A stretch of 64,000 bases of DNA from Paramacrobiotus metropolitanus (lineage: Eukaryota > Tardigrada > Eutardigrada > Parachela > Macrobiotidae). Location: contig NW_026570244.1 in NCBI RefSeq assembly GCF_019649055.1, forward strand, positions 62,001 to 126,000. The letters run 5' to 3'. A model generated the notes under the pieces. That model was not told where the DNA came from. It did not search any database and saw nothing but the letters and a program-made list of their open reading frames with translations. Made by a program: the position numbers and the translations under genes. This document shows positions 1 to 64,000 of this stretch, one piece after another (within the stretch, counting starts at the first letter, position 1; the number at the start of each line of letters is the position of its first letter).

Positions 1-959
1 AAATGTCGGGTGTGCATACGCTTAATTATTATGGTAAATTTTGTGAAGTAAATTGTTGGGACTTTTAGAAATTAAGAGCACTGAACATAGAACGTATTAC
101 GCATATGTTACCTACTCTGACCGAACCAACAACCAGGGAAGTATTTGTGTCTTGGCTGCGGTTCAAACTGTTTAGCAACAGCCTGTACAGGGTGCTGCTT
201 AACAATTTACACCGCAAGGAATACACTAACATGTCCGCTGCCATGTCTGCCGTCTTTGGTTGAACTCTTCTAGAGTATTTAGATCCCACTATCCATGAAA
301 ATTATAATACCTTGTGGTTGTAATAAACGACGCCAGTATCATCATAAAGGTACATAACGGCAGTATCCATTCCTTTTTCCCTTTTTTCGTTTTTCTCAAG
401 TTTTTTCAGGGTTGTGAGTGCGAAATTCCGGCCGTTTACACAAGTTGAAGGACATCTTGATTATGGTAATGTTTACAACATGGGACGAAGATCTCTTGTG
501 ACTTGAACGAAATTGCGTAGAATATTGAACGTGCACAACGGCTTGCTGATAATATTATTATACTGAACACGTTCTTATATTTGGTCACCTGGTGTTAAAA
601 TGTTTGGACAAACAAAAATATAAATGAATAGCTTTCAAAGGAAAACCTTCGTTCATAAATTTCTAAGTACGGACATAGAAGAATTTCCACAAGAAAGCCA
701 ACGGAAGAGCAAACATTAGACCGGGTGCAATGTAAAAGATCCGCTCTTCCACCTTTACGAGTTTCAGGAATCTCAAATTCCAACGTTTTGAATTTTGTTT
801 TAATGACTACAGACCACTGGAAAATAAATCAAAAAGCACGTTGAGCGATCAGTCTGGATTAATATTTCGAGGATGTCACGTAATTATATTTTGCGGAAGC
901 TTTTAATAGAAATATGGAGCAGTCGTACCGTAAACAGATAACCGTAACGCATAATAAAC
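1..959. other. Gene-free, AT-rich start of window
   Basis: I find no convincing gene here. The open frames are short and without recognisable motifs. The only structure is a diverged dispersed repeat listed separately at 585-860. Confidence 0.6.
585..860 (+). repeat. Dispersed repeat A, copy 1
   Basis: This stretch aligns in the same orientation with 22745-23015, with many substitutions and small indels. Shared anchors include 'cacctggtgttaa', 'ccgctcttccac' and a 'gactRcagacca' block, in the same order and spacing. No coding sequence is evident. Copy 2 lies just upstream of a fragment of the cysteine-protein gene. Confidence 0.6.
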
Positions 960-2620
960 AAGCGTTGACGTTAGCATATCCTGGAAGCGCGTGACGCAGC
1001 CAGGCTTGCGCTTCCGTGATAAGCAATGCAGCATCAATCCAGACAGCATTCCCGTACCGGCCCAGCCGATTTTAGGAGCGGAGTATCCCGTTTCTGAGCT
1101 TAAACCGCTTAACGATGAATAATGGTAGTCCGGTTACTGCGTAGACTATCGTCACTCGACAATACGCGATCTAAGCTGTTCATAGGACGGACTAAAGTGT
1201 TCCAGCTTCTGTCCAATTATATCCACCGGGTCTTGGAAAATTGTCCCCTCCGTTCGAAGCACTTTGTTCCCTTATATTTCCCAATCGGGGCCGCACACAC
1301 AACCACAAACGATGATGATAAAAAGACTATAATTACAGTACTTCGCTTGGTCCATTATTTTAATCAGTACCACTTTAGGGATCAATATATTAATCACTTT
1401 TACTGCATAGATGCAGTGCTGGTCGTGCTGCATAGATTGCATCACTGATAAGCTGCATAGGCTGCATGGACTGAATGGTAATGCATAGACTGCATCTGAG
1501 TTAGCCGTGGTTGTTCATGTAGCCGCCCGCCACAGAGGCTGTCAATTCAGTAAAGTGATTAATATATTGATCCCTAAAGCGGTACTGATTAAAATAATGG
1601 GCAAAGCGAAGTATGAATGAACCTCGTTAACGCTCTCTAGTTATTCGCACAAAATTAGGCTCTAGAGTGCAAATATGGGAAAACAGCATGTACATGTACT
1701 GTATTCCTACAAGCAGTTCAACATACTGTTTTCCCGTACTAACACTCTGTGGCCTGGCTTGTAATACGGCGCTGCAAAGATAATTGCCAAGACTACTAAA
1801 CCAGCGAGTGCAGCGTTAGTTACTTTGGTGGCTTTTGCTTATAAAGGTATGTACTATTTACCGTAGAGTGTCGGCAAGGTTGTTGGACACGAAATCTGTG
1901 TGCACATGACCACATTTATATGGCATGCATATGATTGACATCCGTTGGTCTTGAAAAATACCCGTACATCATACATGTGGCCTTGACAGAGAAAGTCGTT
2001 GTACTTTCATTGCTGAGAGTCAAATACTGGCCGTACTTGACTTTCAAGAGGCGACAATACGGACACGGGTAGCATTTCGTACTGGCCTCTGTATACCGTC
2101 GTCTAAGAGAATGGCACTCCGAAAGCGCTGTTACAGCAAATCACGTCGGCCGCGCTCTCTTTTATTTGCTTAACTGGTTTGCTTAAGCAAAAGGCAATGC
2201 CACCAGCCGGAAATGCTACCGCTAAAACTCGTTCCATACTGCATTCGCCACGGTCAATCAACATATTGTGCCAGTACTTCGATTAATTCCGTCCTTTGAC
2301 CGCTTTGACCATACGTTGCAGCTACTGGATCACTCGGCAGCCGGTGTCCGATTAGCCGGCATGTAACGCGTCACGTGGGGTCGGTTGGGGGTTCGTGAGC
2401 GGGTTGGCACTTTTTATAACGCGGTTTATTTAACCGAACACCGGCTCCCGTGTGGCGTATAAGCACAGTGGTCAAATTACGGGTTTAATCGAAGTATGTG
2501 AGGTCCCTTTTTCTCCCACCGGACCAGAACTCAGATTTGCATAGCGCAAAGCTAAGATTTCATTGTCCGAATTAGACTTGGTATATCTCATTTGGATTTA
2601 CTCAAAAATGTATATTAGCT
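960..2620. repeat. Old repeat segment D, copy 1
   Basis: The segment has three consecutive blocks (about 960-2080, 2090-2280 and 2290-2620). Each aligns with a block further on: 3690-4480, 5640-5880 and 6895-7510. Examples are 'ttgacgttagcata', 'gccaaRactactaaaccagcg', 'tgactttcaagaggcgaca' and 'tttttataacgcggttYatt'. Divergence is high, with indels. Weak conserved protein-like stretches occur, for example an IAKTTKPA..ALVTLV-like hydrophobic stretch on the plus strand and a GW.GTxML stretch on the minus strand. These hint at a decayed coding element, but I recognise no family. Confidence 0.6.
1338..1614. mobile_element. MITE inserted in repeat segment D
   Basis: About 64-bp terminal inverted repeats (1341-1412 and 1550-1612) start CTTCGCtTgg and end GCGAAG, flanked on both sides by TA. 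The block between the arms contains short 'gcatRgactgcat' iterations. The other copy of the surrounding segment, near 4040, lacks this block. That is a paralogous empty site and supports insertion. The TA flank fits a Tc1/mariner-type element, but there is no transposase. Confidence 0.7.
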
Positions 2621-3689
2621 CAAATAAACGGATCGAAATTTATTGAAGCCATAGGAAGGCGGAATGCACCTCACCGTTCAGAACTTCAACCTAATAAATC
2701 AAATTTTCGTACAGATATTCGTTTTGTATTGGGAAGATGCGACGCTTGCTTAACTCTTGCCTCGCATCAAATCGTCGTTTACGACTTTGTGGTAACAATA
2801 ATGTTATGAAAAAAATTATACTTGAATGTTTATGTAAGGAAGTTTCCAGAAGCAGCCTGTGATAAATAATTGAATATACTTGTGGAATTCGGACTTCGTT
2901 ATTGGAGTATTTGATTGGTTCTATTTATATTTTATACTGGACGATATATAAATTTTATTCATTATAAAGCCGATTTGTAATTGAGCAATAAGGTATAATT
3001 TACTTAAAGAAAATGCGTTCTTCCAGCCAGTTCATGAATTTTTCTACCCATAAAATGCAAAAATTTGCCTGACGCTGGACCACCTAGCGTTTCAGCCATT
3101 ATCTGCATCGAGCGCAGCGAGATGCTACTGTTAAGCCTTCGTCAAGAGCATACAATTTATCTGACGTCACGTAGAGCGTACGTCACGCTTTTCCAATTCC
3201 ACAAATCCAACACAATTTTCCGGTGACACGGCGCTCGCTCGGATCAGTATGAGCGCAAACCATTAAGCAGACGTACGTCCTGAGAAATGCGAATGCCATA
3301 AATCGCAAACAAAACAACTATTGATTTATTCCGATTGCTTTTTTAAAGGGTAAATTATGCCCAGCCAATCGGTTTTTATTAACTGCGGTTTTTATTAATG
3401 CCAAGCGGTTTTTATTAACTGCGGTGAGCGAGTGCCGCTAAACCACGTTGTGGAAGGTTGGTAAACAAATATGTAGCGCCCCACAATTGACTGCCAATCG
3501 CACGAAACGGCGATTGGTAACCAGTTGCGGGACGCCGGGAATTATTCCTCGTTTGTAGGTTGGGGCAAATTTATTTTATATTTATGTATATTATATATAT
3601 TGTATATATGATTTTTATTTATATTATATATATGAAGCTGTACAAGGGAACATATATACACATTCTCGTAATGAACAGCGGCTTTAGTC
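2621..3689. other. Gene-free AT-rich stretch
   Basis: No gene is supported. The region holds a local direct repeat of 'ggtttttattaactgcggt' at about 3371-3424 and a TATATT-rich tract at 3575-3640. The rest shows no structure I can name. Confidence 0.55.
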
Positions 3690-4480
3690 TGTTGACGTTA
3701 GCATACCCCGGGAACGCAGGTTAGCTTCCGCTTCCGTGATAACTAATAAGCAACATTTCCGTACCGGTCCAACCGAGTTTTACCAGCGTATTATCCATTT
3801 CTTGGTGGCTTAAACCGCTATTAATGAACAGTGGTCGTACAGTTTCTGGATTATCATAATACGTTAATACGCGGTCTCCGCTGCTCATAGGCCAGCACAA
3901 AATCACAAATAAGAGTAGTCCTGTTTTTTGTTCGCTAGATCCATGTCCAGAAGAATGGTACCGCCGTTCCCGGCACCGGTTCCCGTGTGGTTTCCCATAG
4001 GCGCCGCAACGACAGCCACCAAACGCTGATAATAAAACGAATAAATTCTGAATGCATTCCCTTACTGCCGTCTGCAGGGATTCGCATAACCTTTCTACAA
4101 AGTGCGTATACGGAAAAACAGCACAGTGCCAGGACGTGCATGTACAAGCAGAGTCATGTACTGTTTTCCCGTGTCCACACTGTGTGGCCAGCCCCTGCAA
4201 GGGTAATTGCCAAAACCACTAAACCAGCGCTTGCAGCTTTAGTGACTTTGGTGGTCTTTGCTTATGGAGGTTTTATAGTGCGTGCACGGTTGCTGGACAC
4301 CAAAAACTGTGTCTCGATCTATAACGGCATCCAATGGCCTGGAAATAAAATATCATACATGTTGCCTTGTAAGTGAAAGTCTCTATATTTCACTGCAGAG
4401 GGTCAAGTACTGGTCGTGCTTGACTTTCAAGAGGCGACATTACGGACACGGGCAGTAACCGTACTGTACAAGCCTGTCGA
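3690..4480. repeat. Old repeat segment D, copy 2 (first block)
   Basis: This block is homologous to 960-2080 but lacks its MITE. It contains a minus-strand open frame (3721-4200) and a plus-strand open frame (3987-4376). The plus frame ends in a hydrophobic stretch (about residues 80-100) followed by a cysteine-containing tail. Both frames are at least partly shared with the decayed first copy, so the ancestor may have been coding. No family is recognised and I do not call a gene. Confidence 0.5.
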
Positions 4481-4785
4481 CAAATTGAGCATGTAAAGGT
4501 ACAGGAAAAGCGATATTAGCGCAAAGTTGGCACTTGTATGATGGCCACAACACTACGTTTATTGCAATGCGTAACTGCACTTCGCAGTTAGATTGTCCTT
4601 TTACTGCCCCGATCGTTTTCTAGCTACATTTCGCCAGGCAATTACAATCATTCTCTTTAAAATATCTGGCGCGCACCAAGCCACCAGCCAGTCAAATGCA
4701 TGTTACGTGTTCAAGCAGTGTGGCGTGGCGCGCCGTACATAGTATGGAATTCAGCGTAGCCCGTAATGCCATTACGGGCACTTGA

Positions 4786-5590
4786 GCGCTTCTATGGTAT
4801 TGATATTTTGGTATACCAGTTTATACCACTGGTATACCAGTTAATACCACTGGTATTACCAGTAATACCTGGTATTCTGTATATACTATGGTATTTGGCT
4901 TTTTTCGTTGAAATTAAACTTGGTATAAGCTTTAACATGAAAAAACGGTTAGCTAATCCTTTCCGCCCTCGAACAAAGAGTATTTAAAACGCGGTCGCTT
5001 ATTCAATAATTTTCTCACATGCGGGCAAGAATCCAGTGTTGTTGATGCGGGTCAACCCACAAGCAGTGAATTAGTTTGTCCGTTTATTCGGACTCGTTAT
5101 TCAGTCTTGCTCGAATATGTACCTGGATTAACAGCTAGATTTATTACAGGAGCTCTTAATGATATCAAACGGGTAGTTTTGTTTTTGAAATGAACACAAA
5201 ATAATGATTTCTCATAACAGTAGAACTTCTGACTGATATACCTCGTAAATGCTGATGCAGAGCGAATGATGGATACTTCTATCAAACTTCATGGTTGTGA
5301 ACGATAATACTCGTGGCATTAAGCACAGTAAGCGACAGAGACTGATTCTTGGAATACCAAATCGTAACGCTGGCAGTAGATTTACGATTTTATAAACCTG
5401 CTCCTCCATCTCTGCAGTCCTGCACTGCAAATTAAATTAATTTTTCAAATACCATACGCATTTTGGTATACCAAACTTTATCTGGTATATCTGGTATTTA
5501 ATTTTACCATTTAACACCTGCCTGATATACCATTGGTAAGTGGTATACCAGCCGTACCACAATACCAAATACCAAATGGTATCAACAACC
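4786..5590. repeat. Inverted-repeat element built from GGTATACC iterations
   Basis: The left end (4796-4905) and right end (5450-5590) are dense with GGTAT/ATACC words, many of them locally palindromic (GGTATACC). The two ends read as rough inverted repeats of each other around a roughly 550-bp core without such words. This could be a non-autonomous transposon with iterated termini, or two microsatellite-like tracts. There is no coding sequence. Confidence 0.45.
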
Positions 5591-5639
5591 CTACGTAATG
5601 GTGTAATGCCCGCTGTATTTACGAAGATTCAATTTGTGG

Positions 5640-7510
5640 AGAAGTACCGTATCTGTATATCGCCGTATACAGTACCACTCAAAAGGTACTGTATAGGGTC
5701 GCGCTCGCATTGTGTCCTTAACCGGTTTGCTTCACCAGCTGGCAGTGCCGCCAGGCGGAAATGCTAACCCGTTTCAGCTAACTGAGTCGGCTAGTCGTAC
5801 ACGGAAAAGCAGGTGAGATGACTTCGTCAGTTGGAGAAGCGGGGTCGTGCATGCGACAGTGGCATACTTGAAACTGCATTCGTAACCGTCAACAGGGACT
5901 GAAATAGTGAAAAATCATTAATGGACGCCCCCTGGGGGGTGACAGAAAGCCCCCCAGAGGCGAAAATCTAAACATGTATGACCTTGTGTACGAATTAAAA
6001 GACTTAAATTTTGATGGATTTCTGAATTGCTGCTTCGAGGGACGTTTTGTAGGAGTTGTTTGAGGAAACGACATCTTTATACACAACTCTTAAATTCCAC
6101 CGGAAATCCATTCGCGCGAAGCCAACGGACAGACTGACGGGGCTAACTGCTAGAAATTCGATAAAAAATGCTATAGATGTCTCTTTTTTGCAAGCTGTGG
6201 TATAGGGAAGCAGGGAGCTGGCTGGAGGTAAGGAAAGAGGCCAACCTTTACGCGTACAAGATAGCGCATTGGGCAAACCCAGTTTCCGGCTTTTATTAAA
6301 ACCGACATAATGCTGTTTTTAAAATCGTTTTTTTTTAAAGATTAATTTTTTGGTGCTTAAATGGTGCAGTTTCGCGTGTTTCTGGTAAAAAAAAATATAA
6401 GATTATCACCCGCCTTATTTGTTACTCATTCCCATCCTACCTTTCTTTAACCGCAATTCCCAACGCTTTTTTTATGTTACATTCACTCCCGCAAACGTTG
6501 ACCACTAAACAGTTGCGATTTTTTGAAGAAATAGGTATGTACTCTATGTGTTTAGTACTTCAGAAGACAGGCCGATCGATTGCTAGCCGGCTGCCGAAAT
6601 ACAACTTGACGGACAAGGCAGCGAACAACGACAAAGTGATCTGACAGTATCTCTATTACGAGTATGAGCTTAGATATGCATGGAACAAATTATTTCAACT
6701 GATTAAACAGCCAGAACCAAGAAAACCCAAGTATCGAGGAATTTAATTTAAAATTGAAAGACCCCCATTTTAATTTTATAATTATTTGAATTTTACAAAA
6801 ATGGACACCTTTGGCAGCAATGATGGACAAACTATTTTCAATGATGGACACTGTGTCCCTTAATGGACACCATTCCAGTCTTTGACTGTCAATCGACACG
6901 ATTAATAGTAATTTGATTAAATCCGTCATATGATTACTTTGACCATACGGTTCAGCCATGGGATCACTCGGCAGATTGTGTCCCATTAGCCGGTACGTAA
7001 CCGGCCATATGGGCGACGGTTTGTGAAGCGTTTGTCTGGTCTGCACTTTTTATAACGCGGTTCATTTAACCGAACACCGTGTATTCGTCGATTCTGATAC
7101 CGTTTGCCGAGTGATCTGATAGAAAAACCGCATTAGCACCGTGATCAAATGACGGGTTTAATCGAAGTACCCTGTATGTCATAGAATTCTTTCTCGCACC
7201 GGACTGGGACTCAGATTCGCATAGCGTAAAGTTGCGAGTTCGATGAGCAAACAGGAGAAGCGCGCGCCACCGAATTTTTGTGGCAGCGTCTAAGTGTGGA
7301 AATTCAGCGTGGGAACGCTGCTTCTGCTCTGGGAACGGTTGGGTGTTCTAAACAGCTTGAAGAATTGTTCTTTTTGTTTTAAATTGGTTTATCAAGTTCA
7401 AGTGTAAATGGCTTTTAGAGTGTAAAATTTGTCAATAAAGCCCTATTTATTTAGAGTTCGATGTCTAAATGAGACTTGCTATATCTAAGCTGGAGTACTT
7501 CCGGCCAATG
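5640..7510. repeat. Old repeat segment D, copy 2 (second and third blocks)
   Basis: 5640-5880 aligns with 2090-2280, and 6895-7510 aligns with 2290-2620. About 1 kb of unrelated DNA lies between them. That spacer holds no gene; it contains a C/G hairpin at about 5928-5962 and an AT-rich stretch at 6290-6480. The third block is interrupted by the 208-bp LINE-B copy at 7246-7453. Confidence 0.5.
7246..7453 (+). mobile_element. LINE-B copy, severely 5'-truncated, with 10-bp target duplication
   Basis: The insert keeps only the last 45 codons (stop at 7380-7382) and the 3' UTR, ending in a CAATAAAG-type tail like the copy at 23959-25198. The frame includes EFLWQRLSVEIQRGNAAS, the signature C-terminus of this LINE. 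GAGTTCGATG is duplicated at 7236-7245 and 7454-7463. The paralogous segment near 2550-2600 shows the uninterrupted site. This is a textbook target-primed retrotransposition with extreme 5' truncation. Confidence 0.88.
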
Positions 7511-7511
7511 C

Positions 7512-8150
7512 GGCAGAGAAAGGCGTCACGCGAAGCTTATGGACACTTCACTGCACCACCGTTTGACTATTCTCACCCCTTTTTCGAAATAAAATCAACA
7601 CCCCCTTAGGCTATTGTCACGGCCTTTCTTACCCCCCTTTGACTCTTGCCACTCCTCGGTTATGTTGCATAAGATCAGGACTTCGGATTTGGAACCACCG
7701 GAAAGGTACACGGAGTGGGTGCTGTTAGCCCGGAAAGAGGGGCAACCATATGTTGACTAGGCGCTGCCGGCGGTGAAACCCTCGGCACCACCTCTCTTGG
7801 CACCAATGATTAAGAAAGTGTTGAGATCAGCCGGAAATCGAGAACACCGGAATTCGTTTTTCGCGCGTGCAGCAGCAAAGAGAACCTAATTGTGGACTTC
7901 TCGCGATCGCATTCGCTGCGGACCTCATTAGCAAAAACATCCTTTAGATGCTAAATTTAATGTAAAAAAAACATTCGGCGGCATCTTAGAGATGCGTGAA
8001 GTATCCATACCCTTCGCTTGACGCCTTTCTCTGCCTATGGGGCAGGGATCGAATTGACAAAGAGCAACTGGTTGCAAAATTATAAGCATTGAATCGAAAG
8101 GTGGTGGCAACCGCCAAAAGGGGTGTATAAGGAGTGGCAGTAGTCAAAGG
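7512..8150. repeat. Inverted sequence modules flanking an AT/GC mixed core
   Basis: Two modules occur in inverted orientation: 7512-7552 against 7997-8034 ('gagaaaggcgtcacgcgaag' type) and about 7600-7660 against 8103-8150 ('cctttgactcttgccactcc' type). Their order is A-B...A'-B' rather than nested, so this is not a simple hairpin element. It may be a rearranged pair of terminal repeats. No coding region is seen in 7660-7980. Confidence 0.4.
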
Positions 8151-8164
8151 AGGTTGTATTTTGT

Positions 8165-8860
8165 TTAAGGAAAATGGCCCGGTACATAGCGTCAAAAATG
8201 GGATACATACATTAAAACTTTCGCTTTCGCGCACTCCGAATCACTTTTTTGTAATACCTTATGTCATTCTAAAGCTAAATAATTTGTTTACATTGTTCTG
8301 AAAACCGTTTGCGCGCGCAACATCCGGTTGCCGAAATATTGCGCACCAAAATGGGCGAAAAGTATAAATGCATTGTTGTGTACCAAAAGTCTGGTTATTA
8401 CTCGGTCTTTCTGAAACTTAACTGTAAAAGACACATTACCATAAAGTCGAAAGTGAACCAATATCAGATTCATAGCATTTTCCCATAACTTTAAATTCAA
8501 TTTTAAAATTCTTGAAATTCATTTTAAAATCTGAAAAAAAATGCTATGGATCTGATATTGGTTCACTTTCGACTTCATGGCCATGGAGCTTTTACAGCGA
8601 AGTTTCAAGAAGATCGGGTACAAGCAGACTTTTGGTACGCAGCAATGCATTTAAACTTATTGCCTATTTTACCGTAATTATCGAATTAGAAGCCCAGGGT
8701 TACAAATACATGTATTTCAAATGACGCACGGGGTGGGCTCCAAATTACGGGCATGGGCTTGTATTTAGGGGGGGGGCTTCAATTTTTCAAACCAACTTTT
8801 TGGCAATTCTCAGCGCGCGCAAGCGAAAGTTTTAGTGTATGTATCCCAATTAATAATATT
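8165..8860. mobile_element. Foldback element FB1, right end eroded
   Basis: It begins TTAAGGaaaaTGGCCCGGTAC at 8165. A long left arm reaches a centre near 8505 made of 'ttttaaaatt' palindromes, and the arm then repeats in reverse complement. The right arm is partly replaced at about 8640-8830 and stops before the terminal TTAA. This is one of at least seven copies in the window. The TTAA end and shared terminal bases suggest a piggyBac-like target choice, but there is no transposase. Confidence 0.75.
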
Positions 8861-8869
8861 ATAGGATAG

Positions 8870-10270
8870 TAATATAGTTATCGTAATAGCATGGTTACAT
8901 CATAATACTTATAGCAGCATAATAGCTTATAGCACTCACAAGGGCGCGTTTTCCCGGTTCGAAATCAGAAAAGTCTCACCTTTTGCACAAACATTGTATA
9001 CCGTCGTAGCATAACTACAAAAAATGATTTTCGACTTCTGAGGCTAAAAGGGCGTGGCCAAACAGAATTAATCAGTACGCAAGACTACATAGTACATACT
9101 ATTCTATACTGCAGTGCACTAGCGTATTACTCTTACAGCTGTTTGTATAATAATATCCGCAAAGGTCAACAGAATGTCTCCAAAAACACTGCAAGTTTAC
9201 ACAAATGTGCAAGCATAATCGAGGTATACGAGTTGAATGGTTTCGTACTGCAGTTTCATGGTTTCATTCTGCACTTTCATTGCATTTTGATTATGTTAAA
9301 TATTGCTGCAGATTCTCCATGCCTTGTATCCATGCCCTGATAAAAATGCAAGTTCAATTCTAAGTTCTCACAAATGAAATTCAAGAGAAAACTATAGCAA
9401 TACCAAAGGCGACTTACGCGCTTCCAGTAGTGCGCTTTCTTTACAGAATCCGGAAAAAATCGCGTTTCTTTGTCAGTACCGGCAATCACTGTCGCTCTCA
9501 ACTCCGATAATGGGTCAATTTAAGCGATTGCGCGAGATAAAGAAGCTGGTTTTACTAAACAAAACTGCAAAACAAACAAAAAAGAAAAACAGATGAAGAA
9601 CATGGCTGTGCTGAAAATTCCTGCCGTCGTTATCGTACGAACAATATGATAAAATATTATTTCGGGAACCGGAGAATATTCTTCCTTTCTACTGACTGAA
9701 GTTTACATTTTTATTTGAAAATCACGTTTGCCCAAAATTTTCGTCTTCCCGGGAATCTTCAATTGCGCTAAAATTTCCCCTGTCACTTCCCTATTACATA
9801 CCGTAAAGGCTGCATTACAACTGCGATATAAGCAAAAGCTTACATTTTGCGCCAGCGTTTCCCAGTGATAAACGTGTGGGAAACTCCGTCGCCATCCTTC
9901 CGTCGCTCGTGCCATGGGATGCGTACCTTCACGTGACGGAGACAAATATCGACTGCGTGTACCATCCCTCTGTGGTCAGGTCGGTGTAATCACTGTAATG
10001 CGCTAAGTACCTATGTACCGCAAGGGAGCTATGATTTACCAGTTAGAGAAACGGCAGATGCCTTTGCGTGCAGTGTGTTACAGTATAGTGGGTACTTTCG
10101 GTAGCTGACCTCGCGAAACGGGAACGACGTGGCTTTTTGCCCAGACCCTGACTATTTCCCTGGAATTCTGACTTGAACAAAACTAAATTAAAACATTCTG
10201 TGTAATTTTTATTTCCGGGTTCGCGTCTCACGCAAGAGTTGCCATAAAATGTTCGACCAGTTGTTAACAT
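8870..10270. other. Gene-free stretch
   Basis: No gene, RNA gene or clear repeat is supported in this interval. It is AT-rich, with only short frames lacking codon bias. Confidence 0.5.
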
Positions 10271-10597
10271 TTTGCCACCGCGTTTGAGTGACCGATCCGA
10301 CGCTCATCCGCAGCGTCCCCCCAACGTCGACTGCCGCACGGTGTCCTCGGGTACGCGTAAGCTGCCCGGTCTTCCCAGACGGACGGCCGCTTCCGTTGCT
10401 GGTGGCAGAACACCCCAGGACAGACCTACAGCCACCGCCGCTATTACTGGCACTCGTCTTTCACAACGTCACTACGCGCTCCGGCGGCCCGGTGCAGTGC
10501 GTCATCGATCTGCTCTTCATGAAGCAGCGCCGCGTCCTGCAGAGCTTCGTGCCACGCCCGCTTATCACGCTCATGATGCTAGCGTGACCGCTATTTA

Positions 10598-11705
10598 CAG
10601 CCCTGGGCAGCCAAGTTGGGGCACTTTTTGTGAAAAATTATCGTTGCTCAGCCATCGATAGAAAAATAGCTATTTGATTTTTATATGATTGCTGTATGTG
10701 TCCAACATCTTTTGCGCTCAGGAGTCTTACGATGGGGGTGTGTTTCGGGGAACAGTGAGATCGAAAGCTGAGACACCCAGCTTCGAAATGCGGCTCGACC
10801 CAGTTGCAGTTAGATTGATCTTCCGCGTACAATTTGTTTAAAATTCGGGTGATGCTTTTGTCCAGAAAAAGTAATTGTGGTGTTTCTCATCCAGTGCTCC
10901 TTTGGAATCTATCGGGCCTCGCTCGATTTCCGCTAAGCCGACGTGACCTTTGCAGTTTTCTCACAAGCACTGCCGAAGTGCCCAGTGACCTTCTTTGTTC
11001 GCCAGCCGTGCAGCTGCAGGATGTCGTAGACAACCAATTTTAATAATATCTCGTTTAGGAGGTACTTAGCGTCGACTTAGGCTTTTAACCCAAAATAATC
11101 GCAACCGCATGCCGTTCCCAAAATTTTAAGCAAACCCCATGGCTGTTTCTGTTTACCGCTTAATTCGTTTTTCTTTCCATTTGTCAAGCACTCCCATCTT
11201 CCCGGCCATATTATAAAAATCCTTAGAGACATCAAAATTGTCTAATGGGATCAGTGTTCTATCTATGAAAAACATCAGCTCGAGGTAGCCCGGGTCTGTG
11301 CGCTAGGCAACAACGTTCTTCGTCAGGTATGAATTAACATACAAGTCTATGGAAGGTCTACAATGTTTTGTAGTCGCCCCGAGCAACGATCGCGAAAAAG
11401 TTTTCTAATACCACGTAATGAATGCATAATAGTTAACTCAGCATTTTGAAAAAAACGTTACGCAAAAATACAAGTTCGTGAACATTCTAGAGGGGCGGTA
11501 ATAAGCAGCCTAAAAACAACCCCTACCCCATTCCTTTAATCGTTGCTCGGCTCCCTACTGGCACACCAAAAGATACCGGTTTTAGCACTCGTAGATTCAC
11601 AATTAAAAGTTACACTAGAAAAATAAGGAAAGCAAGACAAAACAATGTTTAAGAATATTTAATAATTATTTTCCAAAAGTGCCCCAACTTGGCTGCCCAG
11701 GGCTG
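10598..11705. mobile_element. TA-flanked DNA transposon with 31-bp terminal inverted repeats
   Basis: The left end CAGCCCTGGGCAGCCAAG continues to 31 bp. It is matched exactly, in reverse complement, by the right end at 11675-11705. TA dinucleotides flank both ends (10596-10597 and 11706-11707). Length (1108 bp), CAG start and TA target fit a Tc1/mariner or pogo-type element. I find no transposase frame, so it is non-autonomous. It sits inside an Ig-like pseudogene. Confidence 0.85.
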
Positions 11706-11719
11706 TACTCGCGAAGACG

Positions 11720-11830
11720 TTTAAGGGACTTGGCCCGGTACAAGCTTGTCGAGCAATTATGGACGCATGAAGACAGCGAAGAATGCGCATTTGTGGGTTG
11801 CGCCACATTGTAGTGTAGTGGCCATCGTTC
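11720..11830 (+). repeat. Repeat C fragment (TTAAGGGacTTGGCCCGGTACAA end)
   Basis: It shares 'ggcccggtacaagcttgtc' and downstream blocks with 23354-23465 and, more loosely, 4455-4560. Its first 20 bases resemble the ends of the FB elements although the interiors differ. It could be another TTAA-targeting family using the same terminal sequence. 11830-12120 holds nothing I recognise. Confidence 0.5.
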
Positions 11831-12194
11831 CAAGGCCAATATAGCGCTTAGTGTGGGCTGCCTGTTCCTTTACGCGTTCAGTTCTTCGACAAGCTTGCAA
11901 AGTAGCACTTCTGTCGGCCAGCTGCGATTACTTTCCCAGCCGTATTGCTGTCGGCAATTTGTTTTGATGGACTCAGCGTTTTGCTCTTTGGGGAGTACTT
12001 GAAATCTTTATAATCGGTTAGACCGTTTTCCAGTTATTTGCGTTGTAAAACCGATTACGAAAGCCCTTAAGCCACATGAAAGCACGTGAGCCACTGCACT
12101 ACAGCAAAAAGGCTACAATCACCCCACACTTGTGCGGATCCTGACCGCATCGTCCGAGGTCTTTGTAAGCCGCCGTATGGGCGCCCGGGTCACC

Positions 12195-12483
12195 GACATT
12201 TCGTCGACTAACACTTCGTCGACCGACACAACGTCAACCGTCACGAGGGCGACGGCTAAAAACCCTAAGAAACTTAAGAAAACCTAGAAATCTAAGAAAC
12301 CAAAGGAACCCAAGAAACCTAAGAAAACCTAAGAAAAACCCAAAAATCTAAAAAACTTAAGGAACCTAAGAAAACTAAGAAAACTGAGATGGTTTAACTA
12401 AACGTCAGTTCAACGCCGTGACGGGACGACATCGTGTCTGGTCGACGCAGTGACGGTCGACAAATTTTCGTCGACGAAATGGC
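12195..12483. mobile_element. MITE carrying a CCTAAGAAA minisatellite, 8-9-bp target duplication
   Basis: Terminal inverted repeats contain the common core CATTTCGTCGAC, with several further CGTCGAC iterations. GGGTCACC is duplicated at 12187-12194 and 12484-12491 (9 bp if the preceding C is counted). Between the arms (about 12240-12390) lies a degenerate tandem array of CCTAAGAAA-like units. The insertion is in an Ig-like pseudogene exon, exactly after the GARVT codons. The 8-9-bp duplication points to hAT or Mutator-like mobilisation. Confidence 0.78.
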
Positions 12484-12801
12484 GGGTCACCGTCGTGTCG
12501 CTAATCACAGTCTACAGTAGATGCTGCGGCATCGGTGCAGTGCCTGTTCCGCCCGCACCACTTCATCCTTGTGCGGAGCGCCCAGACGACGACCCTGCCG
12601 GTTTTACCCAAGGATAACACGCTGTAGAACCATAAGCCGATAATGATCGGGTACGCAATCTTCAGTGTCTATGTTCAATCGGTGAGCGATCCAAATGCAA
12701 CTTAATAAACCGCTGTGCCTGTTTTGCAAGCGACGCTGATTTATTCAGTTTTTTATGTTATTGTCCACGAACTTTGCTGCTGTCGTAGTGGCGGAAAGCC
12801 A

Positions 12802-13478
12802 TTAAGGGATTTGGCCCGGTACATAGCACCAAATTTGTATACGTCCACGGCAACTTTCGCTGTCGCGCACTCCCAAACATTTTTTTGCATTGCTTCATAA
12901 TATTTTGTAGGCAAAAGATTCGTACACATAGGCGAAAACACCGTTTGTGCGCGGAACATCCGGTTCATTATTTATTAGTGAAATAAAATTCCAAAAATTT
13001 AAACGCGCGGAGATGTACCAAAAGTCTCATCAAGAACCTATGCTCTTCAAATTTTGCATGAAAACACAAATTACTATGTAGATCGTTTTGGTACCGAACC
13101 AGCTAATTCTGCCATTTTTTTAAATTTTAAAATTAATTTCAAAAATTAATTTAAAATCTGAAAAATATGGTAGAAACCTGGTTCGGTACCAAAATGATCG
13201 TCATAATAATTTGTGTTTTCGTGCAAAATTTGAAGATCATCGGTTCATAATGAGACTTTTGGTACACATCCGCGCGTTTCAACTTTTGGAGTTTTATTTC
13301 ATTAATAACTCCCGAACCGGATTTTGCACGCGCAAGCGGATTTCACGCCTTCGTATACAAATTCTTTGGCTACAAAATGTCATAAAGCAATGCAAAAAAG
13401 TGTTTAGGAGTGCGCGACCGCCAAAGTTCCGGTGTATGTACCCGAATTTGGTACTATGTAACGGGCGAAATCCCTTAA
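12802..13478. mobile_element. Foldback element FB2, complete
   Basis: Both ends are TTAA followed by GGGATTTGGCCCGGTAC / GGGATTTCGCCCGTTAC. Arms of about 330 bp are reverse complements over their full length and meet at an A/T-rich centre near 13135. At 677 bp this is the best-preserved copy and defines the family. Frames inside the arms (for example 13211-13618) are by-products of the repeat. Confidence 0.88.
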
Positions 13479-13489
13479 ATTGGCGCACT

Positions 13490-13830
13490 ATTGCAAAGGA
13501 TATTGCAGTTCAGCTGTTCTCGAGCGTAATAGTCACTATCCGCAAATTACGTTCAAAACTACATCCTAGATGCGACTACGTAAATAATATCCTAACTTGC
13601 TACTTGCTGGCAACCTGAGCAATGTATAACACTTGTACATCTATACGTACGTATTAAATTACAAAAAATTAAACGATAAATTGTGTACATTTATGCGGCA
13701 GCAATTCGGAACTGTTTCCCATGCAGTTGTTCGTGGGAAAATAATTGCGCAAAGCTAAAATGATTATCGCCGATATGCGACTGTGCAAGTATGCTATCGT
13801 ATTCTTCGACTCTACTCATACGAGTTTATA
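13490..13830 (+). repeat. Direct repeat X flanking the cysteine-gene palindrome, left copy
   Basis: It aligns in direct orientation with 18048-18510 (blocks such as 'tattatatcctaacttgct', 'gcaatgtataa' and 'ctaaaatgattatcgcc'). It lies just outside the left arm of the inverted duplication. It lacks the 151-bp MITE present in the right copy. A partial third copy is at about 20220-20300. Confidence 0.65.
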
Positions 13831-14308
13831 GATTCGATGACGGGGCAATAAGAGTGCCCGGAAATTGGAATAGCGGTGAGAAGAGCGATCTTATTGGCTA
13901 ATAGCTGAAATCTAGGCTTATAGAGAAAAAAGTTTGTGTTGTAGACAAATTGTTATATTTTCAGAGTCCCTTCCAATTCAACGACTGAGATATTCAAGAT
14001 GTTCATTTTATTAATCTACAAAGTATTTAGCGATCGGTGAATTTAAGGGATCAGAGAATCCGTGGACAGAAGGCCGGAAATCGAGATGCAGATTGCAGAT
14101 ATTTATTATTGATAGGTCTGATTAATATCAGTACAGTAATGCAGCACAGGTTGTACAATGCAACATTGCGTTTCACAAGAAACAAGTCGGGAGATTTATT
14201 CCCGAATATGTTAACAGCCTTCGGTCCGAATCACGAGTTCCGGACCAAAGCGAGGCAAGGCACTGGCACACTGCATCGGTATATAAAATTGCAGATTCCC
14301 AGTTCAGT

Positions 14309-14863
14309 TTAGTTTTTGCCGCCCTTGACCGAGGGGGGCTTCTTGGGGGAGTCGGGGGTCTTGGGGCGCTCGGGGTTGGAGGGCTTGGGCTCGCCCTTGG
14401 GGCCGCGGTGGTCCAGCTGCACCTCGCAGTGGCCCTTGCGGTCTTTGGGGTTGCTGCCGAAGCCGGTGATCTTGCAGAAGAAGCCGTTCTTCGTGTCGCA
14501 GTCCTCGCTGCTCTTGCAGGGGGCGCCCTGCTGGCCCTTGCCTTTGGCCGCCACTACCGCCACGGTCACCTGCAACGCGGCACCGCACGATGCAGCTGCT
14601 TTACATGTCTCACTAACTACCCGCGATCATTGCGCACAAGAGGGCGCTGTGCGTGTTCACTATCATTCTGTCTTCTATTAAAGCGTAAATAAATATCTGT
14701 TCATTTATTTAGCCAGTTTATTCGTCTATCTTTGGCGTTTTCGATACTTAAAAGAAGTCATATGCAGTATGCACAACAAAGTGTATAATCGGCTGACAGC
14801 ATTTTAAATAAAGTAGTTGCTTACCGCTAAGGCAACCAGAACGACGCACAACTTGGATACCAT
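14309..14863 (-). CDS. Secreted small cysteine protein, two exons (left copy)
   Basis: Exon 1 is 14825-14863 and encodes 13 residues starting MVSKLCVVLVALA. A 255-bp intron follows, with GTAAGC donor and GTTGCAG acceptor, in phase 0. Exon 2 (14309-14569) encodes 86 residues. The 99-residue product has a signal peptide spanning the splice junction (about residues 1-21). A short domain follows with four cysteines in a C-x5-C-x6-C-x16-C pattern, then a hydrophilic Lys/Pro-rich tail. Codons strongly prefer G/C at third positions. Exon 2 is identical at protein level to the copy at 17018-17572, transcribed divergently. Small secreted proteins of this build can be antimicrobial, structural or signalling; I recognise no family and assign no function. 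Confidence 0.85.
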
Positions 14864-14951
14864 TTTTTTGCGGAAGGAAAACGAGCAAAGTAAAGGAATA
14901 TTAATGTATTGCTTGAAGACAACTGATAAAAAAGCTGTTACTTCAAGAGGC

Positions 14952-14958
14952 TTATATA
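14952..14958 (-). promoter_or_regulatory. TATA box of left cysteine gene
   Basis: On the minus strand the sequence reads GGATATATAAG. It is about 95 bases before the start codon and is matched by a TATATAA at the equivalent position in the right copy. Confidence 0.65.
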
Positions 14959-14990
14959 TCCGGACAGCATGAATCGGACTCGGAATCAAC

Positions 14991-16859
14991 CGAACATCCC
15001 GCAGCGTACCGCAGTTGAAAACAACAAATTAGTTGCACAACCAAACAACAACCGAACACAACCAACAGTTCCACATTTCTCCGCGCGCACTCATCAGGCA
15101 CATTTCCTGCCAACGACCGCTGCCAAAATCTACGTTAGCAAAAACAAAAGCGAGCAAAAGTCTGCATGAATATAATGTTTGCCGAAAAATACCGGAATAA
15201 TATTTTGATTATCCTTAGCTTAACAGTACACTGCTGACCAATTCGAAGAATTATTTTTTTTTCTACGAAAGTAACGAAACCTACTGGTTGTTATAGGAAA
15301 TATACCAGCCTGTTTTCGATGAGCCGTAACCGTAGTACTGCCGGGCGCATGTATGGCCAAGCAGAGCGTAATTAATTTCCGCCAAAAAAAACTGTGTGTG
15401 TGTGTGTGTGTGTATGTGTGTGCCGCCGTGCCAAATGATTGCACAATAATAATGTTTGCGTACAACCGCTGTGCAAATGCCGGTGACCCGTAAACAGGTT
15501 ATCAAGCAGCGGTTTATGTGCGGCGTGCAAACAAATAGCTTATGCCGCCTTGTTGCGGATGCTTTATCGAAACTGTGATTAATGCGGTTGGTGATGCGAT
15601 GTGAGTGAATGAGTTTTAAAAATTTGCTAAAATAGCACAAACGCACATGCTCACACATGCACGTGTACAGGCGATATGTAACCGGAAGACCAGCATCATG
15701 GAAAAACTAGGGAAAAACATATAAAGAAATTCCCAGTCCCTACTGAGTTAATAATTATAAAATTATCATCACGTAATACGTTTTTCATATTTATTACACC
15801 ACTTAAGCCTTAATTAATCAAGAAAAGGAAGATTCGATGAAATTTGTTCAAACGTGCGTTAAATTATGGGCAGTGTGCCGGTATACCGGCATGTTTTAGC
15901 ACCTGTGCCGGAATTTGGTACCATGTACTGATGTACATATAGGGGGCAAAAGTAAACGTGTTCCACCGTTCCCCTGTACTGCTGCCGTCACCCGGCTGGA
16001 GTTTGACGTTGTGGCTGAACATGGCGCTTACGTACCGCGCCAGATTTAACCATATGTATTGCCGTAACGTCACACTCCAGGCGGGTGACGGCAGCAGTAC
16101 AGGGGAACGGTGGAACGCGTTTACTTTCGCCCCTTATATACTACAATGTACGACAAAAAGAAGTTAATGGCTCGGTTTTACGACATACTGTGCGCACTGA
16201 CTCTTTTCCCAGTTCCAAACTGATCCCCGTTTATGTGTGTGTCGTATGCTTAGTACTACCGCCCATTTATCGTGAATTACGAAAACGGATCGCCCAACCA
16301 ATATCTCAAAAGATCCAGAAAAAAAAATTACGAGATTTTTGATTCTAAACGAATGGGAAATAAATCAAATTTTCAGTGTGTGTTTTTCTCATAGACTTAA
16401 GCATAGACTGCAAGCCAAACGGTTTTGCGCACAGATCGTATGCTGTGAAAAAAAAATTGCAGTAGTATGCCATTTAATTATTTATTGAAAAATTAAAATC
16501 GCAAAAATCATATAATTATAAAACTCAATTTGCAAAATTACTCGGTGCATTTTCAAGTCAATTAGCGCCCGCACTGAACAACAGGTGAAAGCGCGCGCTG
16601 TCCGCGCATTCACTCAATGCGGCAGTAACACGATGATACGGGCCTCAATTTCTGTGAAACAGTTTTATTGTGAATGACTTTCCGATCATCATCAAAACAT
16701 GAATGAAAGTGAAAATATTTTTGTCATTCTGAGTGAACGGATGTAGTTAGAATTATTAGTGTGAATGAATGTATTATCTGTGGGCCCTATACCGGTGCTT
16801 TCACGGAAGGAAAGGTATTTTCACGTTCGGTTTTTCTGTTGTTCTGGGTCGCACTTTGC
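14991..16859. other. Spacer between divergent cysteine genes
   Basis: No gene is supported. The spacer contains a short (GT)n microsatellite at about 15391-15422 and an inverted-repeat MITE at 15941-16134. The rest is AT-rich. It must contain the upstream regulatory DNA of both divergent genes, but I see no further motif I can name. Confidence 0.55.
15941..16134. mobile_element. Foldback MITE in the intergenic spacer
   Basis: Inverted arms of about 75 bp begin AGGGGGCaaaAGTAAACG and end CGTTTACTTTCGCCCCT. They enclose a short centre near 16035. TAT (or TATA) flanks both ends and may be the target duplication. Arm sequence is unusually GC-rich for this region. The 194-bp element has no coding capacity. 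Confidence 0.72.
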
Positions 16860-16903
16860 CTGGGGATGTTCGGCTTATTCCATAGCAGAGTTATCCACGC
16901 GCG

Positions 16904-16910
16904 TATATAA
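16904..16910 (+). promoter_or_regulatory. TATA box of right cysteine gene
   Basis: TATATAA lies 114 bases before the start codon. It sits in a context (tataaatctcttcacttc) conserved with the left copy. Confidence 0.65.
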
Positions 16911-17017
16911 ATCTCTTCACTTCGCAGATGTTTTTTATCAGTTGTCTTAAAGCAGTACATTAATATTCCTTTGTACACCTATACCTTTACTTTGCTCGTT
17001 TTCCTTCCGCAAAAAAA

Positions 17018-17572
17018 ATGGTATCCAAGTTGTGCGTCGTTCTGGTTGCCTTAGCGGTAAGCAACTACTTTATTTAAAATGCTGTCAGCCGATTATACAC
17101 TTTGTTGTGCATACTGCATATGACTTCTTTTAAGTATCGAAAACGCCAAAGATAGACGAATAAACTGGCTAAATAAATGAACAGATATTTATTTACGCTT
17201 TAATAGAAGACAGAATGATAGTGAACACGCACAGCGCCCTCTTGTGCGCAATGATCGCGGGTAGTTAGTGAGACATGTAAAGCAGCTGCATCGTGCGGTG
17301 CCGCGTTGCAGGTGACCGTGGCGGTAGTGGCGGCCAAAGGCAAGGGCCAGCAGGGCGCCCCCTGCAAGAGCAGCGAGGACTGCGACACGAAGAACGGCTT
17401 CTTCTGCAAGATCACCGGCTTCGGCAGCAACCCCAAAGACCGCAAGGGCCACTGCGAGGTGCAGCTGGACCACCGCGGCCCCAAGGGCGAGCCCAAGCCC
17501 TCCAACCCCGAGCGCCCCAAGACCCCCGACTCCCCCAAGAAGCCCCCCTCGGTCAAGGGCGGCAAAAACTAA
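17018..17572 (+). CDS. Secreted small cysteine protein, two exons (right copy)
   Basis: Exon 1 is 17018-17056, the intron is 17057-17311 (GTAAGC...TTGCAG) and exon 2 is 17312-17572. The product has 99 residues, identical in exon 2 to the left copy: signal peptide, four-cysteine core, then a Lys/Pro-rich tail ending GGKN. AATAAA-like signals follow at about 17682 and 17870. The two open frames antisense to exon 2 (94 and 121 codons) also recur in both copies, but only because the DNA is identical. A decayed relative is at 23188-23343. The start is fixed by its context after an A-run and by conservation in both arms. Confidence 0.85.
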
Positions 17573-18047
17573 ACTGAACTGGGAATCTGCAATTTTATAT
17601 ACCGATGCAGTGTGCCAGTGCCTTGCCTCGCTTTGGTCCGGAACTCGGGATTCGGACCGAAGGCTGTTAACGTATTCGGGAATAAATCTCCCGACTTGTT
17701 TCTTGTGAAACGCAATGTTGCACTGTACAACCTGTGCTGCATTACTGTACTGATATTAATCAGACCTATCAATAATAGATATCTGCAAGCTGCATCTCGA
17801 TTTTCGGCCTTCTCTCCACGGATTCTCTGATCCCTTAAATTCACCGATCGCTAAATACTTTGTAGATTAATAAAATGAACATCAGCTAACAGCTCCAGCT
17901 ATGCATCACATTGCACTAAAGAACCATGTTGAATATTTCTGTCGTTGAATTCGAAGGGAATATGAAAATATAACAATTTGTCTACAACACAAACTTTTTT
18001 TGCTCTATAAGCCTAGATTTCAGCTGTTGGCCTATAACATCGCTCTT

Positions 18048-18510
18048 CCACAGCTGTTCTGAGGCGTAATAGTTAGTATCCATAAATTACGCTCTCAACT
18101 GCATTGAGTGCATTCTAGGTAATTAATAGTGCATGTGCGTTGGTTTCGTGTATCTGTACAAATCACGCATACGTCTATACAACAAAGGCCCTTTCGCAAT
18201 TGCCATTGGCTGGCCAGCGCTACTTGTATAGATGTATGCGTGATTTGTACACATACAAGTAACCAACGCACATGCACTAATATCCTTGCTGGTTACTTCC
18301 TAGCAATCTGCGCAATGTATAATACTCGTACGCATTAAACTGCATTGTTGCGGCACAGCGGCAGTAAGTCGGAACTAGTTCTCACGCATATGCTCAAGGG
18401 AAAATACTTGCGCTTGCGCAAGTAAATGAATGCACAGCTAAAATGATTATCGCCCAAAAGAGGGAACGCGACTGTCCAAGTACGCCATTGTATTCTTCGA
18501 CTTAACCTAC
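18048..18510 (+). repeat. Direct repeat X, right copy
   Basis: This aligns with 13490-13830 in the same orientation and carries an extra MITE (18128-18278). Its position outside the right arm gives the layout X - gene - spacer - gene - X. Confidence 0.65.
18128..18278. mobile_element. Short MITE with paralogous empty site
   Basis: This is a 151-bp inverted-repeat element with ends AGTGCATGTGCGTTGGTT and its reverse complement, arms about 55 bp. AAT flanks both ends (18125-18127 and 18279-18281). The homologous repeat X at about 13590 reads straight through this position, so the insertion post-dates the duplication of X. Confidence 0.8.
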
Positions 18511-21244
18511 CAACGCCGGGTACTAGAAGGAGTGGGAATACCGAATTAAATATTCAGTTAAGAAAAATTATTTTTTGTGGAACTTTTCTGACCATAGGTC
18601 AACCAGGACACAACGATGCCAGAATGGCACGCATGGGAACTGAGCCAATTGGCACGGTATAGTTCTACTCAAATTGTAATTCACGAAATAATCGTACAGA
18701 ATCTTCGTGTAGCTTAAACAGAAGACCATGACAAGGGCCATACAGCTAAGTAACTTGATTGGTCAGCAAGATGACCACTGGCCAAACACAAAAAAAATAC
18801 ATAAAACCATCAGTCAGGGCCGGCATGATTTAATGTGCTTAGTATATGGTAAAAATAGCATTAAAAACACTTTGTGCATAAACAGTATCAGCTAGCAGTG
18901 CGTATACTATAAAAGAAAAGCTGTTTCCAAAGAAGATGCGTCGTATAATACATCATCCTGTTGTGACCGCTTTCTGACATATACAGATACAGCAATAATC
19001 CCTGTGCACTGCTTTGGATCAAGGCTGCCATGATATTGGTAGGAAGGCCATGGTCAACGGTAATAACTCGTAACAGCACCTGCGTCCCTAAAGGAAGGGC
19101 AGACGCTGGACAGTACTGTGTTAGAGATGTGTTTAACCCCTTCACAATTTTAACAGAGACCGGATGTACAATTACCCACGTATCTTACGTTAGGCCATCT
19201 TTTAACACAGTTTCTGCATCCTCGTTGTTTTAATCATCACTTTACCGCAACAGCTATCAGCACGACTGATTTTCACCATTACTGCGACCGCAGTTGGTCG
19301 CGGTCGCAGTTGATCGCAGAAATCGACGCTGTTGGTGCATTGACCGGAAGTTTTCGTATGTCTTCCAGTGACTGCTTCTGAGTTAATTGTAGGTGAATAT
19401 CTGTTATGTAAACGCTTCAGCATTACAATTTGGACACAGCAGACGTACCAGAAGTGAGGGAAACACCGGACCTTGACCTGGGCTACAAAGCGCCTCTTGT
19501 CTGCCTGTCGGTTATGTTTGAGTGACACGCCAACATGGCATTAATAAGCCATCTATAACATTCCAAGTTTTACATCCTTATTACACATTTCGTGTACAAT
19601 ACAGATTGTGCAGTGGAGATGCATGAGGCATATTTTAATGATACCGTGTTAGTTTATTATTTTTGTTTTTGCGGTACTGGTCAATTAAGAAATTTTTTAA
19701 TTTTTGGGCCAAGAGTGACCAGTGGTCACTTCAATGGCCACTACAACGTGATCATTAAAAAGAGCTAATTCAGTACAAATTTTTGAATGCACCTGCTAAT
19801 TTTTACCTTTCTCCAGGATTTTTGTGCAGAATTTTAAAATTCTAGCGTAAAATAGCATCAAACCCATGCGTGTCAAAACTGGTACAGAATTTTTCAAGGA
19901 CCGTAGTCGGACGGTGTTCTCCTACGTATGTTTGACCTGTTCATTTTCAGATGAATGCCTATGCATACTTGAAGTGTGTTTTTTCTCATAATTATCTGCT
20001 GCGGGACTCTCTAACCGATAGCCAAGACCTCCGCGAACCCTTTCAGCTCCGCTTTGGTCAACTTCAGTCGACCAACCAGTATCTGGTCATTCAGCGTCAT
20101 AATTTTTAACCTGCTCTTTAACATCCCTATTTTCCAATAAAATTATTCAGGCTTTCCTTACTCCATCGTCTACCGCTGTAGAAATTAAAGTTCGCCACTG
20201 TGCCAACTGGCATGCATGGTGTCGACCGGGTTAACTCATATGGGTTTACGGATTCAACGACTGGGCAAACGCAGAGCGCGGGAAATGGAATAAAACACAC
20301 ATTATAGTTCTTTCGGTTCTTAGTAAAGTTCAATCCCTTTCAAAATTATTCGGTAAACTGGAAATAATTTCGAAAATTATTTCCAAAATTCAAAATTATT
20401 CCTTTATTTTTGCGAATTTTCATTAAATCAGCAACTATTTTGTAATTCCTTCAAATACAGTTGGAAATTGTTTGGAAAAAAACAATTCCAACACGAGTTG
20501 GAAATAAAAACACAAAAGGAAAACATCTGGTCTTGACTCTTGAGTACGAGTAGATATGTTATTTTTATGTCATTCTAATGTTATCTTAAGTAAGTCGAAT
20601 GTTTTCTTATTTTTTACCACCGACAATCCACCTTAACACAGCGACCGCACTTGTCAAGAATGTTTCCGATTGCGCTTTATCCATGGCCCCGAGATTGTTA
20701 GGCTCGCTACACCACCGGTCCTTTGCGAACCTTTAGCCAGCCAATCATGCAGGTGCGTTTGCACTTTGCTGACAGCGTGATGATATTGCTGAAAAAAAAG
20801 TGAATTATCGTAATAAGTAAGCATTTTTTTTGCTGCAGTCAGGTCTGTCTGCGCTCTTATTGAAATAAGTAGTAATCGACCGGAGCGCAGCGAATGTCCT
20901 CTAATTCAACAAAAAGGGAAATCTGTCTGTCTGTTACGAAAGTGGGAGGTCACTTCCTTATTACGCAATCACTTCCTTAGTGCGTTATTTCCTATCCCTA
21001 TCCCTTAATTTCCGCATTACCTATCCCTTAATTTCGGCATTAGTGTTCCCATATACAGTTCACGGCACGGGGAGATCGTAAGTCAACAGACCTAGAAAGT
21101 AAGTCGACAGGGTCCCAACAATCCCGAAGATGCTGAGACGCAAATAAAGAGGCAAGCAAAGAAAGGTCACGCAGGTAAAGAACGGACACACGTCCGGGAG
21201 CGGCTAATCAGTTCCAAGTGACGAAATCGTTGAACTACCTGTAT
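18511..21244. other. Gene-free stretch
   Basis: No gene is supported. Local features are a short repeated 'gaccgcagttggtcgc' at about 19288-19320, an A/T-rich foldback (attatttcc/ggaaataat) around 20345-20520, and tandem 'ctatcccttaatttc' units at about 20990-21045. Short frames in this interval show no codon bias. Confidence 0.5.
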
Positions 21245-21252
21245 GTAGCTTG

Positions 21253-21865
21253 TAGTGTTGTGCTACTAAATAAAATTAAATAACGGCCTTTTACTTAGTA
21301 AAAGTCCGCCTAATATTAAAAGTCTAGTAAATAGTAAGGTTTTGGAAACAAAGTTAGTAAAAGTAAGTAAATGTGCTGCCGGAATAGTAAAAAGTAAGTA
21401 AATATTAAGGTTCAGTGTTGAATAAATAAAAATCAATTACTAAATTATTTACTAATTCGTTTTATCAACGTTACGGAAAATTGGCGTGTCAGCCGCCGCC
21501 ACTCGCAGGTAAAGTGGGTGTGCGCAGTAGTCGGCTGCCAGCCTGCCGTCCTCAAAAGCAGCAGTATTTACTTTTCAGTATGCACCTGTATAGCTCGATT
21601 AATGCATAAGAAATTTATCTGCATTATTTTCAGTAGTCTGTTGCGCTCTGAAACTAGCGAAATTCGAAACTGTCAATGCTAAACTACATTTATTTAGTAA
21701 ATTTACTTTAATTTAGTAAGTAAATGTCCCTGCGAAAATTGAAATAAAAAGTAAAAGTAAGTAAAAGTCCCGAAAAATTTTGAATAGTAAGTAAAAATAA
21801 GTAAACTTTCCAAAGCAGATAGTAAAAATAAGTATATTGGCAAGGACTTTTACTACCCAACACTA
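21253..21865. mobile_element. hAT-like MITE with 8-bp target duplication
   Basis: GTAGCTTG is duplicated at 21245-21252 and 21866-21873. The element ends are TAGTGTTGtgcTA and, in reverse complement, TAGTGTTGGGTAGTAAAAGT. An 8-bp duplication with YAGTGTTGGG-like ends is typical of hAT transposons. The interior is full of AGTAAGTAAA-like iterations, with a GC-richer patch near 21480-21560, and encodes no transposase. Confidence 0.84.
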
Positions 21866-21901
21866 GTAGCTTGCATACTCGACAGTAGCAGTAACAACCG
21901 C

Positions 21902-22057
21902 AAATTTTCCAACGCGCGCACCGCCCGCCGGCCCGAACGCGAGTACCTGCAGCGCTTCCTGCTGCTGCCGCTAATCGCGCACCGTAGCGACGTTTTCGCC
22001 GCGGTCGACGATACTTCTATGACCGCCAGCAAAGGCGAGCAGGTGGCGCTGCCATGA
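21902..22057 (+). pseudogene. Immunoglobulin-like gene fragment (interdomain linker)
   Basis: A GC-rich frame of about 50 codons matches the junction between the two Ig domains of the protein at 48606-49768. The pattern is LQRFLLLPLIAhrSdVFA...GeqvaLP against LRRFTLLPLIArASEVFA...GaasiiPC. The frame ends in TGA just where the first cysteine of domain 2 should follow. No flanking Ig sequence was found, so this is an isolated remnant. Confidence 0.7.
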
Positions 22058-22744
22058 AATATTATGCTGACACTTTATTAGATTCATTTATACCTAATTT
22101 CTACGAACGATATAACGAACGATATTTAACTGGAAATCAAGGGCCTGTGTTGGTTGTGCAAGTAGCCGCCAGCCGGAGGGACTGCTTTTTCGCCTAACCG
22201 GTTTAAATTAGCTACAAGACGAATTTTGACTCAAGTTAGCTGGCTCTCCGAACATTACCAGGCTCTACTAACCTTTTACATGTTTCTCCGGTTCCGATAC
22301 TATCTGTATGTAGTGTCCAGCTGTTCCCAGTACCTTATCTTTTACTCCGTACACAACCATTCGGTATAACCTTTATCTGCGTTGGCGACCTTTCATTGTT
22401 TTAAATTTCTCAACGTTAACGTTATTTTCCAAAACAGCTGCCGTTGCCGCATAGTTTCACCGTCAGTTTCACGCATCATTGCCAGTTGTTGGTAAGTAAC
22501 TCTCGGCTCCCGGACCGGTTTTTCTTCGCATAGGGCTAGAAACGTTGGGCATTGCCGTTTTCATTTTTGAACGAAGTTTCGGCCAGTTTCGCTGATTTTT
22601 TCTGTATTTGAAGTTGCCTCTTGGTCTTTTCAATGCACAGGGCGAAAGGCAATGTACAGAATGAGAGGTTGGTGAAAGTAGTTTAGGGAGTGGTCACCTT
22701 AAGTTATTCTCGATAGCCACGATTGCACAATAATTTATGTGTGC
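22058..22744. other. Gene-free stretch
   Basis: I find no gene or clear repeat. The frames are short and unbiased. Confidence 0.5.
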
Positions 22745-23015
22745 ATGACCGACGTGACCTGGTGTTAAGATTTCCTATGAACTAAATATACCGGAAATGA
22801 ATTGCTTTCATAGTAAAAACTTCGCTCATGCATGTCGAAGCTATTAAGAAAAATCCTCATAACAATATCAAAGGAGAAAGGAGAACTGGACAGCTCAGTG
22901 TAAAACAACCGCTCTTCCACGTTAACAAATTTCAGAAAATTCAGATTCCCACATTCTCAGTTTTGTTTCGATGACTGCAGACCAGTAAAAGACTAATCAC
23001 AAAGAACGCTGTGCG
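22745..23015 (+). repeat. Dispersed repeat A, copy 2
   Basis: This is homologous to 585-860 in the same orientation, noticeably diverged. Confidence 0.6.
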
Positions 23016-23187
23016 ATCCGCAGCTACTCACGTAGCGCGCCACATGGGTGGTGGCGTAAGTGACCGGTGACCAGAATATGAAACCATATACTTAAAGTGA
23101 CCCAAGTTGGAGACAAATACAAGTACCGAATAAACCATATCCCTGTTTCGTGCAGCTGGACCGCGCAGTGGTCGGCCGTTGACCTAG

Positions 23188-23343
23188 CCTCTGCTGACCG
23201 TGCCAGAAATCATGCGGAAGAAGCCAGTCTTCTGCAAGATCACCGGCTCAGTCAACACGTTCAAGAAGAAGTTGTTCAGACAACACCACATCCAGTGCGC
23301 ACAAATCGGTGGAAAAGTTCTTTATTGCGCCAAATACATCTAA
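23188..23343 (+). pseudogene. Fragment of the secreted cysteine-protein gene
   Basis: After an in-frame stop at 23185-23187, the frame contains VFCKITGSVNTFKKK..RQHHIQCAQ. This parallels FFCKITGFGSNPKDRKGHCEVQ of the intact genes at 14.3 and 17.3 kb. It keeps the last two cysteine positions, loses the first two, and ends at TAA 23341-23343 without the Lys/Pro-rich tail. There is no exon 1. It could be a decayed paralog or a retained part of a divergent family member. Confidence 0.6.
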
Positions 23344-23353
23344 ATGATGGGTC

Positions 23354-23465
23354 AAACTGTGTTAAGGAAAATGGCCTAGTACAAGCTTGTCCGGTAGTTT
23401 CCTACGTAAAGGTACAGCTAGCGCGAAGTTTGCGCTAATAACGATGGCCACTTCACTACGTTAAT
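23354..23465 (+). repeat. Repeat C, copy with TTAAGG end
   Basis: It starts 'ttaaggaaaatggcc' and shares 'gtacaagcttgtc', 'taaaggtacag', 'gcgcgaagtttgcgc' and 'atggccac..cactacgtt' with 4455-4560 or 11720-11830. Confidence 0.5.
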
Positions 23466-23529
23466 CAAATTGTGTAGATGCGCTCCGCAGTCAGATTGTC
23501 GCTTGCTGCACCGACCATTTTAAGCTTAA

Positions 23530-23700
23530 GCGTTTTACCAGAATTTTAAAGTGAGCTTCAAAATTTTTGAAATCATTTTAAAGTCGGAAAAAAATGCTAT
23601 GGATCTCAGTGTTCACTTTCGGCTGTATGGCCAGGCGTCTTTTACAGCAAAGTTTTGAGAAGATCGGATATTAACCACACTACTGGAACAAGTACATAAC
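23530..23700. mobile_element. Foldback element fragment FB3
   Basis: The centre palindrome ('aaaatttttgaaatcattttaaa') is followed by the right-arm sequence found in FB1 ('atgctatggatct', 'gttcactttcg', 'cttttacagc'). The left arm and termini are missing. Confidence 0.6.
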
Positions 23701-23797
23701 AACGCATTGACACGACTCACCCATAGGAAATTTATTCAGTAAAATTACCCGTTAACGGCTACAAATATTGTACATGAATATTTTCACAATCATAATA

Positions 23798-23958
23798 TTA
23801 AGGAAAATGGGCCGGTACGTGGTGTCAAAAATGGGACACATACGCTAAAACTTTGGCTTTCGCGCACTCCGAATAACTTTTTTGTAACACTTTATGTCAT
23901 TCTAAAGCTAACGAGTTATATATATTGTTCTGAAAACTGTACACGCGTGCAACATCCG
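23798..23958. mobile_element. Foldback element FB4, left part before LINE insertion
   Basis: It starts TTAAGGAAAATGGGCCGGTAC and follows FB1 base for base in outline up to CAACATCCG. The element then resumes at 25199-25400 after a 1240-bp LINE-B insertion. Confidence 0.82.
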
Positions 23959-25198
23959 CCCCAAAAATAATCTATATGCTGCGTTGCTGCAACGCGTGGA
24001 AATATCCCAACCTGCTTTATCAACTCGATGAGGCGCTGCGGATGTGCTTTCAAAACCTTTCAAATGTTCGCACGAACCACGATGACTACCCGTGTTGGCG
24101 CCAAGCATCGTTGCCCGTCAGTAGAGGAGGCATTGGCATCCGCCGATCGGAGGAATTATCTCTCCCAGCCTATTTGGCTTCGATTCACTCCGTTTCCGGC
24201 TTGGTGTCAGCGCTGCTTCCTACAAACGGAGCACTTATTAGTACCGAAGCCCAGGATTTATGGAAAGTAAAGGCCGCTCGAGCAGAAATTCCCGAATCTG
24301 CTTTCCGAAAGTCGCAGAAAGCATGGGATTTGCCTCTTTGTAATGTCTCATTAGCCGCTTTGTTAAACGTTTTTCAGAACGATGATGTCAACAAAGCCCG
24401 CCTACTCGCTCAGTCCAAACCTGAGGCCGGCATCTGGTTGAACGCGCTGCCGTCGGCCCACATCGGAAACTTGCTCGACGACGACACCCTAAAGATCAGC
24501 GTTGGGCTTCGATTGGGCGCAAAAATCTGTGAGCCACACCAGTGCCATAATTGCCATAGACCCGTGGATGGCTACGGACATCACGGGCTGTCATGCACCT
24601 TCTCTGCGGGTAGACATCCACGCCACGGTGGCTTGAACAATATCGTTTGCCGTGGGCTGGTGTCAGCTGGTGTGCCTGCCAAACTGGAACCTCGGGGAAC
24701 ATCCCACACGTCGGCTCGCCGTCCCGACGTCTGCACAACTTTCGCCTGGAAGCGCGGCATGTGTCTTGCTTGGGACGTGACATGTGTAGACACGGTCGCG
24801 GTTTCCCATCTCAAAGCCACCTCCACATGTGCGGGAGCGGCAGCGGTACAAGCCGAAGAGAAGAAATCGAGATTGTATTCCTACCTGGTCGGCCGTTACA
24901 TTTTTGCACCCATTGCCTTTGAAACGATGGGACCATGGGGACCCTCTGCTATTGCCATTGTCAAAGAATTAGGCAAAAGACTGCTGCTACATACCGGGGA
25001 GTCTCGCTCACACGAATTTCTGCGACAACGATTGTCGCTTGAAATTCAAAGAGGGAACGCGGCATCTGTACTCGGGACCGTTGGTGATGCAGATAAATTA
25101 AATGAGATTTATCTGTTGTAACTCTTTCTTGTATTACTCTATTATGTTTTGATACATTACGTTTTGTGTTCGATTTGACCAATAAAGATTTAAATCCT
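23959..25198 (+). mobile_element. LINE-B copy, 5'-truncated, inserted in FB4
   Basis: The insert is flanked by the target duplication CAACATCCG (23950-23958 and 25199-25207). Its 5' end is cut inside the reverse-transcriptase thumb. Its 3' end has an untranslated tail with CAATAAAGATT. The paralogous FB1 element (about 8318-8335) shows the uninterrupted target. Together with the copies at 7246 and 56059, this defines a family that inserts at unrelated sequences. Confidence 0.9.
23976..25121 (+). CDS. LINE-B reverse transcriptase C-terminal part with zinc finger and endonuclease-like motif
   Basis: The 381-residue open frame lacks the RT catalytic core. It contains a thumb-type segment (WRQASLPVSRGGIGIR, about 41-56), then a C-x2-C-x9-H-x3-C finger (C190, C193, H203, C207). 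An RHP/RHGG segment follows, then RPD (249-251) with WDVTCVD (265-271), and the conserved C-terminus EIQRGNAASVLGTV. A CCHC finger followed by PD...WDVT resembles the restriction-like endonuclease region of early-branching site-specific LINEs (R2/R4-like), but I cannot place the clade. It is intact only as a fragment, a non-autonomous retrocopy rather than a working gene. A TAA stop precedes the 3' UTR. Confidence 0.82.
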   Translation: MLRCCNAWKYPNLLYQLDEALRMCFQNLSNVRTNHDDYPCWRQASLPVSRGGIGIRRSEELSLPAYLASIHSVSGLVSALLPTNGALISTEAQDLWKVKAARAEIPESAFRKSQKAWDLPLCNVSLAALLNVFQNDDVNKARLLAQSKPEAGIWLNALPSAHIGNLLDDDTLKISVGLRLGAKICEPHQCHNCHRPVDGYGHHGLSCTFSAGRHPRHGGLNNIVCRGLVSAGVPAKLEPRGTSHTSARRPDVCTTFAWKRGMCLAWDVTCVDTVAVSHLKATSTCAGAAAVQAEEKKSRLYSYLVGRYIFAPIAFETMGPWGPSAIAIVKELGKRLLLHTGESRSHEFLRQRLSLEIQRGNAASVLGTVGDADKLNEIYLL

Positions 25199-25400
25199 CA
25201 ACATCCGGTATCCGTGGTATGGGCAAATAAAATGGGCGAAAAGTTTAAGTGCATTGCTCTTTTCTAAAAGTCATGGTGTTATCCTCTCTTCTTGAAACCG
25301 GCTGCAAAAAATACTGGGCCATAAATTCGAAAGTGAATCAATTTCAGATTCAGAGCATTTCGTCCGTTTTTAATTCCGATGTATAGCATTTCCGATTATC
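25199..25400. mobile_element. Foldback element FB4, continuation
   Basis: It resumes with CAACATCCGG and follows FB1 to the '(t)tcagattcagagcatttc' block. The right arm beyond the centre is lost or too diverged to trace. Confidence 0.75.
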
Positions 25401-25970
25401 CGTTTTTAAATGATTTCAGAAATTTTGAAATTTTTTTCCAAATTATGGGTAAGCATTATGAACATGAAATACATAGTACTATTATAAATTTCGGCTTTTT
25501 ATATTCTCAGCTGACCCGATTTTATTTTTTAAACGGTTTTCGAGGGTTTTTAATCCTGCACAATTGCACAACTACCACCGCATACATATTACACATTATA
25601 CGTTTATCACTATCGTACACAAAATGCGCTTCGCTAATTTAGCCTTCGGCAGAAATAGTAGCAAAACAACAGAGAAAACAAACAACAAAAACAAGCAGCT
25701 GTGTTATGTCACAGTAATTATATAATGCAGTTTACTAGACTGGCATCGTACCGCCGGTTTGTGGAATGTATTTAGCGTCCGAACACCATTCAAGCAAGCC
25801 AATTTTCTCAATGAACCAGCTACAGTTTTCGCCGGTTCGATGCAGCAACTTCTTCCTACAGTAACTTGTTTTTGTTGACTGTATTTTCATGAGTTTTATG
25901 ATGCTTCGGTTATTATACTTATAACCGATACTGATTGACTTGTTGTTCAAATCAGAAAGAAGGAAACATT
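25401..25970. other. Gene-free AT-rich stretch
   Basis: Nothing is supported here; this is upstream DNA of the cysteine-protein gene at 26074. A long minus-strand frame at 25735-26163 is antisense to that gene's first exon and shows no bias. Confidence 0.5.
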
Positions 25971-25977
25971 TTAGACA

Positions 25978-25985
25978 GTATAAAA
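25978..25985 (+). promoter_or_regulatory. TATA box of the 26-kb cysteine-protein gene
   Basis: GTATAAAAA is about 95 bases upstream of the start codon at 26074. The distance is the same as in the 14/17-kb genes. Confidence 0.6.
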
Positions 25986-26073
25986 ACCCAGCATCCCCTG
26001 GCAGTGTTATCCAGCCGTCTTTAAGTAATCTGAAAATCAAGTTTTTTGCCCGAGTGTTTCGATAACCATCAGC

Positions 26074-26451
26074 ATGGACCGTTTCCTGGCTAGTGCTGCT
26101 CTCTGCGTGGTCGTGTTCGTCGCACTGGTCGTGGATGTCGTGTCCATCTTGATCTTCTAGCATTTCTGCGCGCGCAGAAGTGCGAGAAGATTAAGATGGA
26201 CACAGACAAGAATCCCTCCTTCAAGAACACAGCGCCGGCCGTCTGCGCAAGAACGCGGCGCGCTGGGTCAACAAGGAGGTGGCGTGCCAGAGCGCCGGTG
26301 ACTGTCCCCAACCGGCCGGCTCCTTCCAGTGTGTCGCCGCCGAGATCGACGTCCACAACTGCAGCGAGCAGGATATTGTCGATCTGGCCACGTTCAAGCA
26401 GGTCAACCTCAAGAAGAACACTAACGGTGTCATGTGCTGCGCCCAGAAATG
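26074..26451 (+). pseudogene. Second secreted cysteine-protein gene, with two frame breaks
   Basis: The ATG at 26074 (context agcATGG) opens a strong signal peptide (MDRFLASAALCVVVFVALVV) that stops at 26158. Coding signal continues in a second frame (about 26163-26230; QKCEKIKMDTDKNPSF). It then moves to a third frame from about 26230 to the TGA at 26449-26451. That frame contains VACQSAGDCPQPAGSFQCV and ends VMCCAQK. At least six cysteines occur after the signal. Codons are G/C-ending as in other host exons. Each step is a one-base deletion or two-base insertion. A very short intron ending in cttctag (26160) could explain the first break but has no good donor. The choice is between a young pseudogene and base-call errors. 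There is no sequence kinship with the 99-residue family beyond architecture. Confidence 0.65.
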
Positions 26452-26584
26452 ACCGGATCCCGCCCACTGACCGATCGGAATGCGGAAACGGTCGGCACAA
26501 TAATGTGTGTGACCGCTGAGCGTTACGCCGACAACCGGCCGGCATCGCCAGCCAACGAAGCATTAATACCCGAGAAATGGATCG

Positions 26585-27300
26585 ACTAGATCACACAACC
26601 GGCAAACCTGACCGATATTCGCCTCTTTATCAACCGAAGCGTAGCGAAGGTCCTCTATGTTGAAATGTTCAGCGTTCATGAAAAATGTGGTGTCTGTGCC
26701 ATCTAATGCACATATGCGCGGCCTTTCCACTGTCAAATGCACATGTGCGCGCTGGCCGTATATACTCAAGGCGCGCGCGTGCAAAATGTGGTGTCTGTCG
26801 GTCACCGCCATCTAATGCACATATGCGCGGCCTTTCCACTGTCAAATGCACATGTGCGCGCTGGCCGTATATACTCAAGGCGCGCGCGTGCAAAATGTGG
26901 TGTCTCTCGGTCACCGCCATCTAATGCACATATGCGCGGCCTTTCCACTGTCAAATGCACATGTGCGCGCTGGCCGTATATACTCAAGGCGCGCCACGTG
27001 CAAAATGTGGTGTCTGTCGGTCACCGCCATCTAATGCACATATGCGCGGCATTCCCACTGTCAAATGCGAATGTGCGCGCTGGCCGTATATACTCAAGGC
27101 GCGCGCGTGCAAAATGTGGTGTCAGTCGGTCCCCGCCATCTAATGCATACTGCATACAAACTCAGCAACCGCCATTTATTGCAAACTTTTGCGGTTACCA
27201 CATCCTGTGAAATGCACACATGCACGGTCACCCTATTATCAAATAAAAAAATGCTGGCTGGTCGTATATACTCGGGCCGCGTGTAAAATGTGGTGTCCGC
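26585..27300 (+). repeat. 109-bp tandem minisatellite with unique shoulder, copy 1
   Basis: Units of 109-110 bp start 'catctaatgcacatatgcgcgg' at about 26699, 26809, 26918, 27027 and 27136, nearly identical for four units and then degraded. Each unit has ATATACTCAAGGCGCGC and GTGTCNGTCGGTCACCGCC. The left shoulder (26585-26680) includes 'ccgaagcgtagcgaaggtcctctatgtt', which also borders the array at 54190-54610 in reverse orientation. The family is therefore dispersed and probably mobile. Reading frames through the array are by-products. Confidence 0.85.
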
Positions 27301-27572
27301 TGGTCACCATCTCTAGTTACAAGGTGTTCGTAGGCGCGATACTGGTATAAAAATGCTGTGCTGGCTACCGGCGTTTCAGAGTATGATATATGAAAATTCA
27401 AGGTAAGCATTTTGTATTCCTGTCATTGCACCATACGTAAACCATTGTGTTTGTCCATCGGTCACCGCCACCTTTCATAAAAAGGTTAAAAAAAATTTAT
27501 TAACGTATTCCGTGCGACACGATGGCAGTTTCCGGCTACAGCCGGCAAATGCGGCGCACGTGAGCCCCGGGG
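27301..27572. other. Short gene-free stretch
   Basis: No feature is recognised between the minisatellite and foldback element FB5. Confidence 0.5.
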
Positions 27573-27831
27573 TCAAGGGATTTGGCCCGGTACCTAGGGC
27601 TAAAATCGTGTACATTGACGGGAATATTCGCTTTCGCGCACTTCCAAACACTTATTTGGGTTACTGTTTTACACTGTGTAGCCAAATGATTGGTGTACAT
27701 AGGCGTGAAATCCGTTTTCGCGCGCAACATCCGGTTGCGGAGTTATGAGGGTAACAAAATTCCAAAAAGTTTAAATGCATTCAGGTGTACCAAAAGTCTC
27801 ATTATGGACCGATCCCTTTCGAATTTTGCAC
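27573..27831. mobile_element. Foldback element FB5, left part
   Basis: It starts TCAAGGGATTTGGCCCGGTAC (a TTAA variant). The arm is followed to ...TTTTGCAC, where the PAT-like retroelement is inserted. The element resumes at 32783 and ends TCCCTTGA at 33208. Arms on both sides are reverse complements. Confidence 0.85.
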
Positions 27832-27833
27832 AT

Positions 27834-27973
27834 TATTGTATCGCGTACGCAGAAGCAACAAACAACACGACGGTTTTTTCTCTCGTTCGGCATTTAATTC
27901 TGAGCATATGAAATACCATACAAAAAACAACAAAACAGGGCGGTTGTACCGAGGGTGCAACCGGAAACCTCCA
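27834..27973 (-). repeat. PAT-like element repeat B, outer copy
   Basis: This is a 140-bp sequence identical to 28224-28363. It starts TATTGTATCGCG at the outer junction with FB5. Confidence 0.93.
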
Positions 27974-28008
27974 CACCAGTGGACATTGGTAAGGGAGGGA
28001 TGGCGGGA

Positions 28009-28223
28009 AGATCAAAAACTAGCACTCTACGCTGCGGTATCAATGTCTCTAGGACTATAACTTGGCAGCGCAAAACCAAACTAAAAGATCGTTGAGAGGG
28101 AAACTTCCCCGAGCGGATATTTATATGGTCTTCCCTGGGGCGGAGCATAATCCTGCACTCCCAGATGACCAATGGCTACACGCTGCCAATAATTGCACAG
28201 GTTACGCAGTAACCTTTGGCTAT
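28009..28223 (-). repeat. PAT-like element repeat A, internal copy
   Basis: This is a 215-bp sequence identical to 32568-32782. It abuts repeat B at 28222-28224, recreating the circle junction. A 35-base unique spacer (27974-28008) separates it from the outer B. Confidence 0.93.
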
Positions 28224-28363
28224 TATTGTATCGCGTACGCAGAAGCAACAAACAACACGACGGTTTTTTCTCTCGTTCGGCATTTAATTCTGAGCATATG
28301 AAATACCATACAAAAAACAACAAAACAGGGCGGTTGTACCGAGGGTGCAACCGGAAACCTCCA
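28224..28363 (-). repeat. PAT-like element repeat B, inner copy
   Basis: Identical 140-bp partner of 27834-27973, located just after the recombinase gene on the coding strand. Confidence 0.93.
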
Positions 28364-28403
28364 AAACGCCCAGAGAACAAAGAAAAACACAAACCAAACC
28401 AGT

Positions 28404-29377
28404 TCAGGAGAGATGAGACGATATGATGGTGGAGAACTGTAGCCGTAAGTCGAAATCCCGTGATACATAGCGTTCAAAGCAGCGGCTTCTCCAGTTGCCT
28501 TGCGCCTTCAGTACATCTGCGGGTACATCCAGTGAATGGGCATAGGTTGCTGCGCCCCGCCGAAAGGAGTGTGCAGATACATTTGTTGTTGGTAGGCCGG
28601 CATGGCGTAAGGCTGTCCGTAAAAGTGAGTTGAACCTACTGGCGGACAAAGCAACAACGGAATTATGACGAATATAAGACAATAATGCGCGGTCTGGGGA
28701 GAAAGGCAGCTTAGTAACCGCAGTATTAATCGCATTAGTTGGACACAACGGATGTGATGCGGGCAATTTGGAATCGGAATGCGTACCGTGCAGCTTTTAA
28801 ACTTATTAGTTTTAAGCTGTTTTACCGTGAGCTCTGTCACGTTTTTGCCGAAATTTACATCACCCATTGTTAAGTGCAACCCACGATCATTAAAAAATAA
28901 ATTGGACGATCGTAACAGGGAAAAGAATGCAATTAAGCAAGCTGCCCAAAAGCAATAGCGAACACGTCGGGGCAATTTAGTCAGCTGGTTATGTATTGCA
29001 TAGAGATCGTCTACTGTTATTGTGCGCCGCCGTAGTGGGAGTTCACAGCGCTGCCGCTGAACTCCACGTAACGCGCGTTTGATTGTAAAATGCGTTAAAT
29101 TCGGCGAATCATAGCCGTGGAAATTATGATAAGCAGCTACACTGTTAATGTAATTAATTATGGAAGTATACTGTAGCATGCGAGAAAGGTACGATATATA
29201 TAAGCATACGGTGTGGACCGAAGACGGTAATGCCCGTAAGTTATGAACGCGGCAAAAATTTTCAAAACGGCGCCACTGAGAAAAACGGGTGCGCTGCGTG
29301 GTGCTCGCCATCCCATGCATCTGCAAATCCTTCAATCGTTGTTCCAGATACTGGGTTTGGGTAGCTACGAAGAACAT
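28404..29377 (-). pseudogene. DIRS tyrosine recombinase, one frameshift
   Basis: The first frame (29377 to about 28765) carries the N-terminal core-binding region and the first catalytic Arg in LIAFFSLLRSSNLF (R155). Coding then shifts near 28751-28766 into another frame ending at 28404. That frame contains SAHSFRRG (H-x2-R; residues 66-69 of the second frame), a GNW in place of GHW (residues 90-92), and the nucleophile Tyr in ERY (residue 100). All catalytic residues of a DIRS-type recombinase are present, but in two frames. After the shift the first frame runs on for about 80 meaningless residues. The enzyme would integrate the circular element. The frameshift may be a real lesion or a sequence error. 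It overlaps the end of the RNase H frame by about 115 bp. Confidence 0.85.
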
Positions 29378-30020
29378 TTTGCGGTAAGCTCGGACCAGGG
29401 AATGGCTTCAAAAAACTTTGCAAAAACCGGTTTACGTGAATAGAGGATTCACTTAACGGACTTAGCGCGTCTGCTAATACATTTGTGACACCCGCTGAAT
29501 GTACAGCCGCGACGCGAAAATTAAATTTTAAACTGGCGTAGTAAACTGCTTTTAACCAGAGTAAAGCTTCAGCATTTTTTGTGCTACCTCTATTTATAAA
29601 GGCGACAGTCTGGGTGTTATCGCTGAGAATCAGAACTTTGGAGCCAGAGAAATACTGTGCCCATACCAGCACCGGAAGACATGCTGCGATTAGCTCTAAA
29701 AAGTTTATATTTTTGCGCAACGCAGGGCTAATTTTTGGTGAAAGCATCCAATTGCTCTTAAAGCCAGTTGGAATAGCTGACTCCATAATATCTGCCCAAC
29801 AACCTGCTAACCAGCGGCCGTTAAACACTGCGCCGAAGCCGGAAAACGATGCGTCGGTGGAGATCGTCATAATAGGCCAAATTTTTCCCAACGTAATTGG
29901 GCATAAACCATTGACCGTAGATGAAAACTTGTACCACCAAATTAACTCTTTACGAAGAAGTTTTGTTAACCTTAGGTGGTCACAAGGACGTTGAAGCTTA
30001 GCGATGCAGTCATAAAACAT
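29262..30020 (-). CDS. DIRS RNase H domain
   Basis: The 252-residue frame continues the RT after a frameshift. Acidic active-site motifs are visible in order: STDASFSGFG (D56), FLELIAA (E at about 109), LSDNTQ (D at about 133) and NVLADALS (D at about 174). The first residues match the RT-to-RNase-H connection. It degrades the RNA strand during reverse transcription. The 3' end overlaps the recombinase start in another frame, normal for this element class. Confidence 0.85.
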   Translation of the reverse strand: MFYDCIAKLQRPCDHLRLTKLLRKELIWWYKFSSTVNGLCPITLGKIWPIMTISTDASFSGFGAVFNGRWLAGCWADIMESAIPTGFKSNWMLSPKISPALRKNINFLELIAACLPVLVWAQYFSGSKVLILSDNTQTVAFINRGSTKNAEALLWLKAVYYASLKFNFRVAAVHSAGVTNVLADALSPLSESSIHVNRFLQSFLKPFPGPSLPQNVLRSYPNPVSGTTIEGFADAWDGEHHAAHPFFSVAPF

Positions 30021-30051
30021 ACGCGCAAACGTTCTGGCGCCATAGATAGCT

Positions 30052-31173
30052 TTACTTGCAAAGCCATGTGGCCGGCAATAATCTGTAGCTCTTTTTTGTC
30101 AGCTTCTGCTTTAAAGAGTACGATTTTGCCAAATCTGTTAAAGCTGCTATTTTATCAGCCGGTAACTCTAGACGCTCATTGATCGAATCAATGATGTAGC
30201 CCAAGAATTGTACACGGTGAGTAGCGGTTACAATTTTTTCTGCTTTAACTTCAAAACCTAGCGACAATAGCAGGTTTATCAAATCCCGCTGGGCTGCTTG
30301 GCAAGCTTCAAGTGTGAAAGCTATTATTAAAAAATCATCTAAATACGCAATAACGAAATGCCCACGTCGTTGCATCATGCGTACAATCGATTTCGAGATA
30401 CGATTGAATATGTGTGGAGCATTGGAAAGACCAAAACAAAGGAAATTGTCAACGAAATAACTTTCCTCTTCGCCTTCAAACTGCCACTTAAACCCTTGTA
30501 ACTGCCGATGTGCCGGATACACCGGCACCCAGCGGTATGCTGACTTAATATCAGTAACCGCAAAATAACAGCCCGGCTTAGCCATTTCAAGTACGAGATC
30601 GATAGAATCAAATGAGAAAGATTCTACCTCAATGTACGAGTTTAATGAGCAATCAAATGGCCGGCTGCAATCAGTGATCGGCCTGGGAATTAATGATCCC
30701 TTCTTGGGAACGGCGCCAATAGCATGCACGCGAATTGGTTTATGAGCTTGTTTTGATAAACGTCCCATATTCATCTCTTCGCGAAAAAGTTTGTCAAGCA
30801 GAGGCTTAGTGCTATCATTCAAGGCGCTCACATAATTAGCACAAGAAGCCGGTACAATAACATCAATATCAGACACCAGCTTGAAGCCTTCTGCAATACC
30901 CATTAAGATAAAGACATCATCTTCGTCGCAGTGCAGTTCTCTCTCCCAGACACTAAGTGAACGGGTTAGAGAACACCTGTGAAGGAGATCTCTGTCAACA
31001 GCCACAGCCTTGCCGCCAATTAACAAAGATGGTGCGTTAATTTCGGCGGCAAGGGGTAAATCTTTACATGTGACTGGGACCGGCGTTGCGATTGTTTGCG
31101 CTTTACATGTGACTGGGACCGGCGTTGCGATTGTTTGCGCTTCTACCACAGTTAACTTCGGTGGTTGGTACAA
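30052..31173 (-). CDS. DIRS reverse transcriptase, frame broken near its end
   Basis: The 373-residue frame shows RT motifs: PKKGSLIPRPITDCSRP (about 156-172), the first catalytic Asp in VTDIKSAYRW (D208), FGLSNAPHIF (248-256), and the YLDD box (277-280). The last dozen codons are out of frame. The expected reading resumes after a shift in the T6 run at 30092-30097 and shifts again before the RNase H frame. The N-terminus contains an in-frame tandem duplication of 39 bp encoding AQTIATPVPVTCK twice. The true start is uncertain because RT in these elements may be translated by shift or re-initiation after gag (115-bp gap). Confidence 0.88.
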   Translation of the reverse strand: MYQPPKLTVVEAQTIATPVPVTCKAQTIATPVPVTCKDLPLAAEINAPSLLIGGKAVAVDRDLLHRCSLTRSLSVWERELHCDEDDVFILMGIAEGFKLVSDIDVIVPASCANYVSALNDSTKPLLDKLFREEMNMGRLSKQAHKPIRVHAIGAVPKKGSLIPRPITDCSRPFDCSLNSYIEVESFSFDSIDLVLEMAKPGCYFAVTDIKSAYRWVPVYPAHRQLQGFKWQFEGEEESYFVDNFLCFGLSNAPHIFNRISKSIVRMMQRRGHFVIAYLDDFLIIAFTLEACQAAQRDLINLLLSLGFEVKAEKIVTATHRVQFLGYIIDSINERLELPADKIAALTDLAKSYSLKQKLTKKSYRLLPATWLCK

Positions 31174-31287
31174 GGCACACGTGTGGGAAGCCGGAACACG
31201 TGTTTGCTGTGCAGCGGTTATCTTGCCACAAAAGCAACATGCATGCCGGTACCGCTTTGGTGGTTTATAGGGACGAAAAAGCTGCTT

Positions 31288-32358
31288 TTAATAATTTTGG
31301 TATTTTCTTCGTTCCTTCGTGTTTTGCGTGAAAAATTTGTCACACAACATAGCACGTTCCTGCACGTTAGAAAGGTCAAACTTTTCAAAATCTGCCTGAC
31401 GGCGAAATTCATCGTCAAATTTTAAAACTGATTCATCGTTGTAGTCGCGATAGCGCACCGTCAGAAATTCAAGATATTCGAGATATTCTTCGAGAGATTT
31501 CTGGTACACGCCCGACACTGTTCTGGCTAATCGTAATGCGGTCCGCATACTGTACACCAGAAACTCAGAAAAAGACAAATCAGTAGGCGTCGGTCGACGC
31601 TTTTTGCCATTAGCGTTTACCTTGTACGGCGCCTGATGGTGCGGCCGTGGTAGGTTACGCGCATGCGAAGAAAGCTTTGTGTATCTACTCCGCGACTCGG
31701 AACGAGTATGTGAACGTGATACAGAGCGGCTAACGGAAGACTCACCCGATGAAGACTGGTCCGAGTGGTGACGGTGGTTTTCATTGTGGTGACGTGGCTG
31801 GCCGTTGTGGTGACGATGCTGCTCGCTGTGACGGCTTGGTTGAGAGCTCTGATGACGGCTACGCCCGCGATGACCACCGCGTCCGGATCCACGAGAGGCA
31901 GCAGAGTGATGGCTGGAGCGATGCCCTTGTTGGCGGCTTTTATTGATCACGTCCCGCGCATCCCGTACCGGAAGGGAATCAGCGATGAAAATCTCAATGG
32001 CAGTCTGATCGGCGTGGTGGTTAATAAATTGCAAATTGCCCGGAAACCGTTGGCTTTTGCCCAGCATGAGTAGTTTCGCAACCGTGGTATAACCTGCGGA
32101 GTTCAACAGCTGAATAGTTTCGGTGGTTAAACTGAGGCTATCCTTCAACTGGTCAAGTCCGGCGATGGCGTACAACGACTCTGGGCTAGAGCTGGTTTCC
32201 GGGGCGGCTTCGGGCGGGGCTGGAGAGTTGAGGTTGAAATGACCATATAGGCGCTGAAGAAGATCACTGCGGACACCATCCACTTCGAGGCCTGCCTTGC
32301 GGCATTCCTCCTTGAGCTCAGGCACCTTTAACTTCTTCAAGGCCGTTTTGGAAGACAT
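31288..32358 (-). CDS. DIRS gag-like protein with SAP domain
   Basis: The 356-residue protein starts MSSKTALKKLKVPELKEEC. Residues about 8-42 fit a SAP motif (LKVPELKEEC..AGLEVDGVRSDLLQRL), a helix-turn-helix fold known to bind A/T-rich DNA. A His/Ser/Arg-rich low-complexity region follows (about 145-235, RH.. repeats, then SRSxSRS). A C-terminal helical region with many Tyr, Arg and Phe residues ends the protein. Position upstream of RT identifies it as gag. The SAP domain suggests it binds element DNA or chromatin, which is inference. The start codon lies 210 bases inside repeat A's boundary. Confidence 0.82.
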   Translation of the reverse strand: MSSKTALKKLKVPELKEECRKAGLEVDGVRSDLLQRLYGHFNLNSPAPPEAAPETSSSPESLYAIAGLDQLKDSLSLTTETIQLLNSAGYTTVAKLLMLGKSQRFPGNLQFINHHADQTAIEIFIADSLPVRDARDVINKSRQQGHRSSHHSAASRGSGRGGHRGRSRHQSSQPSRHSEQHRHHNGQPRHHNENHRHHSDQSSSGESSVSRSVSRSHTRSESRSRYTKLSSHARNLPRPHHQAPYKVNANGKKRRPTPTDLSFSEFLVYSMRTALRLARTVSGVYQKSLEEYLEYLEFLTVRYRDYNDESVLKFDDEFRRQADFEKFDLSNVQERAMLCDKFFTQNTKERRKYQNY

Positions 32359-32567
32359 GATTTATGATCAGCGATAAAGCACAACGCCCGAGATCAAAAC
32401 AATACTAAAAAATTCGTTAAAAATTAATGAAACAGTGGATTTACGAACTTATTTGTCTGTAACCATTTACTACCGTACAGATTCAAAACACAACGAGTGT
32501 TAGTTGAAAAATATTACACAAGGTAACAAAAACTGCTAAAGGTCACACGAAGGTAACTTGCAGTAAA

Positions 32568-32782
32568 AGATCAAAAACTAGCACTCTACGCTGCGGTATC
32601 AATGTCTCTAGGACTATAACTTGGCAGCGCAAAACCAAACTAAAAGATCGTTGAGAGGGAAACTTCCCCGAGCGGATATTTATATGGTCTTCCCTGGGGC
32701 GGAGCATAATCCTGCACTCCCAGATGACCAATGGCTACACGCTGCCAATAATTGCACAGGTTACGCAGTAACCTTTGGCTAT
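32568..32782 (-). repeat. PAT-like element repeat A, outer (5') copy
   Basis: 215-bp terminal repeat at the 5' end of the element's coding strand, identical to 28009-28223. It presumably contains the promoter. It ends at the AT shared with the FB5 target. Confidence 0.93.
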
Positions 32783-33208
32783 AAATGCACATAACCGTGG
32801 AGATCGTTTTGACACGGATCCAGACTTCTAAAATTTTTTTCAAATTTTAAAATGAATTTTAAAATTTTTGAAATTCATTTTAAAATTTGAAAAACGTTCT
32901 AGAACAGCGGATCTGTGTCAGAACGATCTTCATGGTTATGTGCATTTATGTGCAAAATTCGAAAGGGATCGGTCCATAATGAGACTTTTAGTACACCTGA
33001 ATGCATTTAAACTTTTTGGGATTTTGAAACCCTCATAACTTCGCAACCAGATGTTGCGCGCGCAAACGGTTTTCTCACCTAGGTATACAATTCTTCTGGC
33101 TACAAAATACCATAAAGCAATGAAAAAAAGAGTTTTGGAGCGCTCAACAGCGAAAGTTCCCCTGGATGTACACGAACTTGGTGCTATGTACCGGGCCAAA
33201 TCCCTTGA
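32783..33208. mobile_element. Foldback element FB5, right part
   Basis: It continues FB5 after the PAT-like insertion: AAATGCACATAACC, the A/T-rich centre near 32855, then the full right arm to TCCCTTGA. Confidence 0.85.
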
Positions 33209-33247
33209 AGGATTCAATGTACCGGCTGCAGAATTTAATAAAACTTT

Positions 33248-33931
33248 GGTGAAGGCTCCGCATACCACCTTTATACCACCGTTGACTCCTAGTACCACCT
33301 TTCACACCACCTTTGGCTTTTAATACCCCTTTTTGCACACTACTTTTGACTCCGCATACCACCATTAAATTTTAAAATTTTAAGCAGAAGTTAAACTGCT
33401 ATCAAGTGAATTTTGTGGTATCACGAAGCGAGATCCAAATTTTTTCGGTATACCAGCTGCAAAAAGACGGCAGTTCGAAGGCGTTCAGTACCGCAATCGA
33501 CGCTATGGAAAAACAGTACGAACACACACCGGAGGTTCTTTTTCTGGATGCAGTCTATACTGTCAACGTTGCAAACATCGCACACTGGAAAGAAGTATCC
33601 GAAAATGGATAGTGGAGTTTTGTGAAAAGAAAGAACTTCTAACCCTTAAAACTACATAGGCGAGCCGGTAAACATAAAAATCATGGTTTAATTGAATAAC
33701 CTCTCATGCAGCATTATATGAAGAGCCGATCTTTAACTTGGCTGCACAGGCAAACCAATCGGATGTCCCAGGTACCATTATTATTTCATGATAAACCAAC
33801 TGGAAAAAAATTAAATGGTGGTATGCGGAGTCAAAAGTGGTGTACAAAAGGTGGTATTAGGAGCCAAAGGTGGTATGAAAGGTGGTACTAGGAGTCAAAG
33901 GTGGTAAAAGGTGGTATGCGGAGCCTTCACC
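33248..33931. mobile_element. Mutator-like DNA transposon with 9-bp target duplication
   Basis: The element is 684 bp with inverted ends GGTGAAGGCTCCGCAT. Subterminal arms (33248-33370 and 33817-33931) are built from iterated GGTGGTAT/GGAGTCAAA words. TAAAACTTT is duplicated at 33239-33247 and 33932-33940. A 9-bp duplication plus long repeat-rich arms fits a Mutator-like element (MULE). The terminal 16 bp recur at 59410-59425 next to FB8. Confidence 0.88.
33406..33612 (+). pseudogene. Possible MULE transposase remnant
   Basis: This short frame inside the element includes YEHTPEVLFLDAVYTVN. It resembles the first catalytic-Asp strand of MULE transposases (hhhDAtYxtN). The frame is 68 codons and ends soon after. 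The match rests on one motif, but the position inside a 9-bp-duplication element supports it. Confidence 0.45.
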
Positions 33932-34035
33932 TAAAACTTTTGCTTCGCCTCTTATATTATTTCGAAATACCGGTTAACAGAACGAGTATCGAGCAGGAAG
34001 ACGCAACACAAAAAAATTATAAAATAATGAAATAA

Positions 34036-34216
34036 TGCATTTATATGGCATGGAGAAAAAGTTGCGCTCCTGCTTGGACGGTGACCGGCGATCCGGGACT
34101 TCTAGGGTCATCGTCCACCTTGTCGGTGGGTTGGTCGGCGTTAAATTGCCGTTGCACTGTGTAGAAAACGTTATCCTCCATCAGGACGCGCGGTATAAGA
34201 CATGTCACAAAATTCA
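34036..34216 (-). pseudogene. GC-rich candidate exon, possibly Ig-related
   Basis: On the minus strand an open frame of about 60 codons includes RVLMEDNVFYTVQRQF and GSPVTVQAGAQLFLHA. It starts after an AG and ends TAA. Its codon use matches host exons and stands out from the AT-rich surroundings. The order RVL..., then an Asp/Pro-rich linker, then a VTVxxGAxxxL strand resembles the interdomain part of the Ig-like protein, with the cysteine position changed. The match is weak; it could be an unrelated exon. Confidence 0.3.
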
Positions 34217-34261
34217 CCTATGGCATGGTTAGTACGTTAAATTTTTTCGGGCTTGTGTTTT

Positions 34262-34543
34262 TACTTGTATCCACAGTATCCCACCGTATGCCACAGTATC
34301 CTCTATGTATCCTTCATGCGTCTCCTCATATCTATATTCTACTTTTTTTTAATAATTGCAGTATCCCATCGTATCTGTGCAGTATCCGCCATGCATGCCA
34401 AATGTATTCCATTAGGGCCAGAAAATATCGGGTTACTCGACGGATACAGCAAGGATACGTTACGATGCGTTGGGATACTGCAGTTGCTTACTGCAGTTAC
34501 CCTCAAACCTGTATTCAGCAGGATACATGAAGGATACGTATAC
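34262..34543. repeat. Foldback of GTATCC iterations
   Basis: GTATCC/CCGTATGCC words fill the left half (34266-34400). GGATAC words fill the right half (34441-34543), giving a loose inverted repeat. The sequence after it (34541 onward) is the shared motif listed next. Confidence 0.45.
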
Positions 34544-34590
34544 TAGGAAAGTGCACTCGCTTTTTGCGGGCACTGCATGACCGAAGCGTA
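34541..34590 (+). repeat. Shared 50-bp motif (CTAGGAAAGTGCACTCGC), copy 1
   Basis: The run of about 50 bases from ACTAGGAAAGTGCACTCGC through GCGGGCACTGCA and GACCGAAGCGTA recurs at 53156-53206 with three or four changes. DNA on either side differs. It may be a terminal sequence of a mobile element; here it lies upstream of the Ulp1-like gene. Confidence 0.6.
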
Positions 34591-34843
34591 GCGTGCTACA
34601 TAACGGTTTTTTTCCGGAATGAACCATTTAAAGCTGCCTTCTTCAAAGTTATTATTTTGTCAAAGAATTAATAATCGCGCAGTTTTTACAAAAAATGAAG
34701 AGTGCATTTCCTGATATGGTCAAAGAACCGCCTCTTGTATTTCGACACAGGTAATTATTGTAATCAATTCCCAAAATCAATTTCTTAATTTATCTTGTTT
34801 AAATTCTACCTTCTTTGTTTCAAAAATAATCGAAAACATACGT

Positions 34844-35653
34844 TTGTCAGTGTTAATAGAACAATGGGTTCTTGATATACTTGGTCCGTCTAAGGTCCAA
34901 GTATTTCCAGTCATACATAAAAAGAGCAACAAAAAATCTAACGGAAAAAAAGCCGATACAAGCATGAATTGTACTCCTGCAGAACCGCTGAAGAAAGATC
35001 CAGTTACAGGTATAAACTACCCACCTGAGAATTTATTTTCTAACAACAAATGGTGGATGAGAACTATGCAGCTTTCCGAAAAAGATAAAACTGACATCGA
35101 GAACGATTATTTGATTTCTATAAATGTCATCGATGCAGCTATATTCTTGCTGAAGAAGAAAAACCGATCAAGGCTGTGCGAAGCAAAGCCGTTTTTTTCT
35201 GGACTCAACTACTTGGCCGAAATGCACCTGCAACCAACTGCCAACACATGTTCTTTCGGGGATTCCGCTTTGCAAATATTGTTCGTAAATGGCAACCATT
35301 TTCAGCTAGCGTTGCGCAAAGACAAAGAAATTCTTATATACGACTCTATATCCCGAATCCATACTGACCAGCAAAGTCTTACAAAGATCGAATGTTCAAG
35401 TAATTGTGAAATGGAATTACTGCATCCATCAGTACAAAGCCAGCTTAATGGAGTTGACTGTGGAAAATTTTGCATCGCTTTTGCAACAGCAATCCTCAAC
35501 GACTTAAATCCGGTAGAACTGTCGTTTGAGCGTGGCAGTATGCGAAGGCATCTCATTCAGTGTATTGAAACCGGCAAAATTACAGTATTTCCTCAACTTA
35601 AAGGTCACGACTCTTCTCGTACAGTTTCATGGATCCACAAGATACAATTGTGA
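34844..35653 (+). CDS. Ulp1/SENP-type cysteine protease (C48 family)
   Basis: Of 269 codons, the C-terminal half carries the Ulp1 catalytic signature: His152 in GNHFQLAL, Asp167 in LIYDS, and Gln200-x-Asn-Gly-x-Asp-Cys206-Gly in SQLNGVDCGKF. This family cleaves SUMO or related modifiers and is often carried by eukaryotic transposons. The residues before about 100 are Lys-rich with no clear domain. The frame opens with TTG and the first in-frame ATG is only at codon 41. The start therefore probably lies in an upstream exon; 34695-34750 (MKSAFPDMVKEPP..., donor cag/GTAATT) is a candidate but its phase is one base off. Only 31 bases separate the stop from the next gene, unusual for a host locus and more like a compact element. 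Confidence 0.82.
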   Translation: MSVLIEQWVLDILGPSKVQVFPVIHKKSNKKSNGKKADTSMNCTPAEPLKKDPVTGINYPPENLFSNNKWWMRTMQLSEKDKTDIENDYLISINVIDAAIFLLKKKNRSRLCEAKPFFSGLNYLAEMHLQPTANTCSFGDSALQILFVNGNHFQLALRKDKEILIYDSISRIHTDQQSLTKIECSSNCEMELLHPSVQSQLNGVDCGKFCIAFATAILNDLNPVELSFERGSMRRHLIQCIETGKITVFPQLKGHDSSRTVSWIHKIQL

Positions 35654-35684
35654 TCGAAATCAAGACAGCCTCCGAAATAACACC

Positions 35685-38482
35685 ATGGCAACCAACGATG
35701 GTAAGCCCAATTTAGTACATTAATAAAGAACTGAAGAGCAACTTACGAGTATTTTCCCTAACCAAAAAAAACCAGATTCTTACAGATCGTATACGGCATT
35801 TTGTTATCCTTTAAATGAAATACATATTTAGCAATGGCCAATAAACTCCAGCCTGGAAGTATCTCTTTAATCTTCGAGAACGAACAGCTCCCTGATCCTG
35901 CCACGGTGTTTCAAGTGGCCAAAACCGAGAAAAGTGGGGCATGGGTGACGCTTACCCTGAGCGATGGGAATACGCAATCAAACAGTATGTATAAGGCACA
36001 CATGAAACACCTACCTTGAAGTCTTTCCAAAACCATATTATGATGAAGCGTAATAAAAATGAATTAACTTTAGAAACATGTTGATATTTAACAAAACTAG
36101 TTATCCTAATTTGCAGAATTTAAAATTCGAACTCCGAATATGGAAAAGACAGGAGAAGACATCGTACTGTCCTTCGTGCAAATTGAACAGGCTTTCCTCC
36201 TGGGTAGCGGAAGCAAGTGAGAAAACATACACTCTGTTCTGTTATCACTGCTACTATTTTAGTTAACTCTGTTCACCGAATAGTGAGGCAGTATGTTAAG
36301 AAACTGGAATAGTTATTAATACTAGAAACGTAGCGCCGTGATTAGCAATTTTTTTTGTACATCGTGACGTTCTGCAAATCTATCGGGCGGATACAGTATT
36401 GCCGTATTTATGCACTTACAGTGCCGGACTCCCACATAGCCATTGAAGCCACATTAATTTTAATTTCGTTGTAACACTAAACGAAAAAAACGTTGCAGTA
36501 CAATGCGCAATAGGGAAACGAGTAACTGAAGTACCACTACTGTACAGTGCATCAATATCCTACTTGCTTATTTTATTTTTCTTATTTTCTTTTTTTCTTA
36601 TTTTCCTATTTTATTATTTTTTGCTTTTCTTATTTCCTTATTTCCTTATTTCATTATTTCCTTATTTTCTCATTTTCTCATTTTATTAATTTTGAATATT
36701 TATTTTCAGTGATGTTAAATTTTTATTCTTCTGTACAGGGTGATGCAAAGAACACTTTGTACCTATTTTATCCAGACCTATTTATTAATTAACTGGTTCA
36801 GAGAAACATGACTGGCTACAGAGAGTAAAAGGAAAAGTAGTACCGGGTGGCTGAACAAAATGGAACAAAAACTGAGAGGGCCATTTTGTTCGTCCATCCG
36901 GTAATTATTTATTGCAGTGTAATACAGATAAAACGTCCTAAAGACACAAGAAAAAGTTCGCTCACTGTTCGGTATACACTGACAACAATAATTAAGTGTC
37001 GGTTACCTATATTTAGGTTACGTGTGTCTATTACCAACCTAAAGCTGACAAATGACGTCCAAAAACAACCGGACTGCAACTTCCGGGAAATTTTAACGTG
37101 TCATCGTTCATCGCCAATTACGAAAGGAAAAACTTTCGCGAACACGACAAGTACAGCAAAAATATTCTCTTAAATAATCTTAACTTAACTTACTCCAACG
37201 TTTTAATCAAACATATCCACGAATATATCCAGTAATCTGTTTCCAGACCGCTCATCTTTACTGTCGTTCACACCACGGCGCCATATAGCACAGCACACGG
37301 TGGTGAAGCCATTAATATTATGGTTTCTGATCATTCGGGAAGCGCAATACTGTCATCTTTAAACAGTGACGTGTCAAAGCTGCAGCAACTTATTGTTGGA
37401 AAGGTAAATAGTTTCCGATGTCGCTGTCCCAAATTTTTTTAAGATTTATTAAAGATATATCAATTCTAATTTATTTGTATATGAAGTTAACCGATTTCCA
37501 TTTAACTATTTCCATATATATAAAAGGTGACCTTCGACAATAAGCCGGAACCTTTTCAACACTAAAACAGTCACACTGCTTCTGTAGACTTATCGGATGA
37601 AATTCTATGACGTCAGCGAACTGAAGGCGAACTTCCGAAAGGAGGCATCAGTATTGGTCCAATTTTATACGACAGCGAAGACACTAATTGAGTCGGCAAT
37701 TGAGAATCCAGTTGACATCGAAACTATCACGCCACTATCACAAGCTCATGAGCATGCCGATCTAAAGCGTAAGAAGTAAATCTGTCACAAATTTAATATG
37801 AAAATAATAATTCTATAACATGACAATACTGATATGACAATACTGACTGATAACAGAAACAATATTTCCTTTTGCGGCATCAAAATTTACGTTATAATAA
37901 TATAAGCTAACAGTATAAGGTTTACTGAACACTACTGCATGTGTCTTTAGACTACATGACCTTCGTGGAAAGTGTGGGATACTTGGACAACCAGAAGAAA
38001 ACAAGGAACGGAGAGCGAGCATTTCGCACATTAAAAGTGTGGGACTGCTCGCAGGCCTTGCCCTACGAGTTGATTTATGGGGGCACCTTGTAAGCCGCAA
38101 ACTGCATTTTTTTAAACAACAAACCATAAAAATTGCATATGCTAAATTACCTTTAACTAAATTATCTTTAAAGGCTACCATCTTCATCCCAGCCGTCTAC
38201 GAGAAAAAAATTGTTTTCTTTCACAACCTTATGCACACCAGCTACAACAATGGTGGTCTCCAATCCGGCTACAATAAAACATATTTTTACATTTCTGAAA
38301 GTTCACCGGCACTGACCATCAAGAACTGGGCACTGGAAATCGGCCTGATGGACCCGGACTCGGAAGAAGAAGTTCACACAGCTAACGCAACCGACATTGC
38401 CACTAAACGCCCGCTTGTTGGGGAGGCACCAACCCAAACAACCAAAAAAGGAAGAACTTCAGCTGTACCCCCCGGAAACTGA
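35685..38482 (+). CDS. RPA70-like single-strand DNA-binding protein, seven exons
   Basis: Exons that agree in phase are 35685-35700, 35832-35984, 36117-36216, 37247-37403, 37588-37768, 37951-38089 and 38174-38482. Donors are GTAAGC, GTATGT, GTGAGA, GTAAAT, GTAAGA and GTAAGC. The first three exons resemble the RPA70 N-terminal OB fold (LQPGSISLIFE...VTLTLSDGN). The next two match DNA-binding domain A (GGEAINIMVSDHSGSAILSS, then KLQQLIVGKTYRM). The last two match domain B (YMTFVESVGYLDN...ALPYELIYGG, then an ISESSPALTIKNWALEIG end). Length is about 352 residues, without the zinc domain C. The last junction is one base out of phase. RPA-like genes are known cargo of Helitrons. The final exon is repeated in the array downstream, which ties this gene to that repeat. 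36217-37246 contains a pyrimidine tract (36560-36690) and an alternative exon-like frame at 37017-37173. Confidence 0.7.
36547..36695 (+). repeat. Pyrimidine-rich simple sequence in RPA-like gene intron
   Basis: TTTCTTATTTTCCTTAT-type iterations of about 10 bases form a one-strand pyrimidine tract. It lies in the long intron before the domain-A exon. Confidence 0.7.
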
Positions 38483-38821
38483 CTACCGAACATTCGCTGA
38501 CGACAAAAAGATGCTGCCTCCCCGCAGAGTATTCCTAGTTCATAAACTGAACGCTAGCCCTTATTGTACATAACATAGAATACTACTCCATTGAATACAC
38601 CGCAACTTATGCATAATAAAATTTTCTGCTGATACAGCCGCAAGTTGGCCGCAGAGCATTTCCTGTCATTTGACAAATCCAAAAAACTAAGCAAAATCTG
38701 TTGTCCTACACAAAAACCAACTTTTTTCAAACAAAATGCTTCCTCGAATAAGCTACAGCCTTTGAAATCTAAACTAATTTTTTAACCCAGTCGTAAGCCA
38801 ATATTCATCCGTGCTCAGCTT

Positions 38822-39394
38822 GTTATATGAATACTAAACATCTCTTGCAGAGGTTCGGCCTCTCTTCATTGTCCCGGGTGATCTCAGCTCCCGATAAACC
38901 GATTTTCATGCTTTAACATATTCTAGAATCCTTTCAGGGCGGTGGGTGTTGTGAGAGGACCTTTTCCTATTTTAAGAATTCTCAGGCCGGTGGTCACTCA
39001 AAAGCTTGTTACCATGGTTGCCATAGGGCTAACATGAGCTGACCTGTTACCACGGGCACGTTATACTGCACTTGCACAAGAAACAGTTTTGCTTCGCCTG
39101 TTTTTCTTGTGGTTAACCGACGGAAACCGTGCTTATGTCAATCAATTCATAATTTGATATTGGATCTTTTTAGATTTTGGTAAGATCTGAAATGAAGTCG
39201 AAAAGCACATTACCGTTTTCTAGTATTTCACTTGATTCACTGTCGCACCTTGCGGCCCAATGCACTGAGCTGTATCAACAGGTCGGTCAATCATTCACAT
39301 AATCATAGCAGCCCTGTTCACTAAACAGTAATACTACGACGTAATTCTACGACTTCGAGTAACAAAAAATCCTAACTCACTTATTTACATTACC
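38822..39394 (+). repeat. Array unit H1
   Basis: Follows the junction CAGTCG...CAGCTTGT directly with tatatgaatac, with no U unit between them: the empty-site form. Nearly identical to 45787-46337. Confidence 0.8.
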
Positions 39395-39432
39395 CAGTCG
39401 TAAGCCCATATTCATCCGTGCTCAGCTTGTTA

Positions 39433-39991
39433 TCTACATCCGGATGTTCTTACGCTATTGCGCGGATGTTCTAACGCTATTGCGCCATCGATACGCCCCA
39501 AAAGGGAAGGAGTAGTCCCAAAAAACAAATTGTTGCCATGGGCCCCCATAGACATACATGGTAAATGCATTGTCTGTTCGCGGACCGTTAGGAAAAACCG
39601 AGACAGACCGCGGCCTTCAGCATCGGCACGTTACAAATTATTGAAAATTTAAAAAACATGGGAAAAAATTAATCGCAGTTAATCCCACCAGCGTGATCGG
39701 TATACCTCGTATTCTTTCATATACTATATTTCTTAGGTTTTCTTAGGTGTTCTCAGGGTTCTTAGGTATTCTTAGGTTTCTTAGGTTTCTTAGATTGTTT
39801 TGGCTTCTTAGTATTTTTAGGTTTCTTAGGCTTTTTTAGGGTTCTTAAGTTTTCTTGGATTTTCTCTTTCTTAGTTTTCCTAGTTTTCTTAGCGGCTGGG
39901 ACCAATGCGATCAACCTTTGCGAAATGTGGATTGCGTAACAAACTTGCGCCGCAAAAGTTTGTGTACGGATGTAGATCCCGTAATCTGGTT
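39433..39991 (+). repeat. Array unit U1 with TTTCTTAGG minisatellite
   Basis: The most divergent U unit, starting TCTACATCCGG and ending 'cggatgtagatcccgtaatctgg'. It contains a degenerate tandem array (39715-39895) of TTTCTTAGG, the reverse complement of the CCTAAGAAA motif in the MITE at 12195. Confidence 0.7.
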
Positions 39992-41913
39992 ATATGAATA
40001 CTAAACATCTCTAGCAGGTGTTCGGCCTCTCTTCATTGTCCCGCCTCATTTCAGCTCCTACTAATCCGATTTTCCTGCTTCAAAATATTTTAGAATCCTC
40101 TCATGGCGGCGGGTGTTGTGAAACTAATAACCTTTTGCTGTCTTAAGAATCGTGTGGCTAGTGGTCACTCAAAAACTTGTTACCATGGATTCCATAAGGC
40201 TAACATGGGCTGGTCTGTTACCACGGTCACACTGTACTTACTATATTATAGTCCGTGCGCCAACACGAATTACCTACAAAGTTTACCCTTTACCTACTTA
40301 CACCGAAGCTCGAAAAACGCCTGATTAGCTGGGCTTGGATGTAGGTCCATTTTTGCTCGAAGTCTGTCGCTGGGCGGTGTCGAAAGCCGTTACACAGATG
40401 GGCGTACCTTGTAACGGGTCTAAGCGACGCCCTTTTACTTACAAACTTCGGTTTTCTACGATTTTAATTGGTGGGTCAACATTTGAGTTAGATCGAAGCT
40501 GCCCACCGCCAATGGCAAAATTCGAAACCACGTGGTATAGATTCAGTACTTCAAGCTATCAAGAAAAATCACGACCTGCTTGCTGTGTTCTTTACTTATT
40601 TTAATCCGAGTATTCTTTCACATTCAGTTAATTTTTGAAATATTTATCCACATAAATGGCCCTATGAAAAGCTGTTCCGTATGAAAAGCTTTCTCATTTA
40701 ACTATTGCCGGAGATCGTGCAGGGTAGCCTGCTAACTGGGTTCCCAGTTGTTTGCGACTGAGCTGTTATCGTTATCACTGTTACAGGCATGTGTTGTTTA
40801 CCCTGTACCCACTCAGATATTTTGTGGATAAGTATTTGAGCAAGTTATGCAGATATGCTAAGTAGCTGGAAAAATTTCAGATCTTTTCCGCTTTCTTGGA
40901 AAATCTGCAAAACATTGTTGTTAACGTCTCTTCAGTTATCTTGCGGGGAACCCTGCGTGCTGGCTAGCCAGCTGGCTGTTGTTAAAGCAGCGGTACCTAC
41001 TGGGCACTGTGTTTGATTCTTGCCAGCCTTTATTTATTGGATAGCCATGCATGGTAAGGAAGACAATCGAATGATTATTTTTATTATTTTATGGCTGTCA
41101 TAGTATCGAACTACTTCCAACCAAAACTTTCAGAGCATATTTTGATTACTCTTTTTCATCGGGCTGCGGGTTCCCGCTTATCTGGCTACCCAGAGAAAGA
41201 TATTTGAAAAATAACTGCCGTTTTGCTGCTGTGCTGTGTATAAGGCCAGCTTGGTGAGATTTTTAAGTTGCGAGCTAAGGTATTTATATTTTTGACGTCA
41301 GAAAAAATGTCTCAAAAGCAGTAATTTCAATAAATATCGGCATCAAACAACATGTATAAATTGTACATGTCAGCGTCGCCTATTGAAGTAAGTGCGTCCT
41401 GGCTGTTTTGCGCACACCGTCCGGGTTAACACGGACAGACTTACACGCAAAGCCGTGAAAACGGGCGCGGTTTTGCATACTTTGTATGTAAGTGCACGCT
41501 GAATTCGGTGTAAGTAAGTCCCTGATGCGCCTATGCGCAATTACTGTATTCTCTCGTACTGTAACAAGACACAGCTTGTTAGAGTACGAGCTTTTTGTTC
41601 TTTTGATACAGTAAAGTGAGTTGCAACTACAGTCTTAGGAAAAAGTAATAAAATAGCGCTGCATTTACTGGGGTGGTAGACTGGTAGTAAACACCAAAAA
41701 CACTCAAATTTGACAGTTAAGCTCCATATTATTAGAAAGGCGGAAAAAAATTCCTTGGGGAAGCTGCAGAATACCATTTCCGTTTAAAATTAAATTTTCT
41801 CCGAAATCACAAACTGATCCGGCACCGATGCAGCAAAATAATTTACAGTAATGCCCAAGAAAAACGCATAACAATGCACAAGAAAGCGCAAAAGCAAACC
41901 AAACGCTAATAAG
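39992..41913 (+). repeat. Array unit H2 plus unrelated filler
   Basis: Starts tatatgaatactaaacatctc and follows H to about 40330. The remaining sequence to 41913 contains no gene or recognised repeat and may be a separate insertion or a diverged tail. Confidence 0.5.
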
Positions 41914-41950
41914 TAGTCGTAAGCCAATATTCATCCGTGCTCAGCTTGTT

Positions 41951-42478
41951 AACTACATCCGTAACAGCCATGACGGCCTTTGCTAAGAAAATTATGTTTG
42001 GCCGAACGGGTAGGCCGATTTTGACGCGGTAAAGTGCGCCAGAATCGTCGCAGCGAAGCGGGTGATGTTGCGCTATTGCCGACCTGATGCGCCTCAAGGG
42101 GGAGCACGACCCTCAAAAAACAAATTGTTGCCATGGGCCTGCAAGTCTCGGCTTCCGACCTCGCTCCAAACCGGTTAACATAAAGTATAGGCACACGAGC
42201 TTGCACGAGAATCATTTGCACGGCAGATCGGCCCTCTCGGCCTCGGCTCGAATAATATTAGGAAAAATAGCACAGAACTGTACCGGAACAACCGTGACGT
42301 TCTAACCTAAAAAAGCAGTGTTTGACTGAACGGGTAGGCAGATTTTAACGCGGTCAAAAATGGCAGAATCGCCGCAACGACGTTATGTTTCTTATGTTTT
42401 CTTACTTTTTTTCCTAAATTTTTTTCGAAACAAATGCGCCCCGAATCTGGTTACGGATGTAGTCCTCCGTAAACTGGT
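41951..42478 (+). repeat. Array unit U2
   Basis: Bounded by ACTACATCCGTAAC and GTTACGGATGTAGTCCTCCG...CTGG, flanked by TTA. It is directly followed by U3, forming a tandem pair. Confidence 0.78.
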
Positions 42479-42480
42479 TA

Positions 42481-42884
42481 ACTACATCCGTAACAGCCGT
42501 GACGGCCTTTGCTGAGAAAATTATGTTTGGACAAACGGGTAGGCCGATTTCGACGCAATAAAGTGCGCCAGAATCGTCGCAACGAAGCGGGTGATGTTGC
42601 GCTACTTCCATTCCGATGCGCCTCTAGGGAGAAGCAGGAGCCCCCAAAAACAAATTGCTGCCATGGGGCTGCATGTCGCGGCTTTGGACATCGCTTCAGA
42701 CTAAGTATTGTACTAGTCAATGCAAAGTGTTGTGACTTATCTTCTCAGTTGCGTAAAGGAAACAACGCGCCCCGGCCACCGGCCTCGAAGCGCAAAAAAA
42801 CGAAATTAAATCGCCAAAATTAACGCCGATCACTAAACCCGACGCCGACGAATTAGTTACGGATGTAGTGCTCCGTAAACTGGT
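42481..42884 (+). repeat. Array unit U3
   Basis: A 404-bp U unit with the same ends as U2 and shared interior ('aattatgtttgg', 'gggtaggccgattt', 'aacaaattgYtgccatgg'). Confidence 0.78.
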
Positions 42885-43611
42885 TATAGGAGTACTGTAC
42901 ATCTCTTGCAGGTTTTCGGCCTCACCTCTTTGTTACCTATGTTCTCGGCTTCCACTGAGCCGATTTTGCAGCTTTAAATTTTCACAGAATCTTTTCAAAA
43001 CGTAGAGTAACACAAACCTAGTGGTTTTTTTACTCTTACAAGTAGGATAAGCCCAGTGGTCACTCAAAGGCTTGTTGCCATGGATGCCATAGGGATAACA
43101 TGCGCTTGTCTCTCACCACGGGCAAATTAGGGTTTACATGTAACAAGACACAGCTTTGGCTTCGCCTCTGCGTTCCTTGTGAACCACATACCGAGTGAAC
43201 AAATGATTCGGTTAGTTTTAAAATAAAATGAAAACTAGCAGCCGAGGCACAAACGAAACAAACTTTAATTGCGAAAGGTCAACATCTGAAGAACCGGGCA
43301 TTAGATATTGGCCTAACCGACCTCAACTCATACGAAAAAGTGCAAACTGCTAACGTAATAGATGATGCTAGTAAACGTCCGCTTGTTGACTAGTCACCAA
43401 ACTAGATGCAGGAACAGAAAAAATTTCAGCTGATACAAACGCAAGTTGACCGCAGAGTATTCCCTGTCACCAGTCAAATCTAATAACCTGAAGGCGATCT
43501 GTTGTCTTATACTCGTATTAAAATTAACTGGTTTCAAACAAATTCATAACTGCTATTGAATAACTGCTACTTCCTCGAATACAACGACAAATAAATCGAT
43601 CCGATAAATTG
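42885..43611 (+). repeat. Array unit H3 with R block
   Basis: H sequence to about 43210, then an R block. It ends near a solo right-end fragment of a U unit (43612-43640). Confidence 0.72.
43286..43393 (+). pseudogene. RPA-like gene 3' exon remnant in the array (R2)
   Basis: The frame LKNRALDIGLTDLNSYEKVQ, continuing to KRPLVD and a TAG, aligns with the IKNWALEIGLMDPDSEEEVH...KRPLVG end of the RPA-like protein. About 36 codons are open. The similar stretch continues into the 3' flank ('gctgatacaaacgcaagttgRccgcagag'). Confidence 0.8.
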
Positions 43612-43642
43612 GTTGCGGATTTAGTCCTCCGTAAACTGGTTA

Positions 43643-44040
43643 ACTACATCCGTAACAGCCGTGACGGCCTTTGCTAAGAAAATTATGTTTGGGCGAACGG
43701 GTTGTCCGATTTCGACGCGGTCAAGTGCGCCGGAATCGTCAGAACGACGCGGGTAATGTTACGCTATTGCCAACCAGATGCGCCTCGAAGGGGCAGCAGG
43801 AGCCTCAACAAACGAATTGTTGCCATGGGCCTGCAAGTCTCGGCTTCAGACTTCGCTCCGCACTACCTAATTAATGCAAAGTGTTGTGAACAATGGTGAT
43901 GTTCTTAGAGGCGTAAAGCACACGGGCTCGCCTCGGCCCCCGGCCTCGATTTGTAAACAAACCAATAAATCGCAAAAATAAGACGCCGAATGCCAAACCC
44001 CAGGAATTTATTTACGGATGTAGTCCTCCGTAAACTGGTT
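43643..44040 (+). repeat. Array unit U4
   Basis: A 398-bp U unit with conserved ends. The interior matches U3 and U5. It is followed by tatatgaatac of H4. Confidence 0.78.
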
Positions 44041-44593
44041 ATATGAATACTAAACATCTCTTGCAGACCTTCGGCCTCTCCTGATTGTAACGCATGATCT
44101 CCGCTTCTACTCAATCGATTTTTCTGCTTCAAATTGCACAAGAATCCTCCCAGTGCGGGGAGTGTTCTTAGACTACTGACCTTTCGCCATCGCGATAGCG
44201 GTAGGCCCAGTGACCACTGAAAATCTTGTTACCATGGACGCCATAGGGCTGAGATGGGCAGCTCTGTTGCCACGGGCATGATAAATTTGAACAAGAAAAA
44301 TTTTTGGCTTCGCCTCTGCGTTTCTTGTGCTACCCTGGCTGAGTGAACACTTAACTAATCACTTCGCCCACTTTTAAGCCACCACAGCAGCTTCTCAGAT
44401 TCAGTAGAATTCAGTAGAATAAGCCGAAACTTAGCAACTGCGCCATGAACCAAAAAACTTTAGGGGCAAAAGGGCAATACGATCTTTCACGATTCTCACC
44501 GCAGGCAACCATCCTGAATAAGTAGCTGTCTGTGTCTGCCATTATGACTTTGCACCGCAATCCAACACATGAAGATACGACGTAATTTTAAAT
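44041..44593 (+). repeat. Array unit H4
   Basis: An H unit without an R block, ending at the junction agtcgtaagcc. Confidence 0.72.
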
Positions 44594-44627
44594 AGTCGTA
44601 AGCCAATATTCATCCGTGCTCAGCTTT

Positions 44628-45404
44628 TATATGAATACTGTACATCTCTTGCAGGTTTTCGGCCTCTCCTCTTTGTTACCTATGTTCTCGGCTTCCACTG
44701 AACTGATTCTGCAGCTTTAAATTTTCACAGAATCTTTTCAAAACGTAGAGTAACACAAAGCTAGTGGTTTTTCTACTCTCGCAAGTAGAATAAGCCCAGT
44801 GGTCACTCAAAGGCTTGTTGCCATGGATGCCATAGGGCTAACATGCGCTTGTTTTTCCCCACGGGCAAATGAGGGTTTAATAAGAAACAGCTTTGGCTTC
44901 GCCTCTGCGTTTTTTGTGGACCACATACCGAGTGAACAAATGATTTAGTTAGTTTTCAAATAAAATGAAAACTAGCAGCCGAGGCTAAAAACGAAACAAA
45001 CTTTAATGGCGAAAGGTCAGCATCTGAAGAACCGGGGATCAGATATTGGCCTAATCGACCTCAACTCTTAAGAAACAGTGCAAATTGCTAACGTAATAGA
45101 TAGGGCTAGTAAACGTCCGCTTGTTGACTAGTCACCAAACTAGATGCAGGAACAGAAAAAATTTCAGCTGATACAAACGCAAGTTGACCGCAGAGCATTC
45201 CCTCTTACCAGGTAAATCTAATAAACCGAAGGCAATCTGTTGTCTTATACTCGTATTAAAATTAAATGGTTTCAAACAAATTCATAACTGCTATTAAATA
45301 ACTACTGGTTCCTCTTATACAGGAATAACTGCTAACCATGAAATCTTAACTACTGTCTCCTCGAACACACTGCAACTTTTGAATTTTAAACAAGTGTATA
45401 TGCC
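44628..45404 (+). repeat. Array unit H5 with R block
   Basis: It follows the junction directly with no U unit (another empty-site form) and closely resembles H3 including its R block. Confidence 0.75.
45024..45131 (+). pseudogene. RPA-like gene 3' exon remnant in the array (R3)
   Basis: This is the same segment as 43286-43393, with an in-frame stop (tcttaag) and other changes, so it is no longer open. It shows that the RPA exon is part of the repeated unit. Confidence 0.75.
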
Positions 45405-45442
45405 CAGTCGTAAGCCAATATTCATCCGTGCTCAGCTTATTA

Positions 45443-45786
45443 ACTACATCCGTAACAACCGTGACAGAGTAAGGTTAAAAAACCTATGTTTGGGAGAACG
45501 GGTAGGCCGATTTCAACGCGGTCAAGTGAGCCAGAACTGCTGCAACGACGCGGTAGATGTTACGCTATTACCGAGACGATGCGCCCCTAGGGGAAAAAAG
45601 GGGACCGGAAAGGAAAGTTGTTACCATGGGACTCCATAGACATACATGGACAAGTTGTTCCCATGTGCGTAAATGACAAGACACGCCTCGGCCAGCGGCC
45701 TCGATGCGAACAAAAACAAAATTAATTAATCACCAAAAGCTGACGCCGATAAATCGGTTACGGATGTAGTCCTCCGTAAACTGGTT
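45443..45786 (+). repeat. Array unit U5
   Basis: A 344-bp U unit with the usual ends and a shortened interior. Confidence 0.75.
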
Positions 45787-46405
45787 ACATGAATACTAAA
45801 CATCTCTTGCAGAGGTTCGGCCTCTCTTCATTGTCCCGGGTGATCTCAGCTCCTGATAAACCGATTTTCATGCTTTAACATATTCTAGAATCCTTTTAGG
45901 GCGGTGGGTGTTGTGAGACTAATGACCTTTTACTATTTTAAGAATTCTCAGGCCGGTGGTCACTCAAAAGCTTGTTACCATGGTTGTCATAGGGCTAACA
46001 TGAGCTGACCTGTTACCACGGGCACGTTATACTGCACTTGCACAAGAAACAGTTTTGCTTCGCCTGTTTTTCTTGTGGTTAACCGACGGAAACCGTGCTT
46101 ATGTCAATCAATTCATAATTTGATATTGGATCTTTTTAGATTTTGGTAAGATCTGAAATGAAGTCGAAAAGCACATTACCGTTTTCTAGTATTTCACTTG
46201 ATTCACTGTCGCACCTTGCGGCCCAATGCACTAAGCTGTATCAACAGCTCGGTCAATCTTTCACATAATTATAGCAGCCCTGTTCACTAAACAGTAATAC
46301 TACGACGTAATTCTACGACTTCGAGTAACAAAAAATCGGAAACAGCTTATTTCTAACGAAGTTGCAACATACTGCATGATTTGACGGCAACAAAATTCTA
46401 AAAAT
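45787..46405 (+). repeat. Array unit H6
   Basis: Nearly identical to H1, differing by a few substitutions and a short indel near 45918. It is followed by a degenerate junction 'agtcgcaaaccaatatgcatccg'. Confidence 0.8.
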
Positions 46406-46440
46406 AGTCGCAAACCAATATGCATCCGTGCTGAGCTTGT

Positions 46441-47250
46441 ACAGTATCTATACAACTTGTAGTCATCGTAACGGCCACAATCTCCCTGGTAGAACAATTC
46501 TGGGCTGTGCAGTGGGCGAGCGTCGCCTCCTTCTTGAGTTTCTTGAGTTCCAGTGTATTTCCATACGCATTGCAGCTCGTGCTGATCAAGGAAATTATAT
46601 CCATGCATTAACACAACGTGCAACGGGCTGTTACGGGCTACAGTACGTTCGCCAATAATAAGCCAGATTCCATGATTATTACTGTAGATGTTGCTGCAAA
46701 GTGTAAACTCGCTAAGTTCCGAAGCGCGAAAAACGTATATACTTTGTATTTTTCTTTTTCCTGTTTCATTATGTAGTAGGCTACATCTTACTACCTCATC
46801 CGGCCTGCCGCTCCCTGCGCCTGCAGTTTTTCTAACAAAGCTCTTGTAAAACTTCCTATCGGAAAAAGCGCAAAAGTACTAAGTCGTAACTCATGTGAAG
46901 CCATATTTAACCGTGATGGACTTGTACGAGTTTTAAATGGGCTTGCACTTGTAGAATCCATTTTCGAGATATTATCAGAACTCAGAAGTACTACATACGA
47001 GTATAATGCTCGAATTTCTACGACAACGACTGCCTCTAGAGATACAGCGGGGTAACGCGTTTGTTTCTCTAATTGCATTTTAGCACGTGCTCAAATGATG
47101 GTTTGAAATAAAAATTTGGAAATTAAAATGCTCGAATAAAAACAGTGAGTAGCTAACCATAAGTACTTAATGCTTAACAAAATTAATGTCTTGACAACAA
47201 TTGTGCTCATGCGGCTAATGCCCATAGCGGCATATGCCAAATAAATGCTG
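46441..47250. other. Gene-free stretch with a LINE-B remnant
   Basis: Apart from the remnant at 47012-47083 no feature is supported. Confidence 0.5.
47012..47083 (+). pseudogene. LINE-B C-terminus remnant
   Basis: The frame EFLRQRLPLEIQRGNAFVSL ends at TAG 47081-47083 and matches the LINE-B C-terminus. About 24 codons are clear. Weak similarity extends a little upstream (LHTSIM.). No target duplication was found. Confidence 0.75.
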
Positions 47251-47257
47251 AAACAGT

Positions 47258-47640
47258 TTAAGGGATTTGGCCCAGTACATGGCACCATGCAAATTCGTGT
47301 ACCTGTACATCCACGGGAGCTTTCGCTGTCGCGCACTCCCAGACACTTTTCTGATTTGCTTTACGTTATTCTGTAGCCAGAGGATTTGTTCACATAGGCG
47401 TGAAACCTGGTTGCGCGCAACATCCGGTTGGAAAGTTATGGCTATGGACTTATCAGTTCAGCCTGAACTGTTCAGGATATAAGTAACTTATAAAATGTAA
47501 CCTGACTTATGGTTAACCTGAAATTATAACTTGTACTTATGGACTTGGGTGATCCAGAATTCCAAAAGTTTAAATGTATTCTGGTGTATCGAAAGTCTCA
47601 TTATGGAGCGATCTCCTTCAAATCTTGCACGTACTACTTA
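47258..47640. mobile_element. Foldback element FB6, one arm
   Basis: It starts TTAAGGGATTTGGCCCAGTAC. Arm sequence runs to 'tcattatggagcgatct..cttgcac', interrupted by a duplicated 'acttatggacttggg' segment near 47450-47550. The second arm is absent. Confidence 0.75.
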
Positions 47641-47685
47641 CTATAATATGCATTTATGGTATATCAATAGCCCTATGATTATTTA

Positions 47686-47879
47686 CAGTGAAACCTCTCT
47701 ACACCGATAGATATGCGTTCGGTTCCGCGGAAAGTGTACGTAAGGCTTATAAAGAGGTGAATGCTATAAAGAGAATCCCCCCTATGTTATAGTCTACGAG
47801 CCGATCCGGTTCCTTACAGTCTGACTATTATAGAGAAGGGTATTTTATAAAGAAGTGTATTTTAGGAGAGGTTTCACTG
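47686..47879. mobile_element. pogo/Tigger-type MITE
   Basis: 194 bp, ends CAGTGAAACCTCTC and its reverse complement, flanked by TA on both sides. CAGTGaAACCTC-type ends with a TA target are typical of pogo/Tigger elements. No coding capacity. Confidence 0.88.
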
Positions 47880-47899
47880 TACATGGATATCATCATTAT

Positions 47900-48510
47900 T
47901 ATCAGGCAAGCATCGGCCCTGCCAAATGTACAATATGTACAGCATAGTTTGGCGTGGCGCACTGTATGAAGGAGTTTGGTGTACCCGGTGAATTTGTGTT
48001 TGTCGTTGGGCTGATGCGGTCGATATTGCAAGGGGCGGCGTTAGATATCCCAGCTATAGGGTCCAGAGTCCGCTTCAAGAAGCACTCAGGGAATTGAAGG
48101 CTTTCGCTCGCTAGATTCCCCGGTGATAACCGGCCGGTTTCCAAAAGTGTACTGCTTAGATTACTAAGAATGCCAGTAGTCGATTAGTAAGCTAAGTACA
48201 AGAACTATGCTTTGCTGCGCATATAGCAAGCGGACGCATAATGAACTTTACACTAAGAAGATAATATATTAAAAGAATATATATAGTAACTAAGAATGTA
48301 CGTATATAACTATATATATGCTTGCACTAAGAATATATTATATTTGCGCTTAGTAAACTTTGCACTATGACCCAGTAAAATCTGTTTACTGCTTTGCAAT
48401 GGTTTGTTTTTTTTACTGACTGCTGACTCTTCAATTAAGAAACGTCAAATGAGTCTGGATAGTGTGAAGATGTAAGAACACGGCTTCCATGCGTCCATGC
48501 TGAAAGTGGA
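47900..48510. other. Gene-free stretch
   Basis: No gene is supported. 48240-48350 is an AT-rich patch with short inverted 'aagaatatat' words. The region follows the 3' end of the minus-strand Ig-like gene. Confidence 0.5.
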
Positions 48511-48515
48511 CAAAT

Positions 48516-48535
48516 AAATATTTATTTTGATCACT
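48516..48535 (-). terminator. Polyadenylation signal of the Ig-like gene
   Basis: On the minus strand AATAAATATTTATTT (plus 48513-48527) lies about 80 bases after the stop codon, a suitable place for 3' end formation. Confidence 0.45.
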
Positions 48536-48605
48536 GTCAAAAACAGACAGACTTCGTTATATAATAACGACAAACGAAGGACAAACTTAATCTGTGGTCA
48601 CAGAA

Positions 48606-49768
48606 TTATGCGCCAAGCACCGTTATGCTAGTGGATTGAAATACCCTTTCGTGAACCCCTTCGTGGGGCCGGAAGAAGCACTGCACGTCGCCGCCGTCGT
48701 CCGCTTGATGGTGTCGCAACTGCAGTCCATAGTTGAGGAAGTGTCCGGGGAGGTTGTTGAATGCGGTTATAGGCGGGTTGGGCGTGCCCGTGATGGTTGA
48801 TGGTTTCCGGGAGCGGGGCAGGTCGCCGTACGGCCGCTCCGTGGGTTGGCTGAGAGTGCGGCCCTTGTAGCGCCAGAACAGATGGTTCTTCTGATTGCGC
48901 AGAACGGCCTCCGGGAGCGGCAGGCGGACGCGGCAGGGGATGATGCTGGCCGCGCCCACGCTGGTCACGCGCGCCCCGCCATCGGGCAGCGGCGCGAAGA
49001 CTTCGCTGGCGCGGGCAATCAGCGGGAGGAGCGTGAAGCGGCGCAGAACGCGCGGTTGGCTGGTGTGGTTCTGGGTGGGCGTGGCATCCACGCAGAGGAT
49101 CGGCCCGCCCGAGTAGGCGGTGACGTTGAGGACCACCAGCTGCAGACGGCGGTCACCCACGCGGCTGACGTTGTAGCGCTGTGCCGGGTCCTCCGGCGGG
49201 GCGTGGCCTGCTTCGAAGACGGTGCGTCCACGGTGCAGCCAGGTCAGCGAGCGCCAGTCTCCCCCGGGTGGCGCCTCGCAGCGGAACGTCGCGTCCTCGC
49301 CCAGCCGGGGCCGGCTCAGGAGGCCCTCCAGGATGCCCGCGTTCGCGGCCAGCGGCAGAGTGATGCGCTCGTCCTGTCTCGTCCGCATGGCCTCCGTGAT
49401 CAGGTCTTCTACTGCAGAGGAAGGTGTGTCAGTGTAGTGTCACATACAATGTGGGGTAAAGGTCACATCGGCTGCTCGGTCCGCGGTTCACCATTGCTTA
49501 TGTAAAATGGTGCTAATTAGCATGGAAATATTCTGGTTCGCGCAGTAAGCGTTAAAACGGGGCAGCCACATTTTTGTCTAGTAATCAATCTCCTCCCTGC
49601 ATCCAGGCACTTACGGTCTGGCGCTGGGGGCCCATGGCCATGGGTCACTGGCAGTGGCCAGGGGAGAGCCAACGGGGGCGGCTGGCATCCCCAACACACG
49701 CTCCACACGGTCAACACGCTCAGCTGCAGCCATGCTAAATCACGCAATAGTGCCAGTGTTTTTGTCAT
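48606..49768 (-). CDS. Secreted two-domain immunoglobulin-like protein, two exons
   Basis: Exon 1 (49615-49768) encodes a signal peptide (MTKTLALLRDLAWLQLSVLT...) and a Pro-rich stretch, ending with donor C/GTAAGT. Exon 2 starts at 49411 after CTCTGCAG, joins in phase and runs to the TAA at 48606. The 319-residue product has domain 1 with C96, W109 and C158 (...SGGPILCV). Domain 2 has C211, W231 and C296 (GGDVQCFF), both in the Ig disulfide-tryptophan pattern. N-glycosylation sites appear at NVS, NVT and NHT. There is no transmembrane or GPI signal at the C-terminus, so it is probably secreted. The role is unknown; recognition, adhesion and immunity are all possible. GC-rich codons mark it as a host gene. 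Decayed relatives are at 10.3-12.6 kb and 21.9 kb. Confidence 0.83.
49615..49768 (-). other. Exon 1 of the Ig-like gene
   Basis: Entered separately because it lies outside the main open frame. It has an ATG at 49768, 51 codons and one base, and a perfect GTAAGT donor (plus-strand acttac at 49609-49614). The 203-bp intron (49412-49614) ends in CCTCTGCAG. An upstream in-frame ATG at 49828 would add 20 residues before the signal peptide and is less likely. Confidence 0.75.
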
Positions 49769-50390
49769 TATTTTTCTCACTGCAAAGTACGGTACTCGTA
49801 CATACGTGTGTACGTCACTACGGTGCACTTGTACATAATGCAGTCGCCGCTTAGTATGTAGCTACATTACTTACCCAATAATTACTGACCTTAGACCGGC
49901 GGGGTCAGTGGATGCTGAGTAAGAAGTGAACTTTTCTTAAGGCTGGGTATGACATTACCCCGTGATATTCGAATCAAATGGTTACTATGATTGCCTGTTT
50001 GTCACAGTCACACTGTTAGTTTGCCAGAATTTTAGCGCGACGGTGCTGTACTCACCTTAGCGTCCACAACCACGTGTAGCTAACAGTACGGTTAGTACGT
50101 ATATACAGTATTTCTCTATCCAGTAATACTGTACATAAATGAACCATTGACTTTTCCGTTAATGCGTACACCCATTAAGCTCGGCAGATTCACTACACAT
50201 AATACAGCTTAAACATTGCTTAAAAATAATATTATAATTACTAGTACTAGCAAATTAGATTACTAGTACTAGCAACTACCACAGGTGAAATTAGATAGTA
50301 AATGTACTTGCAATTTCCCTATGACAGTACAGAGTCTGTATTATGCGAGACCTAACGTTAGGTCTTTACATACATTAAACCTTTATCTTT
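49769..50390. other. Gene-free stretch upstream of the Ig-like gene
   Basis: No gene is seen. It must contain the Ig-like gene promoter but I see no clear TATA box. A short 'attactagtactagca' duplication is at 50238-50275. Confidence 0.5.
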
Positions 50391-50391
50391 A

Positions 50392-52840
50392 TATTCATAC
50401 AAGGTAGCCTCGCGCATCCGCGCTCGGCACTTAAGTATTGGATAGTATTGGCATTGTTTTGGAAAGGTCATTATAAATATATAAAGGCTGACTTTCGGAA
50501 TTTTTGACGTTCTGACAATTTTAATTTTTCACGTTCTGAAGTTCTGATGGTCTGACGTTGTAACGTTTTGACGGTCTTCCGTTCTAACGTTCTTACTTTA
50601 TGACGTTTTGCCCTTCTGACGTTATGACGTTCTGACGTTCTGTTCTGACGTGCTGACGTTATGACGTTCTGACGTTCTGGCGTTCTGGCATTCTGGCGTT
50701 CTGGCGTTCTGACGTTCTGGCGCTCTGACGTTCTAACGTTCTGACGTTCTAACGTTCTGACGTTCTGACGTTCTGGCATACTGACGTTCTAACGTTATGA
50801 GTTCTGACGTTCTGGCGTTCTGACGTTCTAACGTTCTGACGTTCTAACGTTCTGGCGTTCTGGCATTCTGGCGTTCTGGCGTTCTGACGTTCTGACGTTC
50901 TGACGTTCTGGCGTCCTGACGTTCTAACGTTCTGACGTTCTGACGTTCTCGCGTTCTGACGTTCTGACGTTCTGACGTTCTGACGTTCTGACGTTCTGAC
51001 GTTCTGACGTTCTGACGTTCTGACGTTCTGACGTTCTGACGTTCTAACGTTATGACGTTCTGACGTTCTAACGTTCTGACGTTCTAACGTTCTGGCGTTC
51101 TAACGTTCTGACGTTCTAACGTTCTGACGTTCTAGCGTTATAACGTTCTGAATTTATGACGTTCTAATGTTCTGACGTTTTGACGTTCTAACGTTCTAAC
51201 GTTCTGATGTTCTTACTTTATGACGTTCTGGCGTTCTAACGTTCCGATGTTTTTACTTTGTGACGTTCTGACGGTGTTACGTTCTGACGTTCATACGTAT
51301 TGAATTTCTGACGTTTTGACGCTCTGAAATACGTATGAACTTTTGCATGACGTACAGTAATAATAATATATAATTCTACCTAAAGAGCAAGTATGTATGC
51401 ATCCGCTATAGTCTCCGTGGTTACAGTCATTATTATGTTTTAAAGCACTTTTTATTGCTGTACAGTGAATACTTCTTCGAGTGCTCTTTACGTTTCCTAT
51501 ACTTAAGACCTGGTGAAACCATCTTTTGACCACTGGTTATTAAAAACAAACAAAAATCTATTGGCACACCTATGGAAAATATGGAATTTTTTAAGACCAA
51601 GCTGGACTTAAACTGACCACGAGTTATCGAGGAGTTAAAAACGGCGCATAAATACGCTTTGGTCGGTAAGCTTGTATGAATATAAAGACAAGCTTACCGA
51701 CCAAAGCGTATTTGTGCGCCGTTGTAATAGGCTCGTCAACGCGTGGTCAGTTTAAGTCCAGCTTGGTCTTAAAAAATTCCATATTTTCCACAGGAGTGCC
51801 AATACATTTTTGTTTGTTTTTATTACCCAGTGGTCAGAAGATGGTTTCACCAGGTCTTAAGTATAGGAAACGTAAAGAGCACTCGAAGAAGTAAGTACTG
51901 TATTCACTTCACAGTTATGAAAAGCCCATAACACAATGACTGTAACCACGGAGACTATAACGGATACATAAATACTTCTTTTTTAATGTAGATTGTAGAT
52001 GAAAGATTGTTTTGTGAGCAGCAAATTACGTAAACCTCCATAAAAGGTAAAGTACATTGCCCAGTTACCGCCTACACAGTATCTATACGTCAGAACGTAA
52101 AAACATCAAAAGTCAGGACGCCAAAAGACAGAACGTCAGGTAATCCGAACGTGAAAAATTAATAACGTCTGAACGTGAAAAATCAAAAACATCAGAAATT
52201 CATAACGTCAGAAATTCAGAACGTCTGAATATCAGAATGTCAGAATATCAGAACGTCAGAACGTCAGAACATTAGAACGTCAGAACATTAGAACTTTAGA
52301 AGGTGAGAACGTAAAAAACTAAAAACGTCAGAACGTCAAAAGTTCAGAACGCCAGAATATCAGAACGTCAGAACGTTAGAACGTCAGAACAGCAGAATGT
52401 CAGAATGTAAAAAATAAAACGTCAAAAGGTCAGAACGTGAAAGATTAAAAACGTCAAAATGTCAGAAATTCAGAACGTCAGAATAACAGAACGTTAGAAC
52501 GTCAGAACATCAGGATGTCAGATTGTGAAAAGTGAAAAAACGTCAGAAAGTAAGAAGGTCAGAAGTTAAGAACGTCAGAAGGTCAGAACGTTAGAAAATC
52601 CGAACGTGAAACATCAGAACGTCAGAACATAAGAGCGTAAAAAATTAAAACCTTGGAACGTTAATACGCCTTATAAAACACTACTACGAAAGCGTAGATC
52701 CGATTTCAATCTTAGTCTATTTCCTTTATATACTTACTTCTATTTATAATGACCTTTCCAAAACAAAGCCAATGCTATCCAGTACTTAAGTGCCGAGCGC
52801 GGATGCGCGAGGCTACCTTGTCTTTATATTCATACAAGCT
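50392..52840. repeat. 2.4-kb palindrome with satellite arms
   Basis: The outer ends are exact-looking inverted repeats: 'caaggtagcctcgcgcatcc' (50400) against its complement near 52815-52835, extending about 100 bp inward. The arms are satellite DNA: TTCTGACG/TTCTAACG units at 50500-51330 and CAGAACGT units in opposite orientation at 52090-52660. The centre (about 51460-51910) is a near-perfect inverted repeat of unique sequence meeting at about 51680. The whole is one nested foldback. The TTCTGACG-type units vary mainly at one A/G position. Frames in the arms (for example 50471-50779) are translations of the satellite. Confidence 0.87.
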
Positions 52841-53155
52841 TACCGACCAAAGCGTATTTATGCGCCGTTTTAATAGGCTCGTCAACGCGTGGTCAGTTTA
52901 AGTCCAGCTTGGTCTTAAAAATTCCGTATTTTCCATAGGTGTGCCAATAGATTTTTGTTTGTTTTTATTACCCAGTGGTTAGAAGATGGTTTCACCAGGT
53001 CTTAAGTATAGGAAACGTAAAGAGCACTCGGAAAAGTAAGTACTGTATTCACTGCACAGTTATAAAAAGCCCATAACACAATGACTGTAACCACGGAGAC
53101 TATAACGGATACATAAATACTTCTTTTTTAATGTAGATTGTAGATGAAAAATTGT
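52820..53155 (+). repeat. Extra copy of the palindrome half-arm
   Basis: The sequence from 'tctttatattcatacaagcttaccg' to 'gtagattgtagatg' repeats 51671-52010 in direct orientation with few differences. It ends just before the shared 50-bp motif at 53156. Confidence 0.8.
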
Positions 53156-53206
53156 TAACTAGGAAAGTGCACTCGCTATTTGCGGGCACTGCAAGACCGA
53201 AGCGTA
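53156..53206 (+). repeat. Shared 50-bp motif (CTAGGAAAGTGCACTCGC), copy 2
   Basis: This matches 34541-34590. It follows the extra half-arm directly. The frame after it (to 53361, ending CKILQ before GTAAGTG) looks faintly exon-like, but I do not call it a gene. Confidence 0.6.
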
Positions 53207-53529
53207 ACAGGACTATGCGTAGAGTGATTGGCAACCCTTTTTCTGTAGGCAATCCTCCTCGATTATTTAATAATCTCACCCCGTTTGGTAGAATTTTTAG
53301 TAGAGTGACAAGTGAAATCTCGGCCTTTTGCCCCGGTAGGCATTTATGTAAAATTTTGCAGGTAAGTGAATGTTTTCAATACATGTTTTGAAATTGTAAA
53401 AAATCTTAATTTCTTCTGCCCTTGTGGAATAATTTATGCCGGTTCATGCAGAGCTATGGGAGGTCGCTGCCACAATATGTACATATGCAGAGTAGTCAAT
53501 GGTAGAATTATCTTCTGAATACGGTGTAA

Positions 53530-53740
53530 AGTGTTGGATTTGTTAACGATCGTGGCGGTTTATAAAACGCCAAGACTGAAAAGCAGAATCCAAGAATAGG
53601 TCCATCATGTCAAAAAACTGGTGACACCAACCTAGCCGGAGGATTACCATTTTCACGAAATTGCGCCGAGCAATGCTGACCTATTACGATTCTAATTAGA
53701 CAACTTTCTAGGTGGAACTCCTTAATACCGGAATATTAAT
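53530..53740 (+). pseudogene. Possible retroelement pol C-terminus remnant
   Basis: One plus-strand frame reads VYKTPRLKSRIQE-stop-VHHVKKLVTP, then PEDYHFHEIAP and FLGGTP, with several stops. 'VHHVkkLxP' after a P..R segment resembles the end of Ty3/Gypsy-type integrases. There is no other retroviral domain or LTR nearby. It could be chance. Confidence 0.28.
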
Positions 53741-53799
53741 TGGTTTTGGTTTTTAAGTGCACGGGTTTATTGTGTTTGCTATTTTGAGGCACATCAAAA

Positions 53800-54180
53800 A
53801 TGCCTGTGAGGAAATGGAAATGCACGATTGCCGGTCGGTCGAGTGACGTATTCTTCGGTTTCTTGGTTTTTGTTAGGTTGCACAAATGTCATGAGGCCGA
53901 AGTGGGTGACATAACTCATGAGAGGAGTGTAAGGCAGCCGTATTATGGTACTGGTCTACTGGACAGCGTCTGCAACACCCAGCTAGGAGACTAATTCAAA
54001 AATTTTCAGCAGACAAACGGTATATTGTCCCTGTCACCATCGACTAATGATTCCATTATTGATAACGAAACTCGTCGCTTGTGAATTGCAAAAACGCAAT
54101 CTTAGACGCTTTTGTAGCGCTCTTTTGCCATTTTTACATAAAAGGAAAAGCAATAAGTAATCTTTTGATCATATCGGGGA
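53800..54180. other. Gene-free stretch
   Basis: A 64-codon frame (53800-53994) has no recognisable motif. Nothing else is supported. Confidence 0.5.
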
Positions 54181-54189
54181 GATGACCAC

Positions 54190-54610
54190 CGGCCAATGCA
54201 TACGGCTAAAGTGTATATGTGCGCATCCGGCCTGCAAACATCACCATGCATATTTGCCTTTCGCGGTGGTGACCGACGCACAGACACCACGAGTTACATG
54301 TGCCGCGAGTACAGTATATACGGCCAGCGTGCATATGTGCGTCAAATAACACATACCACCGCTCGTATGTGCATTTGGTGGCGGTGACCGACGCACAGAC
54401 ACCATGAATTACATTTGCCTTGAGTATATACGGCCAGCGTGCATATGTGCGTCAGCCGTCAGGTATCACATACCGCCGCGCATATGTGCATTTGGTGGCG
54501 GTGACCGACGCACAGACACCACATTTTTCATTATCCTTGAACATAGAAGACCTTCGCTACGCTTCGGTCGATGAGCAGATACAACACCGTGGATCGAGCC
54601 GCGTGCTCAG
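54190..54610 (-). repeat. 109-bp minisatellite family, copy 2 (inverted, degenerate)
   Basis: It has three imperfect units with GGTGGCGGTGACCGACGCA, ATATACGGCCAGCGTGCATA and a shoulder 'catagaagaccttcgctacgcttcggt'. These are the reverse complement of the 26585-27300 array in the same order. The units differ more from each other than in copy 1, so this array is older or not homogenised. Confidence 0.78.
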
Positions 54611-54734
54611 CTTCTGGAAGGAACATCATCGGATATAATAATGCGAGTCTACGTATCGCAGTCGCAGACGTAGAATTTCAATACCGATATCAACGATTAC
54701 GTGAGTTTAACGCGCAGCCAGTACGTTCGAAAGA

Positions 54735-55225
54735 AAGTGACCCGGTACATGGTGTAGAAAGTACAGTATAAAAAATTCGTATACATGCACGAACACTTTC
54801 ACTTTCAGCGCACTACCAATCGGTTTTCAGCAGGGTGTTATGGCACGTTTGTGTAATTTGTATACCGGGCCATGAAGACCATTAGTGCGTGCAGAATGCA
54901 ATTTCTTTTGGGAATTATGCCGCTATTAACACAATTCCAGAAAATGGCAAGGCACATTAGCCGGTAACGGCCGGTAAGGGGCAATCCTAGTCCCATCGCC
55001 CATATGACAGCAGCACGACAACATCCATAAATACGCAGTAATCGTCCTACCACTGGCAATAATTGTTTTACTACGGTAGCGATGACGAAGGACTTGTAAG
55101 TTATGCAGGACCATAAGATGTACGAGAGTAAGAAAATTCCCAAAAGTTTAAATGCATTCAGGTGCACCATGCAAAAGTTTCATTATGGACCAATGTCCTT
55201 TCACTTTTGCAAGTAAACGCAAATA
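54735..55225. mobile_element. Foldback element FB7, degenerate
   Basis: The left part resembles an FB terminus ('gacccggtacatggtg...cactttcagcgcac'). The right part (55130-55225) has 'ccaaaagtttaaatgcattcaggtg' and 'tcattatggacc'. The middle is unrelated, and no TTAA ends are preserved. Confidence 0.55.
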
Positions 55226-55969
55226 ACCATGATGATCGGCGCCGCTTGCGGCCTGTCTGCCCCGGCAACCGTGACCGTAGGTGTTGGATTTGTGCATATA
55301 CCAAGTCTTTCGTGTAGACAGATATTGCTCATGTTCGCAGCACAAAAATAAACTTTACAGTTTAGAAAAATCGCGAAAATGGAATTCAGTTTAAAAATCT
55401 GTAAATTCCTGTACGCGTCGTCGCGTACAAACGTGTTTTGAGCGGTATATCTCTGGAATTAAGAAAGCTTCTGCATTCCTGTAATGCGAGTAGATCCAGT
55501 AATTAGGCTAATACAGTATGGATTCCAAGAGCGTAAATGGCCACTCAAACTGTGTCATTCATGCTTACTGCAACCGAATTTTAAAGTTGCAGTGTTATTA
55601 ATTGATAATTTATTGCAGAACTAATAAAATGCATGATTTTGTCAGTGCGTGTGTGGTATTGCGTACAACATGTAGAGTTCTTATGTAATATTACTTTTTG
55701 TGTAATTTGATTACCGGTATGTATGCAAAACTTGATAATTAACCTGATGTAAAAATGATGATCCGCAGAGAAAAATGTGCTTCCAGCTTGGCGATCAATC
55801 ACACCAGTTAATTTCATTTAATTCGAGTCAGTGCAGGTAGCCCATATCCGGCTAGGATGACATCTAGCATGGGATTTTAAACCTGGCTGGAGAAATACGG
55901 AGAACACAGTTTAACATCAATGAAAAGTCAGACACCTAAAAGACACCTAAACAGCCGACATACTCAGAG
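55226..55969. other. Gene-free stretch
   Basis: No gene. A small hairpin (tgtacgcgtcgtcgcgtaca) is at 55410-55430. Part of this is presumably LINE-A 3' flank. Confidence 0.5.
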
Positions 55970-56058
55970 TTAGTTAAAGAATTTAGTCGTGAACAATGCG
56001 CTTTTAAAACAGCCAAGTGTACGTAGCTCAAGAATATTACTGCCGCTTTGGTTAACTT

Positions 56059-57593
56059 CTGCTAACTTTAATGGTTACATCGCTTATTACACTGTAACAA
56101 TAACAAAATTCCACATCATTCACGTTCAGCTAATTTAAAAGCAAAATACACGTCTTCCTTTTCAACCATGTCGCTGAATGTACCGAGAACAGAAACTGCA
56201 TTTCCTCGTTGAATCTCGATACCAATTTTCTGCCGCAAAAACTCCCCTGACCGAGGGTTGCCCGTACAGTCGCTGATTTTTCTCGACAGCTCTTTAAAAA
56301 ATTTCTTCGTCCGTGGTCCGAATGTACCCGTGGTTTCAAACGCCAACGGTTGGACGATGTAACGGTCTCCCAACCCGCTATACTTTCCTATTTTCCGGTC
56401 TTCGCGAATTTCCGCTGCACTTCCCGGCACTCTAGATGTTTGGGCAATGTACGTTTGGGCGAATGTATCTGCCACGGTTACATCCCATACTAGCGGTTTG
56501 CCATTTTTCCAAGGAAACGCTGTCACTCCGTCGGGCCTCTTTCCGTCGCCTCTGTCTAAGCCCGCCGGCTCCAGTGACGATGGCACTTTTGCCGAGCTCA
56601 ACGCGCGCTTGGTTGCTTCGTTCAAAGCAGCGTGGACACCATGCCTTCCTTTCGCTAACTTGCATACCAATCCATGGTGGCCGAGACTGTCTACATCACT
56701 GCCACACCGGCAAACATGTTGCTGGCATACCGGAGCTCCAAGCCGCCGCGCCACGGCAATTCGTAAATAAGTGTCCTCCAGTAAATTGCCAAATATTGAT
56801 ACAGGCAAAGCAGCCAACCAGGCACGCGACTCCGGTGAGGATGCAGCCAACAAACGAGCTGAGGTAAATACATCGGCATTCTCCATCATGCGGGTTGCTG
56901 TCTGGGTGTGCTGTAATGCTGTCCATACTGACTGGTAACGGCGTCTTTCCATCTGCGGGGATTCCAGAGAAAAACGTCCAGTCCACTCTTCGGTTAGCTG
57001 ATTGGCCTTGTCTTTTACGGTGGCGTTGCCTGTGATGTTGCACACCATGTCGGCCGCTCCGTAAATTGATGAGGTGTACGCGGCCAACGCTACGCCCGCT
57101 GCGCTGATCAGTCCAAGGCCTCCAAATTTTGTGGGTAAAGAGGCTTGCTCCCATACTGGGCTGGACATAGCTACGTTAGTCAGCTGTTCCGTTTTCACTC
57201 GGATGACTTCATCAAATTTCTTCAGTTCATCTGGGAATTCCCAACACGGTGACGTTCTAAGAAGATACAACAATTTCGGCAGGGACAAACAGTTCTTTAG
57301 CAAAAACAGACCCTGGTGTGAAGGCAATATACCGAGCTGGTCGGCAAGCACTTGTGCTTGACCGACCTTTCTCATCAACGCGCCCGATATCGCTTCCTTC
57401 AGCAAGGGAGAGCCCAGCAGCTCAAGTTCTTCCGGTTTGGAAATTCGAATGTCCGGTACCGCTTTCAGAAATAACTGGGTTACTTTTTCCCGCTCTCCAT
57501 GAGTTCCACCATCAACAAACAATTCGCACTTGGCCGTGTTAAGTCGCAAACCCACTGCGGCGGCTGCTTCTTGGAGATTGACCAAGTGATTTA
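56059..57593 (-). mobile_element. LINE-B copy nested in LINE-A, 12-bp target duplication
   Basis: AAGTTAACCAAA (minus strand) flanks the insert, at plus 57594-57605 and 56047-56058. The insert is 5'-truncated within the RT palm (GLRLNTAKCELF) and carries the rest of the LINE-B protein plus 3' UTR. Confidence 0.92.
56116..57593 (-). CDS. LINE-B reverse transcriptase C-terminal part (longest copy)
   Basis: About 492 codons of LINE-B are open. They cover the end of the RT palm (GLRLNTAKCE) and a thumb segment (VWEQASLPTKFGGLGL). A C-x-C..H..C finger follows (CRCGSDVDSLGHHGLVC), then RHG...NEATKRAL, GKRPDG...LVWDVTVADT and the C-terminus EIQRGNAVSVLGTFSD. The frame is fused by chance, in phase, to about 65 upstream codons of LINE-A. 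A naive prediction therefore gives a 557-residue chimeric protein. No RT catalytic Asp box is present. It is a dead retrocopy with a well-preserved frame, hence fairly young. Confidence 0.85.
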
Positions 57594-58141
57594 TTTGGTT
57601 AACTTTATCCAGAAGCTTGCCCAGTCTCCAGGATAGCGTTGTTTCCCCGCATTTTGTTGCCACACGTGTCCTGATGGTCAGTTGATTGGCGTTACGCAAA
57701 CTGTACGTCTTGCTTTTCTCTCCAAGGTTAAGCATATCGGTAAGGTATGCTGGTACGTTGTGCGGCACCGGATGTTTGATCTTGTACAACCAGATGGCCT
57801 CCTGGTGCCGCCATCACGTGAACAGTGGGATTATTCCAAAACGGTCCATCAGAAGATTACCTGGCGCTGTCGGGTAGTTTGCAATGGCTCGAATAGCGTT
57901 ACGGTGTGCTACTGCAAGCTTCTCGCGCAAGGACGCAGACGCGCTGCTCCACACTGTAAAGCAGTAGTCCAGACGAGACTGGACGAACGCGTAGAAAAGT
58001 CCAAAACGCTGAGAGTCGCGCAGACCGTCTTTCGCACGATTTATGAGAGCAATTCCATGACTAACACTTTTTTGGACCGTAGTAAACTGTTCGGTCCATT
58101 TTAGATGCTGATCAATTATTACTCCTAAGTGCTTAACGGTT

Positions 58142-58312
58142 TAGGCGATAAAAATTTGGGCGTGAATTAGTTAACCCTATAATTCACGCCTAAATTGTTA
58201 TCCTCAAAGCGGAAAAACACTTATGAACTCATAACGGGCGCATTTAAAGTACTTGGAAGATACTGATTTATTTCTCAATTTGTACAAGGCGAGCTTCGCT
58301 CAACAAATATGA
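58142..58312. other. Short spacer with hairpin
   Basis: An inverted repeat 'aatttgggcgtgaatta...taattcacgcctaaatt' spans about 58155-58197. Nothing else is seen. Confidence 0.5.
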
Positions 58313-58815
58313 TCAAAGGAAGAAATTGTCCCAATTAACAAGAGAAGGGACTGTGCACAATACACTCATAGTATTACCACGCATAATCTCCAAACTTAAA
58401 CGCTGAAACAAAAAACATGTAGAGCGACTCTCGCCCCTCCTTGAAAACAACTTCTTACCAATCTCCTTTAACGTAACAATGCCGGCCTCACACCAAGTGC
58501 CAAAAGTCTCACATGCAACGGGAACAAAATTACAGCGATCAGTAAGCGACTTGTATTTTTCAATCTTCTCCCGGCAAGCCAGTTCGGCGGCAGCGCCAGC
58601 ACACTTTGAGGTCGCGTCGATGTATGAATCCGCCATGTTGTCTCTGCAAGTGACGTCCCATACTAACGGCTGTCCGCGGTACCACTTCCAACGCCTGGCT
58701 CCATCCGGGCGCTTTCCATTTTCACGCAGAAAGCCAATGGACTCCGGATATGGATCAATGCCGGCACTTGGAAGATTATAACGCGTGGCGGCTATAACAC
58801 TATGAAACCAACATA
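58313..58815 (-). pseudogene. LINE-B fragment (endonuclease-like region)
   Basis: The minus-strand frame matches LINE-B from about HSVIAATRYNLPSAG through GKRPDGARRWKWYRGQPLVW and WDVTCRDN to EIMRGNTMSVLCTV. This region is longer than the ATG-initiated frame (58313-58636). It retains the PD and WDVT motifs. Its sequence is more diverged than the other copies, so it is older. Confidence 0.8.
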
Positions 58816-58819
58816 GTGC

Positions 58820-59405
58820 ACTCAGTCCCTACAGGCTGCCGCAATGCGCAGCCAGACTTCAAATTCAACGAATGCAACCGAACCGGAAGTGACCGGTTAA
58901 GGTCTTAAAAGAGTCCGTAACCGAACATATCCAATAGCGTTACGATAACATACGGTTACATATCTCGAGTTTTCCTTTCGGCAGCTTCAACTTCCACGGA
59001 CTACTGAACCGATCGGAAATGATTCACCGAAAGTCTTTATACCTATCTCAACAACCTTCAATTGCAGAGTCTTCGCAACCGGAAGTAATGAGCAAATGCG
59101 AGGCCCTTGGGCTTACTGACATTTCGGCCGTCACACATTTTTTGGGACACATAAGGAAAAACAGAGCAAATTATGACAACCAAGACGTCCGGCTGTTCGA
59201 TAACCTGAAAACACAAGGAAACCTAAGAAAATGTAAGAAACCTATAAGAAACAACGTTTTCTTCGCATTTTTGAAAAACCTGATGCAGCAACGGTTCGTC
59301 AACCTCAATATCTACCTTAACGCGATATACAGATACATCTTATTAACCGGTTGAATAATGAATACTTTACTAATGTAGAAGCAAAAAATTAATTTCCTCA
59401 TTATA
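58820..59405. other. Gene-free stretch
   Basis: A 111-codon frame (59019-59354) has no family signal. Its interior 'aacctaagaaaatgtaagaaac' is a short form of the CCTAAGAAA minisatellite motif. Confidence 0.45.
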
Positions 59406-59409
59406 TTAT

Positions 59410-59425
59410 GGTGAAGGCTCCGCAT
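59410..59425 (+). repeat. Solo terminus of the Mutator-like element
   Basis: GGTGAAGGCTCCGCAT is identical to the end of the element at 33248. No second end is found; a deleted or truncated copy next to FB8. Confidence 0.6.
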
Positions 59426-59439
59426 CGTTTTTACACCGA

Positions 59440-59830
59440 TCCACTGCTCTGGCATGTTTTCCAAATTTTGAAATTGGAAAAATTGTGGAAGTCTGCATCG
59501 GCATAAGAACGATTTTCGTAGCAGTGTGCATTTACGTACAAAATTTGATGGAGATCGATGCATAATGAGACTTCCGATGCATAATGAGACTTGCATAGTG
59601 AGACTGTACACCTGAATGCATTTAAACTTTTGAAACATTCTAAGTTTCTAACAGGCATAACTTCCGAACCGGATACTGCGCGCCCAAACGGTTTTCATGA
59701 CAGGTAAAAGAAATCTTCTGGCTACAGAATGTCATAACCCGAAACAAAAATGTATGTGGGAGTGCGCTAAAGTGAAAGTTTGCGTGCATGTACACGAATT
59801 TCATACCATGTACCAGGCCACTTCCGTTAA
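59440..59830. mobile_element. Foldback element FB8, right arm
   Basis: The arm runs from the centre palindrome ('caaattttgaaattgg') through 'tcattatgcatcg'-type and 'gcgcgcccaaacggttttc' blocks to GTACCAGGCCACTTCCGTTAA. Its left arm is missing, replaced by the Mutator-like terminus. Confidence 0.72.
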
Positions 59831-62434
59831 AACGATAGGTACCCAACGTACATAATATTATGATCTCCTTCTGATTCTTTTTGCATGCACCCGGCGGTTC
59901 GGGACGCAGTCTATTTACATGTATAGTTTGATTAAGACTAGTACTATAGATATAATTTTATATAGGACGGCAGACAATCGGAATGGCAGTATAGCGCAAG
60001 CGGACGCCGCAGGTGAAATAGACAGCGCAAAACACTGCACTACCGGCATTAAGCGTTCACAGGTACAGGTTGTTTCTGACCGTAATGTTATACAGTATAA
60101 GGTCGTTCAGTGACCTTTGGCTTACACTGTTTTCTGTCATATGCATGTGGCTTGATTGGGCTTTATTGCTCGTTTCTGCAGAGACGATGTGTTATGGTGC
60201 GGTGGTGACCAGACTCGATACGTGGTCCAGGGTTGGTCTGTTCTCGAAAGCAACTAAACTACTAATCTATCAAGGAAATAGATCTATACTATGATCGGCC
60301 GCCCCGTGGAACTTGGGTAGAAAAAACCGCTAAGCAAATTACAAAATCGATTTCACCATTAAACTCAGCATGTCCCAAAGGGGTCCCACATGCATTTTGT
60401 TTTCAAAAAGATCTGCCCTGGACCATCGCTCGGATGCCGGTACCGGTACAGGCATCAGTTCAAGGGGACCTTGAAAGACCTTTTACATAAAACACTGTTG
60501 CGTGGAGCAGCTAATATTCAAATGCAGAGTATGTAGTGTAATAAAAAAAACTGTAATTTTTTCAAATAAACTTCGAAAAATTTTTCAGCTTTGTCATGTT
60601 TCAACAAAACGCACTAAAGCGAAGAAATTTTCTTTTGGTTTTCGGAACCGGAAAGCGCGTTTGCACTGGAACGTTTTAGCTTTTCCGCGTTCTTATACAT
60701 TGTACATTGTTCTTATACATTACAAAAAACTTAGATCTACAATAAACAGAAAATTTAAAAATAACTTAAATAGAAAAGACGTTGTCTGGTTCGGTGTAAA
60801 ACGATCATAATACTCATACTACGGTATACTCGCGCGTTTACATGCAAATTTGGGATAAGTATAATGGGATTCATAATGAGGATTTGGGATTCATAATAAG
60901 GCTTTGAATGCCACGTGAATGCATTTGCCACGTGAATAAACATTTTAAAATTTTATTCTCCTTTACTTACCGTCGATCAGGCCTGTAGAGTGAACGGAAG
61001 CTCAAGTTTTAGGAAAGGGATATTATTTTAGTGTTAGTGGCTTAGACCAGATAAGGGCAGAACCGTTATCATTGTCCAGCACAACGCTAATGCTCCAGCT
61101 GTCAAACGAACAGAACTGCGCAAAAGCTGGCATGTCTATCCACCGACCAAACCTCTACTAAATAAAGGGAACGGTCGCCGTGGTCCAAAATCCCCAATTT
61201 ACCACCGGCCTTACCACCCCTTACCACAAATAGTGTGACCGCAAGGGCTAGTTTTTATTTTGTTGGTTGCTATTGCCAATAAACAAAAAATGTTAACTAC
61301 CTAGCACCGGGTAGACCGACACCCCGTGTAAATGCAAACACCATTAGATGCTTGAAATCTCTGTCAAAATTTTTTTTGGAAACAGTTATCCGGAAATAAT
61401 CGAAGTTCAGAAAGAGCCAACCCGCAGGTCATACCAGTGTTTAAGTATCACTAATCAGGGCTGCTGCGTAAACGCAAATTACAGGACCCGTTATTGCTGT
61501 TACTAATGTTCGATGACTAGGACAACGTGTTCTCTGTTCCTCGTTATCACTACACACTCCTTGCTCCCGACTGAATCAAAAATAAAAAAATAATCAAAAA
61601 CTCAAAAAATTCACACTACTGCATCTACTGACCAAGCCTACTGATTACTGAACAAAGGATATTATTCTTCGATCAAAATTGGTTTCCACGTACCAGTTAT
61701 TAAAACGTAGCGAAGCCGAATTATTAGAAACTTAGCACGCTGACCGCTCTCCGATTATCAGTCGTGCTATTAACTATTTTGTTTCACATAAAATGAACCG
61801 ATCAGCTATTAAGCTATATAGATATAATGCTGTTTCCTGATTAGAGCAAGCTAACTGAAGCTGTGTACAGCGCTTAATCATACAACGTAAAATCATACAC
61901 ACAAACCAGGCTTCAAAAATAAATGATCAACAATTATTTTTCAAAGAATTGACTGTAGACCACAAGAGCATCTGAGGCGAAGCCGAAGATGACTCTTGTA
62001 GTATTATAATATGTACTGTAATATTGCGAGTACAGAGTACAATTAACGAGTACTTACTAGAGTAGTAATTGCCGGTAATTACTGATCTCACAACGAAAAC
62101 TAGGTACTTTACTAAGATCCGTAGATCTGTAGCACTAAGATCTGTAGTCTCTACGAGTAGACTCTCTACCGATGTTTTATTGTTATTCGACAATACAGGG
62201 CATTTACAGCGACATAGAGAACAGCATCAACGGTCTCACTTCTTAAAGTAATCTTATCGATCGTAATCATTAGAAAAACAACTACAGGGTCCTTTTTATG
62301 TTTACAACGATACAATGCTGTTAGTTATAATTTATGATACTTTACGTAATATGCACTACCGGCGCATTATACGATATGTACAATATATGTATTGGTTTTA
62401 CGGTGATCTACTAAGTACAATATAACAGTCATTA
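59831..62434. other. Gene-free stretch
   Basis: No gene is supported. Around 60815-60960 there is faint similarity to FB interiors. A block at 61930-62005 ('gcatctgaggcgaagccgaagatgactcttg') recurs at 63350-63425. Confidence 0.5.
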
Positions 62435-62728
62435 TTACATAGACCGGATGCGTACACCTGGCCTTTGCACGCAAGAAAAACTGTGCGATGGTGGTCGCTG
62501 AATGAAATCTTGATTTGAAACCGCTGTTGTGAATAAGAGGCTGCCGGCATTTACAACTTTACACAGATAAGTCCGTCCGCTGTGTTTCGCGAGAACCCAG
62601 CAAGTTGCTGCAGCTGGGGTCTGGGACAGTATGAATGAAATGTACAATACACCGCGGTGTATTGAGTCGTTCATACTTTTCACATATTGACACAGAGAAC
62701 AGAGAAAAATCACATAAAAAAATCGCAT
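62435..62728 (-). CDS. Hypothetical small secreted protein
   Basis: A 97-codon frame starts with a good signal-peptide-like segment (MRFFYVIFLCSLCQYVKS). It contains five further cysteine or basic-rich stretches (TCWVL, TYLCKV, FSCVQRP). There is no splice signal, homolog or TATA box that I can see, and codon use is not the G/C-ending type of the firm host genes. This may be a chance frame. Confidence 0.25.
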   Translation of the reverse strand: MRFFYVIFLCSLCQYVKSMNDSIHRGVLYISFILSQTPAAATCWVLAKHSGRTYLCKVVNAGSLLFTTAVSNQDFIQRPPSHSFSCVQRPGVRIRSM

Positions 62729-64000
62729 CTATATACGTAATAAGTACTTGTATGTACAGGTAATAACATGTACAAGTACGTCGGCAGTCACATTATTGGC
62801 AAACGATGACATTGTGCTGCACTGGACTGACCAATGCCGGTTTGAAATTCTTCCAGCTTCTTCAAAAATGTACAACGAAGTACGCGGCAACCGAGGAAAT
62901 GCACATAATAATACTACGGACTGAATTAATATTCCGGGTTCGTCGGCTTTATAGCGCCTGCACTTGAGTATCGGCTGAAGCCTGAAGGTGACTTTAAGAT
63001 ACTAATCCTCCTCATGTACATGTCATGATTACAAACTAGGAACTGTGCTATAGGCGCAGTCTTTTCCAACATTAATTTACATTCCGCTATTCGACCTGCA
63101 AAAGTTCTGTACGCGTGCGTGCATGTGAACCGCCGTCTGGTCTCAATAGTTCTTACAGATTATTCGTTGAATTAAGATGAGCAAGAAAAGAGATTCTTAA
63201 AAAAAGAAAAAAAAAGAAAAATACATTCACTGTATGTGTAAATCGTTCTGTTGCCTGGGTTTTGATGATAGAATCATTCCAATAAAATTTCTGACAACAT
63301 ACCAAGCGACATTTTCACATAGTATATATGGCTTGGTTTTGAATTACCCTACAGTTATTTTCTAAGGAATTGATCGTAGACCACTGCGAGCATCTGAGGC
63401 GAAGTCGATGATGACTCTTGTAATAATACGCCATGACGACTCTTGTATTGCCATGGATACGCCTGTTATATCCGTAACACGGAATTCTTGTACAGTTGTA
63501 TTACGTAGCTCCTGCTACATTTTTCTTAATACTGTAACGACTTCGTGAATTGCGTACAGTAAGAATACTTCTACTGAAACTATCTGTATTTAATATCTTC
63601 AAGTAAATTTCCTATCTGATAGTATTTAGTAATAATCTATATTAAGCATTAATACCAGAAAAAAGATAATAAGAACAGCGTTATGTACGTGTTCTTATAG
63701 ACGTTAAGCTGGTCAAACAAACGCAGCAAAGTCACTGAAATCTCGGTAAAAAATGCCAAGATGACAGTATCGGGGCGTTGATAACACGCAAATAGGAAGA
63801 CTAGTAACTACTACTGTAAACGACAACCAGACGTGCAAAATCAATGCATCGTACAGAAAACTGGGCCTGCTGTGACGTACGTAGTACGTATGTATAGTAT
63901 TTACGATTAGCATTGAAAAAAGTTACAAAAAAAATGAAATTTAATGATGCATTTGGGCGTGGTGTGTGATTTAGCGTGGCTGCAGCTGAGCGTGTGGAGC
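62729..64000. other. Gene-free end of window
   Basis: No gene is supported. A diverged direct repeat of 61930-62005 lies at 63350-63425, and an A-rich run is at 63195-63222. Confidence 0.5.

Follow-up and report, generated by a model that had tools for sequence, protein, structure and literature searches.

A truncated copy and tandem array of a probable Helitron-superfamily transposon whose fuller copies encode a RepHel–Ulp1 fusion and an RPA70-like protein

A Ulp1-type protease, an RPA70-like gene and an array of repeats lie side by side in the window, a stretch of 64,000 nucleotides from the tardigrade Paramacrobiotus metropolitanus (contig NW_026570244.1). Do they belong to one mobile element and, if so, of which kind? 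We conclude that the window very probably holds a truncated, decayed copy and a tandem array of a rolling-circle transposon of the Helitron superfamily, the fuller copies of which encode a RepHel–Ulp1 protein and a spliced RPA70-like protein. The coding part comprises the following features.

34823–34900, + strand: remnant of the C-terminus of a Pif1-type helicase (SVLIEQWVLDILGPSK), from tblastn; the RepHel gene is truncated here (5′ breakpoint)
34994–35653, + strand: Ulp1/SENP-type protease domain and stop codon (alignment with four copies, Pfam, AlphaFold)
35686–35700, + strand: possible extra first exon of the RPA70-like gene (splice sites from sequence)
35834–35984 and 36117–36216, + strand: exons of the RPA70-like N-terminal domain (tblastn, conservation with contigs C35 and C175, splice sites read from sequence)
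37247–37403 and 37588–37768, + strand: RPA70-like DBD-A exons (alignment with C35 and C475; the profile finds RPA70 structures)
37951–38089 and 38174–38482, + strand: RPA70-like DBD-B and C-terminal exons (tblastn, alignment, profile)
38483–38824, + strand: 3′ flanking part of the B-type coding element, which terminates in AGTCGTAAGCCAATATTCATCCGTGCTCAGCTTGTT

The Ulp1 reading frame (34862–35653) is intact and starts within the final residues of a Pif1-type helicase. Residues of this remnant also terminate the helicase in the C35 and C290 copies, and positions 34823–35641 are 60% identical to the helicase–Ulp1 ORF of C290 (tblastn). There is no helicase or Rep match upstream of the remnant within the window, and the window copy is 5′-truncated. 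A free-standing Ulp1 host gene was ruled out because the reading frame begins in the helicase; the protease, initially described as a separate gene, is the C-terminal part of a fusion with the helicase. The catalytic positions are His (35297), Asp (35342), Gln (35441) and Cys (35459), a set that is unchanged in all five aligned copies (the window and four others). The preliminary description had named these four residues correctly, although its numbering (His152, Asp167, Gln200 and Cys206) was off by 6 residues. The window domain falls below the Pfam cut-off (E 0.03); PF02902 exceeds it in the C475 copy. An AlphaFold model of the C475 domain, computed from an 18-row alignment headed by that sequence, has SENP1 as its fold match (Z 14.9, rmsd of 2.9 for 170 residues), while the model of the window domain, built from 5 sequences, has a pLDDT of 50 and its fold matches are meaningless. 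Alignment and the C475 model together give the CE-clan fold with His-Asp-Gln-Cys that characterizes family C48. Between C475 and C35, the dN/dS of the Ulp1 domain is ∼0.10 (YN00), with synonymous sites near saturation, and the substitution pattern indicates that the protease is under purifying selection.

The assembly was searched with Ulp1 and with Helitron_like_N. Matches to Rep and Ulp1 are paired on the same strand, ∼3–3.5 kb apart, on contigs C35, C175, C475 and C290, and translation gives the order Rep-PIF1-Ulp1 on one strand in each, with helicase and Ulp1 in a common frame in all four. Thus, the Rep and helicase genes do lie in other copies, as had been surmised. A single frame of 1476 residues in C35 spans Rep (PF14214, E 2.2e-22), PIF1 helicase (PF05970, E 2.7e-29) and Ulp1. 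The Rep of the fuller copies has an HUH motif, WYRHEYQKRGAIHTHLVIW, and a Y2 motif, YLAKYVAKSE; the HTH and YLAKY motifs are present in C35, C475 and C290, and C10 has NTH for HTH. Fusion of a PIF1 helicase to an HUH Rep that carries both the two-His and the Y2 motif is characteristic of the Helitron superfamily. The dN/dS of Rep is 0.05 (NG86; synonymous sites near saturation). C35 and C175 are 98.5% identical across 8 kb, inside the ends of module A (see below). Ulp1 accompanies four of the six Rep copies; it has been lost from C10, and none is seen in C336. Conversely, other genomic Ulp1 matches, among them C117 and C41, have no Rep alongside among the matches listed.

The RPA70-like gene is co-directional with Ulp1, and its candidate first ATG (35686) lies ∼31 bp past the Ulp1 stop, in agreement with the spacing originally reported; its earliest certain exon is 35834–35984, and exons run on to 38482. 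Compared with the C10 copy, the DBD-B exon carries a frameshift from a 1-bp deletion near 38064; the window copy is therefore decayed. RPA exons lie downstream in C35, C175 and C475, so that the collinear Rep/helicase, Ulp1 and RPA sought in the assembly are all present on these three contigs; the DBD-B exon was not found in the RPA of C35. Pfam matched no RPA exon, and phmmer with the hand-spliced protein gave no match. A profile was built by aligning three divergent proteins that had been spliced by hand, for each of which identification from the single copy is weak; it found a fungal RPA70 as its best match among 177,635 PDB sequences (E 5e-4) and yeast RPA1 as its second. Tblastn, alignment and profile thus agree on an RPA gene, a Helentron trait.

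Downstream, positions 38825–46440 form an array of 11 head-to-tail modules of types A and B, all on the + strand and joined at TT without spacer, which substantiates the array first noticed here.

38825–39431, + strand: module 1, type B; over 549 bp it matches module 11 at 97.6% identity
39432–39991, + strand: module 2, type A
39992–41950, + strand: module 3, type B with additional internal sequence
41951–42479, + strand: module 4, type A
42480–42885, + strand: module 5, type A
42886–43641, + strand: module 6, chimaeric, with a B 5′ end and an A 3′ end; holds RPA last-exon relic 43286–43399
43642–44040, + strand: module 7, type A
44041–44628, + strand: module 8, type B
44629–45441, + strand: module 9, type B; holds RPA last-exon relic 45024–45137
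45442–45786, + strand: module 10, type A
45787–46440, + strand: module 11, type B, whose 3′ end (CATCCGTGCTGAGCTTGT) marks the array's outer 3′ boundary

The recurrence of the RPA last exon and its 3′ flank in the array, claimed earlier, is well beyond chance, with tblastn E values of 3e-8 and 7e-6: the relic peptides are in frame and 58% and 50% identical, and the flanking DNA is 76–77% identical. RPA sequence is also found at other loci and in units of the array, so neither of the contrary outcomes that had been envisaged (single-copy, syntenic RPA and Ulp1, or units lacking RPA sequence elsewhere) occurred.

Element ends were defined by where copies cease to agree. Six solitary copies give a unit that begins directly after TT with A(A/T)CTACATCCGTAAC, ends with CATCCGTGCTGGGCTTGT and has the module order A(1–3)-B; all six share this 3′ end, beyond which their sequences diverge, and no target duplication is obvious by eye. 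An array of two alternating independent families was discarded, because the solitary copies show an A–B composite. Genome-wide, 216 B 5′ ends compare with 151 junctions of an A 3′ end to a B 5′ end and 74 of a B 3′ end to a B 5′ end. Among 100 A 5′ ends listed, 72 adjoin a neighbouring module and the remaining 28 stand alone after TT (the search pattern contained TT). With a search motif lacking TT, the contexts of A and B 5′ ends likewise end in TT, as in Helentron-type insertion. Module A has 13-bp subterminal inverted repeats (CTACATCCGTAAC/GTTACGGATGTAG) and a 3′ hairpin (z −3.1); in module B, which supplies the actual 3′ end, no hairpin folds. Canonical Helitrons (Helitron1) have 5′ TC and 3′ CTRR ends and insert between A and T, and Helraiser has such TC...CTRR ends. 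The present termini, 5′ A(A/T)CTACATCCG after TT and 3′ GGGCTTGT, are different.

Could the array have nothing to do with transposition and be a plain satellite or a segmental duplication? Its length, the recurring unit types and the near identity of modules 1 and 11 are what a satellite would show. However, on many contigs modules join in all four orders, each exactly at TT, and the solitary copies, which have these same ends, occupy unrelated AT-rich sites; we regard this explanation as highly improbable. Only a little less remote is the idea that Ulp1 and RPA originate from the host, as genes that a Helitron captured or that adjoin one, and have no role in transposition. Helitrons are known to capture genes, and Ulp1 domains also occur on Mutator, Ginger1 and Crypton transposons, but the fusion is retained among copies with only 42–61% protein identity, the low dN/dS goes with invariant catalytic residues, and RPA lies downstream in A-borne and B-borne lineages alike.

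It is also very unlikely that the element is a Helentron, with an AP-endonuclease RepHel, whose protease is a known Helitron deubiquitinase of OTU or VTD type. Known Helentrons do carry RPA and OTU and VTD proteases (PMC4067079; PMC9741609), insertion at TT resembles theirs, and OTU-Helitrons with OTU directly after the helicase are present in this genome. Against this, the domain has the His-Asp-Gln-Cys order and SENP fold of clan CE, which is neither OTU nor VTD, the latter having an Asp-x-His motif (PMC9741609). VTD carriers are endonuclease-bearing Helentrons (PMC9741609), whereas the C-terminal 710 residues of C35 match no endonuclease family and end in Ulp1, and no PF14529 match is listed near the RepHel–Ulp1 loci. 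Moreover, in a small tree (12 Reps) the Ulp1-type Rep joins the Reps of neither the OTU nor the Helraiser type; Helraiser, represented by a fragment, falls inside a five-row Helitron1 clade (100/100) and the Ulp1 Reps fall outside it. By sequence, then, we place the element in the Helitron superfamily, near Helentrons, with a SUMO-type protease replacing the endonuclease and a separate Rep lineage. The earlier proposal of a Helitron-like element with Ulp1 instead of OTU is upheld by Rep-PIF1-Ulp1 on four contigs and needs amending in that the window copy is truncated and decayed, and that the modules are of two kinds moving as an A–B composite.

The fuller copies encode two proteins. The first runs from a zinc-finger-like N-terminal part through the HUH Y2 Rep nuclease and the PIF1 helicase to the Ulp1/SENP-type protease at its C-terminus; the second is the RPA70-like protein, which binds single-stranded DNA and is encoded by a spliced gene. 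If the element works as known Helitrons do, Rep may nick the 5′ end, the helicase strip one strand, RPA cover the displaced strand and Rep ligate it into a TT site. The predicted protease most likely works in trans on Rep, or on host replication and chromatin proteins at the transposition site, and strips them of SUMO (or ubiquitin/NEDD8); alternatively, it may process the RepHel–Ulp1 chain itself. The mobile unit appears modular, with its 5′ end from A and its 3′ end from B, and end-to-end runs could arise because joined units retain TT at each junction and Rep may read through or re-insert. More tentatively, and with some doubt on our part, the element may represent a third rolling-circle lineage, neither Helitron1 nor Helentron, marked by a RepHel with a SUMO-type protease, in which two once-separate elements have become obligately joined as the mobile unit and B, therefore, hardly ever moves alone.

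We found no published Helitron with a Ulp1/SENP-type protease in the literature; those known before are deubiquitinases of the OTU and VTD types. With a SENP/Ulp1-type protease at that position, three isopeptidase classes would have been recruited to one kind of element, which would argue that removal of ubiquitin-like tags is part of rolling-circle transposition. The A–B composite and its end-to-end arrays would offer a clear case of rolling-circle element fusion and satellite-like array formation.

Among known systems, the canonical Helitron Helraiser (PDB 7lcc) resembles the tardigrade element in its PIF1 helicase (sequence match E 4e-31) and in a Rep of the same Pfam family, but it has no protease, different ends and a different Rep clade. 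Helentrons (PMC4067079) share the HUH Rep and PIF1 helicase, the RPA gene, TT-adjacent insertion without evident target duplication, tandem derivatives, non-autonomous partners, and the subterminal inverted repeats and 3′ hairpin seen in module A; they differ in their AP endonuclease, in place of which we find Ulp1/SENP, in the hairpin missing from the actual 3′ end and in Rep lineage. Proto-Helentron-Pi (PMC4067079) and Helitron2, in the account cited in PMC4067079, likewise have a RepHel without endonuclease; however, the proto-Helentron has Helitron-type CTAG ends, inserts between A and T and carries a SET gene (PMC4067079), and Helitron2 has a single ORF (as cited there). Elements carrying VTD or OTU (PMC9741609) similarly combine RepHel with a papain-like isopeptidase, which in the present element is instead a CE-clan SENP/Ulp1 protease. 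Mutator (KIU), Ginger1 and Crypton elements have also acquired Ulp1/C48 proteases, but these are DDE or tyrosine-recombinase elements, whereas the element described here belongs with the rolling-circle transposons.

The window spans positions 62001–126000 of contig C24 in a 170-Mb eukaryote assembly. When this assembly was searched with the window Ulp1 protein, the next best matches were on contigs C290 (61% identity), and then C475, C175 and C35 (42–43%). On each of these contigs, the Helitron_like_N model matches a Rep on the same strand, ~3–3.5 kb upstream of Ulp1. In C35, a single open frame of 1476 residues covers both Rep and Ulp1, and the domain order in the frames read is Rep, PIF1 helicase, protease. 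The Rep carries the HUH motif WYRHEYQKRGAIHTHLVIW and the Y2 motif YLAKYVAKSE, and the Walker A motif of the helicase is GCAGTGKS. The window Ulp1 ORF starts with SVLIEQWVLDILGPSK, which is the helicase end in C290 and is found in slightly altered form in C35; the window copy is therefore truncated within the helicase, and no further Rep or helicase sequence was found in the window. The Ulp1 ORF, RPA-like gene and array are all present as stated in the preliminary description, which expected the Rep/helicase gene outside the window or in another copy. Its assignment of Ulp1 to a Helitron-like element is supported by the Rep-PIF1-Ulp1 order. A free-standing Ulp1 gene is rejected, since the window ORF begins in the helicase end. 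Further Ulp1-like domains, with no paired Helitron Rep among the matches listed, occur at G000:C117:264355, C41:67913, C43:630937 and C11:1799633 and probably belong to other transposon classes.

The C48 protease family of Pfam is matched above cut-off in the C475 copy, and all five copies aligned share the active-site His, Asp, Gln and Cys. A structure model of the C475 domain (pLDDT 74, pTM 0.77) has SENP5, SENP1 and Ulp1 as its top Foldseek matches (E 1e-6), and superposes onto SENP1 with an rmsd of 2.9 for 170 residues (Z 14.9). This fold suggests that the protease may cleave off SUMO. YN00 gives a dN/dS of ~0.10 for Ulp1 between C475 and C35, and NG86 one of 0.05 for Rep; synonymous sites are close to saturation. 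We conclude that selection has maintained the protease.

The RPA gene was spliced by hand in the window, C35 and C475, and consists of an RPA70N-like start followed by DBD-A-like and DBD-B-like parts. The two best PDB matches of a profile of these three sequences are RPA70 proteins (4gnx, E 5e-4; yeast RPA1, E 0.29), and a profile comparison with human RPA70 DBD-A/B aligned 141 columns (E 1.6e-4, probability 51%). The DBD-B exon of the window has a 1-bp deletion relative to C10. The reported recurrence of the last RPA exon in the array was confirmed, with two modules carrying a peptide 58% and 50% identical.

Four end motifs, identified by fuzzy matching, delimit two modules. Module A extends from AACTACATCCGTAAC to GTTACGGATGTAGTCCTCCGTAAACTGGTT, with 13-bp subterminal repeats that are exact inverses of each other and a hairpin fold at its 3' end (z -3.1), and module B from ATATGAATACTAAACATCTCTTGCAG to AGTCGTAAGCCAATATTCATCCGTGCTCAGCTTGTT. 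In the window, 11 of these modules follow one another on one strand without spacer to form the array. Genome-wide, 216 B 5' ends compare with 151 A3|B5 and 74 B3|B5 junctions (3' end of one module abutting the 5' end of the next); therefore, B hardly ever begins alone. Among 100 listed A 5' ends, the preceding sequence is a B 3' end in 65, an A 3' end in 7 and unrelated AT-rich sequence in 28. The pattern behind this list included TT, so the list is not in itself proof of a TT target; TT precedes all true 5' ends in a separate search without TT in the motif. Six solitary copies, selected for a free A 5' end and a nearby A3|B5 junction, all have the order A(1–3)-B and a 3' end at CATCCGTGCTGGGCTTGT, past which they share no common sequence. 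Loci L080–L085 of the same assembly are solitary non-autonomous A-B elements of ~0.95–1.9 kb whose ends are identical in type to those of the array modules; they could serve to estimate age and activity.

The coding copies C35 and C175 start at A5, hold their genes within module A and run on into A3|B5. The genes of C10 and of the window copy are located within module B. Over 8 kb, the C35 and C175 sequences share 98.5% identity, an indication of recent movement.

Domain order, conserved catalytic motifs, ends, arrays and recent copies are observed here; roles of Rep, helicase and RPA are taken from known Helitrons. By this analogy, Rep would nick and join the element DNA, the helicase would unwind it and RPA would coat it. 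The protease might act on factors tagged with SUMO or ubiquitin where transposition takes place. Either rolling-circle read-through or insertion at module ends could account for array growth. Several 5' ends ahead of one 3' end have been described in fungal Helitrons (PMC5148889), and concatemer models are published (PMC12628747).

Other features of the window are:
23934–25121 (+), 56116–57813 (-) and 58313–58828 (-), three related ORFs that on visual inspection resemble the C-terminal part of R2-type non-LTR retrotransposons, with a zinc motif and an endonuclease-like terminus
28404–32361 (-), DIRS-like retroelement comprising an ORF with a SAP domain, a reverse transcriptase (PF00078, E 2.9e-20) and an RNase H-like part; a tyrosine-recombinase-like ORF was also judged by eye
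14126–14692 and 17189–17755, near-identical inverted duplication of ~0.6 kb or more, in opposite orientation
50531–51327, long 8-bp tandem array, ~100 copies of ACGTTCTG
52188–52628, long 8-bp tandem array, ~55 copies of AACGTCAG

The proteases of published Helitrons are OTU and VTD (PMC4067079, PMC9741609). The open-access literature mentioning Helitron and Ulp1, in the parts consulted and with subscription literature and Repbase outside its scope, reports no Ulp1-bearing Helitron and places Ulp1 on Ginger1, Mutator, Crypton or Polinton-type elements or, in one paper, apart from the Helitrons; a Ulp1 Helitron is thus provisionally new to the literature. In the Rep tree, the Ulp1 group forms a separate branch, with weak support of its own (62/69) and long branches, outside both the Helraiser-containing clade (100/100) and the OTU-type clade (100/100). 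In two Rep-helicase elements of another group from this genome, the helicase is followed immediately by an OTU domain:
G000:C37:850801–856800 (locus L078)
G000:C123:128501–134000 (locus L079)

The element is a real, well-supported member of the Helitron superfamily of a new form, in which Ulp1 holds the slot immediately after the helicase that is taken by OTU in the OTU-Helitrons of the same genome.
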